The translations under genes were made by a program, and so were the position numbers. Below are positions 1 to 64,000 of a stretch of 64,000 nucleotides of DNA, piece by piece. Below the pieces are notes generated by a model that was not told where the DNA came from, made no database searches, and saw nothing but the letters and a program-made list of their open reading frames with translations. The DNA is from Siphonodentalium dalli (taxonomy: Eukaryota > Mollusca > Scaphopoda > Gadilida > Siphonodentaliidae): NCBI GenBank assembly GCA_032622095.1, contig CP136061.1:52215762-52279761 (forward strand), given 5' to 3'. Within the stretch, counting starts at the first letter, position 1; the number at the start of each line of letters is the position of its first letter.

Positions 1-797
1 AGTTCTGCAGTAAAAATTTGCCAGATAAGCGATCGCAGGGTAGAACTCTGCATTCGACTGGTAGACACTGACATAGTCGGCATTATTAAGAGGGTTAATG
101 GGGTCAATATCACATGTAAACCAAGACAGTGGTTATCCAAAATTGTTTTAGGTGGATTGTACTACTCATGTATATATGATTTGGATATTAAGGTTAATCC
201 ATATTCTATAAAATGAGAGAAAATTGAAGTTGTGAGTCTGAAAATACATATTTGGAAAAAAACTACATGCAAATTTTTTCCGACAACCCCCCCCCCCCCT
301 AAATGAATAAGGAAAAAATTTACGTGTAAGTTTTTTACGCCTACCTATGTACCCCCCCCCCCCCCCACCCCCCCCCCCCGGGTACGTTGTGTCCCGCAGT
401 TTTTTTCCGCCCCCCCCCCCCTGACACACGGCTGCGATTACGTCGCAAGTGGATGTAACTAAGGATACGCCACGATATCGCATCTAAAATCAAACACTGT
501 CTGATATTATTTTTTGACCCTGTTTGACCTACGATTTTGACGTGAGCATGCGCACTCCATCTATCGGTTACTTCCTACGACGGAAATCGTTCCACTTACG
601 ATTGTATCTTGGTCGTCTGAAAGTACACTTATAAACCATGACATGAACACATGCTATCCAAAAGCAATACTTTATCTGACCAGTCTCATATTTATACCTA
701 TCCAAGTAAAGGATGTTTTTTTCCAATCATCTCCACGTGTGTACAGGTGTATATTAAATTCTAGATCGCTTCGAGTCGGACTGGTTGAAGGTATGGG
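1..797. other. Non-coding, with C/G homopolymer tracts
   Basis: No exon is convincing here. Long C runs at about 287-299, 352-380 and 410-421 create open frames that read as poly-glycine on the minus strand. These are low-complexity artefacts. The rest is ordinary AT-rich sequence. Confidence 0.6.
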
Positions 798-827
798 TTA
801 ACCCTTTACCCAACAGAACGGCCCTGT

Positions 828-896
828 GCCAATGCATTCTCCTATATATGCGAGTCGACCATAGGTCGCCTCGCATATATAAGAGAATGCATTGGC
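828..896. repeat. 69-bp near-perfect palindrome
   Basis: The arm starts GCCAATGCATTCTC and its reverse complement ends the unit, with a short centre around GACCATAGGTC. It could fold into a long hairpin as single-stranded DNA or RNA. Other copies are at 1008-1076, 5755-5823 and 7808-7876, with degenerate ones at 3296-3364, 12139-12212, 41142-41194 and 43219-43273. Confidence 0.85.
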
Positions 897-1007
897 TTAA
901 CATATTAAAAATGATAAAATTGTCAAAGAATGTAGAAAAATATTATAAAAATTGTTAAAGAATGTAAGAAAAAATGGTAAAAAGTGTTAAAAAAAGAATT
1001 TTGTTAG

Positions 1008-1076
1008 GCCAATGCATTCTCTTATATATGCTAGGCGACCTATGGTCGACTGGCATATATAAGAGAATGCATTGGC
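1008..1076. repeat. 69-bp palindrome, second copy in the MITE
   Basis: Same family as 828-896. The centre is inverted relative to the first copy (GGCGACCTATGGTCG against GTCGACCATAGGTCG), so the two copies lie in opposite orientation inside one MITE. Confidence 0.85.
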
Positions 1077-1230
1077 GCAGGGTATATAACTGTAACCATC
1101 ACAATGTGGTCAATGAACCGGTTCCAATGATATCCATATTTGTATGGTGTTATTGAGACAGACCGAAGATATTTTAGGCTGTTGAAGCTTTATTTGGCGT
1201 TTTTGGCCGTTTTGTTGGGTACAGGGTTAA

Positions 1231-2071
1231 ACATATGGCGATCGTGATCGGCTTCTCGTTTTTAATGATATTTTGACGTTCAAATTGCACACCCTTGATA
1301 TGGTGACAGTTAGGAGTCACTTGAACACTTACATCTTCTCAACTGTCATTTATATCGGGACCCGATTCATATGTATGATATAGTGAGCTATAATATTGAC
1401 GATAGGTCGATAGCTCATCCACTATTTGTTTTGGATTTTTTTTTGGAGTTATTTATATCGGTGAAGAAAACGTTGAATACATACTTTGATGCGAGACATT
1501 TTTAGCAAATTATGACACATAGGTCCCCGGCCCTGTATTTAACACAGGTCGCCAGAACAAAATTTGACCACACTCCCCTGTATATAATACCAAATCCTAT
1601 GGGACCATTTTTTTTTCGGTCAGTTTTTTTAAAAACTGTGCACAGATATTTAGTACCATGGAGGTCTATCCGACTTTTTTGTGTGGAGTTATCCCCCTTT
1701 TTCTTAGAAAATTTTCTCAAGATGCATATTTTGTCCGAGCTTTTATTCCTACATTTTTCGGTCAATTTTGTTTAAACTTGCGCAGATATTTAGTACCAAG
1801 GGAACCTGCATGTGCACCTGCGATTATGAGGTCCGTGTGACCTTTTTTTGGTGGAGTTACCGCCTAGCTCTTTCGGCCGAAATTTTTCGCAACATGCAGA
1901 ACTTTGTCCGAGCTTGTATTCCTACATTTTCCGGTTCATTTTTTTAAAACTTGGCAGAGGCCGATTGGGCAATTTTGTTTGCAGTTTTTCTCGACTGCCA
2001 AGGGGGTATCCTTAGTCCCATTGGGACAGCCCACCTCTAGCTTTATCCCTACATTTTGGTATAAATTCCAT
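1231..2071. repeat. Non-coding with diverged ~140-170-bp tandem repeats
   Basis: From about 1600 to 2060 a unit containing a 'cggtcaattttgtttaaacttg'-like core, which also appears as 'GCGCAGATATTTAGTACC' followed by a 'ggagttaycccc' segment, recurs about three times with strong divergence. Open frames here on both strands follow the repeat rather than a protein family. No exon is recognised. Confidence 0.5.
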
Positions 2072-4224
2072 TTATTCCCTACCTGCTTTGTAACACACTT
2101 TGAACTGTGCTCGACACCCACTATGAACCCACACTCTCTCGTAAGCAGATCCGAAGCTGTTGTCATTGACACACGGTGATCTGGAGAATTTTCTCGTCAT
2201 GGAGATGCTGGTAATCGTGGCAGCATGAGGCACTGGACACTCACGGTATCTGTAGCCATTACTGGAACAGCTCAGTGTGGTACAGGGATCGCCTGAAATT
2301 AACACAAAGCAATATACATATAAGTATGTGGTTGCCAGCCCCAAGCTACCCTCATCTGAATCCCTGATATATACCAGTCAGTCACGTGTCTAGCTAGAGG
2401 GTTTCCGATTGGGTGTCCAACTTAATTAGAATTTCCAACTGCACCACGCATTTCCTCCCTAATCCTTTACATTTTTGTTCCCTGTTAGGATAGTTCTGAT
2501 ATTTAACTGTTGAGTTCATCCACAAATTTCCAATTTAACAGATTTTTAGGTTGAAACCATGCGTAGATCGTGCTGATCATGCCAGCACTGGACAATATCT
2601 CGATTATTTATTTTTTAACTGTGGTTTTATGACTTGACACCGTTACTGTGTTATTTATTCTAGTTTTAAAATCTGGTTTATTTGGCATTTTGTTTCAATT
2701 GGCCTTAATATTCCAATGCATTCACCGTAGAAGCCAACCGCATGCAGTTTACGGCACCGACCCTCCCAAGCGAAAAAGTGCTTGATTACACACAACACCA
2801 TGAGTGTCTTATTCCGTTTACAATATCACTGACCATGCAGACAGAAATCCAAAGTCTGCGGGTGTTCCAGGCTGGGGCCCCCGTGTTGGGTAATTTCCAT
2901 TTGCGCCCTCCCCCTGGGGGTGGGGTCAGTATTTTCCAAAATGAATCAAGTTTAATCCTGAGTGATGCTCGTTTGTCGACCTGGTTCTCGCCAGGACTAA
3001 ATTCCAATTTTTACCATTTTCTTACATGATTTCTTCATTTTTGCCCAAAAATAACGACTTACCCTCCATGAAACGCATTGACATTTTGGATATGCTATTA
3101 TTTGGTCACATTAGCAGTCAAGAAACTCGACTGAGTGTTTGTGGTCGGCTGATTTGTTTTGTTAACAAAATTCCAATTTTCACCATTTTGTTTACATATT
3201 CCTGTCTTTTGACCCATAAATGTCGACTTGAATCCTGGAATTCATGGGGATTTTGGATATGTTATTTTCTGAGTATTCAAAAACACCTTGTAAGCCCGTG
3301 CATTCTCTTACATATACGAAGCTCCCCGTGGGAGACTCTCATATACAAGAGAAATCACTGGCACATGAACTTTAATGCTGCACCCGCGCAGCTATAGTAC
3401 CCGAAAGTGTACATATGTAATATGTGTAATTTGTATATACATTTGTGGGTCACAATAAATATGTTCAATCACCCGAAAGTGTTAAACCCTAACTTAAATA
3501 TAATTTATAAATGGTGGGCATATATTCCGTCTCACAAATGTGTCACTGTCAATCTATAATATATATACCCCCCCCCCTCATCTGACAATATGCACGGGTA
3601 ATAATATGAAATCAAAGGCAATTTATAATACAAGAAAACCAATGTCAGAAATGGTAGCGCGCTCAAGATCATATATTATATACCCATGATTGTAATTATA
3701 GAATATAAAATATATTGGTTTTACGAATGACCAACTCAGAATTCCGTTAAAATAACAATAATAACAACCATTACCTAATTAACGAACCGGCGCCGGCGGC
3801 CGACTCGGCCGTCTCCGACCACAACCCCCAGTGGGCTGCAGAACGAAAAATGTCTATAAATGTTGAAATATAAGACTTACAAATTATCTTTTCATTTCTT
3901 TTATTTGTAATTGACATAGCTTGTCACAAACCAAAAATCAACACCATTGACATAATAATGTAAAGGACAATACACGAAATTGAAATTCCCAACGACACCT
4001 TTTACCGGACTCGGCATCCGGTGCGCAGTTCGACATTTAATCCTCCCAGAAATTCCCATTATCTATAAATAAAACGACCAGCGAACCATAGCTATCTAGA
4101 ATCTCTTGGACAGTATACACGCGGCGCGCGTAATGAAATTTAAATTCTTACCTGAGACAAAAATAGAATGACCGAAAAGTTGAACTGTGCAGAAGCAGAA
4201 CACAATTCCGTAAATAGTCGACAT
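2072..4224 (-). CDS. Secreted DUF3011-like protein, two exons (97 aa)
   Basis: Exon 1 (4224-4152) encodes ATG and a hydrophobic signal-peptide-like stretch of 24 residues (MSTIYGIVFCFC...IFVS). It ends at a GT donor in phase 1. Exon 2 (2292-2072) follows a clean TTTCAG-type acceptor in the same phase and encodes DPCTTLSC, then YRYRECPV, SRSPC and VWVHSGCRAQFKVC. The spacing of cysteines, the short Ser-rich C-x-S segment and the terminal W-V-x-x-G-C-R-A-x-F pattern match DUF3011-type domains, which occur in secreted, lectin-like invertebrate proteins. The function of the family is not established. The stop codon is TAA within AATAAA, which could also serve as the polyadenylation signal. A possible further donor (GCAG|gtaggg) near 2087 means an extra 3' exon cannot be excluded. 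The 1.86-kb intron contains a ~165-bp tandem duplication and a degenerate palindrome. Confidence 0.72.
2990..3275. repeat. ~165-bp tandem duplication inside the intron
   Basis: A segment beginning with AAATTCCAATTTTTACCATTTT and continuing to TTTTGGATATG occurs at about 2999-3096 and again, diverged, at about 3168-3263. It lies in the intron of the DUF3011-like gene and shows no coding signal. Confidence 0.6.
3296..3364. repeat. Degenerate copy of the 69-bp palindrome
   Basis: The outer arms (GTGCATTCTCTTACATATACGA at 3298 onward, and ATATACAAGAGAAATCACTGGC) still pair, but with several mismatches. This is an older member of the family at 828-896. Confidence 0.6.
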
Positions 4225-4257
4225 GGTGCTATAGTGTTATGAGACAGCTAGTTTTCT

Positions 4258-4268
4258 CTATATATACG
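4258..4268 (-). promoter_or_regulatory. TATA box of the DUF3011-like gene
   Basis: On the minus strand TATATATAG lies about 35-45 bases upstream of the exon 1 ATG. That is a normal TATA position for a short 5' leader. Confidence 0.45.
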
Positions 4269-4269
4269 G

Positions 4270-5724
4270 TATACTTCGTGTACGCCGAATAGTAAAATAA
4301 GCGCGGTCTAGTTTTAATTCTCAACATTTATAAGGTTGGTGAAAGCGGATATTATTTAATATTACAGTAAACATGAGTGGGTATATATTAATCGAGGAGT
4401 ATAGCATCCTGTTTATACGGCGGTACGATAACATCAATAGGTACCCCGTGTCGGCACTCGGAAACAGATGTCCTCAGTTGCTGCTTGAGACAATTATTTA
4501 TCACTTGTTTACTACAAATTCTCTTATACCGTGTTTGTTTTTAGTTGATTACACAGTCGTGCAGAAACGATGTCATTAATATAATTCGCATACACGCACC
4601 ATGGATGGAAAACAAGCCATGTACAGAGAAACCGATTTTCTTAAAGCTATACTCAGTCCGATCAGAGGGTCCTCATATCATCAATATACAACAACAACAT
4701 GTCTTCAAAATACGCTTTTGTTATCAGAATCGATTGATTGCAACAAAATAATACTGTCAACTATGGTATCAAATTTCCCAAAACGTGTTATTTATTAACA
4801 TAAAGTCATTTTGTTCAACGAAATATGGCCGTAAAATCACTTGAGTTTTCACGAATTTTTGGCCGTATTACCACTTGATTTTAGAGTTATCTATCTTCAT
4901 CCGCAATTTTATCCGAGACCATCGTTTTGACGACGTGTTTCTGGGCTACATAATTTCACATCTCGAGAAATAACAAACTTCAAAAATCGATATCTGATCA
5001 CTCTGAGCTTTGACGGGTGGGTACCTCGACTCAGTTGTATCACAGGAGTGACTATATAACTATATATATACATGTACATGGACGTGTTGATAGGGGTTGT
5101 TGTTTGGGAGGGGGGTGGGCACCTTTGCATGGTTAAAATTTTGAACAGCTGGAAATTTCATATCTGACACAACATTAGTTGGAAATTTCACACAACCAAA
5201 TAAGTTGAAATTGTTCTTGGAGTTTGTTTTTCCAACAATTTGTTGGAGGTGAATACCAACATTTGCATATTTTCCCACTGTTGGTCAAAATTGTGGACTG
5301 AAACCAGTTGGAAATTTTCCAAGAAAGCAATATTTTCCTACATTTGGTCAAAATTGTGGATTGAAATTGTCATCAGTCAACATCAATTGGAAATGTTCCA
5401 ACACTAGCGGGTGGTTGTCATATTTGAAATTTCCAAAGCTATATGAAAGCTTGATGCCAGTTTAGATGCTAGGAATTTGTGATTTTCATGTTCAGATTTC
5501 AAAATTGTTCAGGCCTTCATGGTCCCTCCCCCGTGGCTATTCTAAAACTGCTAATTAATTATATATATCTCTTTTAAAAGGTATAATATGCCATTAGTAA
5601 TCTATACGTGTTCTTGGTAACCATTTGATGAGTATTTTAAATGAAGTTTATGACGTGAAATGAAGTAAATATTGATACGATATTTTGTTCATGGACGGAA
5701 GGTAGCTGCGTGTTCAAATGTGAA
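4270..5724. other. Non-coding with dispersed-repeat fragments
   Basis: No gene is recognised. The stretch at about 4660-4920 is an inverted relative of 11460-11720: the ATCGATT/TTATCAGAATC block and the 'TTCATCCGCAATTT' block both recur as reverse complements. From 5130 to 5450 the motifs 'TTGGAAATTTCCAA' and 'TTTGGTCAAAATTGTGG' recur several times and reappear near 10030-10130 and 14530-14700. Confidence 0.5.
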
Positions 5725-5728
5725 TTAA

Positions 5729-6027
5729 CCCTTTACCCAACAGAACGGCCCTGTGCCAATGCATTCTCTTATATATGCGAATCGACCATAGGTCGCCTCG
5801 CATATATAAGAGAATGCATTGGCTTAACCCATTAAAAATTATAAAATTGTTAAACCTATGGTCGACTCGCATATATAAGAGAATGCATTGGCACAGGGCA
5901 TAACTGTAACCATCACAATGTGGTCAATGATATCCATATTTGTATGGTTTTATTGAGACAGACCCAAGATAATTTAGGCTGTCGCAGCTTTATTTGGCCG
6001 TTTTTTGCCGGTTTGTTGGGTAAAGGG
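5729..6027. mobile_element. TTAA-flanked MITE, copy 2 (299 bp)
   Basis: It has the same termini as the element at 802-1226 (CCCTTTACCCAACA and its complement) and is flanked by TTAA at 5725-5728 and 6028-6031. It holds one full 69-bp palindrome (5755-5823) and a half palindrome (about 5852-5893). A nearly identical non-palindromic tail is shared with copy 1. Confidence 0.72.
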
Positions 6028-6354
6028 TTAAAACATACTCAACACCATGCGATACACCTTCTATAACATGACATGTCGCTATCGTATACCGTTAAGAATA
6101 CATAATTAACGCCCCCGGTGTATACTGTTCTACAGGTTTTAGAAAGCTGTGGTTCGCTGGGCATTTTATAAATAGATAATGGGGTTTTCCGGTTGTGACA
6201 ATTCGCAGTAGGTCGCTATTTGCGGATGTCCCCGAATTCGCGGACGTCCCCTAAAATTGTCGAAATATGTTGATTTTAATTAGGGAACGGGTACGTATAT
6301 TTCAATTGATAAGTATTTTAAACAAATAACGACACGATCATCATAATAGTGGTT

Positions 6355-6410
6355 TGTTCTATCAATCATATCATAATCATCATCATCGATCATCATCATC
6401 ATCATAATAA
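6355..6410. repeat. CAT/ATC microsatellite
   Basis: A run of CAT and ATC trinucleotides at about 6360-6405 gives a short histidine- or isoleucine-rich open frame. It is simple-sequence DNA, not a gene. Confidence 0.8.
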
Positions 6411-6559
6411 GGAACAAGTCTTGCGACTTTTCGTCACAATAACATTATTTGCAATGCTTGTTTACAATATATGTATCGTCATTCGATATTTACTTGTGAG
6501 TCACTTGAACATATTACTTGTCGTCGAACTCGTATTTTATATAATAGAAGAATGAGTCT

Positions 6560-6990
6560 ATGTAACTATATTATGAATTGATCGAGTGTTGGAGCCTCAA
6601 CAGCGAAGTCTGGCAGAGAGTTTCAGCTATTTACCACCCTCTTTGTGAAGAAATATTTTCCTATGGCCTTGTTAACAATGGGCATCTTTAGCTTTTTATT
6701 ATGTCCTCTTGTTCTTCCTGATGAATGTCTTGCTAATAGGTCACAGGCATTGATATTGTAATGACCATTCAACAGTTTATATACCTCGATTAGATCTCCT
6801 CTAAATATTCGATATTTTAAAGACATCAGATTGAGTCTTATCATTCGGTCTCCGTAGTTTTGATTTGACGAACTAGTTTCGTTGCTTTTCTTTGTATTTC
6901 TCTAACACAATGCTTTGATATTTGTGATGTGGACTCCATGCAGAGTTACAGTATTCGATCATAGGTCTGACCATGCTTATGTAGAGCGAT
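6560..6990 (-). pseudogene. LINE reverse transcriptase C-terminal relic
   Basis: Read on the minus strand, the segment gives MVRPMIEYCNSAWSPH, then a frame change, then RMIRLNLMSLKYR, RGDLIEVYKLLNG, RTRGHNKKL and KYFFTKRVVNS. This succession is typical of the region after the catalytic core of CR1/Jockey-type non-LTR reverse transcriptases. The expected tryptophan of the VVNxWN-LP motif is a TGA here, and NSLPDFAVEAP follows. At least one frameshift lies near 6870. It is therefore a dead fragment of a retrotransposon. Confidence 0.8.
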
Positions 6991-7009
6991 TAGAAAGTGT
7001 CGATGTCCA

Positions 7010-8300
7010 AGTTCGTGAAAGTTCTGTTGTCTATGCCGATGATTTGAGAATCTTAATTGTTTTAGGATATTGAAGGAAGACTAATCTGGCCGTGTCAAAT
7101 TGAGCTATTGCGATGGAATTTCTCGCAGCACAACACATTTCGGGTTTTCGTGGGGTGTGTATTCGCTGGGTGTCTTATAGTTGCAGTATGTAAATATTAT
7201 GACCGCGTTAATTGCTTTCGATGTTCAGATATGAACAATGGCTGGGTCATGCACTCTTGGCGGGAACACAATGCCTCCGAGTTTTGATCCGAATTTAGAA
7301 ACTTTCTGGTGTGGTGAATAAGAAACCTACAGTAATAAGCCGTAGTTTTTTGTAATAATTTGAAGGATTAGTTGTTTTAACGGAATTCTGAGGCGGTGCA
7401 TTCATGTAACCAATATATTTTATATTATAATTTATATTTATGGCTAATAATATGATCTTGAGGGCGTTACCATTTCTGATTATGGTTTTCTTGTATATAT
7501 ATGTAAGGGAACTGCCGGACAAATCGCCCACCAAAAGGCATTCAATTAACCCTCGATGTGCCGTCATCGCATGCAGAATGAGCTAACGGTCCGGACTGCA
7601 CCGCACCTGAGGCGTCTGTAGAGTGATTTTAGTAGCCAAAAACAGTGGGTTGTCTCACGAAAAGCCACACATGCACGGACTAGGGCCTCGGTCACACAGA
7701 AGTGCCGCTATTGACCCTTAACTTGCCAGAATTTCAATATTGTGCCTGCAAATAATATGACTTGCAGGCGGGACCTCCATCTCGCATCGTGCATTTTTTT
7801 ACACTGTGCCAATGCATTCTCTTATATATGCGAGTCGACCATAGGTCGCCTCGCATATATAAGAGAATGCATTGGCCTAACAATTTTCTATCATTTGTTT
7901 TAAATAAATGTTTCTTACATTTTTTAGGACATAAAATAAAAAACATCCATTACCCTGCAGGGAGCCCCACACAGATATAGAAGCATATAGAAGAGTGTCG
8001 TCTGCTCATGTTTGTCTGGGGCTCTGTGTGGGTAACTCCGCCGGTGCATCATACCACGTTTAGTTCAGGGAGAGTATTTCGGGGGCGCTAACTCCGGGAT
8101 ACTCGAAAGGTCCGATAGACAGTTTCCTTCATCCCTCATTTTAAAGACATATTACGTACTTGTTCGGATGCGTGACACTGATAAGTTAGTATTCATGTGC
8201 TATGCCGACTGGGGGAATGTAGCAATATAGTAAGATCACCGAAAATCCCAAGCAAATCGACCGTACCATTCCTTAGAAAACATTGTCTGAACTACGCTAA
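7010..8300. other. Non-coding, one intact palindrome
   Basis: No exon is recognised. The 69-bp palindrome at 7808-7876 is the only clear structure. It lies in a short context ('tttttacactGTGCCAATGC') similar to the MITE copies but without recognisable MITE ends. Confidence 0.5.
7808..7876. repeat. 69-bp palindrome, solitary copy
   Basis: Identical in plan to 828-896 and 5755-5823, with near-perfect arms and the GTCGACCATAGGTCG centre. The surrounding TTAA-flanked MITE ends are not visible, so the palindrome may move or persist independently. Confidence 0.85.
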
Positions 8301-8319
8301 ATTGTAAATATTTACTACT

Positions 8320-8520
8320 GGAATCGGGACGCGCTTCTATCGGCGATTAACTATATAACGAAAACGATTTCGCCATCGGCTGTCACTGCATTTAATTAAT
8401 ATATAAGGATGACGGTGTGTTGTCAATTTATATATAATATTTGTAAAAATAACTAATTTTAACAAGATTATTCTCCATTTCTATTTGATCACCCTACCGG
8501 AGTGTTTCACACCACTTTAA
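8320..8520 (-). repeat. Dispersed repeat, related to 46,675-46,880
   Basis: The reverse complement begins AAGTGGTGTGAAACACTCCG and continues through GGGTGATCAAATAGAAATGG, an AT-rich middle, CACACCGTCAT and TTAATTAAATGCAGTGACA. The same order of blocks occurs on the plus strand at 46,675-46,880 inside the large MULE. It is therefore an interspersed element of unknown class, and the copy at 46.7 kb inserted into, or travelled with, the MULE. Confidence 0.65.
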
Positions 8521-8799
8521 ATCATTCCGTCGCTGGAATCCAGACGAGGGGTGTTTAGCCACCTGGGGCACCATCGGTTGATGGTAGCTGCAGTGCCCCA
8601 GCATGACATTGTGTTGTTGCCTCGTCGGTGACGGTGCTGGTGGTGATGCACTCCGGCTTGGTGGTATCCGGAGTCCGGGTGCTCCAAATGGATGGCTGAT
8701 GCGATGGTAATGTCAGATCCAAGAGAAGAGGTCTGTTTAGTCACACCCGTCAATTCCTTATATGGACCTTGATTTAGTCTATACAATCACCCCTGTGGG

Positions 8800-9930
8800 G
8801 GGACATGCACTGCCGGGTCTGTTTGACCATTTCATGGGCATGTCACGGCTGGTCACACGTAGGGACGCGCGCCGACAGGGATTGGGGTGTATACGTACAT
8901 GTACATTTTTCTTATATTGCATGAGAAACTGTCGGATATGTTCTCAAGATTGGCGAAGACGTGACGTAGGGACGCAGCGTCATGGGGTTGGGGTGTACAT
9001 ACTTATATTGCATGGACCCATGGGTCTGTTTGAACATTTCATGTCTATGTTTGACGGCTGCATGGTCACATATAAGGACGCGGCGATAGAGGTTATGGTT
9101 ATGTACTTATATTGCATGGAGCACTGTCGATTCTATTTGAACATTTCATGTGTATGTTCTCAAGGCTGCTCACAGGGACGCGGCGACAGGGCTTGTGATG
9201 TACGTACTTATATTGCATGGGACACCGTCGGGTGTGTTTGAACATTCCATGTACACGTATGTTCTCAAAGCTGGTATTGGGGACGTGGTGACATGGTGTT
9301 GGTGTGTACAGGTGCGTATAATGCATGGGCCACTGTCGGATCTCAATCGACAAACCTCGTCAGATTCCTTACCATTTCAAAGCTTTGCCTAAGAGGTCAC
9401 AGGTCGAGGAGTCCAGAAAGGTCGATGAGTCCAGAACGTGTCGGGTCTGTTTGAGCATTTCATTTGCACATTCTTACGTGACACATGTAGAGACGTGGCA
9501 ACATGGGGTTAGGTTGTACGTACTTATATTACATGGGACACTGTCGGGTATATTTGAACATGACATGTGTATGTTCTCAAGGCTGGTCACATCGTCACAG
9601 GGGCGTGGTACAGGTGGCTGGTGTGTATGTACTTACGTTGCACGGAAAACTGTCGGGTCTGTTTGAATAGTGTATGTGTATGTTCACATGGCTGGTCACA
9701 GGAACGTGTACATGGGTTCAGGTGTAACATATCTATTTGTACATTCCATGTGCATGTTCTCAAGGCTGATGATAGGGACGTGTCACATGGCCGGGTTTGG
9801 GTGTACATACAAATATTGCACTGGACACCGTCGGGTCAGGTTAAACATGTCATGTTCTCAGAGTTTGTCACAGGGGCGTGGCGACAGGAGGCTGGGGTAT
9901 ACGGAGTGTGCATGGTGCGATTGCCAATTT
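8800..9930. repeat. ~105-bp degenerate minisatellite (about 10 copies)
   Basis: A unit containing CACTGTCGGGTCTGTTTGAA, then CATTTCATGTGTATGTTCTC, AAGGCTGGTCACAGGGACG and TACTTATATTGCATGG recurs every 100-110 bases. Several frames stay open across it (for example 8762-9241 and 9567-9971 on the plus strand). The translations change frame from unit to unit and resemble no family, so these are repeat artefacts. Confidence 0.75.
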
Positions 9931-9959
9931 CATCTTTACACAACACCAATGCGTTGTTG

Positions 9960-12090
9960 AAATTGTTCTAAGCGTTTAAAATCCCAACCTGTTTAGTGTT
10001 CAATCTGTTGATTTAAGAACAAAACCAACTATATTGTTCTGCTTCGGTCCAAAATTTGGAGTGAAATTAACAATAGTTGGAAGATTTCGAAACCAGTGGG
10101 ACATTATGGAAAGTTCCCAACAGTTGGTAACCTTGACCGAGTTGACGTGCGTTTTCATATCTGACTGAAGTGACGTGCGACAGGGACGTACCTACATATG
10201 GACTACACTCCGGGCGGGGGGAGTCATGCAAACTTGTAATCTCTATATTGCATGCCCCTTGAACCATGCAGACCAAAATGTCACAAGTTCCATGTTCACC
10301 CCTCTCCATTAGATTGAAATATTCAACATATATGCCAAGTTAAAACACATCTCATATATTCCATCCGATTAATCCCAAATTCCGTTTGTGTGATTAGGTG
10401 ACATCGATTTTTTCTGATTTTTGTTTTAAAAAATACGACCACTGGCAGCCATCTTTGGTTTTACAAGCTATCGTTTCTTTTACGAATTCCGAAAACATGG
10501 ACATCAGCATCCATCTTGGATTTTACTCTTTGCATCACTAAAACCTTTGGCATACGCGCTACAGCTTGCATCTGCATGTCCGTCTGCATCTTGGGTGTCA
10601 TAATTTGAATCTATCAGCAAACCATATAGACCGGATTTATGAGCAGATAAGTGTCAAATTGTACATGCACGATGAAGCTTCATATCTATAGGGGTAATTT
10701 GGCCATGTATAAGTATCACGTGATTGGGCGTGACTATACACCAAACATCACGTGGTGATATCAATCACGTTCGGTTGACGTTTTCGTCGTTTCTCTAAAC
10801 GATCGGGCGAAATGTCAAATCTATAATCTATAGACTTTTATTATATATGGGTATTTATATATATGGCCACGTAAGTATCATGGGCTGGGTGGAAATTACA
10901 CAGAACGATGCATTATATATGGCGTAATGTTTCATAAACGGGTGACGAATTTGTCCGTTTCTCGACATAATTGGACTGTAACATTGTCATAAAATAAATT
11001 ATCATATATAGATTACCTCAAGTATATTAAGATGCGTATATTTTGAAGTATCAATATTTATAATATTTCCCCAATATACTTGAATAATTCTTTGTAGAAT
11101 AATTCATGGGTGATCTGCATGGAGAATACATCTTTTTTTCTTGTGTATATTAATAAGACATATTATAAAGGAATTTAATTAGATTAGCAAGGACCAGTGT
11201 TAGGACGGTATCTAATATAATGATGGTTGGTACGCATTCATACATGTATACATATGAATGTGTGCTAATTACTAAATGGTGAAATTGTACAAATCCGAAT
11301 TAAACGCTCCCAAACTACTATTTCGTTGGCTTCGGGGTTAAAAAAAAATTTTGATTCGAGCCCATGAATCCATCAAAGCCCAGAGAGATCAGATATCGAT
11401 TTTAAAAATCTATTTTTTTTTCACCACCGGTACTTTTTGGCGGCCTGACAATAAGTCGACGAGCGTCGGTCTCGGACCAAATTGCGGATGAAGATATATA
11501 CCTCTAAAATCAAGTGGCTTTGGTTGTTAGATATTTGATAAACCCGCCAAATTTCGTTGAACAAAATGTTGGTAAGCATTATTGTTGGTAAGCATTATTT
11601 TTGGGCAATTAATCGATTCTGATAACTGAAGCGGCATTTAAAAACATTTTGTTGTTGTTGGAATATGATGATATGGGGGGGGCAGCGAATCGGATTGAGT
11701 ACATGTACCTTTAATGTTCCAGATGAGCCATGTTGACCACATTCAAATTTCAAAATGTTCTCACGTCGAGCAGAACGATTGCCGGCGCACTGTGTCCTGG
11801 TCCGTCCCCTTTGTCCAATCAAAAACTTTTAAATCAATTTAAGAAAAACAAATCGGGAGTGAATTTGCCTGGAGTTCGACCAGTAAGGTGTCCACTGTGG
11901 ACACCCCACCACACACACACAAACCGATGCCAAGTTGCCAACTAGCCACGTACCTGATTTGACGAGTAGTTCCCCTAAACACTGATCAGATAATAATTAC
12001 AACAAATGGCCAGTTTATTATCTGATCAGTTCCCACTACAGTGAATGTGAATCCTTCTGCTTAATATATTACCTGAAACTGGGTGGGAAA
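9960..12090. other. Non-coding, dispersed-repeat fragments
   Basis: No gene is recognised. About 10,500-10,720 is a diverged direct relative of 22,965-23,175: both carry 'ATCCATCTTGGATTT', 'AAATTGTACATGCACGAT' and 'AAGCTTCATATCT'. About 11,280-11,720 contains an element ending in CGGATTGAGTACATGTACC that is related to the MITE at 46,497-46,640 and inverted relative to 4660-4920. Confidence 0.5.
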
Positions 12091-12093
12091 ATG

Positions 12094-12806
12094 AACCCTT
12101 TCATGACTGGAGCTTCTGAAATTTTGCGAAAACCCTGCGCCAATTTATTCTGATATATATGTGAATCTCCCATAGGGAGCATCGCATTTATAAGAGAATA
12201 CATTGGCCTAGAAATATTTACATTGACCTTTTAAAGGTACGGTTGGTCTTGGTGGTGGGTATCCTGTGAAAATATTTCCACCCGTCAAAAACCGCCACAA
12301 ACAGAAAGAACAACAAAATGTAGACAGACTTTGTCCGTATACAAATAAGAAATATCGCATAAACAGTATGTTATTGTCATATTTTTGACCTTGTTATGTA
12401 AACAAAAGCATAAAAAGTTACTTTTCTGGTGTTTGCTTATATTATGATGGTAAACATAAAGAGCGTTCTTTGTTGGTGAATTCCTGATATGGAACGAATA
12501 AAGAGCGTTTATGCCATTTGTGTGTGATTAGCCAGCAGCATTGTGTTGTCTTCTGTAACACAACCAGGCTCTTGCTTAGGTAAAATATAGTAAATCTTTA
12601 TGATAACATGCTGTTTACGCGATGGTCATGGTATATATGAACGAAACTGTATGCGTTTTAATGTTTTTCATTTGACGGTGATTGGAACAAATATGAATAT
12701 TTTCGTCAACTAAGGCCTCACGTGCCTTTAAGCCAGTGAATCTCCTACATGTATGTACTGGCTTATTCAATGCTGCACTAGCGAAGCGACCGTCATGAAA
12801 GGGTTA
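12094..12806. mobile_element. Diverged MITE related to the TTAA family (0.7 kb)
   Basis: The ends AACCCTTTCATGAC at 12,094 and its complement GTCATGAAAGGGTT at about 12,792-12,805 form short inverted repeats. A degenerate palindrome (12,139-12,212) sits near the left end, as in the two clear MITEs. The left flank is TGAA rather than TTAA, so the target duplication is not exact. Confidence 0.5.
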
Positions 12807-12851
12807 ATTTAGTAAAGAAAGGGTTAAATTACAATGTGGCTCAGAACTCAC

Positions 12852-13101
12852 CGGCTATAATGACGTCACAGTCGTCCCACTCGGATCCTGGTCGCACGCA
12901 CACCGCTATCTCCGAGCTAAAGCGAAGACCGGTCGGGCAACTCGGCATTTCCCACGGTATGCCCCAGTTGCACCGAAACCACCTGGTACAATCTTCTGGG
13001 TGACGATAGGAATAGAACGGACCCTCGCACAATGGAACGAACTCGGATGCAACATTTGTCCAAAAAGAGCAATACGCAACAAAAACGCTAATTCGAAACA
13101 T
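12852..13101 (-). CDS. Chitin-binding (CBM14/peritrophin-A) secreted protein, first exon
   Basis: The ATG at 13,101 begins a signal-peptide-like stretch (MFRISVFVAYCSFW, then TNVASEF). A six-cysteine chitin-binding type 2 domain follows, with cysteines in LCEG, EDCTRWFRC, PSCPTGLRF, AVC and WDDC. The aromatic W-F-R-C and the C-P-x-G-x-x-F motif are the standard marks of the family. Such proteins bind chitin in peritrophic matrix, cuticle or shell matrix. The open frame upstream of this ATG offers only a TTG, so 13,101 is preferred. The exon ends in phase 1 at a consensus donor (CCG|GTGAGT) at 12,852/12,851. Later exons should lie at lower coordinates, but I could not identify them, so the gene is partial here or interrupted by the MITE at 12.1-12.8 kb, which lies in its first intron. 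Confidence 0.7.
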
Positions 13102-13589
13102 GTTTTGGAGGGTATATATATTATCCTCAGATGATTTTTCTCTTGTCAACAACAGTTTCTGACCACGTTGTTACAGCTCTTATTAAATGTAACCGGTTAT
13201 GAACACTTTATGACTAAACGTATAAGGCCAATATAAATAAATTACTATATTCTAATCAACGTGTTTCATTCTTACTAACATAAATTGCCTTGGTCTGTAA
13301 ACTCAGTATTATATACATTGAAGTATAGTATCATACCTTACACAAAGGAAGGACAGTCTGTGATTTAAAATGCCCAATTTGATCAAAATAGACTAATTGA
13401 TCAATGGGTCATTGTCATGTATTTAGACTGATTAATGGGTCATTGCATGCATGATAAAAAAAAATACATAAAATTTATCCAAATTACAAAATGTCAGGAG
13501 GAGATGATAATCTATCGATATTTCTTTATCGGCCTAAAGTTGTATAACTTCCTTGTTTCATGTTGTTGATCAAATGTGATCGGTCGATT

Positions 13590-14085
13590 AAAAATGCATT
13601 TTATTGAAATAAGCCAGCATGCCAGCTGTATGGTTGATAGAAGCTGCGCTGCTGATTATTCTAAAATATTCTGGCATGTTACTGTTCAAAAGAAGTCAAC
13701 CAGCATGCGTTGAATGCATCTTATCCATATAGTGGCGGTAAGAGCATGGCTGTAATAGTTGGTCACGTGACTTACAATCTACCCGGGAAACGCTAAGAAC
13801 TTCTGTGAAAATTAATTATATACGACATCATGATTTTTTCACTTGTTAAAAATATTCCACATGTATTTGTCATTCGTGTGCACGAATAGGCTAAATGATA
13901 TACGATCGCGTTGTAATATAACCAAAGACACAAGTTGAGATTGTTGGATAAAATACATTTTATTGGAATAATCCAGCATGCCAACAGTGGTAGTCGATGG
14001 CGGCTGCATGCAGAGTATACAATATTCTGGCAAAAGAAGTTAGCGTGGAAGCATCTTATCCATAAAGCGGGATTGACTATTTCGA
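13590..14085. repeat. ~150-bp direct duplication (two copies)
   Basis: The block from CATTTTATTGAAATAAGCCAG through GCATGCCAG, ATATTCTGGCA and GCATCTTATCCAT is at about 13,593-13,733 and again at about 13,949-14,070, separated by unrelated sequence. No coding function is visible. Confidence 0.6.
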
Positions 14086-14089
14086 GTAA

Positions 14090-15280
14090 CAGGAACGGAA
14101 CCAGGAACAAGATCAGCTTCCGAGTAACAAGTGACTATCTCGAGTAACTGGAACAGAGATATATAAGCTGAAATTTCCCGCGTTTTACGCAATGAAACAA
14201 TACATAGTGTACATCATTCGAAAGCATTGAATCTCCCCTTCGTAGAGTTCTTCCCCTTCCATTGAAAAAGTTTGAATTCTGTTGCATTCCGGGTGACAGA
14301 GGGGGGGGGGGAGTCTTCTATTTATCTGTGGGCATCTTCTGCGACACAGATGTTTCAAATAGTGGTGAATTATAGTATTTTAATCAGATTGTTATTAAAA
14401 CCGTATATCAAGTCACTATAAAACATTAATTGGCTTCTCGAAAATTAAGTGGGCCTTTAACTACTACTTTTGAGTCAATCCTAGCACCAGTGTGTGCTGT
14501 TCCCTCCCCAATGGGCAGTCAAGAACTGCTAATTAATTTAAGAAAGTATTACATTTGGTCAAAAATTTGATCTGAAATGGGCATCAATTGATGGGTATTT
14601 TCCAACCTAAGTGGGGGAGTCAGGTTTGAAATGTCCAACATTATAAGGAAGCTTGAAACAAGTCTATATGTGCAAGGAATCAGCGATTTTCTTGTTCAGA
14701 TTTCAAAATGTTCTCACGCCGGGCCGAGGACGTGTAAATCTGCCTGGAGTTATACCACTAGATGTTAGGATTTATGCAAATTGGAGGTTCAACTCTCTAA
14801 ATGTCCTCATACCATGGTTTTGTTCCTCCACCTGTTTATATAGAGACCACAAGATCCATTCAGAATAGGCTACCATCCAGGCATGTATAATGGACTAGTT
14901 GGGCGCAATGCGCGGGGGAGTCCGAATGAAATTCCGCTAAACTGAAGAGTATTGTCTGATTCAAGGGGTCGGTGGGTGCAGGTGGAATTCCCAAGGTGTA
15001 CACCCCCATGCACGGAGACCCTCTAGCCACGTGCCTGACATTTTACTTATTATACGTATATGCCCAACTGCATGTGTACTGTGTACTATATGCGCAGTGA
15101 GACTTACCATTGCCTTAATCGTATTTAAATTCGCGCGTACTAATTTTCTCTCAGTTTTGAATCCGCGCACTTTGAATTCGCGCAACGCGTACATGAATTT
15201 AAAGAAGTACATATTACGTAAAACAACTACATATAACAGACATGACAATTGGAACTTATTCCCTATTCCTTATTTTCAAA
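14090..15280. other. Non-coding
   Basis: Contains a short poly-G run at about 14,300, relatives of the 'TTTGGTCAAAA' motif seen at 5.2 kb, and no exon that I can support. Confidence 0.5.
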
Positions 15281-15287
15281 AATGTCG

Positions 15288-16498
15288 CTTTCGACCGATT
15301 TGACGGCATGGGTGGGTGGCCCGCCCCAAATACCACCTAGAAACACCCCGACCCCCCACCCATCACCCTCGGGGGGTGCCACCCCGAGGGGGTGAAAATG
15401 GGGTATGGACCATTTTCGAGAACGGTAAGGATTTCGACCGATTTGACGGCATGGGTGGGTGGCCCGCCCCAAATACCACATAGAAACACCCGACCCCCCA
15501 CCCATCACCCTCGGGGGGTGCCACCCCGAGGGGGTGAAAATGGGGTATGGACCATTTTCGAGAACGGTAAGTAGTTCGACCGACTTGACGGCATGGGTGG
15601 GTGGCCCGCCCCAAATACCACCTAGAAACACCCCGACCCCCCACCCATCACCCCCGGGGGTGCCACCCCGAGGGGGTGAAAATGGGGTATGGACCATTTT
15701 CGAGAACGGTAAGGATTTCGACCGATTTGACGACATGGGTGGGTGGCCCGCCCCAAATACCACCTAGAAACACCCCGACCCCCCACACATCACCCTCTGG
15801 GGGGGGGGTGCCACCCGAGGGGGTGAAAATGGGGTATGGACCATTTCCGAGAACGGTAAGTATTTCGACCGATTTGACGGCATGGGTGGGTGGCCCGCCC
15901 CAAATACCACCTAGAAACACCCCGACACCCCACCCATCACCCCCGGGGGTGCCACCCCGAGGTGGTGAAAATGGGGTATGGACCATTTTCGAGAACGGTA
16001 AGGATTTCGACCGATTTGACGGCATGGGTGGGTGCCCCGCCCCAAATACCACATAGAAACACCCCGACCCCCACCCATCACCCCGGGGGTGCCACCCCGA
16101 GGGGGTGAAAATGGGGTATGGACCATTTTCGAGAACGGTAAGAATTTCGACCGATTTGACGGCATGGGTGGGTGGCCCGCCCAAAATACCACATAGAAAC
16201 ACCCCGACCACCACCCATCACCCCCGGGGGGTGCCACCCGAGGGGGTGAAAATGGGGTATGGACCATTTTCGAGAACGGTAAGGATTTCGACAGATTTGA
16301 CGGCATGGGTGGGTGGCCCGCCCCAAATACCACCTAGAAACACCCCGACACCCCACCCATCACCCCCGGGGGGTGCCACCCCAAGGGGGTGAAAATGGGG
16401 CATGGACCATTTTCGAGAACGGTAAGGATTTCGACAGATTTGACGGCATGGGTGGGTGGCCCGCCCCAAATACCACCTAGAAACACCCCGACCCCCCG
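15288..16498. repeat. GC-rich 142-bp minisatellite, about nine copies
   Basis: The unit starts TTTCGACCGATTTGACGGCA and carries GGGTGGGTGGCCCGCCCC, then CCCACCCATCACC and a hairpin in which the arm CACCCTCGGGG faces CCCCGAGGGGGTG, then GGGTATGGACCATTTTCGAG. Units begin near 15,290, 15,431, 15,575, 15,717, 15,867, 16,007, 16,147, 16,287 and 16,431. Copies are highly similar, which indicates recent homogenisation. Many overlapping open frames of 70-190 codons on both strands arise purely from the repeat. Confidence 0.92.
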
Positions 16499-16555
16499 TT
16501 TAATTAGTCTGAAAAACTGCCAGATCACATGATAACCCACTTCATGACACAGTAG

Positions 16556-17692
16556 TTGCAAGTTTTAGTTGAATCGCTAAATATCATATATAGCACACTC
16601 GTATGGACGATGGCCGGTCTATGTCCTATTATGCTTTGCCAGACTCCGTATATGACTGAATTCTTTCTGATACACGTCACACTCGTATGGACGATCGCCG
16701 GTGTTCGTCCTCTTATGCATTGTCAGACTCCATATATGACTGAATTCTTTATGACACACGTCACGCTCGTATGGTCGATCGCCGGTGTTCGTCCTCTTAT
16801 GCATTGCCAGAATCCACATATAACTGAATTCCTTATGATACACGTCACGCTCGTATGGTCGATCGCCGGTGTTCGTCCTCTTATGCATTGTCAGACTCCA
16901 TATATAACTGAATTCCTTCTGATACACGTCACACTCGTATGGACGATCGCCGGTTTTCGTCCTCTTATGCATTGTCAGACTCCATATATGACTGAATTCC
17001 TTGTCATACACGTCACTCTCATATGGACGATCGCCAGTGTTCGTCCTTTTATGCATTGTCAGACACCATATATGACTGAATTCCTTATGATACACGTCAC
17101 GCTCGTATGGTCGATCGCCAGTGTACGTCCTTTTATGCTTTGCAAGACTCCATACATAACTGAATGCCTTCTGATACACGTCACACTCGTATGGTCGATC
17201 GGCGGTGTTCGTCCTCTTATGCATTGTCAGACTCCATATATGACTAAATTCCTTGTCATACACGTCACTCTCGTGTGGACGATCGGCAGTGTTCGTCCTC
17301 TTATGCATTGTCAGACTCCATATATGACTGAATTCCTTATGATACACGTCACGCTCGTATGGCCGATCGCCGGTGTTCGTCCTCTTATGCATTGTCAGAC
17401 TCCATATATGACTAAATTCCTTGTCATACACGTCACTCTCGTGTGGACGATCGGCAGTGTTCGTCCTCTTATGCATTGTCAGACTCCATACATAACTGAA
17501 TTCCTTCTGATACACATCACACTCGTATGGACGATCACCGGTGTTCGTTCTCTTATGCATTGTCTGACTCCATATATGACTGAATTCCTTATGATACACG
17601 TCACGCTCGTATGGTCGATCTCCGGTTTTCGTCCTCTTATGCATTGCCAGACTTCATATATGCTTATAAGTCTTAATAATTCTCCTTCGTAA
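16556..17692 (-). repeat. 84-bp tandem array derived from C2H2 zinc fingers, ligands lost
   Basis: On the minus strand 16,619-17,644 is one open frame of 341 codons made of about twelve 28-residue units. Each unit has the zinc-finger linker (TGDRPYE for TGEKPY), the conserved F and L of the finger core, and the first histidine (MHKRT). The second cysteine is tyrosine in all units except one (which has RDVC) and the last histidine is asparagine. The first cysteine is kept in only about four units and is serine or arginine in the others. No unit has all four zinc ligands, so a folded zinc finger is unlikely. The start ATG at 17,644 lies inside a partial unit; further upstream the frame closes at a TGA that replaces the usual TGG. 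The opposite strand is open as well (16,556-17,692). Confidence 0.85.
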
Positions 17693-17984
17693 ATGCAGCC
17701 AAAACATACTCCAAAACTTGTTATTGAGAAATTTGACCGTTGCATATTCATTCATATCCATTTATATCCACACAACTGAAACTTATTTGTTTATTCACTG
17801 GAATCCATATCAATATTTAAATCCAATTTATATATTAATCTAATCTGAAAATTATAGTGAAATATTTAAATTCTTTATGTAGCCATTATTGGTTGTATTT
17901 TGTCATTCAGGGGTGCCGGGTAGAATGCCATCATAGGCCACGGCACTCCACACAATACACATATAAATTCACTTATATTATAAA
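17693..17984. other. AT-rich spacer between zinc-finger-derived array and inverted-repeat arm
   Basis: No gene or repeat recognised. The outer limit of the left foldback arm is at about 17,985, where similarity to the reverse complement of 38,956 starts. Confidence 0.5.
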
Positions 17985-20900
17985 GTATTAATGTATAATG
18001 TATTGTGAAATAAAATATTATCCTAAAAATATATGCCTGAATTCTTTCTCATACACGTCACTCTCGTAAGGTCGATCGCCGGTGTTCGTCCTCTTATGCT
18101 TTGCCAGACTCCATATATAACTTAATTCCTTCTGATACAGGTCACACTGGTATGGACGATCGCCGGTGTCGTCCTTTAATGCATTACCAGACTCCATATA
18201 TAACTGAATTTCTTCTGAAACACGTCACTCTCTTGTATGAACGATCGCCGGTGTTCGTCCTCTTATGCATTGCCAAACTCCATATATAACTGAATGCCTT
18301 ATGATATACGTCACTCTCGTATGGTCGGTCGTCGGTGTTCGTCCTCTTATGCATTGCCAAACTCCATATGTGACTGAATTCCTTATACGCGTCACACTCG
18401 TATGGGCGAACGCCGGTGTTCTTCCTCTTATGCATTGTCAGACTCCATATATGATGTATTCCTTATGATACACCCCACGCTCGTATGTGCGATCACCGGT
18501 GTTCGTCCTCTTGAGGCCAAAGGAACCACATGGTCATCTGATTGTGTATGGAGGCCCCCGAAGGGAACCTGTTATACTAAAATATGAAATATATATAAAA
18601 TATGGATGTTTAAAATGATAATACTAACAATTCTCCACTCCGTTACAGAGAGACATCACTATTTTGTGTAGTCTTATTTAATGTGATATTTGATTTGGGA
18701 AATAGTACACTATGTGTGGTTTCAACACCCATCTTTATTCCGGGGGTGTCCATGTGCTTCTACTGCGTATGGGCGGGAACGAATAGACACTTATACCGAA
18801 ACTATTTTCTATCAAGAAAATATTTCTTCATTTGAAATTTATGTTTTCATTTTAAGAAATAATATTCTTAGAACACGTTTAGAAAACGTTATTGACATTT
18901 ATCACATATTCTGCTGTCTAGAATTGTTTTCTAGAATTAAGAGAAACATTCTAGCTTATAAGAACACCTAATAGAAAGCAAGAAGTTTGTGCTTGTGTTT
19001 AGAAAGTGATTAGTGAAAGCGATATGTTTTTCTTCTGATTTAAAAAAAAGTTTTGGAAAGTAAGAAATGTTTTCTTGTGTCAGAAAAAGTGGTAGTGTGA
19101 TTTCTTCCTGATTTTAGAAAAAAAAGGTTTTATAGAACAAGAATAAAACACCTATAAGAAATGCATGACTTGATTCTAATCTGATAAGAAAATTAAAACG
19201 TTTGTTATCACCCAGCCAGACCAAACCATATGTTCAAGTAGACAGCAGGAATAACTAACATTATTCCAAATATTCCCCTGTATGTCATGCAATTATATAT
19301 AGCATATGGTCCATCGCCACTGTTCGTCGTCTTATGCATTGCCAGACTCCATATATGAATTAATTCCTTCTCATATACGTTACTCTCGTATGGTCTATCA
19401 CCGGTGTTCGTCCTCTTATGCATTGTCTGACTCCATATATAACTAAATTCCTTCTGATGCACGTCACTCTCTTGTGTGGACGATCGCCGGTGTTCGTCCT
19501 CTTATGCATTGCCAAACTCCATATATAACTGAATTCCTTATGATATACGTCACTCTCGTATGGTCGATCGTCGGTGTTCGTCCTCTTATGCATTGCCAAA
19601 CTCCATATATGACTGAATTCCTTATACAGGTCACACTCGTATGGGCGATCGCCGGTGTTCTTCCTCTTATGCATTGTCAGACTTCATATATGATGTATTC
19701 CTTATGATACACCTCACGCTCGTATGGGCGATCACCGGTGTTCTTCCTCTTGAGGACAAGGGAACCACATGGCATCTGATTGTGTATGGAGGCCCCCGAA
19801 GGGAACCTATTATAACTAGTTTAAAATATGGATGTTTAAAATGATAATACTAATAATTCTCCACTCATTTACAGAGAGACATCACTATTTTGTGTAGTCT
19901 TATTTAATGTGATATTTGATTTGGGAAATAGTACACTATGTGTGGTTTCAACACCCATCTTTATTCCGGGGATGTCCATGTGCTTCTACTGCGTATGGGC
20001 GGGAACGAATAGACACTTATACCGAAACTATTTTCTATCAAGAAAATATTTATTCATTTGAAATTTATGTTTTCATTTTAAGAAATAATATTCTTAGAAC
20101 ACATTTAGAAAACGTTATTGACATTTATCACATATTCTGCTGTCTAGAATTGTTTTCTAGAATTAATAGAAACATTCTAGCTTATAAGAACACCTATTAG
20201 AAAGCAAGAATTTTGTGCTTGTGTTTAGAAAGTGATTAGTGAAAGCGATATGTTTTTCTTCTGATTTAAAAACAAAAGTTTTGGAAAGTAAGAAATGTTT
20301 TCTTGTGTCAGAAAAAGTGGTAGTGTGATTTCGTTCCTGATTTTATAAAAAAAGGTTTTATAGAACAAGAATAAAACACCTATAAGAAATCCATGACTTG
20401 ATTCTAATCTAATAAGAAAATGAAAACGTTTGTTATCACCCAGCCAGACCAAACCATATGTTCAAGTAGACAGCAGGAATAACTAACATTATTCCAAATA
20501 TTCCCCTGTATGTCATGCAATTATATATAGCATATGGTCCATCGCCGCTGTTCGTCGTCTTATGCATTGCCAGACTCCATATATGAATTAATTCCTTCTC
20601 ATACACGTCACTCTCGTGTGGTCTATCACCGGTGTTCGTCCTCTTATGCATTGCCAAACTCCATATATAATGAATTCCTTATGATACACGTCACGCTCGT
20701 GTGGTCGATCGCCGGTGTTCGTCCTCTTATGCATTGCCAGACTCCATATATGACTGATTTCCTTCTCATACATTTCACTCTCGTATGGACGATCGCTGGT
20801 GTTCGTCCTCATGAATTATCAGACTCCATATATGACTGAATGAATTCCTTATGATACACATCACGCTCGTATGGTCGATTGCCGGTGTCCGTCCTCTTAT

Positions 20901-21175
20901 GCATTGCCGGACTCCATATATAACTGAATTACTTCTCATATACGTCACTCTCGTATGGTCGATCGCCGGTGTTCGTCCTCTTATGCATTATCAGACTCCA
21001 TATATGATGAATGCATTATGATACACGTCACTCTCGTATGGTCGATCGCCGGTGTTCGTCCTCGTATGCATTGTCAGACTCCATATATGATCAATTCATT
21101 ATGATACACGTCACTGTCGTATGGTCGATCGCCTGTGTTCGTCCTCTTATGCGTCGCCAAACTCCATATATATAA
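17985..21175. repeat. Left arm of a large foldback-like inverted repeat
   Basis: From outside in: shared end (GTATTAATGTATAATG), zinc-finger-derived 84-bp array (about 18,040-18,516), a ~0.77-kb AT-rich unit (18,517-19,307), array (19,308-19,752), second AT-rich unit (19,753-20,535), array (20,536-21,170). The finger frame reads on the minus strand throughout. The same modules occur in opposite orientation at 35,401-38,956, including the outermost junction with TTTTTAGGATAATATTTTAT. The AT-rich unit carries a conserved 94-codon open frame in four copies. The copies are recent duplicates and the translation resembles no family, so I do not call it a gene. Confidence 0.85.
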
Positions 21176-21359
21176 CAAGATCGATTTCGCGGATATATTC
21201 CATATAATGGGGTTTATAGTATATCAAAATGTAGTTTTAGACACAGGGAATATAATTTTGTCAGAATGGGTCCACCACGCAGTGAAATTGTTGCAGAAAT
21301 TCGCTCCAAGAAAGAGCGCTACTTTTTCTCGTAAAAAATAGAATGGCCGACTGAAGCGT

Positions 21360-22905
21360 TTTAACGGTCCAACTAAGCATTGGAGGTTCTCATTATCCGC
21401 GGTCATACACGGAGAGGTTCTCATATTATCCGCCGGCCATACGTGGGAGAGGTTCTCATATGAACATATTATTAAGCAGTCATACGCGGTAGAGGTTCAT
21501 AGTATTCGCCGGCCATAAGCGAGGGAGATTCTCACTATGATATGCGCGGAGGTTCTCATATGAACATATTATCTGCCGATGATACACGTGTAGTGGAGGT
21601 TCTCATATTATCCGCAGTCTACGGGAAAGGTTCTCATATTATTCACCGGTCATATGCGGTGGAGGTTCATATTATCTACCGGTCATATGCTTGGAAGGTT
21701 CTCATATTATTCACCGGTCATATGTGGAGGAGGTTATCATATTATCCACCGGTCATACATGGGGTGTTTCTCATATGAACATATTATCCGCCGGTGTTAT
21801 GCAGTGGAGGTTCTCATATTATCCGCAGTCTGCGGGGGAGGTTTTCATATTATTCCCCGGTCATATGTGGGGGAGGTACTCATATGAACATATTATCCGC
21901 CCGTCATACATGGGGAGGTTCTCATATGAACATATTATCCGCCAGTCATATGCGGTGGATGTTCATATTATTCGCCCATCATACGGGAGGGAGATTCTTA
22001 TATGCGGGGTAGGTTCTCATATTATCCACCGGTCATACGTGTGGGAGATTCTGATGTGAACATATTATCCGCCGGTGATGCATGGTGGAGGTTAATATTA
22101 TCCGCCAGTCATACGCAAGAGAAGTTCTCATATTATCAGCCGGTCATACGTGGGGGAGGTCTTCATATTATCCACCGGTCATACGTGGGGACGTTCTCAT
22201 GTGAACTTATTATCCGCCAGTCATACGCGGTGGACGTTCACATTATTCGCGGATCATAAGCGAGGGAAATTCTCATACGCGCGGAGGTTCTCATATTATC
22301 CACCAGCGATACATGTGGGAGGTTCTCCTTATCGCATATGAACATATTATCCGCTGCTCATAGGCGGTGGAGGTTCATATTATTCGCCTGTCTTACGCAA
22401 TGGAGATTCTTATATATGCGGGGTAGGTTCTCATATTATCCGCCGGTCATACGTGTGGGGGTTTCTCATATGAACATCCGCTCGTGATACACGCCAGTCA
22501 TTTGCAAGGGAGGTTCTCATATTATTCGCCGGTCATATGCCGTGGAAGTTCTCATATTATCCCTGGTCATCTGTGGGGGAGGTTATCATATTATCCACCG
22601 GTCATCTGTGGGGAGGTTTTAATATTATCCGCCGGTCATCTGTGGGGGAGGTTCTCATATTATCGGCCGGTCATATGGGGAAGGTTCTCATATTATCCGC
22701 CGGTCATATGGGGGAGGTTCTCATGTGAGCATATTATCCGCCAGTCATGCGCGGTGGAGCTAGGTACATATTATTCGCCCGTCATACGCGAGGGAGATTC
22801 TCATATGCGGGGGAAGTTCTCATATTATACACCGGTCATACACGTGGGTGTTCTCATATGAACATATTATCCACAGGTCATATGAGTTGGAGGTTCTCAT
22901 ATTAC
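21360..22905. repeat. ~40-bp satellite, about 35 copies
   Basis: The unit is GGAGGTTCTCATATTATCCG followed by CCGGTCATACGCGG, with longer variants that insert TATGAACATATTATCC. It starts about 190 bases inside the last zinc-finger-derived repeat. Open frames (for example 21,691-22,059 and 22,484-22,861 on the plus strand) follow the satellite period and are not genes. Confidence 0.88.
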
Positions 22906-24779
22906 CAGCCAACGTTATATTATAAGCTAACGTTTTTTTTATCAACTGTTTTTTCATCAACCTCAGGATCCATCTTGGATTTCAATCTTTACACCATCAA
23001 CGTATTTGGATAACGAAACAGTCCGCATCTGTCTGTCAGCATATTGGGTGGCATTATTTGAATCAATAGGCAAACCAATTATAGCCCGCATTTATGAGCA
23101 GGTAATTATCAAATTGTACATGCACGATCAAGCTTCATATCTGGTGTAATTTGGCAATGTAAATACCATGTGCTTTGTTGCGAGCACACAAGACACCGAT
23201 CATTCTCAAACAGATGCTTATATTTGAAGTTTTAATACTAAATTTATACTACCCCCCCCCCCCCCCCCCGTCTACGAGACTAAATTTTTTTAAAATAATT
23301 CATAATTCATGGGCGATCTGATGCATGCAACTTAGTTTTTTTTGTATTTGACTGGCGTAGAAATAATATGGCTGACGGCGGCGTGTGACCAATATGGCTG
23401 TCGGCGGCGTGCAGTGTGGGCTGCGGGCTCTACCTATCTAATTTTGTCCTGGTTGATGGTCTGTCGGAATATGATCCATGATCTCTCGACAACGATTGAT
23501 TATAACACGTTCATATTAACGTTCTTGTGGGAATGGAAATAAGCGTCCATGCTAATCACCATGAGTACGCTTCATATCCGAGCAACGTCCCCTTTATGGT
23601 GCGAATTAGTACAACGTCTTTCAGTGGTGTACGTTAAGCGAGACCATTGGTTCACTGTTATGTACACACCACTTGAACCATTGTAGTTTCATCCGCGCCA
23701 AATTCAATGCCTATAGTGCTCAAATTATTCTTAAATATTATGGTTGGAGAGTTGGAAATTTAAATTTATTATTCACCAAACGTTTACGAAATTTCTATTT
23801 CCATGCGACTCGGTGCCTAATTTGTCACGGCATTGATATTATGTGCGAAATAGTTTTATAGCGCAGTGATATATCAGGAGGTCCGATGCATGTGTCTATT
23901 TGATCGTTTATCACTTCGATTGACAAATCGTTTAACACTTTATTTCAAGATGCCTCATAGTTTTGTCAAACGCCTATATGTGTTTGTTTCTATTTTCCTT
24001 TCATTAATTTCATTCATCTTATTGGCACAGCAAACGTTTCTAGTCTCCGTGTTGACCAATGTCGATATTTATCCGGGGCATATGCGATATAATAATACTG
24101 TGAGGCTTATTCATTCAGTCGAGTATATAGCTTCCCAACTCTCCGCCTGATAAACTGTATAAGTTGTATGAGTTGTTTATTGCTTACTGAATACCCAATT
24201 AAAGCCATACATAGTGTTTTAAACATTCACAAATTCACAATATCAAATTGTAGAGAATTCAATTATAATATTATTACCAACACATGCCGGACATCACTAC
24301 ATGTATCCAGTAAAGTACATAACTGAACGAAGTGTAGTTTAAAGTATTCAGGAGTTGCCTACCTGTTTTACTTAATAGAGTTTAGGGTGGAGCTAACTAA
24401 TAATTAATACAGTTATTTGCCAATAGCTGGTTATCATATTATATGATAATATCTGATGAGTGGGTTTCATTTCGCAAGCTTATTCCGAGTTTTATACATT
24501 TTGTAAACTCCCATCATACACATTTTCTGTGGACTTCATTTGAACCCAATATGACACGTATGACATTTACTTTTCCGTCATCGTTCAAAAACTGAAAACA
24601 AGATTTAAAATAGAAATTAATTTTCGTTTTTAAATTGAACTTGATTTAAACAAAAGTAAAACGACGGAAATAGTCAAAATATGCACGAAGCGCATTTATA
24701 AGAAGGTGCATAGGCCTCTATAACACAAAGAGGTCCCATGCCCCTTTGACGCTGCACGAAGGCTCTTGAATGGAAGCTG
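22906..24779. other. Non-coding between satellite and third AT-rich unit
   Basis: Holds a dispersed-repeat fragment (22,965-23,175) related to 10.5-10.7 kb and a C homopolymer at about 23,252-23,268. The short open frames at 23,342-24,150 resemble no known protein and I do not support them as genes. Confidence 0.45.
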
Positions 24780-25457
24780 TTTCAACTAGTTTACAATATG
24801 GATGTTTAAAATGAAATTATAATATTAATTTTCCACTCCGTCACAGAGAAACATCACTATTGTTTAGTCTTGTCTAATGTGATATTTGATTTGGGAAATA
24901 GTACACTATGTGTGGCTTCGACACCCATCTTTATTCCGGAGATTTTCATTTGCTTCTACTGCGTGTGGGCGGGAACGAATAGACACTGCCAAAAGAGATT
25001 TTCTATTAAGAAAATATTTCTTCATTTGAGATTTATGTTTTCATTTTAAGAAATAATATTCTTAGAACACGTTTAAAAACGTTATTCACATTTATCAGAT
25101 ATTTTCCTATCTATAATTGTTTTCTAGAATTAAGAGAAACATTCTAGCTTATAAAAGCACATATTAGAAAGCAAGAATTTTGTGCTTGTGTTTTAGAAAG
25201 TGACCAGTGAAAGTGATACGTTTTTTTTCATGATTTTTGAAAAAAAGTTTTTGGAGAGTAAGAAATGTGATTTCTTTCCTGATTTTCGAAAAAAAAGTTT
25301 TAGAGAACAAGAATAAAACACCTATAAGAAATGCATGACTTGAATCTAATCTAATAAGAAAATACAAACATTTGTTATCACCGAACCAGATCAAGCCATA
25401 TGTTCAAGTATACAGCAGGAATAACTATCAAAACCACAAATATTCCCCTGTATCATG
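24780..25457 (+). repeat. Third copy of the AT-rich foldback unit (left side)
   Basis: From TCAACTAGTTTACAATATGG to ATTCCCCTGTATCATGG this follows the units at 18.5-19.3 and 19.75-20.5 kb. It is more diverged and has small deletions. It is the innermost left-hand partner of the inverted unit at 35,401-36,170. Confidence 0.8.
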
Positions 25458-25579
25458 GTAAAGGTGGATTATCTCTTTGTAAACATGTATTATATAGTTA
25501 CCGGGGTGTCAAATATTAGATCTGAATTGAAGACTCCTGTCCGGAAATGCTTGTATCGATTAATAATCATTTTATTTCG

Positions 25580-26315
25580 AATATTTTCTGGTCTAAAAAG
25601 GTGTGGTTGTTCAACGAACAATAGTGGTTACAGTTAACAGAGGCCATACATTGTATGGTGTAATTTTGTCACAAATGAACGTTAATTATACTCATTATCG
25701 CTTATGGATATGGAATAAAACAATACAGCCAATCAATATGGGACATTTGACGTTCAGTTGGTAACCATGGGAACAGCCTAATGCTCTCTTTCGTTAAATG
25801 GTATAACCCGAATGGTCTGTTCTAATATTTTCTGGTCTCGATAGGTATGGTTGTTTAACGAACAATAGTGGTTACAGTTAACAGAGGCCATACACTGTAT
25901 GGTGTAATGTTGTCACAAATGAATGTTAATTATACTCATTATCGCTTATGGATATGGAATAAAATAATACAGCCAATCAATATGGGACATTTGACGTTCA
26001 GTTGGTAACCACGGGAACAGCCTAATGCTCTCTTTCGTTAAATGGTATAACCCGAATGGTCTGTTCTAATATTTTCTGGTCTCGATAGGTATGGTTGTTT
26101 AACGAACAATAGTGGTTACAGTTAACAGAGGCCATACACTGTATGGTGTAATGTTGTCACAAATGAACGTTAATTATACTCATTATCGCTTATGGATATG
26201 GAATAAAATAATACAGCCAATCAATATGGGACATTTGACGTTCAGTGGGTAACCATGGGAACAGCCCAATGCTCTCTTTTGCTATATGGTATCACCCGAA
26301 TAGTCTGTTCTAAAA
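25580..26315 (+). repeat. 244-bp tandem triplication
   Basis: Three copies start at 25,580, 25,825 and 26,069 with ATATTTTCTGGTCT and run through GTGGTTACAGTTAACAGAGG, CACTCATTATCGC-like and GGGACATTTGACGTTCAG to CCCGAATGGTCTG. Copies two and three are nearly identical. Each holds a small palindrome (GCCATACACTGTATGGTG). No coding potential. Confidence 0.9.
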
Positions 26316-26599
26316 ATAGACAAATAAACGGTCCCAATACGGTTCTTTCTGGACAAGGGTCTCCAGTTCATATATATTATTTTATATTCACGGAACTATT
26401 TCAATTTTGTTAAATTCTGCATGTTATTTTCGATTTGTTTCTACATCATTAATCTATTTGTGTGTACTGTTTAGGTACATCTTCAATTATCCTTTTTAGG
26501 ATAAATCAAGACCGTGTTGTGTGATCTCACGTAATAGTGCAAATAACGGAATATCTTAACATGAAGTTAGAACATATTTCTGTTTTTTGTAGTGACCAC

Positions 26600-27801
26600 C
26601 AGGGTTGGGGTGATTACATACCAATGTAATCGATTACGATTACAATTACTTTTGATTTACATGATTACAATTACGATTACTGATTACATGTTTTCAAATC
26701 TAATCGATTACGATTACAATTACTTTAGTAAATGTAATCGATTACTTTTTGATTACATCTGATTACAATTGTTGGTTTCTAACCATTTTGTTCGCATAGG
26801 AATAAATAATGAAATAATTCAAATTAACATGTCTAAAATGATTGAATAAAGACATCACTGCATAACATGGAAACAAGAAACGACTGAAACAATAGAGAGA
26901 TGCAAGCAAAAAACATAAAAACTTGTTTTTACATTTACATGTATTGGAAAGGTTTCATCATGAAGTTATGCATCAACTTATTGGGAATACATTATGTTTT
27001 ATTGTATTTATTTATGTAAATAATTTTTAATATATTTTTAATTTTCTTACATGCATTCAAACGAACGCATAATATTTATGAAAATATCACCAGAAACAAT
27101 TATAAAATATTTGCATGTTCTGTTAGATTCAATTCCCAACACAATGAAGATAACATTAAGATTAATTTGATGGTCATCCGTTGTTAATCCTGATGAGGAT
27201 TAAATTAGGCTTAACTCCATGGGTGCAGTAAATGACAAACCAGCTAATTAGGTCTACCGATGTACTTCACACCTTCTTTGTTCAGTTAATTAGCCCTATG
27301 GTACCAGTGTGACTTTACAGCCATTGTCTGCAGCAGTCCCAATTCAATTTAATCTTAATTGAAGTTGGCTACCCTATTTATTCATATTAGAACATTTCAT
27401 TTGTCTGTATCACAAGTTTATTGCTATTCATGCTGTATTCAACAATTGTGTGTTGTTATCTGTGTCCACTGCCAGAATGTACATACACACTGTACCACTA
27501 ACATAAGACATGGCAAAATTGTATTAAGTTTCTAATATGTTGTATGTATCTTTGCACACTCCATAGTACCACAGTATGAGACTATGAGTATCCAATAGCC
27601 ATCCATATAGATATTTTAGTAAAAGTAATCAAAAAGTAATCAAAATGTAATCATGATTACAGGTACATTTGAAAGTAATCGATTACGATTACGATTACTT
27701 GTAATCAAGAAATGTCATGATTACTGATTACAGATGATTACTACAAATTTTGTAATCGATTACTTTGATTACAATTACTGATTACGATTACCCCAACCCT
27801 G
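26600..27801. mobile_element. Non-autonomous hAT-type element (1.2 kb)
   Basis: The ends are CAGGGTTGGGGT and its complement, and both are flanked by a perfect 8-bp duplication GTGACCAC (26,592-26,599 and 27,802-27,809). An 8-bp target duplication and CAGGG termini are characteristic of hAT transposons. The subterminal 150-200 bases at each end consist of many copies of GTAATCGATTAC/GATTACAATTAC, so the arms pair over a long distance. The interior has no transposase frame. It is a MITE that needs a transposase from elsewhere. Confidence 0.9.
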
Positions 27802-27911
27802 GTGACCACGTGTGTTGTGAATTCTTGATCAATCGAACTGAAATATAATAAGGTGCAGATGTTAGCGTATAATAAATACCCTGTGCGCATTTCGCAGAAA
27901 GAGGAGGAAGT

Positions 27912-27918
27912 CTATATA
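27912..27918 (+). promoter_or_regulatory. Possible TATA box of the NOF-like gene
   Basis: CTATATACC lies about 66-72 bases upstream of the ATG at 27,984 and only ~110 bases from the right end of the hAT-type MITE. Position and sequence suit a core promoter, but there is no other support. Confidence 0.35.
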
Positions 27919-27983
27919 CCTTGCAGCATGCGAGCATATATATAATAACAAGGAAAAACAGGTGTGTGCAACTTAGTGTGAAA

Positions 27984-28868
27984 ATGTCGGATATCAATAA
28001 ACTGGTCGCTTGTCTTAAAACTTTAGATGATTTGAGTCGCTTACGAGATGGTTGGCGAGATCCGTCCTCGATATGGGGTGATATTTGTAAGAAGTGCGGA
28101 CTCCCGTCCATAAAACGCAAGTGGGCATACACAACTTGGAACTGTAATCGCTATAAAGTACGAAATATCGTCATGAAATGGAGACGTTGCAACCAGCGAC
28201 AAACATGGACCGGGAAATTCGCGACGAACACACATGTCCGCACAACAGGTGATGCTGATACGTCAAAAGATGAGTCAAACACAAATACGATAACGACATG
28301 TACCGGCACCCCAGATGAGGGGGACATTGTTAGAGAAACGGACACGAGTCTCTATGAAAATAAACAGGAAAAGGACACGGCTATGTATGATGATGGGGTA
28401 GGCACCAATAAGAAATTTGCGACGAGCACACATGTCCGCACAACAGGTGATGCTAATACGTCTAAAGATGTGTTACAGATCAAGATAACGCCATGCAGTC
28501 CAATTGATGGGGACATTGCGATATCAAGTGACACGAGTGTTTCTGAAAGAAGAAAGAAAACACACATGGAAGCAAACCGGTTCAAGTTTAATATAAGTGC
28601 TACAGAGTTGAATACGATCGCCCCTTCTCATTCCAAAAAAATGTTACAGGGCGATTGGAAAAGGATTTTCTCTAATAAAATTCACGATAAAGGACAGGTG
28701 TGTCCCATAAAAGTTACCTACAACCGCGTGAAAGAGACATTTTCCCAAAAACTTCATGCTCCATATTTTCGTGGGAAAGCGGAATGTAGATTCAAAGGGT
28801 GTCAAACTTGTTTAGGATATTTAAAGAGCCAAAACGAGGGGGAAAAGCACGTGTACACGTTACTGTGA
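27984..28868 (+). CDS. NOF/MULE-type transposon ORF1 (N-terminal part, 294 aa)
   Basis: The start is the ATG at 27,984 (MSDINKLVACLKTL); the open frame upstream offers only a TTG. The N-terminal third has a compact Cys/Trp segment (GDICKKCGLP, then KRKWAYTTWNC). The middle contains an internal duplication: FATNTHVRTTGDADTSKD is repeated as FATSTHVRTTGDANTSKD about 67 residues later. The end (APYFRGKAECRFKGCQTC) matches the Cys-containing segment that precedes the catalytic domain in NOF-type MULE proteins. The true continuation is in the -1 frame (ORF at 28,790-30,697), so residues after about GCQTC are probably not used. It is likely the amino-terminal part of the transposase rather than an independent protein. 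Confidence 0.62.
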   Translation: MSDINKLVACLKTLDDLSRLRDGWRDPSSIWGDICKKCGLPSIKRKWAYTTWNCNRYKVRNIVMKWRRCNQRQTWTGKFATNTHVRTTGDADTSKDESNTNTITTCTGTPDEGDIVRETDTSLYENKQEKDTAMYDDGVGTNKKFATSTHVRTTGDANTSKDVLQIKITPCSPIDGDIAISSDTSVSERRKKTHMEANRFKFNISATELNTIAPSHSKKMLQGDWKRIFSNKIHDKGQVCPIKVTYNRVKETFSQKLHAPYFRGKAECRFKGCQTCLGYLKSQNEGEKHVYTLL

Positions 28869-30697
28869 GTGGTACAAGAATAGAACACAAAGGTACACCA
28901 AAACGGAGACGTGTGTCTGGGTCGGAGAAGAGGGAAATACTTGCTGATTTGAAGGAATTTGGGCCAAGTGAGACCTTTCACAAACGGCTTGGGCGAATTT
29001 CTTCTGGATCATTCGACTCAAATAACTTGGACGGTTGTCCACAGCCCATTGCCCTGGCCAAGATACTATCAAGGTACAATTTACAATACCGTTTGGATAT
29101 AAATAACATTATTGAATGCAATTTTTTAAATAAGATATACAAAGAGGAGGATCACGACAATGACGTTATCAAGGGGTATATCCAGTATGTATGTGCGGTA
29201 CCGTTTACGCTTATTCTATTTACAGAAGGCCAGCTTAAAGCAGCAAAGCAATATTTGATTAATGGTGGTATCTTGTTTTTAGATGCCACGGGCAGCGTTG
29301 TTCGCAAAGTCGAGAATCAAAACAGAGTATTTTATTACTCCCTAGTAATGAGGATCGGCGAAAAGGGGCCGCCATTGCCCGTGGCAGAAATGATCACCAC
29401 AGACCACTCAACAGTCAACATTCAAAACTTTCTGTCTCGATTTGCAAAGGAATGCTCCAACGTTAACGGCAAAAGGGCTATTCCAAAACGACTGGAAATT
29501 GACTTTTCTTGGGCCATGATACATGCCGGGTGCCTATCCTTTAATAACCTGGGCTTGCGTGATTATTTGCGACGTTGTTGGGACCTTTGCTCTGGGGAGA
29601 CGCAAATTTCAAACGGTCCACAATGTGTTATTCACATCTGTTCGGCCCACATGATGCACAATTTTGCTACACGACTACGGGATGTAATACCATCGAAAGA
29701 ACACCGGCAGCTATACATGTTTTGTTGCGCAAGACTCCTCAATGCGAAACAGCTCTCAAAAGCGTCCGATCTGTTTAAGCAAACGTGCCTCCTGTTCAAT
29801 TCTCAAAAGGCAAATTCCCTTGTCAATGACGTGGCTAGAGAGCTGAATCGTGAGCTTCAACAAGAACAAGAGACTTCCTACGACGATGTTCAACGGGAAT
29901 CATGTACACAGATGGCTGACAAAGAGTTAGCTCCCAGGAAATCTCTACGCGAACAATCTCAGTTCCATACATTTTTCACAAACATTATTTCTAAAATTCC
30001 TGACATAAAAGACGGCACTGTTAATAATTATTTCTATCCCCGTGCCATAGATTTCTTAATGAAACGTATGTATATATTCCCAATGTGGTCTGGAATTTGT
30101 CTAAATCAATCTAGAGAGACGAATAACATTGTTGAGACGTTGTTTTCTATTGTCAAAAATAGCATCCTACAAAGAAAGAAACGCCTAAGAGTGGGGGACT
30201 TCGTGAGACGTTTGCATCAAAGTTTTCCGGGGAGGCTTCGCCGAGTAGAGATGCATCGTAAATCGAACGAGAAAGCCGATGATACACAGAGCAACCTATC
30301 AACGCCGAAGAAAAGAAGGACTGAAAACTGTGTCAGTGATATAGTCGAAGAAAACAATGGGAAGTCACCAAGGAAGAAAAGAAAAATGAAAGAAAATAGA
30401 GAAATGACAAAAGGAGACGGCAAAGGGAAGAAAAAGAAGCATGTACCGGATGAGAATTTGAGTGGAAAAAAGAAAGAAACCTCACAGCACCGAAAGACAG
30501 TTCATGGTAAAATGTCTAAGGACAAGCCAGCTAGTCAGAGGAAATTGTCAAATGGTGATACAGGACTGCAGAATTGCAGAGCGGTAGCAGATAAAAAAGA
30601 AATAGAATGTAAAACAGGGCGCAGTAAGAAGGGTAATTGTGTAAGAAAGAAGCAAAATGAGAAAATGAAAGTCGATAATAACGAGGATGCGGATTGA
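28790..30697 (+). CDS. NOF/MULE-type transposase catalytic region
   Basis: The frame opens after a TAG at 28,787 and has no ATG near its start; a GTG at 28,799 is the only early near-cognate codon. Numbering from that GTG, the DDE-type core shows D162 (ILFLDATGS), D235 (LEIDFSWAMIHA), the C-x2-H element C281/H284 (HICSAHMMHNF) and E446 (TNNIVETLFS), which is the arrangement of MULE transposases. PLPVAEMITTDHST between the first two acidic residues is typical of animal NOF-like copies. The last 150 residues are very rich in Lys and Arg (KRKMKENREM, GKGKKKKH) and should be nuclear and DNA-binding. The frame ends at TGA (30,695-30,697), but the same frame continues open to 31,291. The product probably binds transposon ends and catalyses cut-and-paste transposition, if it is still active. 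Confidence 0.78.
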   Translation: MQRVSNLFRIFKEPKRGGKARVHVTVSGTRIEHKGTPKRRRVSGSEKREILADLKEFGPSETFHKRLGRISSGSFDSNNLDGCPQPIALAKILSRYNLQYRLDINNIIECNFLNKIYKEEDHDNDVIKGYIQYVCAVPFTLILFTEGQLKAAKQYLINGGILFLDATGSVVRKVENQNRVFYYSLVMRIGEKGPPLPVAEMITTDHSTVNIQNFLSRFAKECSNVNGKRAIPKRLEIDFSWAMIHAGCLSFNNLGLRDYLRRCWDLCSGETQISNGPQCVIHICSAHMMHNFATRLRDVIPSKEHRQLYMFCCARLLNAKQLSKASDLFKQTCLLFNSQKANSLVNDVARELNRELQQEQETSYDDVQRESCTQMADKELAPRKSLREQSQFHTFFTNIISKIPDIKDGTVNNYFYPRAIDFLMKRMYIFPMWSGICLNQSRETNNIVETLFSIVKNSILQRKKRLRVGDFVRRLHQSFPGRLRRVEMHRKSNEKADDTQSNLSTPKKRRTENCVSDIVEENNGKSPRKKRKMKENREMTKGDGKGKKKKHVPDENLSGKKKETSQHRKTVHGKMSKDKPASQRKLSNGDTGLQNCRAVADKKEIECKTGRSKKGNCVRKKQNEKMKVDNNEDAD

Positions 30698-33416
30698 TTG
30701 GCAAATAATTATGACGGCCTGAAGTCAGATGGGGAGGTTCTTAACATGACAGAGAAGTGGGCAAAGAGAGACAAAAGGAAAAAGTCAAAATATTTCAGCC
30801 CAAGCGGACCTGACGTACAATTCAGTGTACAAGATATAGACACATCCAGAAACCAGTTTCAGTTCCGATCGTTCAACTGTCCGCCATGGGGAGGGTCCTT
30901 CAAAGGGAACTCTGGGAAATATGTAAACTTGACCAATACATGCCCCATTGACAATATGTTGTTCATATTATATTATATCACGAGGTCTCGAACCGATATT
31001 GATACTAAACTCCGTTTTATGAACATCAGCAAGGTAAATATATTGATGGACGTTCTAGAAAAGTTTTCGAAAGGCAAATGGTACGAAGGAAAGCGGCTGT
31101 GGCTCCAGAATGTTTGTGGTTTTAAAGAGCATCCCAGGACCACTGAGTGGGATGTTTGGGGCTCAGAAGAAGAGCATATTCTCGAACATCTTGATGTCAT
31201 CCAGGAGCGAGTTTGGACAAGCACATGTGACAGTGATACGTGTCCCGTCAAAACAAGAATTCGGCGTAGCAGAGGCATTTCGCTGAGGTAGCTATTATGA
31301 TTAGTATATTATATTATATGCAGTGTCATGTGATGACCGTGAAACATTGCAGGCGTAGACAACCAGTTAACATTTTACGTACGACATGATTTCAAAGACA
31401 ATGGCTTTTACCAAAATTAATTTCCAAAATACCTATACACACCATGCATAGTATAGATAGGGGATCTCCAACGAGTTATTTTGGGATATAAGAATTTATG
31501 AAACGATTTTGATCAATTTGATTTACAACGAGTCGTAGACGGATTGTGAATCAAATTTATGAAACGAGTTTCATAAAATGTTATATCCCAACATAAAAGG
31601 TTGAAGATCTTGTATATTGCATGGAAACATATAGCGCTTGATGCCATTTTAACAACTCAAAATCCTTAAAAGAAGATGCAAAATGGCGGAGACGTTTAAC
31701 ATACGACAGTATTGCGCTCTGGGGCTTGCGATGGAAAATGTAGTCCCCAATTTCTTCGTTTTTGTTTTATGGTTTATGGCAATTATGCCAAAGGGGATGT
31801 CAGGAATGATAACTTATTGGCAAGGTCCGCAAGAACCACATCGAGCAGGCAGATAAAAACCCGCGTGATGCATCGACTGGTAACTGGAAGGCGTGAACCC
31901 ACGGCTATCTAAAAGTCAACAAAAACAGTTAGGATAGTAGATCGGTTGATTATTCATCGGTTATGTGAAGTTTTAATTATGCGATAATAGTATAAGGCAT
32001 TTACATGTATATATTGAGTATACAGAGAAGTTACACACCCATAGTTACACAAATATAGATAAAGGTCATCGTAGCATGCATTGGATGAGTATATATACCT
32101 GTAGTTCCCGATAAATATAGTTAAAGGTCATCGTAGTGTGCATTGGATGAGAATATATACATGTAGTTCCCGATAAATATAGTTAAAGGTCATCGTAGTA
32201 TATTAGATGTATGGATATTGTTTGCAAATTCCCAAATATATGTTTATGACGTATATTACCCCATTTCCATCCATAGTTATGATGCATAGTAACCCTCCCC
32301 ATTTATGTATGATGTATACGACGCCCATCTTACAGTTATCATGTATATCACTCCTTTCCCATTTCATAGTTAAGTTTTATGCCAACACGTTAACGTGTAT
32401 GTCAGATATGATAATTTGGGCAAACTATATATAGTTGAAGGTTATCGTCTCTTATTGGACGAGCAGTTACTCATAATATCGTTAAGGGTTATCGTTGCCC
32501 ATAGGATGAAAATTGTTAGTAAATTCATAAATATATGGATAGAGTTAAATGGTTTCAATAGATGCATACATACAGCAACAGTTTATCGCTGTTAGATATT
32601 ATATATTTTGATTTTATAACCCTTATTATAAATGGCACACCTTTTCTGGTGGTATGTTTATGTATATGTTTATTGTTATGCAGTGTTTGACTATCAGTAT
32701 ATCCTGATGGTTTTGGAGGAAAAATAATTAACCCATTTTGGAAAATGTTTACTAAGACCATGGCCAAAAGATAGCATTTATAAAGTTGGGATCGAAAAAA
32801 CTATACCAGCAAAGAGTTCTCAAGAGCGTAACTCTGGTATATCAGACATCAAATACAGCCTGTTTGTGTGATAGGTTTCGGCCCTTAACGCTCTATTGGG
32901 TCAGGCGTTTGATCACTATTCTAACTACACTTGTAGAGCTCATATATTCCACCCAAAATCTAGGAATTATTTTTAATTCTGGCAGGGAAACTTGATATTG
33001 AACAAATAACGCAGGGAACGTATTTTTGTTTAATACAAACTTATTCATCTAATATATTTTACATAGAGTGAAGATACCTACTCGAGATTGCATGAATTGT
33101 GCGACTATTTTGAGCTGATTTCGCCATGCGTCTGTCACTAACTTGAAACACTCCTGTGTGCTCATTCCGGCAACATAACTTTTTTATGTGGAAGGCAAGG
33201 CAGAAACTCCTAATTGTTTATACAACGTATTCTGATTACAGGTACAGAATCGTGGCGTTTACTTCTTTGTCAAATGGCCACATCACAGCCCAGGTGAAGG
33301 ATGTGTCAAGAGATCTCTGGTACAAATACGACGGGAATCGGGACAGGAAACTTAGAAAAATAAGAGAGTTAGATTTCAGTAGCGTTGACAACCTTATATT
33401 GGAGGAAATCGTTTGA
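30698..33416 (+). CDS. Cysteine-protease-like C-terminal module of the NOF-like gene (two exons)
   Basis: The segment continues in the same frame as the transposase after a single TGA, to a donor at 31,287/31,288 (CTGAG|GTAGCT, phase 2). The matching acceptor is TGATTACAG at 33,241, and exon 33,242-33,416 continues YRIVAFTSLSNGHITAQV, then LWYKYDGN, and ends at TGA. The two exons together supply a likely Cys (NLTNTCPIDNMLF, codon at 30,941), His (SNGHITA) and Asp (WYKYDG), in the order Cys-His-Asp of papain-fold deubiquitinase-like peptidases. The exact family is uncertain. The first ATG after the TGA encodes MTEKWAKR (30,746). The module is either reached by read-through, spliced, or stranded by a nonsense mutation. 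The 1.95-kb intron holds short repeats and one palindrome. Confidence 0.55.
31455..31612. mobile_element. Short palindromic MITE-like element in the intron
   Basis: The arms GATCTCCAACGAGTTATTTT/GGGATATAAG and CTTATATCCC-like/GGTTGAAGATC pair imperfectly, with the repeated AATTTATGAAACGA motif inside. A related structure with GATCTACAACGAGTCCCC arms is at about 41,550-41,705. No target duplication was verified. Confidence 0.45.
32050..32205 (+). repeat. ~72-bp tandem repeat (2.3 copies)
   Basis: The unit is ATAGTTAAAGGTCATCGTAG, then GCATTGGATGAGAATATATAC and TGTAGTTCCCGATAA. More diverged copies of GTTGAAGGTTATCG are seen near 32,432 and 32,480. It lies in the intron of the NOF-like gene. 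Confidence 0.7.
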
Positions 33417-34835
33417 TAGTATATATCATAAGGTACAGCTACAAACATAGTATTTAATTTCACCCCTGTTATTTTCTTATGTATGATGTACGTGTGTTTC
33501 CGTTTCCGTGGTCACAAATTACGCAATGTACTATCCACGTCGTATCGCATGTGGAATATGATGTAGTATAAATATATTGTATCTCTTTCAGTAAATGAGA
33601 AGTTAGCAATAAAAAAAAATGGTTCGCATCGCATGCAAACGGTCACTCTATTTATTTGACGATTTGTTGGAGTGAAATATATTTGTCCGAAATAAGTAAG
33701 AACAGTCCGAGCTATTCGAAATATTATGGCTCGTGTATTCCGTAGTTATGAGTAAATGAAGTAAACTAAATATTTTTTTAATTCCACAATGTCGGCGAAT
33801 ATTTCATGTCGCATGCAAATGGCTTTTATTGTTAATTTCATGAGATATTGAAGCTACATAAACAGTATCTTCATTTCAGTGAGTATATTACTTATTATCT
33901 GACGATGTGTAGTTCGCGTGTAACAATTTAAGTGAGGAATTGTGCTGACATATTTTTATGTAAGTTTAAACGTTGGCTATTCATAAACTATACATCGCAC
34001 GCAAATACCAATATGTATTCCATGTAAAGTAAATACCGGTATGAGACACTCGTTTATGTGACCATAATGGCTGCGATCAAAACAAAAACAATGCACATCT
34101 CTTGCAAATAGCTACTGCTAGTTAATGTACACTACTATTCTGAAAAACCCGGTAAATTCAAGTAAACGGAATCCAGTTCAAATTCACAATGCCGGTAATT
34201 TATATATAATGTATCTTTCATTTATACGGCCATTTTGTGAATTTACGAGGCGAACATCTAAATGGCAGATTACTTCTTCAATTGAGTTAATGAACCGTTA
34301 ATTGTTTAACATTGTGAAGAACATGTGTACCATTGTAATTGTCAATTTGTTTCCGTGAAGAATTACAATAATTAGATATATGATTTACGTTTATCTGAAC
34401 ATAATGCGTGCGATTCAAAATATTGCACTTCTCTTTCTAATGGCTAGTCATGCCATATAGTATATAATATGACAAAGAAGAAATTAATTCCACCAGTTTC
34501 AGTAAACGCAATGTAGATGATACAAAATAGTGTACATCGCATACAAACGCCCACTCTATTTATTTGAAGAATGATTGCAGTTCATGAAGTCAACTAGATA
34601 TATTTATATGTTGGAGTCAAACATATATGTCCAAATTTTGTGAGCTACTCATTATATTGTGAATCGTGTACAAATAACTATTTGTAACTATAAAACACAT
34701 TATGTGTAGATATATATATTCTGTATCTCGTTAATTAAAATAAAATAAATTGATTTCTTCAATTTATATTACATTTCTGACTTCGCATGCAGATGGCCCC
34801 TTCATATACATATGGGAAGCCAATTGACATTTAAT
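33417..34835. other. AT-rich non-coding DNA
   Basis: No gene is recognised. Loosely repeated phrases ('catcgcatgcaaa', 'ctctatttatttga', 'cagtaaatgagaag') suggest an old, strongly diverged tandem repeat with units of roughly 400 bases, but I cannot delimit it. Confidence 0.4.
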
Positions 34836-34837
34836 AG

Positions 34838-35250
34838 ATAATTGAGCTTAAGCGCAATAAGGAATCTCTAGTTGCACAGAACTATTCTTATTGTGCTTAA
34901 GCACAATAAGAGCTAATTGCACTTGAGTGCAATTAAAAATCTTCCTTATTGCGCTTCCATAAACTCCCTGTAATTCAAATGATGTAGTCGATATTGCAAT
35001 GGGTATAGTTTATTGGTGACCTGGTGACTTGTCCACATTGCAGAACTATTTGGATTCTACTATTTGCAGAGGGAGATATTAATTGCACTTAATCATAATA
35101 CGGATGAAATTATGCTCAAACGCAATATTATTGCTCTTAAGTGCAATCCCTAATTGAGCTTAAGCACAATAATGGAAAACCTAATTCAGGTTAAACGCAA
35201 AAAGTGAAGATCTTATTGCACAGAAGGAATATCTCATTGCGCTTATTGTT
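34838..35250. repeat. Cluster of CTTAAG-centred palindromic motifs
   Basis: TTGAGCTTAAGCGCAATAAG, TTATTGTGCTTAAGCACAAT, GCACTTGAGTGCAATTA, GCTCTTAAGTGCAAT and TTGAGCTTAAGCACAATAAT recur at irregular spacing with both orientations equally represented. They form potential small hairpins. No protein, tRNA or known element is recognised. Confidence 0.6.
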
Positions 35251-35400
35251 TTGGGAGTGACCCACGAAAATATTGCTTTATGATTTTGTATTGTTCTTAG
35301 TTAAAAAAGCAGGTTTTTTATATTGGGAATTTTTTTTTTCCTTATTTAAGTAAAAGACTTAATAAAATAATTTTTAGTTAAAAACACTTTCTACGTAAAT

Positions 35401-38400
35401 ATAATTGCATGACATACAGGGGAATATTTGGAATAATGTTAGTTATTCCTGCTATCTACTTGAATATATGGTTTGGTCTGGCTGGGTGATAAACGTTTTC
35501 ATTTTCTTATTAGATTAGAATCAAGTCATGCATTTCTTATAGATGTTTTATTCTTGTTCTATAAAACCTTTTTTTTCTAAAATCAGCAACGAAATCACAC
35601 TACCATTTTTTCTGACACAAGAAAACATTTCTTACTTTCCATTTTTTTTTTTAAATCAGAAGAAAAACGTATCGCTTTCACTAATCACTTTCTAAACACA
35701 AGCACAAAATTCTTGCTTTCTAATAGGTGTTCTTATAAGCTAGAATGTTTCTCTTAATTCTAGAAAACAATTCTAGACAGCAGAATATGTGATAAATGTG
35801 AATAACGTTTTCTAAACGTGTTCTAAGAATATTATTTCTTAAAATGAAAACATAAATCTCAAATGAAGAAATATTTTCTTGATAGAAAATAGTTTCGGTA
35901 TAAGTGTCTATTCGTTCCCGCCCATACGCAGTAGAAGCACATGGACATCCCCGGAATAAAGATGGGTGTTGAAACCACACATAGTGTACTATTTCCCAAA
36001 TCAAATATCACATTAAATAAGACTACACAAAATAGTGATGTCTCTCTGTAACGGAGTGGAGAATTATTAGTATTATCATTTTAAACATCCATATTTTAAA
36101 CTAGTTATAATAGGTTCCCTTCGGGGGCCTCCATACACAATCAGATGCCATGTGGTTCCCTTGTCCTCAAGAGGACGAACACCGGTGATCGCCCATACGA
36201 GCGTGAGGTGTATCATAAGGAATACATCATATATGGAGTCTGACAATGCATAAGAGGAAGAACACCGGCGATCGCCCATACGAGTGTGACGTGTATAAGG
36301 AATTCAGTCATATATGGAGTTTGGCAATGCATAAGAGGACGAACACCGACGATCGACCATACGAGAGTGACGTATATCATAAGGAATTCAGTTATATATG
36401 GAGTTTGGCAATGCATAAGAGGACGAACACCGGCGATCGTCCATACAAGAGAGTGACGTGCATCAGAAGGAATTTAGTTATATATGGAGTCAGACAATGC
36501 ATAAGAGGACGAACACAGGTGATAGACCATACGAGAGTAACGTGTATGAGAAGGAATTAATTCATATATGGAGTCTGGCAATGCATAAGACGACGAACAG
36601 CGGCGATCGACCATATGCTATATATAATTGCATGACATACAGGGGAATATTTGGAATAATGTTAGTTATTCCTGCTGTCTACTTGAACATATGGTTTGGT
36701 CTGGCTGGGTGATAACAAACGTTTTCATTTTCTTATCAGATTAGAATCAAGTCATGCATTTCTTATAGGTGTTTTATTCTTGTTCTATAAAACCTTTGTT
36801 TTCTAAAATCAGGAACTAAATCACACTACCACTTTTTCTGACACAAGAAAACATTTCTTACTTTCCAAAACTTGTTTTTTTAAATCAGAAGTAAAACGTA
36901 TCGCTTTCACTAATCACTTTCTAAACACAAGCACAAAATTCTTGCTTTCTAATAGGTATTCTTATAAGCTAGAATGTTTCTCTTAATTCTAGAAAACAAT
37001 TCTAGACAGCAGAATATGTGATAAATGTGAATAACGTTTTCTAAACGTGTTCTAAGAATATTATTTCTTAAAATGAAAACATAAATTTCAAATGAAGAAA
37101 TATTTTCTTGATAGAAAATAGTTTCGGTATAAGTGTCTATTCGTTCCCGCCCATACGCAGTAGAAGCACATGGACATCCCGGGAATAAAGATGGGTGTTG
37201 AAACCACACATAGTGTACTATTTCCCAAATCAAATATCACATTAAATAAGACTACACAAAATAGTGACTTCTCTCTGTAAATGAGTGGAGAATTATTAGT
37301 ATTATCATTTTAAACATCCATATTTTATATATATTTTATATATTAGTATAACAGGTTCCCTTCGGGGGCCTCCATACACACAATCAGATGACCATGTGGT
37401 TCCTTTGTCCTCAAGAGGACGAACACCGGTGATCGCACATACGAGCGTGAGGTGTATGATAAGGAATACATCATATATGGAGTCTGACAATGCATAAGAG
37501 GAAGAACACCGGCGTTCGCCCATACGAGTGTGACTTGTATAAGGAATTCAGTCATATATGGAGTTTGGCAAAGCATAAGAGGACGAACACCGACGATCGA
37601 CCATACGAGAGTGACGTATATCATAAGGCATTCAGTTATATATATGGAGTTTGGCAATGCATAAGAGGACGAACACCGGCGATCGTTCATACAAGAGACG
37701 TCGACTGACGTGTTTCAGAAGGAATTCAGTTATATATGGAGTCTGGTAATGCATTAAAGGACGAACACCGGCGATCGTCCATACCAGTGTGACCTGTATC
37801 AGAAGGAATTAAGTTATATATGGAGTCTGGCAATGCATAAGAGGAAGAACACCGGCGTTCGCCCATACGAGTGTGACGTGTATAAGGAATTCAGTCATAT
37901 ATGGAGTTTGGCAATGCATAAGAGGACGAACACCGGCGATCGTTCATACAATAGAGTGACGTGTTTCAGAAGGAATTGAGTTATATATGGAGTCTGGTAA
38001 TGCATTAAAGGACGAACACCGGCGATCGTCCATACCAGTGTGACCTGTATCAGAAGGAATTAAGTTATATATGGAGTCTGGCAATGCATAAGAGGAAGAA
38101 CACCGGCGTTCGCCCATACGAGTGTGACGTGTATAAGGAATTCAGTCGTATATGGAGTTTAGCAATGCATAAGAGGACGAACACCGACGATCGACCATAC
38201 GAGAGTGACGTATATCATAAGGCATTCAGTTATATATATGGAGTTTGGCAATGCATAAGAGGACGAACACCGGCGATCGTTCATACAAGAGAGTGACGTG
38301 TTTCAGAAGGAATTCAGTTATATATGGAGTCTGGTAATGCATTAAAGGACGAACACCGGCGATCGTCCATACCAGTGTGACCTGTATCAGAAGGAATTAA

Positions 38401-38956
38401 GTTATATATGGAGTCTGGCAATGCATAAGAGGAAGAACACCGGCGTTCGCCCATACGAGTGTGACGTGTATAAGGAATTCAGTCATATATGGAGTTTGGC
38501 AATGCATAAGAGGACGAACACCGACGATCGACCATACGAGAGTGACGTATATCATAAGGCATTCAGTTATATATATAGAGTTTGGCAATGCATAAGAGGA
38601 CGAACACCGGCGATCGTTCATACAAGAGAGTGACGTGTTTCAGAAGGAATTCAGTTATATATGGAGTCTGGTAATGCATTAAAGGACGAACACCGGCGAT
38701 CGTCCATACCAGTGTGACCTGTATCAGAAGGAATTAAGTTATATATGGAGTCTGGCAAAGCATAAGAGGACGAACACCGGCGATCGACCACACGAGCGTG
38801 ACGTGTAATATAAGGAATTCAGTCATATATGGAGTCTGAAAATGCATAAGAGAACGAACACCGGTGATCGACCATACGAGAGTGACGTGTATGAGAAATA
38901 ATTCAGGCATATATTTTTAGGATAATATTTTATTTCATAATACATTATACATTAAT
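35401..38956. repeat. Right arm of the foldback-like inverted repeat
   Basis: From inside out: AT-rich unit (35,401-36,170), zinc-finger-derived array (about 36,168-36,612), second AT-rich unit (36,613-37,410) and a longer array (about 37,411-38,915). It ends with ATTATACATTAATAC, which matches the left arm's outer end in reverse complement. Here the finger frame reads on the plus strand, for example 36,246-36,560 and 38,421-38,633. The outermost array shows a higher-order period of about 335 bases (four finger units). Frameshifts and stops break the finger frame often. Confidence 0.85.
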
Positions 38957-39399
38957 ACATTAATATGACCATACGTAAACGTAATAAAGCCCACGTAGAT
39001 TAAATCTGACAGTTTGCGATCCAAAATACATTTATAATAATTACCGCTTTTGAATTATACCGGTATCGAAATTAGTCGACGAAAGATAAAGGGAAATAAT
39101 GACATTTCTTCCTGTGCTCAAATAGAACTTTCGAAGAGGTGTTCTTTTGTGCGACACTGTTCACATGTTCACAACATGGTATCTACTCGATGGGTTTACT
39201 GGTAACACCGAAGATCTGGTCTGCTTGACAGCGTGGAGATATAAAAAAATTACAGTACAATATGCTCCAAGTTGTGTGTTGAAATTCTGCACTACATTTG
39301 CATAAGTTGGGGGGAATTGTGTGAGCACATGGTGACGTCATATAGTATAGTACAGTTCACAATCTGAAGGAACAAGGCCATATCCCAACTAAAGAACAC

Positions 39400-41090
39400 A
39401 TGTGTGACATTAAGAACTAACCATGCACGATTGAACATAGTGACATTAACCGATTGACAGACCCATGTCACAGTGTATGTCGCAAGCATATGAACGCATG
39501 CATTTGACACTATATCAAAATGTGGGATACATACACAAAACCGCACGCGTGTGTTACTTGTATCAGTATATCGAACGATTGCAATGTGTAAGGACCGCAC
39601 GTTCAGTCAATACCCTAAGTGTCATCCTTACGCGACACAGGCATGCACATAATTCCCAAAATTCAGTCATACCAGATCGAGAATATTGTACCCAATTACA
39701 GGTTATGTCACACCGTTATAAGGCGTTATTTGCTTGTGTAAAGCGTTCCTACATCAATAATGTGTACACTGCTACTACGTCAATAAAGCTATTTTTAGTC
39801 AATATATACCAGGATATGTTGATCAACTTGGGAACGCAATGTGAAATTAAGAAGTAGCCACGATTGAATACAATGTACCACTACCGGTTGGACAGACTAT
39901 TGCCATAACAAGTGTATGTCGCAAGCATATGGATGCACTTATGACACGATATCAATGTCGCACGCTTGGTATGGAATATATACACAAAACTACGCGTGTG
40001 GGTTACTGTTGTCAGTATATCGGACGAGTTCAATGGCGTAGGATAGCACAATCTGCCAAAAAACATTATTGTTCTCCTTAAGATACGCATGCATGAGTAT
40101 CATACACTATCGGCCAGTAACACACATGCAATTTGGTCTGTTTACCACACGCTCGATCGATATATTCTAACTGACTCTTCCCCACGGATGTCTCTATATC
40201 CCTTCAAGATAGATGTTGCCTAACACTGTTTCTTGAATGAAAGTGCTCAATTTCAGGTAAAAAAAACCGCATAGATTTAATCATAAAACCTGCATTTTAG
40301 TGACTTCATTTGTATATTTCATGCGATAATTGTCATATCTGCTTCAAAATAATACGGACAACAAACACCATCAGCACCAACATTCAGTCATACACGTAGT
40401 CGAGAATACTGTACCCAATTACTGGTTATGTAAACATTTTAAGGCTTTATTTTGTGTACACTTTGTGCACTGCGCTACTACGTCAATAAAGCAATGTTCA
40501 GTCCATATGCGAGGATCCATTGATCGATGTCGCAACCATGGCATGTGAGCGCCCCTTCCGGAACATCGACTTATCCCAACTCTAGAACGCAATGTGAAAT
40601 TAAGAATTAGCCACGATTGAACATAGTATACCACTAACGGTTTGTCAAACTATTGTCACATACTGTATGTCACACGCGTATGGACGCACTTGACACGACA
40701 TCAATATCGCACGCTTGGTACGGAATATATACACAAAATCGCATGCGCGAGTTACTGTTGCCGTATATCGGACGAGTGCAATGGCGTAATGATCGCACGA
40801 TCAGTCAAATTTAAATTGTTATCCTTCCGCGACGCATGCAAGTATGTCATATACCAGGGACCACTAACATGTTCATATGCGGGGCTGTTAATCACACACT
40901 GGAACGGCTTATTCTAACTGACGCTTCCCCACAAGTGTCTCTACATCCCTGCATTATGGATGTTGCTTAACACAGTTTCTTCAATGAAAGTGCCAAAATA
41001 TATATAACGATTTAAACTCATAGATTTAATCATACAACCTGGAAATTTTAAGCATTTAGTGACTGTTTGTATTTTTCCTGCAATATTTGT
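39400..41090 (+). repeat. Diverged direct repeats of about 0.45-0.75 kb (three copies)
   Basis: The block GTGAAATTAAGAANTAGCCACGATTGAA (abridged), then GTATGTCGCAAGCATATG, CGCACGCTTGGTA, GAATATATACACAAAA and TATCGGACGAGT recurs from about 39,405, 39,838 and 40,585. The copies have accumulated many differences. Short open frames in it have no protein similarity that I recognise. Confidence 0.65.
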
Positions 41091-44000
41091 TTAACCTTTT
41101 AATGCTGGGAGCTGCACTGTTGCAGCATTAAAGACCATGTTCCAGTGTCTTCTCTTATATAGAAAGCCTCGTATATGTAAGAGAATGCGTTGGCACAGGG
41201 TTTTCGTAATATTTCCGGAAACTCAAGTCATGAAATTGTTTAAATTTAATAGACACCAAGCACCATCATCATCAAAACTCTAATAGCAGGTAGCGTTGAG
41301 AACACTGTACACAATTACTGGTTATGTCACAATTCTAAGGCCGTATTATATATTTTAATGCGCTCTCACGTCACTCATTTTCACACTGAGCTGGTACATA
41401 GATAAAGGACTTTCAGTCTATATTCTAGGATGAGTTCATCAATGTCGCAACCATATGGGCGTCTTATAGAAGCCGATGTTAGTTTAGCGTCCCATTTGTT
41501 GATTTAAGTAGGTTTTGTCGAGGCTTTAGATCATGTAATAAATATAATCTATAACTCGTCCCCATAGTATAGGCTACATGGCAGAATTTACAAAACTCGT
41601 TCACTACATTAGGTCTGGACCTCAACAAAGGCTCGTCCAGATCTAATTTTCTGGACTCATTTTGTAAATTCCGCTATAAACTGGGGACTCGTTGTAGATC
41701 CTCTCTTTATTCCACACGCTGACCCCTGGAACATGACAAATGAGGCAAGAATGAAAAAATACCAACCGGTATGATGGCAGTATCTCATTCTAATAACAAT
41801 ATTGCTTGTTGGTGAATTTGGATTTAGTTCAAAATAATATGATCACATTGTTGGCACCAATATTTTATTAATCAGAAGGCAATCACATCACACAGGACTG
41901 GCCAGGAGTCTTCATGTCTTTTCATTACACTTCCTGTTAGACATACATGTACAGTCACCTTCAAGTGTAAATTATGACACTTTCCAAACGTAATAGAACA
42001 AGATTTACATTCTCCAGAATTGAAGCAGTGTATATTTTCCTTAGAACAATTGGATCAATACCTTGTACTTTCATAAGATGTTTTGCACTGAATAAATAAA
42101 TACACATCAGCTTCCTGGAGTGAATTCCTTGGTGACCTCAGGTCAAGAATCACTATACCGTGTACACATATTACACATATATGCATCCACCCCAAAAGTA
42201 TCAATTGCACACATGACTACCTCCAATATAATTTAGAATAGATGATGTATTTTCTGTTATCCTGTTTTTTCATCATTTCCTTCTACTAGTAGTATTATAA
42301 GGAAGCTGAAATTGCAAGTTATTAAAAGTTTGTGTCCTTGATGTTGATATTGTCTTTGTGTGTGAATAACATTCCACGACGAGAGCCCACAGAAAATAGT
42401 GGATTTTACATTTGTGTCATCATAGTCACGATACAACAGTTCCATTTAATCTCTGATTGTGAATTTTAATTTTTCACTTGTCCAAGGAAATTGTCTGATG
42501 CCTTTTCAAAATGTATTCAGAACCAGTAAATTTCAGATCACAGAGTTGAACTTCTGATAGTTGATATAGTTATATAGTTATATGTGTGATAAGCAGGATG
42601 TAGATCCAAAATATCCCTGAAAATATAAAATAAAAACAATTTAAGTATACAATAATACATACACAATACAGACATGATTTTAACAAGTATGGTTGCACAA
42701 CTGTTAAATAAAAGGAACGACTAACAGTCCTGTTTTATGCCGAGCAGTTTGAACTACCGAGTACAACCATGTAAATGTGTGCTGACATCTAATTTAATAG
42801 CTATGTTGTGAACATTAAAAATAAACAGTAGTAACTACTAGCTGGGATACCACGAGTTTGCTTTAATGATGGTTAAATAATTATTGTGCCTACAAGTCAT
42901 CCAAGCTAATTATTAGTGTCTCTTTGATTTACCTGGGGTAAACCGCACCTATTCCATGAGACACCTGGGAAAGTTCCCCCTACATATATTCTAAGCTGAT
43001 GAAAACGCTCTTTATTGATAATTATTAGTGCCACTTTAAAATCATCTGAGAAACACAGCACCTATCCCACGGCAATCCCTGGGTCACGTTACAGTACCCC
43101 CTGTGTATTAATTTTCCTACATATATTGATTATCTTCTAAGCTGATACTGCTTCTAAGCTGATGTTATTTATTAACCCTTTACTAACTGGAGCTTCCTGA
43201 AATTTTTCAAAAACCCTGTGCCAATGCAGGGTCGCCAATATGGCGCCTCGCATATAAAAGAGAATGCATTGGCCAAGTCCTTCCCAGGAAAAGGGAGCGA
43301 TTGCTCGCACACCAATAATGACTCACAATATTTTATTCGTAGATGCCAAAATTTACACTTGTCCACTTGTCAAAATGTTCATGGTCACTGTAATAGTTTA
43401 TTAAATATTGAAATTGTCGAAGGTATATTTATAACCTTTCCCATCTCAGTTAAATTACATTGTATGGGCATGTGAAAAGTTTAACTGGACATATGTCTAT
43501 CCCACAGGTATTATTATTTGTTTGGCCTAATATGCTTGAGGATTATTAGCGTTGGCCATGTGTTCTGTGATGGGAACCATTATTTAAACAGTTGCTACTA
43601 GGATGCTAATAAGACATTTATCTTTCATGCTAAGTTTGTAACAGTACAAGTAACTTAAAATGGTTGAGTTTTAACATGTATGTTTCCATGATAACTGCGA
43701 TGAACAGTGCCTTGTCACTGAGGATCAGTGTCCACTGAGCCACTGACCATGCACATGAGAAGATAAATTTACTTTCAGAAAAGTTCTACTTGTGCGAAAC
43801 AAAAGGAGAACAATGTAATTGTACTTGCTCTCACTGATCGTTAGCGGACTAAACAATAAAAGAATTGAAAGACAGACCAATTGGGTTTTAACATAACAAC
43901 AAATCATGTAGTGATTTCGCATTCAGTAAGTTAATCCATTTTATATCTCCGCTTACACATGGATAGGCCTACATGGGGAAACCGAAAAAAATGCATGGTT

Positions 44001-44885
44001 AAACTGATCATGATGGAAGGCTTACATGATAGTTGTTTAGGTTTAATGTACGGCATAGTTGACTAGTTGTTTAGGTTTAATGTATAGTGTCTTCACGATG
44101 GAGTTGTGTTTAAATTTGTTTTGTATTTATAACAGGAAGAGGCAAAAGTGTGTAACGACAAAGTTCGGCAAAAAATTATCGCTGTCGAGGAAACAAAATT
44201 AGGTTTGAGGACCTGAACATGGATTTTGGTCAGTCGAAACATGGATATTTTTTTGGACTTTTTATATGTACTGGTGCAATGCAGTACATGTATGTTGTGC
44301 ATGGCGATTCTCAAATATATCTTCAACATCGATTAAGAACTGTGTCTGTAGCTGCGTAAATTTAAAACTGAGCGAAAAATAATAATGTTCATATATGAGC
44401 GAGAGACTATTATATTATTACAAATATTAGGATGAAAGTTTCAAAAAATAATAGCTGGATCCAAGACAATTCCCGCTACGGTATTTCCTTGAATTTGAAA
44501 TCATGATTAACTTGAAGATGAAGACGTGTATAAACATACTAGTAGTGGTGAAGGTGATGCCATTTGGTATTGCAGAATGGTTAATGTCAATGTTCTATCA
44601 TTCGACAATTAAGTCAACAATGCGAGAATTCGAAATTAAATTCACAGAATAAAACAAACATACGGCATACAGTTTCATGTTCGGTGCTGGATGGCACCTC
44701 TCAGAATACGTTCAATTCTCCTCTTATATCCGACGATTCCGATATTATGATCTTTATTATATATGCATTATGATTAAATAAAGTTATCATTTAAAATAAA
44801 TGTAATTAAATTATTATTTCGCCAAAACCTCAAATTCCCCAAAACACAATAGTATAGAGTCGCCAATTAATAACGCTACGCACAT
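41091..44885. other. Non-coding; two degenerate MITE palindromes
   Basis: No exon is supported over this long stretch. Degenerate relatives of the 69-bp palindrome are at 41,142-41,194 and 43,219-43,273, each preceded by a TTAACC-type MITE end (41,094 and 43,172). A palindromic element with GTTGTAGATC arms is at about 41,550-41,705. Confidence 0.5.
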
Positions 44886-45260
44886 AAGCCGCTTACACAT
44901 TTTAATTGGAGCCGGCCGCTTACACTTTACAGAACGAAAAATTTAATAAAATCAACAAATTTGTGATTTTAAAAACGATTCAAACGTCAATGTATTCCAT
45001 GCCATAACAAGGACATATGTACTAAATTTCAGTCATATCAATTTATAAACAAAGAAGATAATGCGACATCAAGTCCGCTTACACCTTTTAATTGGAGCCG
45101 GCCGTTTGCACTTTATAGTGTGTTTCAGAACGAAAAAGTTGAATAAAATCAACAAATTTGTGAATTTAAAAACAATTCAAACGTTATTGTATTCCATTTC
45201 CCAGTCCGGACATATACACCAAATTTCACCTTTTATTTGGAGCCGGCATCGGCCTCGGCA
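44885..45260 (+). repeat. ~160-185-bp tandem repeat (2-3 copies)
   Basis: CCGCTTACAC then TTTTAATTGGAGCCGGCCG, ACTTTA, AGAACGAAAAA and ATCAACAAATTTGTGA recur at about 44,890, 45,075 and, partially, 45,230. No coding signal. Confidence 0.65.
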
Positions 45261-45772
45261 TACACTTTATAGTGTGTCCCTTCCGTTCTGTCTAAATAAT
45301 TTCTGGTCGCAGGTAATGACACCTTTGACAAAACTGTGTTCATAAATTAATCATTGTCGCTGTGTACATAGTGGTATTATTAGTACTCACAACTTCACAA
45401 GTATAATCACAATTGAGGTAGATGCTTGATTCGTTAAAATTGTAATTTCGAAATTTGTTGCAAGAGTGAATCGTGGAATTATGACTCTGAACCCGAGTCA
45501 CTGAGAACTAAGTTAGAACTTAGAAGTTAGAGACAATAGAGTCAACGGTCAAGACTCAAAAGTCAGTCTTCCCTCGCCTGGAATTGGTTACATTCGCGGT
45601 CAAACAAGGCGTACAGTGGTACATCCGACATCCGATACTGAACATGTACATCACTACATGTACTCACCTTGTATATCATAATGTAAGCATTTTTTTCTCA
45701 CCCACTGCGTGTGTTGTAATTGGTCATTCGTGGAAATAATAATCCGAGGTGGTGATTTTCAACTTTGTTTGA

Positions 45773-45783
45773 ATAGCATCACT
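45773..45783. repeat. 11-bp target-site duplication of the 104-bp palindromic element, left copy
   Basis: ATAGCATCACT here is repeated exactly at 63,034-63,044, immediately outside the two ends of the short palindromic element that the large MULE later entered. Confidence 0.75.
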
Positions 45784-45792
45784 GGACTAGAT
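45784..45792. repeat. 9-bp target-site duplication of the MULE, left copy
   Basis: GGACTAGAT directly precedes the first base of the terminal inverted repeat. The exact copy follows the last base at 62,930-62,938. Nine bases is the typical Mutator-superfamily value. Confidence 0.93.
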
Positions 45793-46118
45793 GCAGAAAG
45801 TTGGATATTGAAGGAGTCGTCCGCCAACTTGACCTTTGTGATTTGACCTTTAGCATTCCGCGCAATATTTCGACCGCCATTCTTAACTCTTTAGAGCGGT
45901 AGGTTTGAAGATATTTTCTGTTGGATATTTTTGTATTTTTGAACAGAAAAATGACTAATAATCTTCATAAAACTACGACAGATAGTATCCGTATAAATTT
46001 GTCGCCAATAATGCGTAATTGTTGGGGCCTATACTCTATTATAGCCATGATAAATTATAATTATAAATGTTTATTGACCGTAATTTAACGACTTCTGAAT
46101 TTGTCAATATTGACATTG
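45793..46118 (+). repeat. Left terminal inverted repeat of the MULE
   Basis: Pairs with 62,603-62,929. It contains CCGCCATTCTTAAC (a near match, on the opposite strand, to the YY1-type AANATGGCGG motif) and three short GACCTTT direct repeats. Transposase binding sites and promoters of MULE genes usually lie in these repeats. Nothing here shows which bases are used. Confidence 0.9.
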
Positions 46119-46496
46119 AAATGATTGCTGATTAAGTCAAAGTCATGTTATTTAATTAATGCTGTTTTGCGTAAATTATATTAGGGCCGTGTCAATTAAT
46201 GTAAAAAATGCTCAATATGTAAGGTAGGCTCACCCAATTTCTTAATGATATTATTAGTAGTATATTAATTAGTCTAGTGCCCCTTCAAGTTCAAGTTCAA
46301 TTAATTTAAATTTTGAAATCTAATATTAGTATTACTATAGTCATCTGATTTTGAGGTAAACATCACCTGTTAGTATTAAATAAACAATAATAATAATAAT
46401 AATTACATGGCACTCTCCAGATATTAAAACTATAATAAAAGCTACCATATTTATATGTTTTCAACTGATATAATATACCATATGCTCTTTGTTACT

Positions 46497-46640
46497 TTAA
46501 AGGTACCGGTACCTTACTCAATCCGATTAATCATTAAGCACCCCTAAATTACTATTTATTTTCCAATCAATTATTTTTACCCCCCACCCAAAGCCAAAGA
46601 AATAGTAATTTATGAGGGTCTGATCGGATTGAGTACCTTC
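46497..46640. mobile_element. ~145-bp MITE-like palindrome inside the MULE
   Basis: The left arm CTTACTCAATCCGATTAATC and CTAAATTACTATTT pair with the right arm AAATAGTAATTTATGAGG and GATCGGATTGAGTACC. A fragment of the same family is at about 11,300-11,720. I found no clear target duplication. Confidence 0.55.
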
Positions 46641-46674
46641 AACTATTGCTCATTATTACTATTGGTGCTTCTTT

Positions 46675-46880
46675 AAAGTGATGTGAAACACTCCAGTAGG
46701 GTGAACAAATAGAAATGAGGATAATTTTGCTCAAACTTTATTTATGTGTACAAATAATAAATCCAAACTGACAACACACACCGTCATTAGTATATATTAA
46801 TTAAATTCAGTGACTCTCGATGGTGAAATAATTTTTGGCAATTTATCGCCAATTGTTGTGCCCCGAAATCTAGAACTGGA
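46675..46880 (+). repeat. Dispersed repeat inside the MULE
   Basis: The same block order as 8320-8520 in reverse complement: AGTGATGTGAAACACTCCAG, GGGTGAACAAATAGAAATGA, CACACCGTCATTAG and AATTAAATTCAGTGACTC. It shows that interspersed elements have entered the MULE or were mobilised with it. Confidence 0.65.
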
Positions 46881-47236
46881 AGTGAATATTTACAATTGAG
46901 CTTAGTTCAAGTGATGTTTTCTGTGGAGGGGTAACGTCTATTCGCTTGAGATTTTCTGTGACGTAGTAGAATGCCATATTCCTCCAGTTGGATATAAAAT
47001 ACTGTCTAAATACTGAATTAACAGTTTAACACACCCGAACAAGTGTAAGATTATTTGAGGTAAATACTAGTAGTACATATCCTTTGACAGTTCCCATGTC
47101 ATTTTACATCTGTGCACTAATTTTGTAGTAAATTTCTCACCAGTAATGATGGTATGTTGAATAATACTCTATTTATATAACACTAATTATTTTCTCTTTT
47201 TTTATTTTTCAGTCATAATCATCAAACAAATTTAAC

Positions 47237-50200
47237 ATGAATTACATCAGTGCTGGAAAGCTGACTGAGTAAACAAAAATAAATATGATTTATATATAGG
47301 GCATTAGTGGGGGGAGTTCTTGAAATATTTAATATTTATAGCCAGATCATCCTGTCCAAATTTTTAATTTAATATGTAAATAGTGGCTGGAGGCTCTGTC
47401 CAAAATTTTAAATATGTAAATAGTTGTCGCAGGCTCTTTCCAATTTTTTAAATATGTAAATAATGGCCGGAGGCTCTGTCCAAAATCTTAAATATGTAAA
47501 TAGTGGCCGGAGGTTCTGTCCAAATTTTTAAATATGTAAATAGTGGCCGGAGGCTCTGTCCAAAATTTAAATATGTAAATAGTGGCCGGAGGCTCTTCAA
47601 ATTTTTAAATATGTAAATAGTTGTTGCAGGCTCTCCAATTTTTTGAATATGTAAATACTGCCTGAAGGCTCTGTCCAAATGTTTTAATATGTAAATAGTG
47701 GCCGGAGGCTCTGTCCAAATTTTTAAATATGTAAATAGTGGCCAGAGGCTCTGTCCAAAATCTAAATATGTAAATAGTGGCCAGAGGCTCTTTAAATTTT
47801 TTAATATGTAAATAGTTGTTGCAGGCTCTTTCCAATTTTTTAAATATGTAAATACTGCCTGGAGGCTCTGTCCAAATGTTTAACTATGTAAATAGTGGCC
47901 AGAGGCTGTCCAAATTTATATATATATAAAATAATGCCTGCAGACTGTCCACTCCATCCCCATAATTTGAAATGTTCATTTGTCCATCAAATGTCCATTA
48001 TATTCAAATATATTTGTACAATCCATTTGTGTTATAATTAACTGGATGTTTCCTAATTAATCTTTGGACAAATATGTTTTTTGGAAACAAATTGCATCAC
48101 ATGTTTTTTGTTCTACTTTAAACGACCCACCCGCTCTGGCACCCCTTCGACCTGTATGGAATTTTTTTTGTGGAACCCTCCACCCCGTGTTCATGTTATT
48201 AACATCTTTTTTTTTAGCAACCTTCTATTTATTCTTTGTTCAGCAAAATATGGGATATCATATAGAATGTCACAATGTTGATTATGTCAATAATAATGTA
48301 TTACTCTTATAATATTTGTTGTGATACCGATGACAGATACTCATGTAGTTTCGCAACACCTAACTGTTCTACTTTCACCATTGGTTTTGGATATTAACAA
48401 TAAAGTCTTGCTTTAGTGTTTCTACTAGATGAAACACGCTCCCTTTGGTATAGGGTAAATCCCTAGTAAGATGAAAATTAATTAATTAAATTTAACTAGG
48501 AAGTTAGTAACATTATGCTGGATGTGCTTACTTGTAAACAATCTGATCTAAAGTGACAATAATTAACCACCAATCATATCTTTGCTGAATATTTGGAATA
48601 CATGCTGATTGAAACTTCATTCCTGCTTATTGAAGATTATATGGTTATTTGTTCATTTCAGCTGCCAAGGCCCCCACCATATGGCAATTTTGTGGGACGG
48701 TACGGCGAATGGAAAGTCTATGAGATAGGCAGATTAACAGAGGTAGGCACTTCAAAGTTATACTAGTCTAAAATAACAATATGTTTTTATCACTTTTTAA
48801 GTGCAACGATCTATATTTATATATATAACTAGCAGGTTGGCCCGCCACTGGCGTGGTTGGTCAGAAACATGACATTTTTTGTTTTTGAATGAGTTAATTG
48901 TGCCTTTTTAATCAAGAGAAATTACGGTACCCTTCCCTAAAAGAGGTATGATTTAAGGTACATCGGGCGGAAAAAACTGACCCGATGAAAATTTCCCCCG
49001 TTCCTAGGAATGACAGACATAAGAATCACACAACACGCATTTTTGGTTTCCAATGAGTTAATTATGTGTTTTTAATCTAGAGGAATTATGATACCCGTCC
49101 CTAAAAGAAGTATGCCAACAATGTCGTTGTTGGCATTCACAGCTTGGGGGCCACCCGAAGATTCTCACATTGCCGTAAAGAGAAAATAGCATTGTGTGTA
49201 TTTAGTAATTATCCCTCGCCAAATTGAATATTTGCGGGGGATATAGTAATGGGTTCCGATCATTCGTCTGTCTGTCCGTCCTGAATTTTAAAAGTCATAC
49301 CTTGAACAAATGTCTACGGATTTCAAAGAATATAAGTTCACCTGACCATTACCTAGAATGAGTTTGCAAGCCAGGTCCAGTCGGATATTTTTACCGGAGT
49401 TATTGGACTTTGTTTATTATTTTTGTCGAATTTACCAAATTCACCAATGCACTTCCCCAACTGCACATTTCGGCGGGGGATACCGCCGTCTGCGACTGCT
49501 TGTTATATTTAATAACTGGATGGGAGAATATGTTTAGCATAGAAAGGGTAGACTATTCAAATGGATACTGTTATAACTGAATAGGTTTACTGTTATTTTA
49601 CTGATCGTTGAATCTGTTCTTTTCAGAGTGAGGCACCAATACCAGCATCACTACCGGCGACCACTTCAGCTGCTCAACTCACTAATGTATCACATTCTCC
49701 AGTTGCTATGAGACAAGTGATGGCTGCCCAACCATCAATCCCATCTGCAAGTGAAGGTAGAATCTTAGACAAGCGTCGAATCCAAGAGCTGGTCAAAGAG
49801 GTTGATCCATTGGAACAACTGGATGATGATGTGGAAGAGGTATGCCTGATATATTAATATTGTATTATGTTTATGGCTTGCTGTAATAATGTCAGAAATA
49901 CATGTAGCAATACTGGCAGTATTCTTTTAAACATTTCATTTACACTAAATACTCGTTGAAGAGTACAGGCAGTTCCCTTGGAAATATTCTGACTGTCCAA
50001 TTCATGCTCAATACATACAATTTATGGTATATGTCAGAAAACAGGTTTCCTAAAATATTGGCCTGGAACCCTGACTACATCTTTAACCCTCTGTTTACTA
50101 AATCCTCATTGACGAATACTGCAGTTCAAAAATCAATATTTGATAACTCTGAGCTTTGATGGTGGGTTCCTCGACTCGAATCAGATACTTTTTACCCCTG

Positions 50201-53200
50201 AAGCCAGATGTTCACTACTATGAGGACATTCTGATTAGTATTCAATCATCTCGTTCGGGTTTTCTGCTCTAGAGTTTTTAATCTTTCTTCTCAAAAGTAG
50301 TGACTTATGCTGTGTATTCTTAATTTTTAGAATGTTGCATATGATGGAGCCAATCGCAATCTTGGGCCTTCCATACCAGTTTTAGGTGAGTTGAATACTA
50401 TATCTCTTAGTTCATACCCTTATTAAATTTATCAGACATAAATCACAATAAAGGTAGCTATAGTATCAGCAAAGGTGACAGTTTTGGATTGAACTTAACT
50501 GACAATGGTGTGGAATAAATACAGAACACAATATTCAATCAAATGAATCGGCATAACTTCAGTTATAGTAAAGCTGTAAAAAATCGACTCCTTGACAACA
50601 GCAGATAACAGCCCTCATAATTGGCTACAGCAATCAGCAATGCCGAAGCCATTTGCTGAAGCAAACTGGGCCATGGTAAAGGGTTGCCGAAGCCAAACAA
50701 TCTGAATTAAAAGGGCTGGCAGAATTATGGGTAACTTTTCGATGAGAGCTTTCTGGTGAATGGCAACAAACCATATTTCCGACTAAATCCTGAAAAGTTA
50801 CCCATAATTCTGCTGTGGTTATGGAGTCGATTACAGAAGGGCTTTGCTGTATGGGCGGCCTATCACAAAAATATTTCCGGCAACATGCATCGATAATACC
50901 AGTGTAATCCTTTATAATGGACATCTAATGAATGATTGTACATTTAGGGTTCAACAAATAATTTCACTGGATGGGAAAAATGATAACTATAGTCACAGAA
51001 GCTGATGTTGACTAATACTTTTGTTGACAATTCAGATTGCAGACATACATTTTGGCCCATACCTGCAAAGTGAGGATGAGTTTCAAGGATCACTTGTACA
51101 CGCAAAGAAAAATAAAATAGCAGCAATAATGAGTGAAGTAAGTGAACGGGAATTTGTGAAAAGTTAAATATTGGTTTATGCATAAACATTTCTATTTCAT
51201 TGCACAAAAGAAATGGTCAGTGGTATGATCTTTCGCAGTTTGTCACAACCGTTAATTGGAAATCTATAAATATATATTTTGGGACTTTTGTCTGTCTGTT
51301 AGCTATGGCCGGGAAACTGCCAGATGGATTTGGATGAAATTTGACACCTAGGGCTAATTTTTTCCAGGTAGTATTTTGGATGGGTCAGATCATTACCCCG
51401 ACCTGACCTTGACCTTAAAAATTGTCAATTCAAGGTCAAATCGCCAATTTTGACGAACTTTGATACCTAGGGTTACTTTTGTCTGAGGAGTGTTTTGGAC
51501 TGGTCAAATCGTTACCCCGACCTGACCTTGACTAATATATATTTTGGGACTTCTGTCTGTTTGTCTGTTAGCTATGGCTGGGAAAACTGCCTGACGGATT
51601 TTGATGAAATTTGATACCTAGGGTTACTTTGGTCCACGGAGTGTTTTGGATGGGTCAAAGCAGAGGGAAAACACCCCGAATGAAGTCGGGTCCACCAGCT
51701 AGTCAAATATGTAATCGACATGTACAAATCAACTATTTTTATATTGATTTACGCTCCCGTTATAACTTTTGGGTGCCAAAACCAAAATGGTGTTTTTAGA
51801 CCAACAGCAGGAACTTATCTCAATTGCTGTTTTTATACACATTCATATGAAATCCCTCCCTCAACAGTCCTCAATATAATAAAATATCTTAATAAAATTG
51901 ATTGTCTTGTAGGGATTAAAGATAATGGGTAGAACCCATATACACTTCACTGAATTTGGGAAGACAGGTGAGCCTACATGCAGACATAATTATACTATCA
52001 GGATATGTCACACCACCCCATTTCTGTTACTCACTATTACGTACACTAGATGATGTCTTACGAGATATTTTCCGATTGTATATTTCTGATGTATTTTATT
52101 TTCTGACTCAAATAAAAGCGAATGGGAATCTAGTATTTCTTTTATTATTTAGAATTTTTAGATATGTAACAAGACAGACTCAGAATCATTTAGAATTTTA
52201 TTGTAGGTGAAGATACATGTTACCTTTAAAGGCACAGATGACCTTCACAATGGATATGCTATTAAAATTGGTCAAATCCATTAAACCCACCATAACAAGA
52301 AAGAATATTACAATATTGACAGATCATGTCCTTAATATACCAATCATCAATATTGAGTAAATAGCATGTTTTTGTCAAGTTTTACACTTTATTATGTAAA
52401 CATCCATGCCTTTAAATATAAGAATGTTTATATCATAGCAACGCGATAATATCATTTTTTTTATATCACTCTTTTATTTCTATTCAAGGATATAAAATGG
52501 GTACAGACTGTCTGGTCACGGTTGATTTTAAAAAATGCAATTCATGTGAGTGGATATTAAAGACATATTATGTTTTCATAACCAAATTTAAAGACATGAG
52601 TGGAAGGACAAAAATGTAACATTCTCAGATGAACAAAGAGGGATAACTCTAGAATGAAAAATGCAAATAACACAGCTGAACCATCATTTGAAAGCGTTCT
52701 TGATGCCAGACCTCCATATCAAGTTTCACAGAATCAAATAACCCATGACTGAGATATATGGGTAGAAAGATGGAAATCTAACATTTTCAGATAAACAAAT
52801 GTTTTTTTGGAAGGGGGGGGGATATAAAAATGAGCTTGTTAAGCCTTGTTTTAGTTTATGAATAGAACCTGGTGTGAAACGTTCTACTTGTTGAGGTTAC
52901 GAGCATTTTGCCTCTTCACAATACAAACCGTTCTTGCCATCAGTGGCAGCTAGCTCGCAGGCAAGTATGACTTGCCAAACAGTAGTATTTCAACCAGGCT
53001 CTGCTCATATTTCAATCCATGAACTGAATTTCTTATGGTATGCTCCAGCCAATTAAATTTTGTGTTCAAAAGGACCATATAGAGACCAGCCAAGAAGTTT
53101 AAAATTGGGAGAAGTTACTTCCCTCTATTTGATTATTGTAATTGAAAAATCAAGTAATACATGTAGCTAGGCTTAATTTGTTTGGCTCAGGAACAGATTG

Positions 53201-53428
53201 AACCGATAATTTATATGCATCATATTGACAATTCAGCAAATTGTCATACACTGAAATTGTAACTTATCACATTAATATTTTCTTATTGCAGTCGGTATCA
53301 AATTTCAAAGAAGAAACGGATGTGTGATTGTATCACGGGGTGATGAATCAGGAAAAATACCACCAGTGTGCCTATCATCAGTGGTCGAGCTCCCACGGCG
53401 GAGACATTTATTCTTTAAAAGAAATTAA
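47237..53428 (+). CDS. MULE cargo gene: TAF12 histone-fold fragment fused to KptA/TRPT1-like domain (238 aa, eight exons)
   Basis: Exons: 47,237-47,268 (ATG), 48,670-48,742, 49,627-49,839, 50,331-50,385, 51,043-51,137, 51,913-51,967, 52,489-52,545 and 53,292-53,428. All introns are GT-AG and every phase joins, giving a closed 239-codon frame. The first junction is the least certain: an alternative acceptor at 48,661 opens 27 codons without an ATG. Exon 3 carries RILDKRRIQELVKEVDP and EQLDDDVEE, the diagnostic start of the TAF12 histone fold; the rest of that fold is absent. Exons 5-8 give SLVHAKKNKIAAIMSEGL, then KIMGRTHIHF, then GTDCLVTVDF, then FGIKFQRRNGCVIVSRG and GKIPPVC. This follows the NAD-binding lobe of KptA/Tpt1 RNA 2'-phosphotransferases (H-G-T, R-x-H-I-H-F, G-R-x-x-C, D-G-I-x-F and N-G-V motifs). 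H-G-T is H-A-K here, the arginine of the G-x-R motif is not evident, and the N-terminal R-H lobe is missing. Catalysis is therefore doubtful. It is most simply a captured and fused pair of host genes. Confidence 0.8.
47380..47945. repeat. ~42-bp minisatellite in the first cargo-gene intron (about 13 copies)
   Basis: The unit is AAATATGTAAATAGTGGCC followed by GGAGGCTCTGTCCAAATTTT, with TTGTTGCAGGCTCTTTCC variants. Open frames on the minus strand (47,448-47,835) simply follow the repeat. Each unit contains GGCTCTNTCC and a pyrimidine run. Confidence 0.9.
49627..49839 (+). other. TAF12: Captured TAF12 exon within the MULE
   Basis: This 71-codon exon is bounded by TTTTCAG and GAG|GTATGC. Its last 27 residues match the beginning of the TAF12 histone fold (alpha-1 and first loop), and the first 44 residues are the low-complexity Ala/Pro/Ser/Gln-rich type that precedes the fold in metazoan TAF12. 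In TFIID and SAGA, TAF12 pairs with TAF4 or ADA1 through the complete fold. Here the exon that should follow (beginning M-L-x-Q-I-A-D-D) is replaced by NVAYDGANRN, so the fold is truncated. Confidence 0.85.
51260..51710 (+). repeat. ~260-bp direct duplication in intron 5
   Basis: TATATTTTGGGACTTTTGTC, GTTAGCTATGGCCGGGAAA, CTGCCAGATGGATTTGGATG and TTTGACACCTAGGG occur at about 51,272-51,365 and again at about 51,535-51,625, with ACCCCGACCTGACCTTGAC between. A relative of the 3' part is at about 49,230-49,330. It looks like an old interspersed repeat. Confidence 0.6.
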
Positions 53429-55958
53429 ATTGTAATTTTATTATCTGTGTAATTTATTTTCAACTAAATTGATGAATATATTAAATTATTTTCATTTGAT
53501 CAAGAACGTGTTCAAGAATTTTGACATCCAGCTATAATCAGCTATTTCTTCATGGTTCAATAACTAATATACTATACAATGTATTCTTCATATTAAATCA
53601 GCAAGTCTTCCCCTTTCATTGGAAGATCGCTCTCATTTATATGAGAGAGGGCCCTAGCACTCAGATGGTACCGCGGGCAACATGCGCTTGATACCATATG
53701 AGCTTAAGTGGTATTCTTGCTTGAGAGTACAAATGTACCTTATTATCTCAATATTTCTATGGAATCAACAAGTGATGTTCAAAAACGTTAATCACAGGAA
53801 ATTGATTTTTATTTAAGTTTGCACATTTTCTGTACCCAAATCTGAAAAAAAATAAAATAATAAACAACTCTAAAATGTGAACATCACCAACATTTAACTG
53901 AAAGGCCTTGTGGTGGTAAATGCCCATTGTAAATTTCATTGCGATCTGACAACCCATAACTATTATTCAGGACTATTATTCAGGTGGTCAAACAAAGACC
54001 AATGCACTATATTGTCCAGATAGACAGTTCAAAGTTCAAAAGCTTTATTTATAAAGTCAGGCATTTTAAATTACAAACATGAGCATTAAGCTCTTAACTG
54101 ACTTGTAAAACAATGAATATGTACATAAACAGTAACGTGAATAAAACACAACCTATCTGAAAAATAAATTACATGTATATTAGCTAAAACTTTGTAAAAG
54201 ACGAGTAAAATCCCTGAGGACAGGTAGCCCTGACTGGATCAAAAGCGTAAGACACAAATTTGTATATTCATATACGGCACAGTAATGTGCACAATGAGTC
54301 CATATTTCATTCCTGGATAACACGTTTTGTTCCATTCAGAGATACCCGACCAGAGAGTGCGGATTAAAATACAAAACATATGCATATAATTAGGATATCC
54401 TACAGGCACAGACGGATAAAGTCAATCCAGTTTAATCCCCAATTTTATTTGAATAGTGGAGGTAATGGTATATATACAATAATGAAGAATACCGCTTGTG
54501 ACTAGTTGTTCTATGTATTCTGGCCATTTGTTGTTGGTATGATCTAAAATTGAACTCTGATTTCCATGCCATTATTAATCTTTCAATTGTGTTGGCCTAT
54601 CTTCCATAGCACAATGAATATTAAATAAGACAATATCGTTTTGACAAATGCCCATTCTACATAGTTTCAGGATGCTTTCATTTAATGACTCTAAAGTAAA
54701 TTCACTCTTTCATTTCTGACAGACTGTTAAGACAGTATGTCCTGTAATTAAAATGGACATCAGTTTCCATCTCATTAATTTCCTTTTAACAAATGGCTCA
54801 GAACAAATTATTAGTATAAATTTGTTAGGGTATTAGTAACAGTGTTAGTAGTGTGTTTCAGATGTTAGAGCTGCCCATAGGGTACTCACTTCCCCTTGAG
54901 CCTCACAGTCTTGTGAGTCAAGCCCTATGTTAATATATCGGGCTCACCAAATGGCACTCATCCAGACTCATGGATGCAGCCCATGTTAATAGCGTTAGTG
55001 GCATATGTTCTAAACCGGGTGGTAAGATTTGTGTTGTAGTGTGTTTAATGGAGTAGTCAGTTGTGCAATTTGTTAGCTTTAAAGGCACACATAATATTTT
55101 TCTAGAGCTCATGAACAGTTTGAGCATTTTAATTTGTGTTAGCTCGTCAGCTTGACCTAATTAAGTTAAGCCATATTGTAAATGTCATATGGATAGTGTA
55201 AAGGTAGTCATAGTATCAATGAAGGTGACAGTAATGGATTAAATTTATCTGACACAACAATGTAGAATAAATACAGAACACAAATTACATCATAATCTTA
55301 AAACTTTTATCGAAATAGCTGTGCACGGCGCATAGTTAGATTTATATATCCTTGCGCTATCCACTACTCATTCAATAAAAGAGTCTCGATTGAGATGCAC
55401 GTTGTCTTCTGTCTATATCTTCAACAAATGTCTCAATATTATGTATGACTTTAATTAAATGAATCACTTACCTACATAATCACTCCCTACATCACACAAA
55501 TGGAAATTGTTTCAAGCAGGAACATTGAGTAAGGAATCAAGAGGTACCGACAATAATAGCTATGATAGTTACTTTATTCCCATTGATTCATTTGTAGGAA
55601 TATCATTTAGATAAAATGATTATGTCCAAACAATGTTCCCATTAGCATCAATTCCCATTTGTAGGAAGTAGCGAGTGATAACACTGAGAATAAGGGATGA
55701 GTGGGGTTAGTAATATTCCTTCTGCATTCCACCTAGTCACACATGGTAATGCACATGATACATACCTAATGATATCATAAACGAGTCTAGTCTGTTGTTA
55801 CTCACCTGTAGCAGCAGTGTTGTGATTACCCCACCCCTTTTACGCGTGATTTATTATTAAGCTCCTCTAGAAGTAGAGCAAGCAGTTTCCTAGATGTTCT
55901 TTTTTAAGCGTGTTTTATGATTATAATTAAGCTCCCCTAGACATCGAGTAGTCATATC
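53429..55958. other. Non-coding between the convergent cargo and transposase genes
   Basis: No exon is supported. A segment at about 54,030-54,110 (AGTTCAAAGTTCAAAAGCTT then TATTTATAAAGTCAGG) resembles the 3' end of a retroposed repeat. A short stretch near 55,200-55,290 repeats part of 50,455-50,530 (GGTAGTCATAGTATCA then AAGGTGACAGT). Confidence 0.5.
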
Positions 55959-58900
55959 TTAGGCTAGCTCATCAGCACAACCTATACATTTCCAATCTTT
56001 TTCTTTGGGTTCTTTTGTGATTGCTACACACTTCCAATGAAACCATTTTTTGCATGTTCCACACTCAACAGATTGAAGGTCATCTTTCCTAGGTTTCCAT
56101 CTGCAGGCCCTCTTACATACAGGGCAGGTCCATTTCAACAGATCTGATGGCTTTGTTTCATTTTTCTCTGTTTTATTATGTTTCCATGTAGCTAAATTTT
56201 GCAACCCTGCATGGCCCTTCTTATCTTTGAGTACTTCCAGTGCTTCTTCCGATGTTGCAAGTTTGAGATCTGCTAAATCTTGACTGGCTGTGACTGAGTT
56301 ACTGCTACCTGCAGAACCATTATTGTTAGTTCTTGTCATCCTTCCTTCATCTTGATTGTCATCGGTGTTGGAAACTGATCTTGACACAGATACCAGTTTT
56401 GCTTGCTCCTTGTGTGCAATAACTTTTCTGGAATGGTACTTATTGATATGTCTGTTCATTAATGCCATGTTAAGGAAATGTGCATCCTTTATCCCATCAC
56501 ACAAGCAGACAGTACAGTACAACAGGTTAATTCTGTATTTAATTGAATAATGCTTGTATAACTGATTCTCAGTACTGCAGGCATATGGAGGCATTTCACC
56601 ATTTTCAACACATATACCACATGTATATGGTTTTGCAACAAGAGTGTTGTTAAATACACAGTGATCTTTCTTTTTCTTATTTTTTGCTGGTTCAGAATTA
56701 TCTATCTCGGTTTCTGACTGCCCCTCATGATCATCAACAGCTCTTATTGGCAACAAACAGGTATTTATCTTCTCATTCAATTTCAAGGAATTTTCCACCA
56801 CAGAAGAGAAACTGATGCCACGTTTTGAAACTCTCTGCCGCTTCCTACCTCCATGTCTCTCACTAGCTTTATCCGGAAAATCCACATTGGGCCTATATGG
56901 ATCAAGAGGACCTTCCTCTGTGTCATCTTGAATCACTAGGGCATACCTCTCTTGTACTGAGCCCTCTTGTCTTCTGAAACCCATGTTGTGTGGGTGTCTT
57001 TTTGCCAATGTTCCTCTTGGTAGCTTCATTCCACGATGACTCTCATCATGCAACACTTTCAATATTCTGCCTCTGGAAGCATTTTCCAATTCCTCGAAGT
57101 CCGCAACATGAGATATCCTCTTCAAGTTTTGTATAATAACATCTGTACTATCAAGTCCAGCAGGCACATTCACTTCGCCAATAGTTTTGTTTTGTTTTTG
57201 CCTATTAAATCTGAAGGTCTTGAAAGCTTCCAGTAAGGTGTGCTCATTTTGTATACATTCTCTTTGAGCTAGACATGCATACATGTGCTTGCAAAAATAA
57301 GGCTGTCCCATAACTATGAAATAATTACATGTACATATTCCCAGGTTGATATTGACAATATGAACTTCTCCCTTAATTTTTTCAACAAATTCATCTGGGA
57401 GTATTGCACAAATGTATTCATAGAATATCCTAGAAGCGGCTATGTCTAAATTTGAAATTGCCCTTTTGCATTTGGTAACAATGTCATAGGTATGCTCATC
57501 ATTCCCATTGGTAATCTGGCTATGATTTCTCTCTTCCAATTCTTCGTCTGGTTCAAGTGTACCATCAAAAAATTCATCTGGCAAATCTTTCTTACTGTGT
57601 GAATCTGACTCACTTCTGACCAATGCCCAACCATCAGTTTTGCTCCATTCTACTATGAGGCCTCTTTGCATGAGGCTTATACCACGCTTACATACTTTGA
57701 GCTCTTTCACTTTGCCTCGGATATTTCTCTTTCTCACTTGTTTTCTCACTTGTGATAGCTGCATATTTTGCTGAGTGGCTACTATATCATCATCAATTAT
57801 GCTATTCATTAAAGTCAGTGTAAATGTGCATATCAGCCGATTAAGATGGCCTCCAAAATATGTCTCATCAACATCTTTGAATTTCCTTTCTGTCACATTA
57901 TCAGTCAAAAGTAGTGGATTGGTCTGCTCCGTTTCTTCAACAGCATACATACACTCAGCAGACATAGGTTCATGCCATGGGAAAGAGAACCAATGTTTAT
58001 TTAAATATGCAACCAGTTTACTCCTGTTTTCCTCGGACAGAAGCCAATCTGGTATCTCTTTTTCTATGAAGTCAATCAGCCTCTTTGTCACATACTGCCT
58101 GGAGTTTTGATCCCAACACCTCATTACACATTTAAGTCCTGTCTCCAGTGGTCGTGTTAAAAGCCGCAACTCCTCTTCTTCATTCAAATGCCTGCGAAAA
58201 GCCTGTACGGCATGGAAGTTGCACAGTATTGATTTCAAGTTATTACTCATAACTCCATTCAATAATGCCCTGTCTTTGTCATGTTGAAAAAATGGCTGAA
58301 TTTGGTTTTTGAATGAACATGGTTTCAATCGGAAAAAGCCGTTGCCATCATTGAAGATGTACAACTCTGTAGGGTGAAGGCATTTCTCGTCAGTGCATGG
58401 TACGTTTGCTAACATTAGCTGAATTGTTCTGGCATGGATATGCTGCTCATCTGAATTGGATACAGATGCGACTACAAGATGGCCAGCATTCATACTATCA
58501 CAATAGGTAATGAAGGCAGTTTTAAAACGAACTGCATTGAAGTCATGTTTCACATCAAGACCAAGAACTGCTTTGCCAAAAGTTCTCAAATAATTCAGAG
58601 ACTCATTCTTTGCTACAACATACTGATAGTCTCTTCCTATGACCATCGAACCTCGCTGGAAAAGCAACACAGAGTCAAAGTTGCTTTGAATTAGGTTCTC
58701 TGTTCTCCGCCAGTCAGACATTATATCATTTTCTTTCATACTGATTTTGATAAAACCTTTGTCTACATATTTCACCCGGTTGCGTACTTGGTCCAGATAA
58801 TGTATTTTACCATCTGCGTCTGGTTTTATAAGAAGCAGCTTTTCTTGATTATTACCTGCAGAGATTATTTGTTTTGCTGTTGCTTTGAAAGATAGTCGCT

Positions 58901-60140
58901 GTTTGTCCCACGAGTCTCTTGTTGTGAGACTAGCTCGCTTGTTTCCCTGGTTTGCTTCTACACTGTGATAAGAGCCATTTTTCACACCTTTATAAATGGT
59001 CCATTTTGAGATATCATTACTATATATAACCAATTTCAGTTTCCAACCACAGGCTAAGTGTTTTCCATGAACTGCCCGAGTGATATTTGAAGTTTGGTTC
59101 ATCAATGTCATTGGACGGTCACAGTGATATTTCCACATGTGCAAGTAACAAGCATTGCACAGTATCCTCCCCACACTGTCTTTCCTAAAGTTGTGATCAT
59201 AATCCACCATGCAATGTTCACATTGGCTTTGTACTTCTTCTAATTTAACTTGGCATGATGGACATTCTTTTGTTGCTATAGTAACGTTCAGACTTCTTCT
59301 TAGTGCAAAGCACTCTGTTCTGCATGTATCTGACTTAGAACCACATGCAACATGCAAGCATACTACTGGAGTAATTGCATCATCAGTATATGTACCTTCT
59401 TCAAAGCTATATGTTTCATCAAAGCGGTGTGTTTTCCCCCACTTTTCATTATCTGTAACAGCTACTTTCATGGCACCACAATGCTCATTGTGATCGATTT
59501 GTATGCCCTTGTCTACTAAATAGTGTTTGTTGACATCAAACAAAAATTTGTCAAAATAGTACTTTGTTTGTAATCCAACTTCTAACTTACCATATTCAAT
59601 CCATAATTTGTTGGTCACTTCATATCTCACCCAATCTGCAGCATCTTCTTCCAAGAATTGTCTGATCTCCTCATTAGCTACAGTGTCATTTTTTCCTTCA
59701 TCTGAGCACTTGAAGTTCTTGCTCATTCTCTTACCATCTTTGAGTCTCACCTCAACCTGCATAAAATTATGTTTTTTGGACTTCCTGTATGATATCAATG
59801 GCTTTCCAAATGTCAGATCTTCCAGACTACTGTTCTCATTTGAAAGGGCCTCCTGGTACTCCTTCTCCATATTTGCAGATTTCAAATTTTCCACTAGCTC
59901 CTGACATTCATCTGTTGACAAATATTGATTGATTTTTGTGATAGCCTCATCATCCTTCAATCCAAGCTCAGTACATGCAAACTGTTTGCTCAAAGCTGAT
60001 TCACAGAATCTAATGTGCAGATATAATGTTAGTCTCTTATTCCTAAATCTTACTTCAGGTTTTCCAGACAAAACTGTGCTTAATTTATCAGGTACTATTA
60101 CACCATTATTCCTCTTATCAGATTTTCCTGTACTTGTCGA
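55959..60140 (-). CDS. MULE transposase with GATA-like, SWIM, C2H2 and PHD fingers
   Basis: The frame is open from a TAG at 60,143 and has no ATG for about 90 codons; it overlaps the end of the protease gene in the -1 frame by 43 bases. Numbering from a TTG at 60,071 (1370 residues): a GATA-type finger C284-x2-C287-x17-C305-x2-C308 ending LCNACYLHMWKYHCDRP; the DDE core D506 (VLGLDVKHD), D575 (YIFNDGNGF), C617-x-x-H620 (ILCNFHAVQAF) and probable E728 (TDNVTERKF); SWIM finger C913/C915/C927/H929 (ICTCNYF, YFCKHMYAC); a C2H2 finger C1186-C1189-H1208-H1213; and a C-terminal PHD finger C1316/C1319/C1337/C1340/H1345/C1348/C1362/C1365. The enzyme should bind the terminal inverted repeats and cut and rejoin DNA in the nucleus. 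The PHD finger suggests recognition of histone H3 tails and so possible chromatin targeting. All catalytic residues are present and the frame is uninterrupted, so it may be functional. Confidence 0.9.
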   Translation of the reverse strand, partial: STSTGKSDKRNNGVIVPDKLSTVLSGKPEVRFRNKRLTLYLHIRFCESALSKQFACTELGLKDDEAITKINQYLSTDECQELVENLKSANMEKEYQEALSNENSSLEDLTFGKPLISYRKSKKHNFMQVEVRLKDGKRMSKNFKCSDEGKNDTVANEEIRQFLEEDAADWVRYEVTNKLWIEYGKLEVGLQTKYYFDKFLFDVNKHYLVDKGIQIDHNEHCGAMKVAVTDNEKWGKTHRFDETYSFEEGTYTDDAITPVVCLHVACGSKSDTCRTECFALRRSLNVTIATKECPSCQVKLEEVQSQCEHCMVDYDHNFRKDSVGRILCNACYLHMWKYHCDRPMTLMNQTSNITRAVHGKHLACGWKLKLVIYSNDISKWTIYKGVKNGSYHSVEANQGNKRASLTTRDSWDKQRLSFKATAKQIISAGNNQEKLLLIKPDADGKIHYLDQVRNRVKYVDKGFIKISMKENDIMSDWRRTENLIQSNFDSVLLFQRGSMVIGRDYQYVVAKNESLNYLRTFGKAVLGLDVKHDFNAVRFKTAFITYCDSMNAGHLVVASVSNSDEQHIHARTIQLMLANVPCTDEKCLHPTELYIFNDGNGFFRLKPCSFKNQIQPFFQHDKDRALLNGVMSNNLKSILCNFHAVQAFRRHLNEEEELRLLTRPLETGLKCVMRCWDQNSRQYVTKRLIDFIEKEIPDWLLSEENRSKLVAYLNKHWFSFPWHEPMSAECMYAVEETEQTNPLLLTDNVTERKFKDVDETYFGGHLNRLICTFTLTLMNSIIDDDIVATQQNMQLSQVRKQVRKRNIRGKVKELKVCKRGISLMQRGLIVEWSKTDGWALVRSESDSHSKKDLPDEFFDGTLEPDEELEERNHSQITNGNDEHTYDIVTKCKRAISNLDIAASRIFYEYICAILPDEFVEKIKGEVHIVNINLGICTCNYFIVMGQPYFCKHMYACLAQRECIQNEHTLLEAFKTFRFNRQKQNKTIGEVNVPAGLDSTDVIIQNLKRISHVADFEELENASRGRILKVLHDESHRGMKLPRGTLAKRHPHNMGFRRQEGSVQERYALVIQDDTEEGPLDPYRPNVDFPDKASERHGGRKRQRVSKRGISFSSVVENSLKLNEKINTCLLPIRAVDDHEGQSETEIDNSEPAKNKKKKDHCVFNNTLVAKPYTCGICVENGEMPPYACSTENQLYKHYSIKYRINLLYCTVCLCDGIKDAHFLNMALMNRHINKYHSRKVIAHKEQAKLVSVSRSVSNTDDNQDEGRMTRTNNNGSAGSSNSVTASQDLADLKLATSEEALEVLKDKKGHAGLQNLATWKHNKTEKNETKPSDLLKWTCPVCKRACRWKPRKDDLQSVECGTCKKWFHWKCVAITKEPKEKDWKCIGCADELA

Positions 60141-61465
60141 CTATGTATCTTGGCCTGCTGTGGTATTTCATTCACATCTGACACTGAGTCACTGAAATCT
60201 GGTGAATCATTTGTCTCCTGTCCTTCTACATATGATTGGACCTGACTATTTGTTTGATACACATGCTCCAGATTCACAACACCATCCATGAGCCAATTCA
60301 GTGTAACAAATCTCATAAAATGTGAGAATCCACTGCATGATCTGAGGTATGTCAGATGTTGATTATCAGCTATGTCGTGACTACAAAGTGCATAAAACTT
60401 TGGTATGTCTAAAGCTGCAACACTTGCTGTTACTACAAGAACTGGTCCACAAACATTAGAGCATTCCTGTTTTGGATAATGAGGTGAGCAATTTGAAGAA
60501 CAGTAATGTCCTATTTCACTTGTTTGCTCAGGGTCATGGCAGTATATCAATTCTGGCGATGGAATTCCCCATTTGGCAAGAATTCCTGCTATGTTTGTCA
60601 ATACGTCTTGCGGACAGGGCCATCCTTTGGTGTCTGCATAAATCACAGTATTATTACTACATGAGTATACTGCCATTGAGTAATGGTTGCCATGCTTCAC
60701 AGTAATTTCTCCATGTTCATCAAACTGTGCTATATTTAGAAAAGTCTGGTCCTTATGCAATCCTACATGCAACATGAATACCAAAGTCTGGCAATCAATA
60801 AATGGATTGTTTCCAAATCTTCTCTCCAATTCAGATATATATCTGTCACAGCTGAACCCCACCATCATAGATTCAACATATGCACTTTTAGCTTGACTGT
60901 TTAAAATTTCTGAAATTCCATTGAATATTGCATTGTCAAACCATTCATCACCTAATAAGGTCAATGCATCATGTACTTTTATCCTGCATTTGGGAAATTC
61001 TACTGCAGCTTTCATTGTATTTGATATCATAGTTGAGCCAAAATTTCGAATTTTTCCATAGTCCATTGAACGATAACAGTTTGGTGCAGCAAACTCTATT
61101 TTAAGCCATGACATGTACTTTGAGCACTTACTTTTCATAATTTTTACTTTATGCAGCTGAAGAAATGCATCTATCTGTTTGAAATCATACACACCATAAT
61201 CTAGTGCTGCCAATGTATTCTCATTTTTCTGGAGAACAGACATGATATTATCTAACTGATCAATACTTGGCATGAATGGTGATTCTGCTGCTAGATCACA
61301 ATCTGTGTCATGACTGTCAATTATTTTCCAATTCTCTGAGTCTAATGTTTCAGGTATGAATAAATGCTTATACATACATATAGCCAGTGTTTCTTCCAAT
61401 CTCAACAAATCCAGTTGCTTCCCATCGGATCCATCCACTAACTTCACCAATGTAGAAGACGCCAT
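60098..61465 (-). CDS. Ulp1-like (C48 family) cysteine protease of the MULE (455 aa)
   Basis: The start ATG at 61,465 follows a good acceptor-like sequence (CTTTATTTCTCAG) about 20 bases upstream, so a 5' untranslated exon is likely. The N-terminal 160 residues are unrecognised. The catalytic domain runs from about residue 165 (LLGDEWFDNAI, the substrate-groove W-L-x-D-x-x-I type motif) and carries H261 (GNHYSMAVY), D278 (VIYADTKGW), Q333 and C339 in the Q-x5-C-G spacing of Ulp1/SENP enzymes. All four key residues are intact. Such proteases cleave SUMO or related modifiers and accompany several MULE groups, where their role in transposition is not settled. The stop TAA at 60,098 overlaps the transposase frame, so the two proteins may be made as a fusion by -1 frameshifting, by splicing, or by re-initiation. 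Confidence 0.82.
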   Translation of the reverse strand: MASSTLVKLVDGSDGKQLDLLRLEETLAICMYKHLFIPETLDSENWKIIDSHDTDCDLAAESPFMPSIDQLDNIMSVLQKNENTLAALDYGVYDFKQIDAFLQLHKVKIMKSKCSKYMSWLKIEFAAPNCYRSMDYGKIRNFGSTMISNTMKAAVEFPKCRIKVHDALTLLGDEWFDNAIFNGISEILNSQAKSAYVESMMVGFSCDRYISELERRFGNNPFIDCQTLVFMLHVGLHKDQTFLNIAQFDEHGEITVKHGNHYSMAVYSCSNNTVIYADTKGWPCPQDVLTNIAGILAKWGIPSPELIYCHDPEQTSEIGHYCSSNCSPHYPKQECSNVCGPVLVVTASVAALDIPKFYALCSHDIADNQHLTYLRSCSGFSHFMRFVTLNWLMDGVVNLEHVYQTNSQVQSYVEGQETNDSPDFSDSVSDVNEIPQQAKIHSRQVQENLIRGIMV

Positions 61466-62602
61466 AATTAATTCTGGGTATCTGAGAAATAAAGATCAAT
61501 GAAGAATAATTAATAATGATATATAAAATACAACTCGTAGTAGTACTACTACTACTAGTCAAAATGAATGTGGAAATGGCCTTAAATTAAAATGATCATT
61601 TAATCATGATTTATGACAGTCTCCACCCATTTATTTAATTTTTAAATGTACTACTAGTCGTATACTAATAGTAATACTATTAACTACAGTAAAAGGGGCC
61701 CCCACCCCACCCCCCATGGAATACCACTTAATACAGAGGGTGGAATACGGAATACCAGTTAACAGCCATATGGAATACATAAAAATATATGAAAACTTCA
61801 TTTTTTGGAAGGTCGGCGTACGAATACCGGTATATTTGGAATACCGAATACCTCCTAACAGAGGGGCCGGAATACGGCGTACCTCATAACAGGGCATGGA
61901 ATACGGTGTACGAAAGGGGGGGGGGTCACGGGGGTGGGGGCCTCGTAAAACTTCAAAGCTTTGTTTTGGTCTACTTCAACTTACTTCAAGTTCAAGTGCA
62001 ATAAAAAAAATTCATGTTAAATAAATATAGTTTTCACTATATTAAGACTATAGTATAAAACAGTTTAACTAATTAAATAATTTAAAATAGGCTTTCAAAC
62101 CACAAGTGACAATGACATGCAATATCATATGTGGCATTAATTTAATTAGTTTAATGTACATTTGAATAATGTACATGTATCCCCAGTCTATTCACCAATG
62201 TTCTAGTAACTTCTAGACTAAAGCCTACTAAAGTAAAGGCTGCAAATATAAATTAATAATATAATGGATGAATCATATTAAATGGACAGTCTTGAGAATG
62301 GAGTCTACGAGTTACTCAGTTAGTATTAAATTAATAGTAATACTAATACTACTACTAGTAATAGTTATTATAGTAATTAGTAGTAGTACGACTACATTTA
62401 CAGTTAAAAGAATTTAGAAATAGAAATATTGAATGATCATAATGAAGATTGAAGTAACACTCTTCTTATATCAGAGTTAGACAGAGTCAAACATGAGTAA
62501 ATCATTCAATATTTACACAAAAAACAGCATTAATAACATGACATTGAATGATTGAGTCAATGTAATGTACAGCATTAATAACATGACATTGAATGATTGA
62601 GT
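61466..62602. other. 5' region of the MULE protease-transposase genes
   Basis: Non-coding, AT-rich. It contains a GGAATACC-type repeat (about 61,715-61,910) with a poly-G run, and two 48-bp direct repeats at about 62,552-62,612 (CAGCATTAATAACATGACAT, then TGAATGATTGAGTCAATG). The promoter of the minus-strand genes presumably lies here or in the right inverted repeat. Confidence 0.55.
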
Positions 62603-62929
62603 CAATGTCAATAATGATAAATTCAGAAGTCGTCGATAAACATTTATAATTATCATTTATCATGGCTATAATAGCGTATAGGCTCCAATAATTACGCAGA
62701 ATTGGCGACAAGTTAATACGGATACTATCTGTCGTAGTTTTATGAAGATTATTAGTCAATTTTCTGTTCAAAAATACAAAAATATCCAACAGAAAATATC
62801 TTCAAACCTACCGCTCCCAGGAGTTAAGAATGGCGGTCAAAATATTGCGCGCAATGCTAAAGGTCAAATCGCAAAGGTCGGCACAAAGGTCAAGTTGGCG
62901 GACGACTCCTTCAATATCCAACTTTCTGC
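62603..62929 (-). repeat. Right terminal inverted repeat of the MULE
   Basis: The reverse complement starts GCAGAAAGTTGGATATTG and follows the left repeat to GACATTG. Compared with the left copy it has an extra CCGACCTTTGYG-like dodecamer and several substitutions, and lacks about 10 bases of TAATTTAACG. Confidence 0.9.
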
Positions 62930-63033
62930 GGACTAGATACTGGCTCTATGACGCTCCGACGCTCTGCTCTGTTCGCCGTCATGACGGCGTGCATAGTGTA
63001 ACGACGTAGCCTCATAGAGCCAGCGTCTAGTCC
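62930..63033. mobile_element. 104-bp palindromic mini-element, target of the MULE insertion
   Basis: The left arm GGACTAGAT..TGGCTCTATGA pairs with the right arm TCATAGAGCCAGCGTCTAGTCC (reverse complement starts GGACTAGACGCTGGCTC). The centre is GC-rich with GCCGTCATGACGGC. If the MULE and one copy of its 9-bp duplication are removed, the element is flanked on both sides by ATAGCATCACT. A tiny MITE with an 11-bp duplication, possibly itself MULE-mobilised, is the simplest reading. Confidence 0.72.
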
Positions 63034-63044
63034 ATAGCATCACT

Positions 63045-64000
63045 TGCCTAACAACCGTCTGTGAACAACGTTAATTCTGATTGGTTAAGACAAACGCGAT
63101 CATCCAATCGCTAAATAGGTGACTCGGAAAGACGATACCAAGAGTTCAATAGGGCATGTCAAAGGTCATCTATTTTTAAGAAACAAATTTTCAAAGGAAC
63201 GGTATTGCAATTCAGCTCTCCCAGCGTCGAGTGTGCGCGCCCAGTACACTCAGAGCCCTCTACGGGCTGGGCCTTCGGCCCAGGCCTACGTGGGCTTATT
63301 ATACTGTCAGTTCATGGTGTGTTCAATACTTCTAATAGTGTAGGGGGACCTCAAAACAGAACGTGTTTGAGTTAACGATTGCCACCTTGGTTTAACTATA
63401 GTTTATGAGATATAAAACACAATATCCATTTGTTCTATATTTTAGTCAATTTAGAGGTACTCTAACAATCATTATGGCAGCAATAATGATTTTGTTCTGT
63501 ATATGTTAGTCAATATTTGTGTGTCGTGTATAACAAATAATTCAGTTCTACAAAGTCGCTGTATTAAAGATGAGTTATCTCTTTGAAACAACACATTTTA
63601 GATAGTTTCCTGGGTACGAAATAATACGAATGAGTTGAAAATCCCTGTGCGAAAATGATTCTATTAAATAATATTGATTTTATTTCGTTATTATTTTATT
63701 CAATTAATGGGACAAATCTTTGTTCTAAAAATAGAACTTTTAGATAGATACCTCCAGCGTGATGCTTCGAACGAATGCGAGTCACAAAATGGATCCACTT
63801 AATTGTATGTATTTTAATATTTTTGTGCGAATCAAGTAGATAAGCCCTGGAATGTAGTATGTTTATTTTCTATACCTAAAATATCCAATAAACGCAAATA
63901 TAAAAGACGGTTGTGAATATCAGGGACCACTATTGAACGACACTTGAGTTATTTTATCGACAAAAATTGAAATAAAATAAATATTAATTGATAGACGCGT
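63045..64000. other. Right flank, no gene seen
   Basis: Contains a GC-rich stretch with the hairpin GGGCTGGGCCTTCGGCCC at about 63,264-63,284 and otherwise AT-rich DNA. I found no supported exon or repeat family. Confidence 0.5.

What the first reader, a model, noticed from the sequence alone, without database searches (positions are those of the whole stretch)
45793..62929. A complete 17.1-kb autonomous MULE with 326-bp TIRs and a perfect 9-bp target duplication
Both ends are visible: GCAGAAAGTTGG termini, alignable inverted repeats, and GGACTAGAT directly outside each. The transposase and protease frames are uninterrupted with all key residues. Large, apparently intact MULEs with defined boundaries are uncommon in animal genomes.
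Basis: seen in the sequence. Interest (0 to 1): 0.85.

Follow-up and report, generated by a model that had tools for sequence, protein, structure and literature searches.

The report
Disabled copy of giant animal transposon
The 17-kb stretch is a real jumping DNA element with exact borders, but this copy is damaged; better-preserved relatives in the same genome carry extra genes, including one for a likely RNA-processing enzyme, which is unusual for an animal transposon.

Summary
In detail: 45793-62929 has inverted ends (326/328 bp, 299 of 315 aligned bases identical), GCAGAAAGTTGG termini and a perfect GGACTAGAT duplication. In the host genome the TIR has at least 41 matches; of 11 TIR pairs, 6 have a perfect 9-bp duplication and 2 have 8/9. 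"Complete autonomous" does not hold: two other copies encode one 1,846-aa protein (Ulp1-fold protease + DDE transposase + SWIM + PHD), whereas this copy lacks 34 bp present in 7 of 7 others examined, so its halves are in different frames. Anatomy (PHD, minisatellite before the 3' TIR, 9-bp duplication) is that of Rehavkus, an outgroup of MULEs; the sequence link was untestable. New: the family's other strand carries a spliced KptA/Tpt1 RNA 2'-phosphotransferase gene (copy C: PF01885 E=7e-19; exons a, b, d in 7 of 7 other copies examined), an SGNH hydrolase gene (intact only in copy C) and, at 4 loci held, a TAF12 exon. The window copy lacks the SGNH exon and KptA N-lobe. Its KptA exons are 67-77% identical to other copies', its transposase region about 98% to copies B and C: a mosaic.

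The parts
45793..46118 (+). left TIR (3' side of the transposase gene)
62602..62929 (-). right TIR (5' side of the transposase gene)
45784..45792 (+). target-site duplication GGACTAGAT, left
62930..62938 (+). target-site duplication GGACTAGAT, right; also the first 9 bp of the MITE-like palindrome
60101..61495 (-). Ulp1-fold cysteine protease half (465 aa; H271, D288, Q343, C349)
60098..60143 (-). overlap of the two frames; 34 bp present here in 7 of 7 other copies examined are missing (deletion point about 60142/60143)
55962..60140 (-). transposase half (1,393 aa): repeated basic motif, GATA-like Zn motif, DDE (D529, D621, E751), SWIM motif, C2H2-like motif, PHD
   Evidence: several motifs read by eye
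55977..56126 (-). PHD finger (residues 1339-1388)
   Evidence: PF00628 E=8e-5, 23 bits (cut-off 24)
47352..47930 (.). 40-bp minisatellite, 14.6 units, on the 3' TIR side
48662..48742 (+). exon 1 of the plus-strand gene (LPRPPPYGNFVGRYGEWKVYEIGRLTE), phases 0-0; shared with copies B, C, E, F
49627..49839 (+). TAF12 exon, phases 0-0, splice-site consensus intact
   Evidence: E 1.1e-7; PF03847 1.4e-5, 26 bits, cut-off 27
50331..50385 (+). short exon (NVAYDGANRNLGPSIPVL), phase 0-1; in copy C it leads in phase into the SGNH exon
51036..51137 (+). KptA/Tpt1 C-lobe exon a
51913..51967 (+). KptA/Tpt1 exon b (GRTHIHF)
52489..52545 (+). KptA/Tpt1 exon c
53292..53428 (+). KptA/Tpt1 exon d with stop
62930..63033 (.). 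MITE-like palindrome that was the target; with one GGACTAGAT it is flanked by ATAGCATCACT at 45773-45783 and 63034-63044

Best explanation
The stretch is one damaged, internally deleted member of a recently active family of giant (about 17-27 kb) cut-and-paste DNA transposons of the Mutator superfamily, with Rehavkus-like anatomy. The family moves by a single 1,846-aa protein: an Ulp1-fold cysteine protease fused to zinc-binding and DNA-binding modules, a DDE catalytic core, SWIM and PHD. It recognises the long TIRs and inserts with a 9-bp staggered cut. The other half of the element carries accessory genes on the opposite strand: a spliced KptA/Tpt1-type RNA 2'-phosphotransferase, an SGNH hydrolase and, at some loci, a TAF12 exon that could be spliced in frame into the SGNH gene. 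Shown here: TIRs, target duplications, multiple independent insertions, the intact single ORF in two copies, the 34-bp loss in this copy, exons with splice-site consensus shared between copies, the protease fold (predicted model). Inferred: catalysis by DDE, cleavage by the protease (self-processing or deSUMOylation), transcription and splicing of the accessory genes, exchange of segments between element lineages, and that this copy could now move only with protein supplied by an intact copy.
For: TIRs and target duplications; at least 41 genome matches. 6 of 11 pairs 9/9 and 2 of 11 8/9. Copies B (C2:148.71M) and C (C1:261.35M) carry the 1,846-aa ORF, 99.8% identical in protein, at sites with different target duplications: recent movement. 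6 of 9 relatives found by the core (Tubulanus, two of Patella, three unnamed) are one protein of 1,823-2,270 aa, 29-43% identical. Protease model matches Ulp1/SENP. KptA: PF01885 E 6.6e-9 (window C-lobe), 1.6e-12 (copy B C-lobe, same translation in copy C), 7.1e-19 (copy C with N-lobe); exons a, b, d in 7 of 7 other copies fetched whole. SGNH: Lipase_GDSL_2 1.5e-5. TAF12.
Against: No Pfam MULE or SWIM match for the window protein at E<=1; only weak ones in relatives (ZSWIM1-3_RNaseH-like 0.042 in P0023, SWIM 0.14 in P0025). The model of the catalytic core is poor (pLDDT 52.8), so an RNase H fold was not shown. Of 11 TIR pairs, one has 6/9, one 4/9 and one a missing terminus. GDSL, PHD (window) and TAF12 scores lie under the Pfam cut-offs. 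Of the copies held, SGNH is intact only in copy C; KptA exons have stops in D and E and frame breaks in A and F. No transcript was seen.
Confidence: 0.85

Rival explanations
1. This copy is a complete, autonomous MULE, its protease and transposase being made as two proteins or joined by splicing or programmed frameshifting.
For: Both frames are open and carry the key residues; the overlap is only 43 bp.
Against: Copies B and C and the 6 relatives that have both halves use one frame; 7 of 7 other copies examined have the 34 bp that this one lacks; no splice pair with good sites joins the frames; the SGNH exon and KptA N-lobe are missing.
Confidence: 0.08
2. KptA, SGNH and TAF12 pieces are all recent host-gene captures (Pack-type cargo), not genes of the element.
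For: MULEs capture host sequence; TAF12 is a host gene and its exon was found at only 4 of the loci held (window, B, C, C4:152.88M). KptA domains are abundant elsewhere in this genome. SGNH is intact only in copy C.
Against: KptA exons a, b and d lie in the same order and strand in 7 of 7 other copies; window against A, D, E, F, G gives dN/dS 0.10-0.17 with dS 1.8-2.1; the one KptA ORF sampled elsewhere is only 26% identical.
Confidence: 0.25
3. It is a canonical MuDR-type MULE rather than a Rehavkus-like element.
For: 9-bp duplication, long TIR, DDE with CxxH, SWIM motif.
Against: PHD finger and minisatellite before the 3' TIR, the two features PMC6446971 gives as setting Rehavkus apart, are both present; no Pfam MULE match.
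Confidence: 0.25
4. The inverted repeats are the ends of a segmental duplication and not a transposon.
For: Some TIR matches lie in duplicated flanks (L013/L023; L009/L010; L032/L033).
Against: Six unrelated flanks with perfect and different 9-bp duplications; the target is a small palindrome with its own 11-bp repeats on the two outer sides.
Confidence: 0.01

Closest known systems
Rehavkus DNA transposons (Repbase, e.g. Rehavkus-1_TC of Tribolium, 9.5 kb)
   Same: 9-bp duplication, TIR length in the 26-400 bp range, PHD finger, minisatellite before the 3' TIR, one transposase ORF in intact copies
   Different: Fused Ulp1-fold protease, 17-27 kb length and KptA, SGNH and TAF12 sequence are not mentioned in the passages read; host looks lophotrochozoan, judged by the TAF12 exon alone, not arthropod or annelid; sequence not compared
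Plant MULEs with Ulp1 genes (KI-MULE / Kaonashi; recalled, KI-MULE also in a passage)
   Same: Mutator-type element and an Ulp1-like protease together
   Different: Here the protease is the N-terminal part of the transposase protein itself, in an animal
Pack-MULE / Pack-TIR elements (PMC8277862, passages)
   Same: Host exon (TAF12) between TIRs with splice-site consensus kept
   Different: The carrier encodes its own transposase; that paper reports no Pack-MULE in 100 animal reference genomes
KptA/Tpt1/TRPT1 RNA 2'-phosphotransferases
   Same: PF01885 over its cut-off; GRTHIHL motif and, in copies with the N-lobe, IRAxxGH
   Different: Carried by a transposon in several small exons; the N-terminal RH motif was not found
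Decapod proteins P0001-P0003 (Palaemon, Halocaridina, one unnamed)
   Same: Same protease-like and GATA-like DNA-binding parts, 32-33% identical over 29% of the transposase half
   Different: No DDE core, catalytic Cys replaced by Ser: probably domesticated

Membership tests
Mutator superfamily (MULE) | 9-bp target-site duplication (8-11 bp) | tested here: met
   6 of 11 pairs 9/9, 2 of 11 8/9
Mutator superfamily (MULE) | long terminal inverted repeats | tested here: met
   326/328 bp
Mutator superfamily (MULE) | DDE core with CxxH between second D and E, and SWIM (pattern recalled) | tested here: met
   both D and CxxH aligned in 9 of 10 rows (P0028 does not reach that far), E and SWIM in 10 of 10; read by eye
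Mutator superfamily (MULE) | match to a Pfam MULE transposase model or RNase H fold | tested here: inconclusive
   none at E<=1 for the window; ZSWIM1-3_RNaseH-like 0.042 in P0023; model pLDDT 52.8, not searched
Rehavkus | PHD finger in the transposase | tested here: met
   PF00628 8e-5, 23 bits against cut-off 24; 24.1 bits in relative P0022
Rehavkus | minisatellite before the 3' TIR | tested here: met
   47352-47930, 14.6 x 40 bp, on the 3' side of the minus-strand gene
Rehavkus | one transposase ORF | tested here: met
   copies B and C, 1,846 aa; not met in the window copy, which has a deletion
Rehavkus | sequence relationship to known Rehavkus transposases | not testable with these tools
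   Repbase is not held
Ulp1/SENP (C48) protease | His-Asp-Gln-Cys with Ulp1 spacing (recalled) and fold | tested here: met
Autonomous element (this copy) | uninterrupted gene for the mobilising protein | tested here: not met
   34-bp deletion shifts the frame between the halves
Pack-MULE | host-gene exon captured between TIRs | tested here: inconclusive
   TAF12 exon identified, but the source locus was not found: the genome search for it did not complete
KptA/Tpt1 (PF01885) | family score above the curated cut-off | tested here: met
   36.5 bits window C-lobe, 69 bits copy C with N-lobe, cut-off 26
KptA/Tpt1 (PF01885) | N-terminal RH motif (recalled as catalytic) | tested here: inconclusive
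   profile positions 1-27 not found

The most novel reading that the evidence does not exclude
An animal lineage carries cargo-bearing giant Mutator/Rehavkus transposons that keep, as working genes under purifying selection, an RNA 2'-phosphotransferase (KptA) and an SGNH hydrolase, swap these modules between element lineages, and add host exons (TAF12) in frame by splicing. KptA may remove 2'-phosphates from, or ADP-ribosylate, ends of element RNA or DNA and so help the element escape host defence.
Probability: 0.42. Interest if true: 0.85.

Novelty: new variant of a known kind. Interest (0 to 1): 0.66.

Why it matters
Animal MULEs are described as rare and short (1.4-10 kb in arthropods), and no animal Pack-MULE was found in 100 reference genomes. 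Here is a recently moving family of about 17-27 kb with intact copies, a protease fused to the transposase, accessory enzyme genes of which KptA shows signs of selection, and a host exon in frame. It gives a direct system for asking how DNA transposons acquire and keep host-like enzymes, and what a KptA enzyme does for a transposon. The decapod relatives that lost both catalytic centres suggest that the same protein was domesticated as a DNA-binding factor.

Tried and rejected
Intron joining the two frames: no donor-acceptor pair with good sites. PDB search with the protease frame gave only antibody chains, by chance. A PDB search with three exon peptides was negative, and two-exon KptA searches were negative in NCBIfam and weak in PDB and Pfam; adding exon c and copy B's exons gave clear scores. 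RNase H fold of the core: model too poor to search. TAF12 second half: not in the window. No tRNA or Rfam hit. Host TAF12 gene and MITE copy number: the genome search did not complete. The C7 113-kb TIR pair (8/9): its ends are element ends, the middle was not obtainable; not used as evidence for a 113-kb element. Lengths of 22-27 kb may include nested insertions; not resolved. dN/dS (NG86; copy C not used in pairs): among A, B, D, E, F, G 12 of 15 pairs lie at 0.05-0.28; against selection are F-G 1.71 (very few changes), A-F 0.70 and A-G 0.69 (these two compare different exon sets: A's frame-broken exon d and F's and G's exon c were left out); window-B dS saturated, no value; transposase: window ORF2 against B 0.49, B-C whole ORF 1.01 (few changes).
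Full report
Observation. The element runs 45793-62929, its inverted ends of 326 and 328 bp agree at 299 of 315 aligned positions, and GGACTAGAT stands directly outside each end and nowhere else in the window. The target can be read too: counting one GGACTAGAT, the right flank begins with a 104-bp palindrome (arms 77% complementary), and ATAGCATCACT lies both at 45773-45783 and at 63034-63044. So the element sits at the very end of a small MITE-like palindrome that seems to have its own 11-bp duplication, which is internal evidence for the pre-insertion site. Whether this palindrome has other copies in the genome was asked and not answered.

Other copies. The assembly holding the window has 2.23 Gb in 9 contigs; the left TIR has 41 listed matches, a lower bound. 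I inspected 34 of the 41 and formed 11 pairs including the window by nearness and orientation. Six pairs have a perfect 9-bp duplication: GGACTAGAT (window), GTTCAGTGT (A, C4:218.61M, 18.5 kb), AGCGAAGTT (B, C2:148.71M, 17.7 kb), ATGAAACTT (C, C1:261.35M, 25.2 kb), TTCCTGGTG (D, C4:180.60M, 22.3 kb), GGTAGCGGG (E, C4:64.96M, 19.9 kb). Two have 8 of 9 (F, C3:98.46M, 26.8 kb; C7:159.48-159.60M, 113 kb), one 6 of 9 and one 4 of 9 (the two C4:81 Mb pairs), and one has lost its right terminus (G, C3:204.1M, 14.7 kb). Some single ends lie in duplicated flanks.

The mobilising protein. Two minus-strand frames, 465 aa and 1,393 aa, overlap by 43 bp in different frames. A search with the core found 9 relatives. 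Six have both halves in one protein: Tubulanus (1,995 aa), Patella (1,863 and 1,868 aa) and three from unnamed sources (1,823, 2,270, 2,251 aa); three are shorter and lack the protease half. In this genome copies B and C have one 1,846-aa ORF and are 99.8% identical to each other in protein. Aligned over the junction, 7 of 7 other copies have 34 bp that the window copy lacks, and no convincing intron joins the frames. The window copy is therefore frame-broken; copies A, D, E, F and G are broken in other ways. B and C are 99.6% identical over 11.6 kb and 99.2% over 5.4 kb at different sites, so movement was recent.

Cargo. On the plus strand, exons with splice-site consensus were recognised. 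A 213-bp exon at 49627-49839 is the N-terminal half of TAF12 (PDB 1.1e-7; PF03847 1.4e-5, one bit under cut-off). In one search, 18 of 18 proteins listed carry the TAF12 domain, and the 11 with a species name are molluscs, nemerteans or an annelid (best Patella, 64%). The rest of TAF12 is not in the window. Among loci held the exon occurs at 4: window and C4:152.88M (identical) and, with an in-frame 25-codon loss, copies B and C; the whole genome was not searched for it. Four exons at 51036-53428 spell the C-terminal lobe of KptA/Tpt1 (PF01885 6.6e-9 for the window, 1.6e-12 for copy B); their phases agree (a-b 0, b-c 1, c-d 1). In the seven fetched copies exons a, b and d lie in the same order in 7 of 7, exon c in 5 of 7 (a 7-residue stub in F, none in G); there are stops in D and E and frame breaks in A and F. 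The N-lobe exon is in 4 of 7: open in C and D, with a stop in E and a break in F; copy C's N- and C-lobe together give PF01885 7.1e-19. Upstream, copy C has a complete SGNH hydrolase exon (GSSH, GSND and DGVHL motifs; Lipase_GDSL_2 1.5e-5, under cut-off) that follows in phase from the short exon, so exon 1, the TAF12 exon, the short exon and SGNH could form one protein. E has it with stops, F and the C7 end (L054) with frame breaks, G only short inverted fragments; A, B and D gave none. The window lacks the SGNH exon and the KptA N-lobe.

Selection and mosaic structure. Window KptA exons against those of A, D, E, F, G: dN/dS 0.10-0.17, with dS 1.8-2.1, near saturation, over 71-109 codons. Among A, B, D, E, F, G, 12 of 15 pairs lie at 0.05-0.28; the three exceptions are told under Tried and rejected. 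In DNA the window's KptA exons are 67-77% identical to the others', while its transposase half differs from copy B by dS 0.022 and the region 55838-61694 is 97.7-97.8% identical to B and C. So neighbouring parts of one element have very different ages. The window's KptA type recurs at C4:152.88M (99%), C7 (95-97%), C4:44.04M (92-93%) and C3:98.44M (88%) (found by that same region, so not an independent count). The simplest reading is exchange of segments between two old element lineages, for instance during gap repair; this is inference.

Literature. Seven searches of the open PMC library showed no description of KptA or SGNH genes in MULEs or Rehavkus in what I saw: listings (8 of 8 papers for Rehavkus; 12 of 16,027 for the KptA terms) and passages of six papers. 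Most subscription papers are not held, so this is weak evidence. PMC13359780 (passages) gives arthropod MULE lengths of 1.4-10 kb. PMC8277862 (passages) reports no Pack-MULE in 100 animal genomes. PMC6431247 (passages) lists GDSL esterases as accessory genes of rotifer Terminons.

Verdict. Real, well bounded and part of a recently multiplied family; not complete and not autonomous as it stands; most likely a Rehavkus-like giant element whose family carries unusual accessory genes.

Noticed in passing
P0001-P0003, not in the window: Decapod proteins of about 1,020 aa (Palaemon, Halocaridina, one unnamed) have the protease-like and GATA-like parts but lack the DDE core; the catalytic Cys is Ser in 3 of 3. 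Probably a domesticated transposase.
   Followed up: partly
whole genome G000; L067 (C1:15850600-15852600): KptA domains (130 matches at E<=1) include 7 places with the same top score inside open frames of 866-1,492 aa; the sampled one continues into a C2H2-like motif and is 26% identical to the element's KptA. It looks like a second, multi-copy family with a KptA domain, perhaps mobile.
   Followed up: partly
window 62930-63033 with 45773-45783 and 63034-63044: The transposon inserted exactly at the end of a MITE-like palindrome; whether the family prefers such ends was not tested.
   Followed up: partly
window 27876-31291: Three plus-strand frames (330, 635, 197 aa) with a transposase-like look and no Pfam family over its cut-off; possibly another degraded transposon.
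   Followed up: no
window 16594-21172 and 36169-38914: 84-bp tandem repeats; the minus strand of 16619-17653 encodes C2H2-like zinc-finger repeats (PF13465 5.5e-26).
   Followed up: no
C7:159484953-159598091: Two element ends 113 kb apart with an 8/9 duplication; window-type KptA sequence occurs at two places between them. Nested insertion, duplication or a giant element: unresolved.
   Followed up: partly
flanks of L004, L018, L009/L010: Several insertion flanks contain AAxATGGC-like sequence, which recalls promoter-proximal motifs; possible preference for gene 5' ends. Seen by eye, no control.
   Followed up: no

Follow-up and report, generated by a model that had tools for sequence, protein, structure and literature searches.

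A 17.1-kb DNA transposon (positions 45793-62929) in a 64,000-nt stretch of the Siphonodentalium dalli genome (C1:52215762-52279761; hereafter, the window) is probably a degraded copy of a Rehavkus/MULE-like element whose family carries an old, TRPT1-derived accessory gene maintained by selection and in which a piece of the host TAF12 gene was captured later. The original prediction for this DNA was a spliced gene, carried by an autonomous MULE, that fuses a TAF12 fragment to a KptA/TRPT1-like domain. Gene capture by MULEs is a known kind of event and MULE accessory genes are known mainly from plants; overall, the interesting part of the present case is the long-kept TRPT1-like accessory gene.

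The predicted sharp boundaries of the element were confirmed: terminal inverted repeats (TIRs) and a perfect 9-bp target site duplication (TSD) are present on both sides (Table 1), and the class is MULE-like. The TIRs, 286 and 298 bp long, fall within the 26-400 bp range of Rehavkus/MULE. Another copy, H, located on contig C2, has the same ends as the window element and its own perfect 9-bp TSD, AACTTCGCT, so that TSDs of 9 bp were found in 2/2 copies whose ends were read, the corresponding lengths being 9 bp in Rehavkus and 8-11 bp in MULEs. As in Rehavkus, a minisatellite precedes the TIR on the 3' side of the transposase (minus strand), some 1.3 kb inward from that TIR. An 11-bp repeat, ATAGCATCACT, was considered as the TSD and rejected; it flanks a small palindromic repeat that appears to be the insertion site of the element. 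In the cited part of its description, Rehavkus is a MULE outgroup with a 9-bp TSD, TIRs of 26-400 bp, a PHD finger and a minisatellite before the 3' TIR (PMC6446971).

The transposase is split in the window copy between two frames (1393 + 465 aa) but forms a single open frame of 1856 aa in copies H (C2:148.72 Mb) and I (C1:261.36 Mb), so that the term 'autonomous' better suits these two copies than the window element to which it was originally applied. H and I are 99.3-99.4% identical over the 6.4 kb compared and are recent copies. The PHD finger of the window transposase scores 23 bits against PF00628, one below the cut-off of 24; among the other transposases, L043 scores above the cut-off (24.8 bits) and L044 reaches 19.8 bits, and the Pfam scan gave no PHD match in L045 (partial) or L046. 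Six transposase proteins, two of these near-identical, share invariant D, C..H and E residues. For the transposase core, a fold predicted from the six sequences had a mean pLDDT of 44, too poor for a fold search, and none of the five transposase proteins scanned matched a Pfam MULE family. Because of this weak fold model and the lack of a Pfam MULE match, the classification goes as far as a putative MULE-like element that is nearest to Rehavkus.

Table 1. Features of the transposon and its accessory gene (window positions)
Feature	Position	Strand	Basis or remark
Left 9-bp TSD, GGACTAGAT	45784..45792	.	identical 9 bp at 62930..62938 (right TSD)
Left TIR, starts GCAGAAAGTTGG	45793..46078	+	94-100% complementary to right TIR
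Exon 1, start codon	47237..47268	+	nine-copy comparison, window included; donor CTGA/GTAAAC
Minisatellite, 40-bp unit, 14.6 copies	47352..47930	+	3' side relative to transposase
Exon 2, ancestral acceptor	48662..48742	+	AG before CTRCC in 8/9 copies; matches at 17 loci
Host TAF12 DNA, intron-exon-intron, ~0.63 kb	49493..50127	+	88.6% and 93.5% identity to L006
Exon 3 = TAF12 exon, 71 codons, phase 0-0	49627..49839	+	PF03847 E 2e-4; host exon DNA identity
Exon 4, phase 0-1, before missing RNA-lobe exon	50331..50385	+	found in other copies
Internal-deletion junction, KptA RNA-lobe exon removed, 6-bp overlap	50530..50535	.	comparison with copies C, D
Exon 5, NAD lobe, ancestral acceptor	51036..51137	+	PF01885 match; acceptor common to copies
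Exon 6, RTHIHF motif	51913..51967	+	PF01885 match; copy comparison
Exon 7	52489..52545	+	PF01885 match; copy comparison
Exon 8, NGCVIVSRG..IPP, stop	53292..53428	+	matches at 18 loci, window included
Transposase-like ORF, 1393 aa, PHD finger at C end	55959..60140	-	PF00628 E 8e-5; homologues in genome
N-terminal part of transposase, other frame, 465 aa	60098..61495	-	copy comparison
Right TIR	62632..62929	-	TIR comparison

Over 526 bp, comprising the TAF12 exon and the intron downstream of it, the identity to the host TAF12 gene is 88.6% (E 1e-175), and over the 93 bp upstream it is 93.5%; the host gene is located at C1:192.70 Mb, with its exons in L006 and L001. Because this DNA match is far beyond chance, the identity of the piece is settled and, judged by the alignment with the host gene that had been proposed as a check, the piece is a recent capture at the DNA level. 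The claim that the exon is the beginning of the TAF12 histone fold thus holds at the level of DNA; the protein match of the window product to PF03847 (E 2e-4) is below the cut-off and extends over positions 2-24 of 68, that is, an incomplete fold with 23/68 profile positions. The next matching exon of the host TAF12 gene is found about 5.4 kb further on and is the sole match for that exon in the genome. Apart from the host gene, the captured exon is present in four element copies only, namely, the window copy (A), B (C4:152.88 Mb), H and I; copy Q retains the captured intron and has no TAF12 exon, and copies O and P have the same element intron without TAF12 (P is decayed further on).

The TAF12 exon diverges between A and H at the rate of its intron (4/138, 2.9%, vs 14/449, 3.1%) and accordingly shows no sign of selection. 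Between the host and A, the divergence of the exon is half that of the intron (3.3% vs 6.5%), as expected if the host side alone is constrained. Given the 23 profile positions and the intron-like divergence, the suggestion that a truncated TAF12 fold serves as a decoy for TAF4 or ADA1 appears unlikely. With its 0-0 phase and its own splice sites, the exon could nevertheless be spliced in, leaving the frame unbroken.

The last four exons were correctly recognized as the NAD lobe of KptA/TRPT1: the window product matches positions 92-176 of 177 of PF01885 with 36.2 bits, compared with a cut-off of 26 (E 8e-9). When the genome (2.2 Gb, 9 contigs) was searched with the 238-aa product, 18 loci matched exon 8 and 17 matched exon 2, the window counted in both cases. 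We compared 19 copies, the window and 18 others fetched in whole or in part, and detected an exon for most of the RNA lobe in eight of these (C, D, E, L, P, R, S and V; damaged in E, P and S); in copy D, this exon reads DGFVN..VRATHGHGPQND, and the protein that includes it aligns with PF01885 positions 28-175 (E 1.8e-15). The RNA-lobe exon was not seen in A, B, H, I, O, M, G, Q, F, U and W; of these, A, B, H, M, O and G are the ones whose sequence was read over the whole interval.

A more distant counterpart, F2a on C2, matches PF01885 with an E value of 1.3e-24 and adjoins a transposase that is 51% identical to that of the window; the place, orientation and exon phases are the same and, judging by place and orientation, the KptA exons and the transposase would belong to one element. 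Of the four related transposases whose neighborhood was read, F2a's is the one with the KptA gene; for the other three (52, 46 and 35% identical; L040-L042), there is no convincing KptA match in the 10 kb beside each, an absence that counts against the explanation favored here. At TRPT1-like loci on C6 and C9, which are putative host genes, the RNA-lobe exon starts in phase 1 and ends in phase 0, as in the transposon, and additional phases shared with the transposon are 0-0 for exon 5 (C6) and 0-1 for exon 6 (C6 and C9). KptA open reading frames of retroelements were ruled out as the source of these intron phases because they are uninterrupted. Taken together, the matches at 18 loci, the F2a counterpart and the phases that match the TRPT1-like loci indicate that the accessory gene most likely came, long ago and with its introns, from host TRPT1. 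Of the two host genes that were predicted to have been captured by the element, TAF12 does come from the host, but the KptA part is, by this copy comparison, an older gene of the family itself and did not arrive together with TAF12.

The predicted frame of eight exons and 239 codons does close, at 717 nt, when segments 47237-47268, 48670-48742, 49627-49839, 50331-50385, 51043-51137, 51913-51967, 52489-52545 and 53292-53428 are joined; however, two of its seven junctions, those at 48670 (exon 2) and 51043 (exon 5), use acceptors outside the ancestral model. The ancestral AG of exon 2, at 48661/48662, is present in eight of the nine copies listed, including the window (copy C is cut there), and the phase-0 acceptor of exon 5 used by the family is at 51035/51036, the predicted one being 7 nt inside the exon. 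The donor of exon 1 in H, G and S is ACT/GTGAGT, phase 0, and two bases are missing from this place in A, B, O, P, R and Q. As a consequence, the predicted frame relies on an AG located 8 nt into exon 2 as its acceptor; this AG occurs in A, B, H and I but not in P, S, O and R.

The order of exons inferred for the ancestral gene is e1-e2-e4-RNA lobe-e5-e6-e7-e8. Exon 4 is also found in B, H, I, O and Q and, in a diverged form, in S; it is 77 nt long in O and 72 nt in Q, and the phase differs in both. Direct joining of exon 4, with its phase-1 end, to exon 5, with its phase-0 start, is out of frame when the RNA-lobe exon is missing. The window frame meets a stop at codon 33 when both ancestral acceptors are used and at codon 137 when only that of exon 5 is restored; skipping exon 4 while retaining the predicted exon 2 leaves 222 codons open. 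In copy H, the ancestral sites lead to a stop at codon 113; skipping exon 4, or moving to an acceptor 7 nt downstream, keeps the frame open all the way from exon 1 to exon 8. Thus, a fusion reading of H and I requires the rescue that the window copy also needs, exon 4 skipping or an inner acceptor. The description of the gene as 'kept open' is accurate for the 717-nt frame but not for the ancestral splice sites, at which the frame breaks after the loss of the RNA-lobe exon.

Copies C and D carry the RNA-lobe exon; it lies some 300 bp left of the sequence that matches the window from 50530-50535 onward. Its presence at that place in copy C indicates that an internal deletion at this point accounts for the window copy, which by this comparison is a copy that lost the exon. 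How much was deleted is uncertain: the corresponding stretch measures about 6.5 kb in C, where an additional insertion may be present, and less in P. An alternative origin of the break at 50530, recombination between two subfamilies, was dropped given that copy C has the RNA-lobe exon there. Besides the deletion, some exchange between subfamilies is likely; the divergence between A and H is much greater in the KptA part than in either the left part or the transposase.

Tpt1 enzymes have an Arg-His-Arg-Arg tetrad, according to the cited part of PMC6333775. In the window, the RNA lobe is absent; the fourth Arg of the tetrad was not seen in A or H and is uncertain in F2a, the Arg at the RA.xGH place is present in D and F2a (residues placed by our alignment), and no exon for the first Arg-His pair, or for KptA profile positions 1-27, was found among the copies at hand. 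The H-G-T motif of the NAD lobe is HAK in the window, with the Thr lost, and HAT in B, D, E, H, L and P. Most likely, the window copy makes no active enzyme.

The dN/dS ratios proposed as a check are low for the KptA exons, and the TAF12 exon shows no comparable signal. For exons 5-8, the values are between 0.095 and 0.327 in 19 of the 25 pairs, five pairs have saturated dS, and A and B differ by no replacement change; for the RNA-lobe exon, the range is 0.118-0.453 in six pairs. These pairs are not independent, with branches shared and decayed copies included, and, so read, the TRPT1-like gene seems to have been kept under selection in the transposon family. Between A and H, each of the three aligned exon indels (75, 9 and 3 nt) has a length divisible by 3, as does one further indel in exon 5, compared with 3 of 10 indels in introns, a hint at constraint on the frame.

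The course of events that we consider probable starts with a host TRPT1 (Tpt1/KptA) gene that, as homology and exon phases suggest, would have been taken in long ago, introns included, in convergent orientation with the transposase. As the low dN/dS values imply, the gene would then have been retained by selection as an accessory NAD+-dependent enzyme, whose activity and use to the element we infer. Later, about 0.63 kb of host TAF12 DNA would have replaced a portion of the exon 2-exon 4 intron in one lineage. An internal deletion took the RNA-lobe exon from the window copy, which could then make a fusion of TAF12 with the NAD lobe only by exon skipping or through acceptors outside the ancestral model.

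The main competing explanation is the original one, that the element makes a functional spliced TAF12-KptA protein that is kept for its function. The closed frame in the window and the open frame of H in the same arrangement, the in-frame exon indels (3/3, or 4/4 with exon 5), and the recent age and open transposase of H and I all speak for it. Yet A and H both depend on acceptors outside the ancestral model or on exon skipping, the TAF12 fold is incomplete, exon 8 is absent from the fetched stretch of copy B, and the divergence points the other way: not only does the TAF12 exon change like its intron, with the host-A difference as expected for constraint on the host side alone, but exons 2-4 taken together differ between A and H at 11/265 positions (4.2%), compared with 44/1876 (2.3%) in introns. 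Weighing these points, we regard a functional fusion protein as improbable; a fusion transcript is possible, more so in H and I. The recent origin of H and I, their open transposase, the frame of H that is open with the rescue, and the in-frame exon indels also count against the favored explanation. Further out still, and in our estimation very improbable as a whole, TRPT1 could be a lasting accessory enzyme that acts with NAD+ on RNA or DNA ends arising in transposition or on RNAs of host silencing, with H and I expressing a modified form whose TAF12 segment replaces the RNA lobe and steers the NAD lobe to transcription complexes.

Inclusion of TAF12 might instead yield a truncated product, 112 aa long in H, that terminates shortly beyond exon 4 and lacks the NAD lobe, as the stops obtained with ancestral splice sites would have it (codon 113 in H; 33 or 137 in the window). 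This is rather unlikely: the frame break stems from the loss of the RNA-lobe exon and not from the capture, and O, M and G, also without that exon, carry no TAF12. A stronger contender, to which we give somewhat less than an even chance, is that the accessory gene is dead throughout the family, such that the low dN/dS reflects selection before amplification and TAF12 is passenger DNA. Among the copies at hand, several of them partial sequences, none showed the accessory gene whole and intact, and the rate of change in the TAF12 exon is that of introns; against this, H retains all splice dinucleotides and open exons, with 63-79% identity to A per exon (5 to 8), and the copies read are a part of the family. 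Selective retention of an old TRPT1-like gene, followed by the TAF12 capture and decay of the window copy, accordingly remains the explanation that we prefer.

If this explanation is correct, a selected TRPT1-like gene in an animal transposon would tie the chemistry of RNA ends or ADP-ribosylation to DNA transposition and provide a new context for testing metazoan TRPT1. The TAF12 piece, for which both the host source and introns without the capture are available, cleanly illustrates stepwise gene capture in an animal. TRPT1 and some PARPs have been reported to ADP-ribosylate RNA, according to the cited portion of PMC9458441, which makes action on nucleic acid ends a reasonable guess for an intact accessory gene; loss of TRPT1 in the mouse is reported to have no phenotype in the consulted part of PMC6333775.

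In the literature searched, coverage of which is incomplete, a DNA transposon with a KptA/TRPT1 gene is nowhere reported, and no paper pairs Rehavkus with a phosphotransferase; among the papers that mention both a transposon and KptA, none concerns transposon-borne KptA by its title or the start of its abstract. With Tpt1/KptA/TRPT1 (PF01885), other copies of the element share homology over the RNA and NAD lobes and the window copy over the NAD lobe alone; unlike the enzymes as characterized in the cited part of PMC6333775, the window copy has no RNA lobe, has a changed H-G-T motif and is borne by a transposon. Compared by description, the window element resembles Rehavkus in its 9-bp TSD, TIR length, PHD finger and minisatellite, but the excerpted account of Rehavkus gives one ORF and lists no enzyme gene (PMC6446971), whereas the window element has a TRPT1-like second gene and a TAF12 piece.

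The capture of a host exon with introns as DNA between TIRs resembles plant Pack-MULEs and transduplication; the differences are that transposase ORFs are present here and that the second gene is old and common to the family. Pack-MULEs are defined, in the cited part of PMC6446971, as non-autonomous elements that have no transposase and carry host gene fragments, and the present element, with its transposase ORFs, one open frame in H and I, falls outside this definition. In animals, Turmoil-1 of C. elegans, as presented in the cited section of PMC2572040, is a DNA transposon that acquired fragments of rsp-2 and cpg-3, both host genes, one fragment including its intron. The window element is similar in being an animal DNA transposon that carries host gene DNA, intron included, but Turmoil-1 belongs to the Harbinger superfamily and has the pieces in its ITRs, and that section describes no long-kept enzyme gene of the kind that characterizes the family analyzed here.

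The 17.1-kb Rehavkus/MULE-like transposon seems to be housed in a small palindromic repeat that has a direct repeat of its own, and itself carries a 384-bp repeat as an insertion. The latter is found, among the matches listed, in 19 places on 8 of the 9 contigs at 98-99% identity, and is missing at the matching position in copy D, another genomic copy of this transposon family. The window also encompasses an open frame, 344 aa long, that encodes C2H2 zinc fingers in tandem (PF13465, E 5.5e-26), and a row of ORFs of 330, 635 and 197 aa, for which no Pfam match was detected at E 0.01 and which possibly represents another transposon gene.

Features in the window and at KptA-related loci elsewhere in the genome
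Feature	Location	Strand	Remark
384-bp repeat	window 54026-54409		within transposon
C2H2 zinc fingers	window 16619-17653	minus	
Consecutive ORFs	window 27876-31291	plus	
Direct repeat ATAGCATCACT	window 45773-45783 and 63034-63044		part of small palindromic repeat
KptA-domain ORFs	L007-L014		multi-copy; contigs C7, C1, C2, C3, C5
KptA-like exon LVHMTKWENVLSILDVGVKKMGRTYVHL	within L053 (C7:17344000-17348500)		

Outside the window, the KptA-like exon at locus L053 is accompanied by an upstream piece, WFRAEQGHTVKV. Among the matches listed, an 83-aa open frame corresponding to KptA profile positions ~95-143 is present at 14 loci, L053 included; our guess, with the sequence read at L053 alone, is that these loci comprise one family. 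The ORFs of loci L007-L014, which reach 1492 aa and are nearly identical across contigs, encode the KptA domain in full (E 5e-48); in two of the eight loci scanned, a TatD DNase domain (E 3e-8) comes after it. These ORFs probably belong to a mobile family, either a retroelement or one of another kind.
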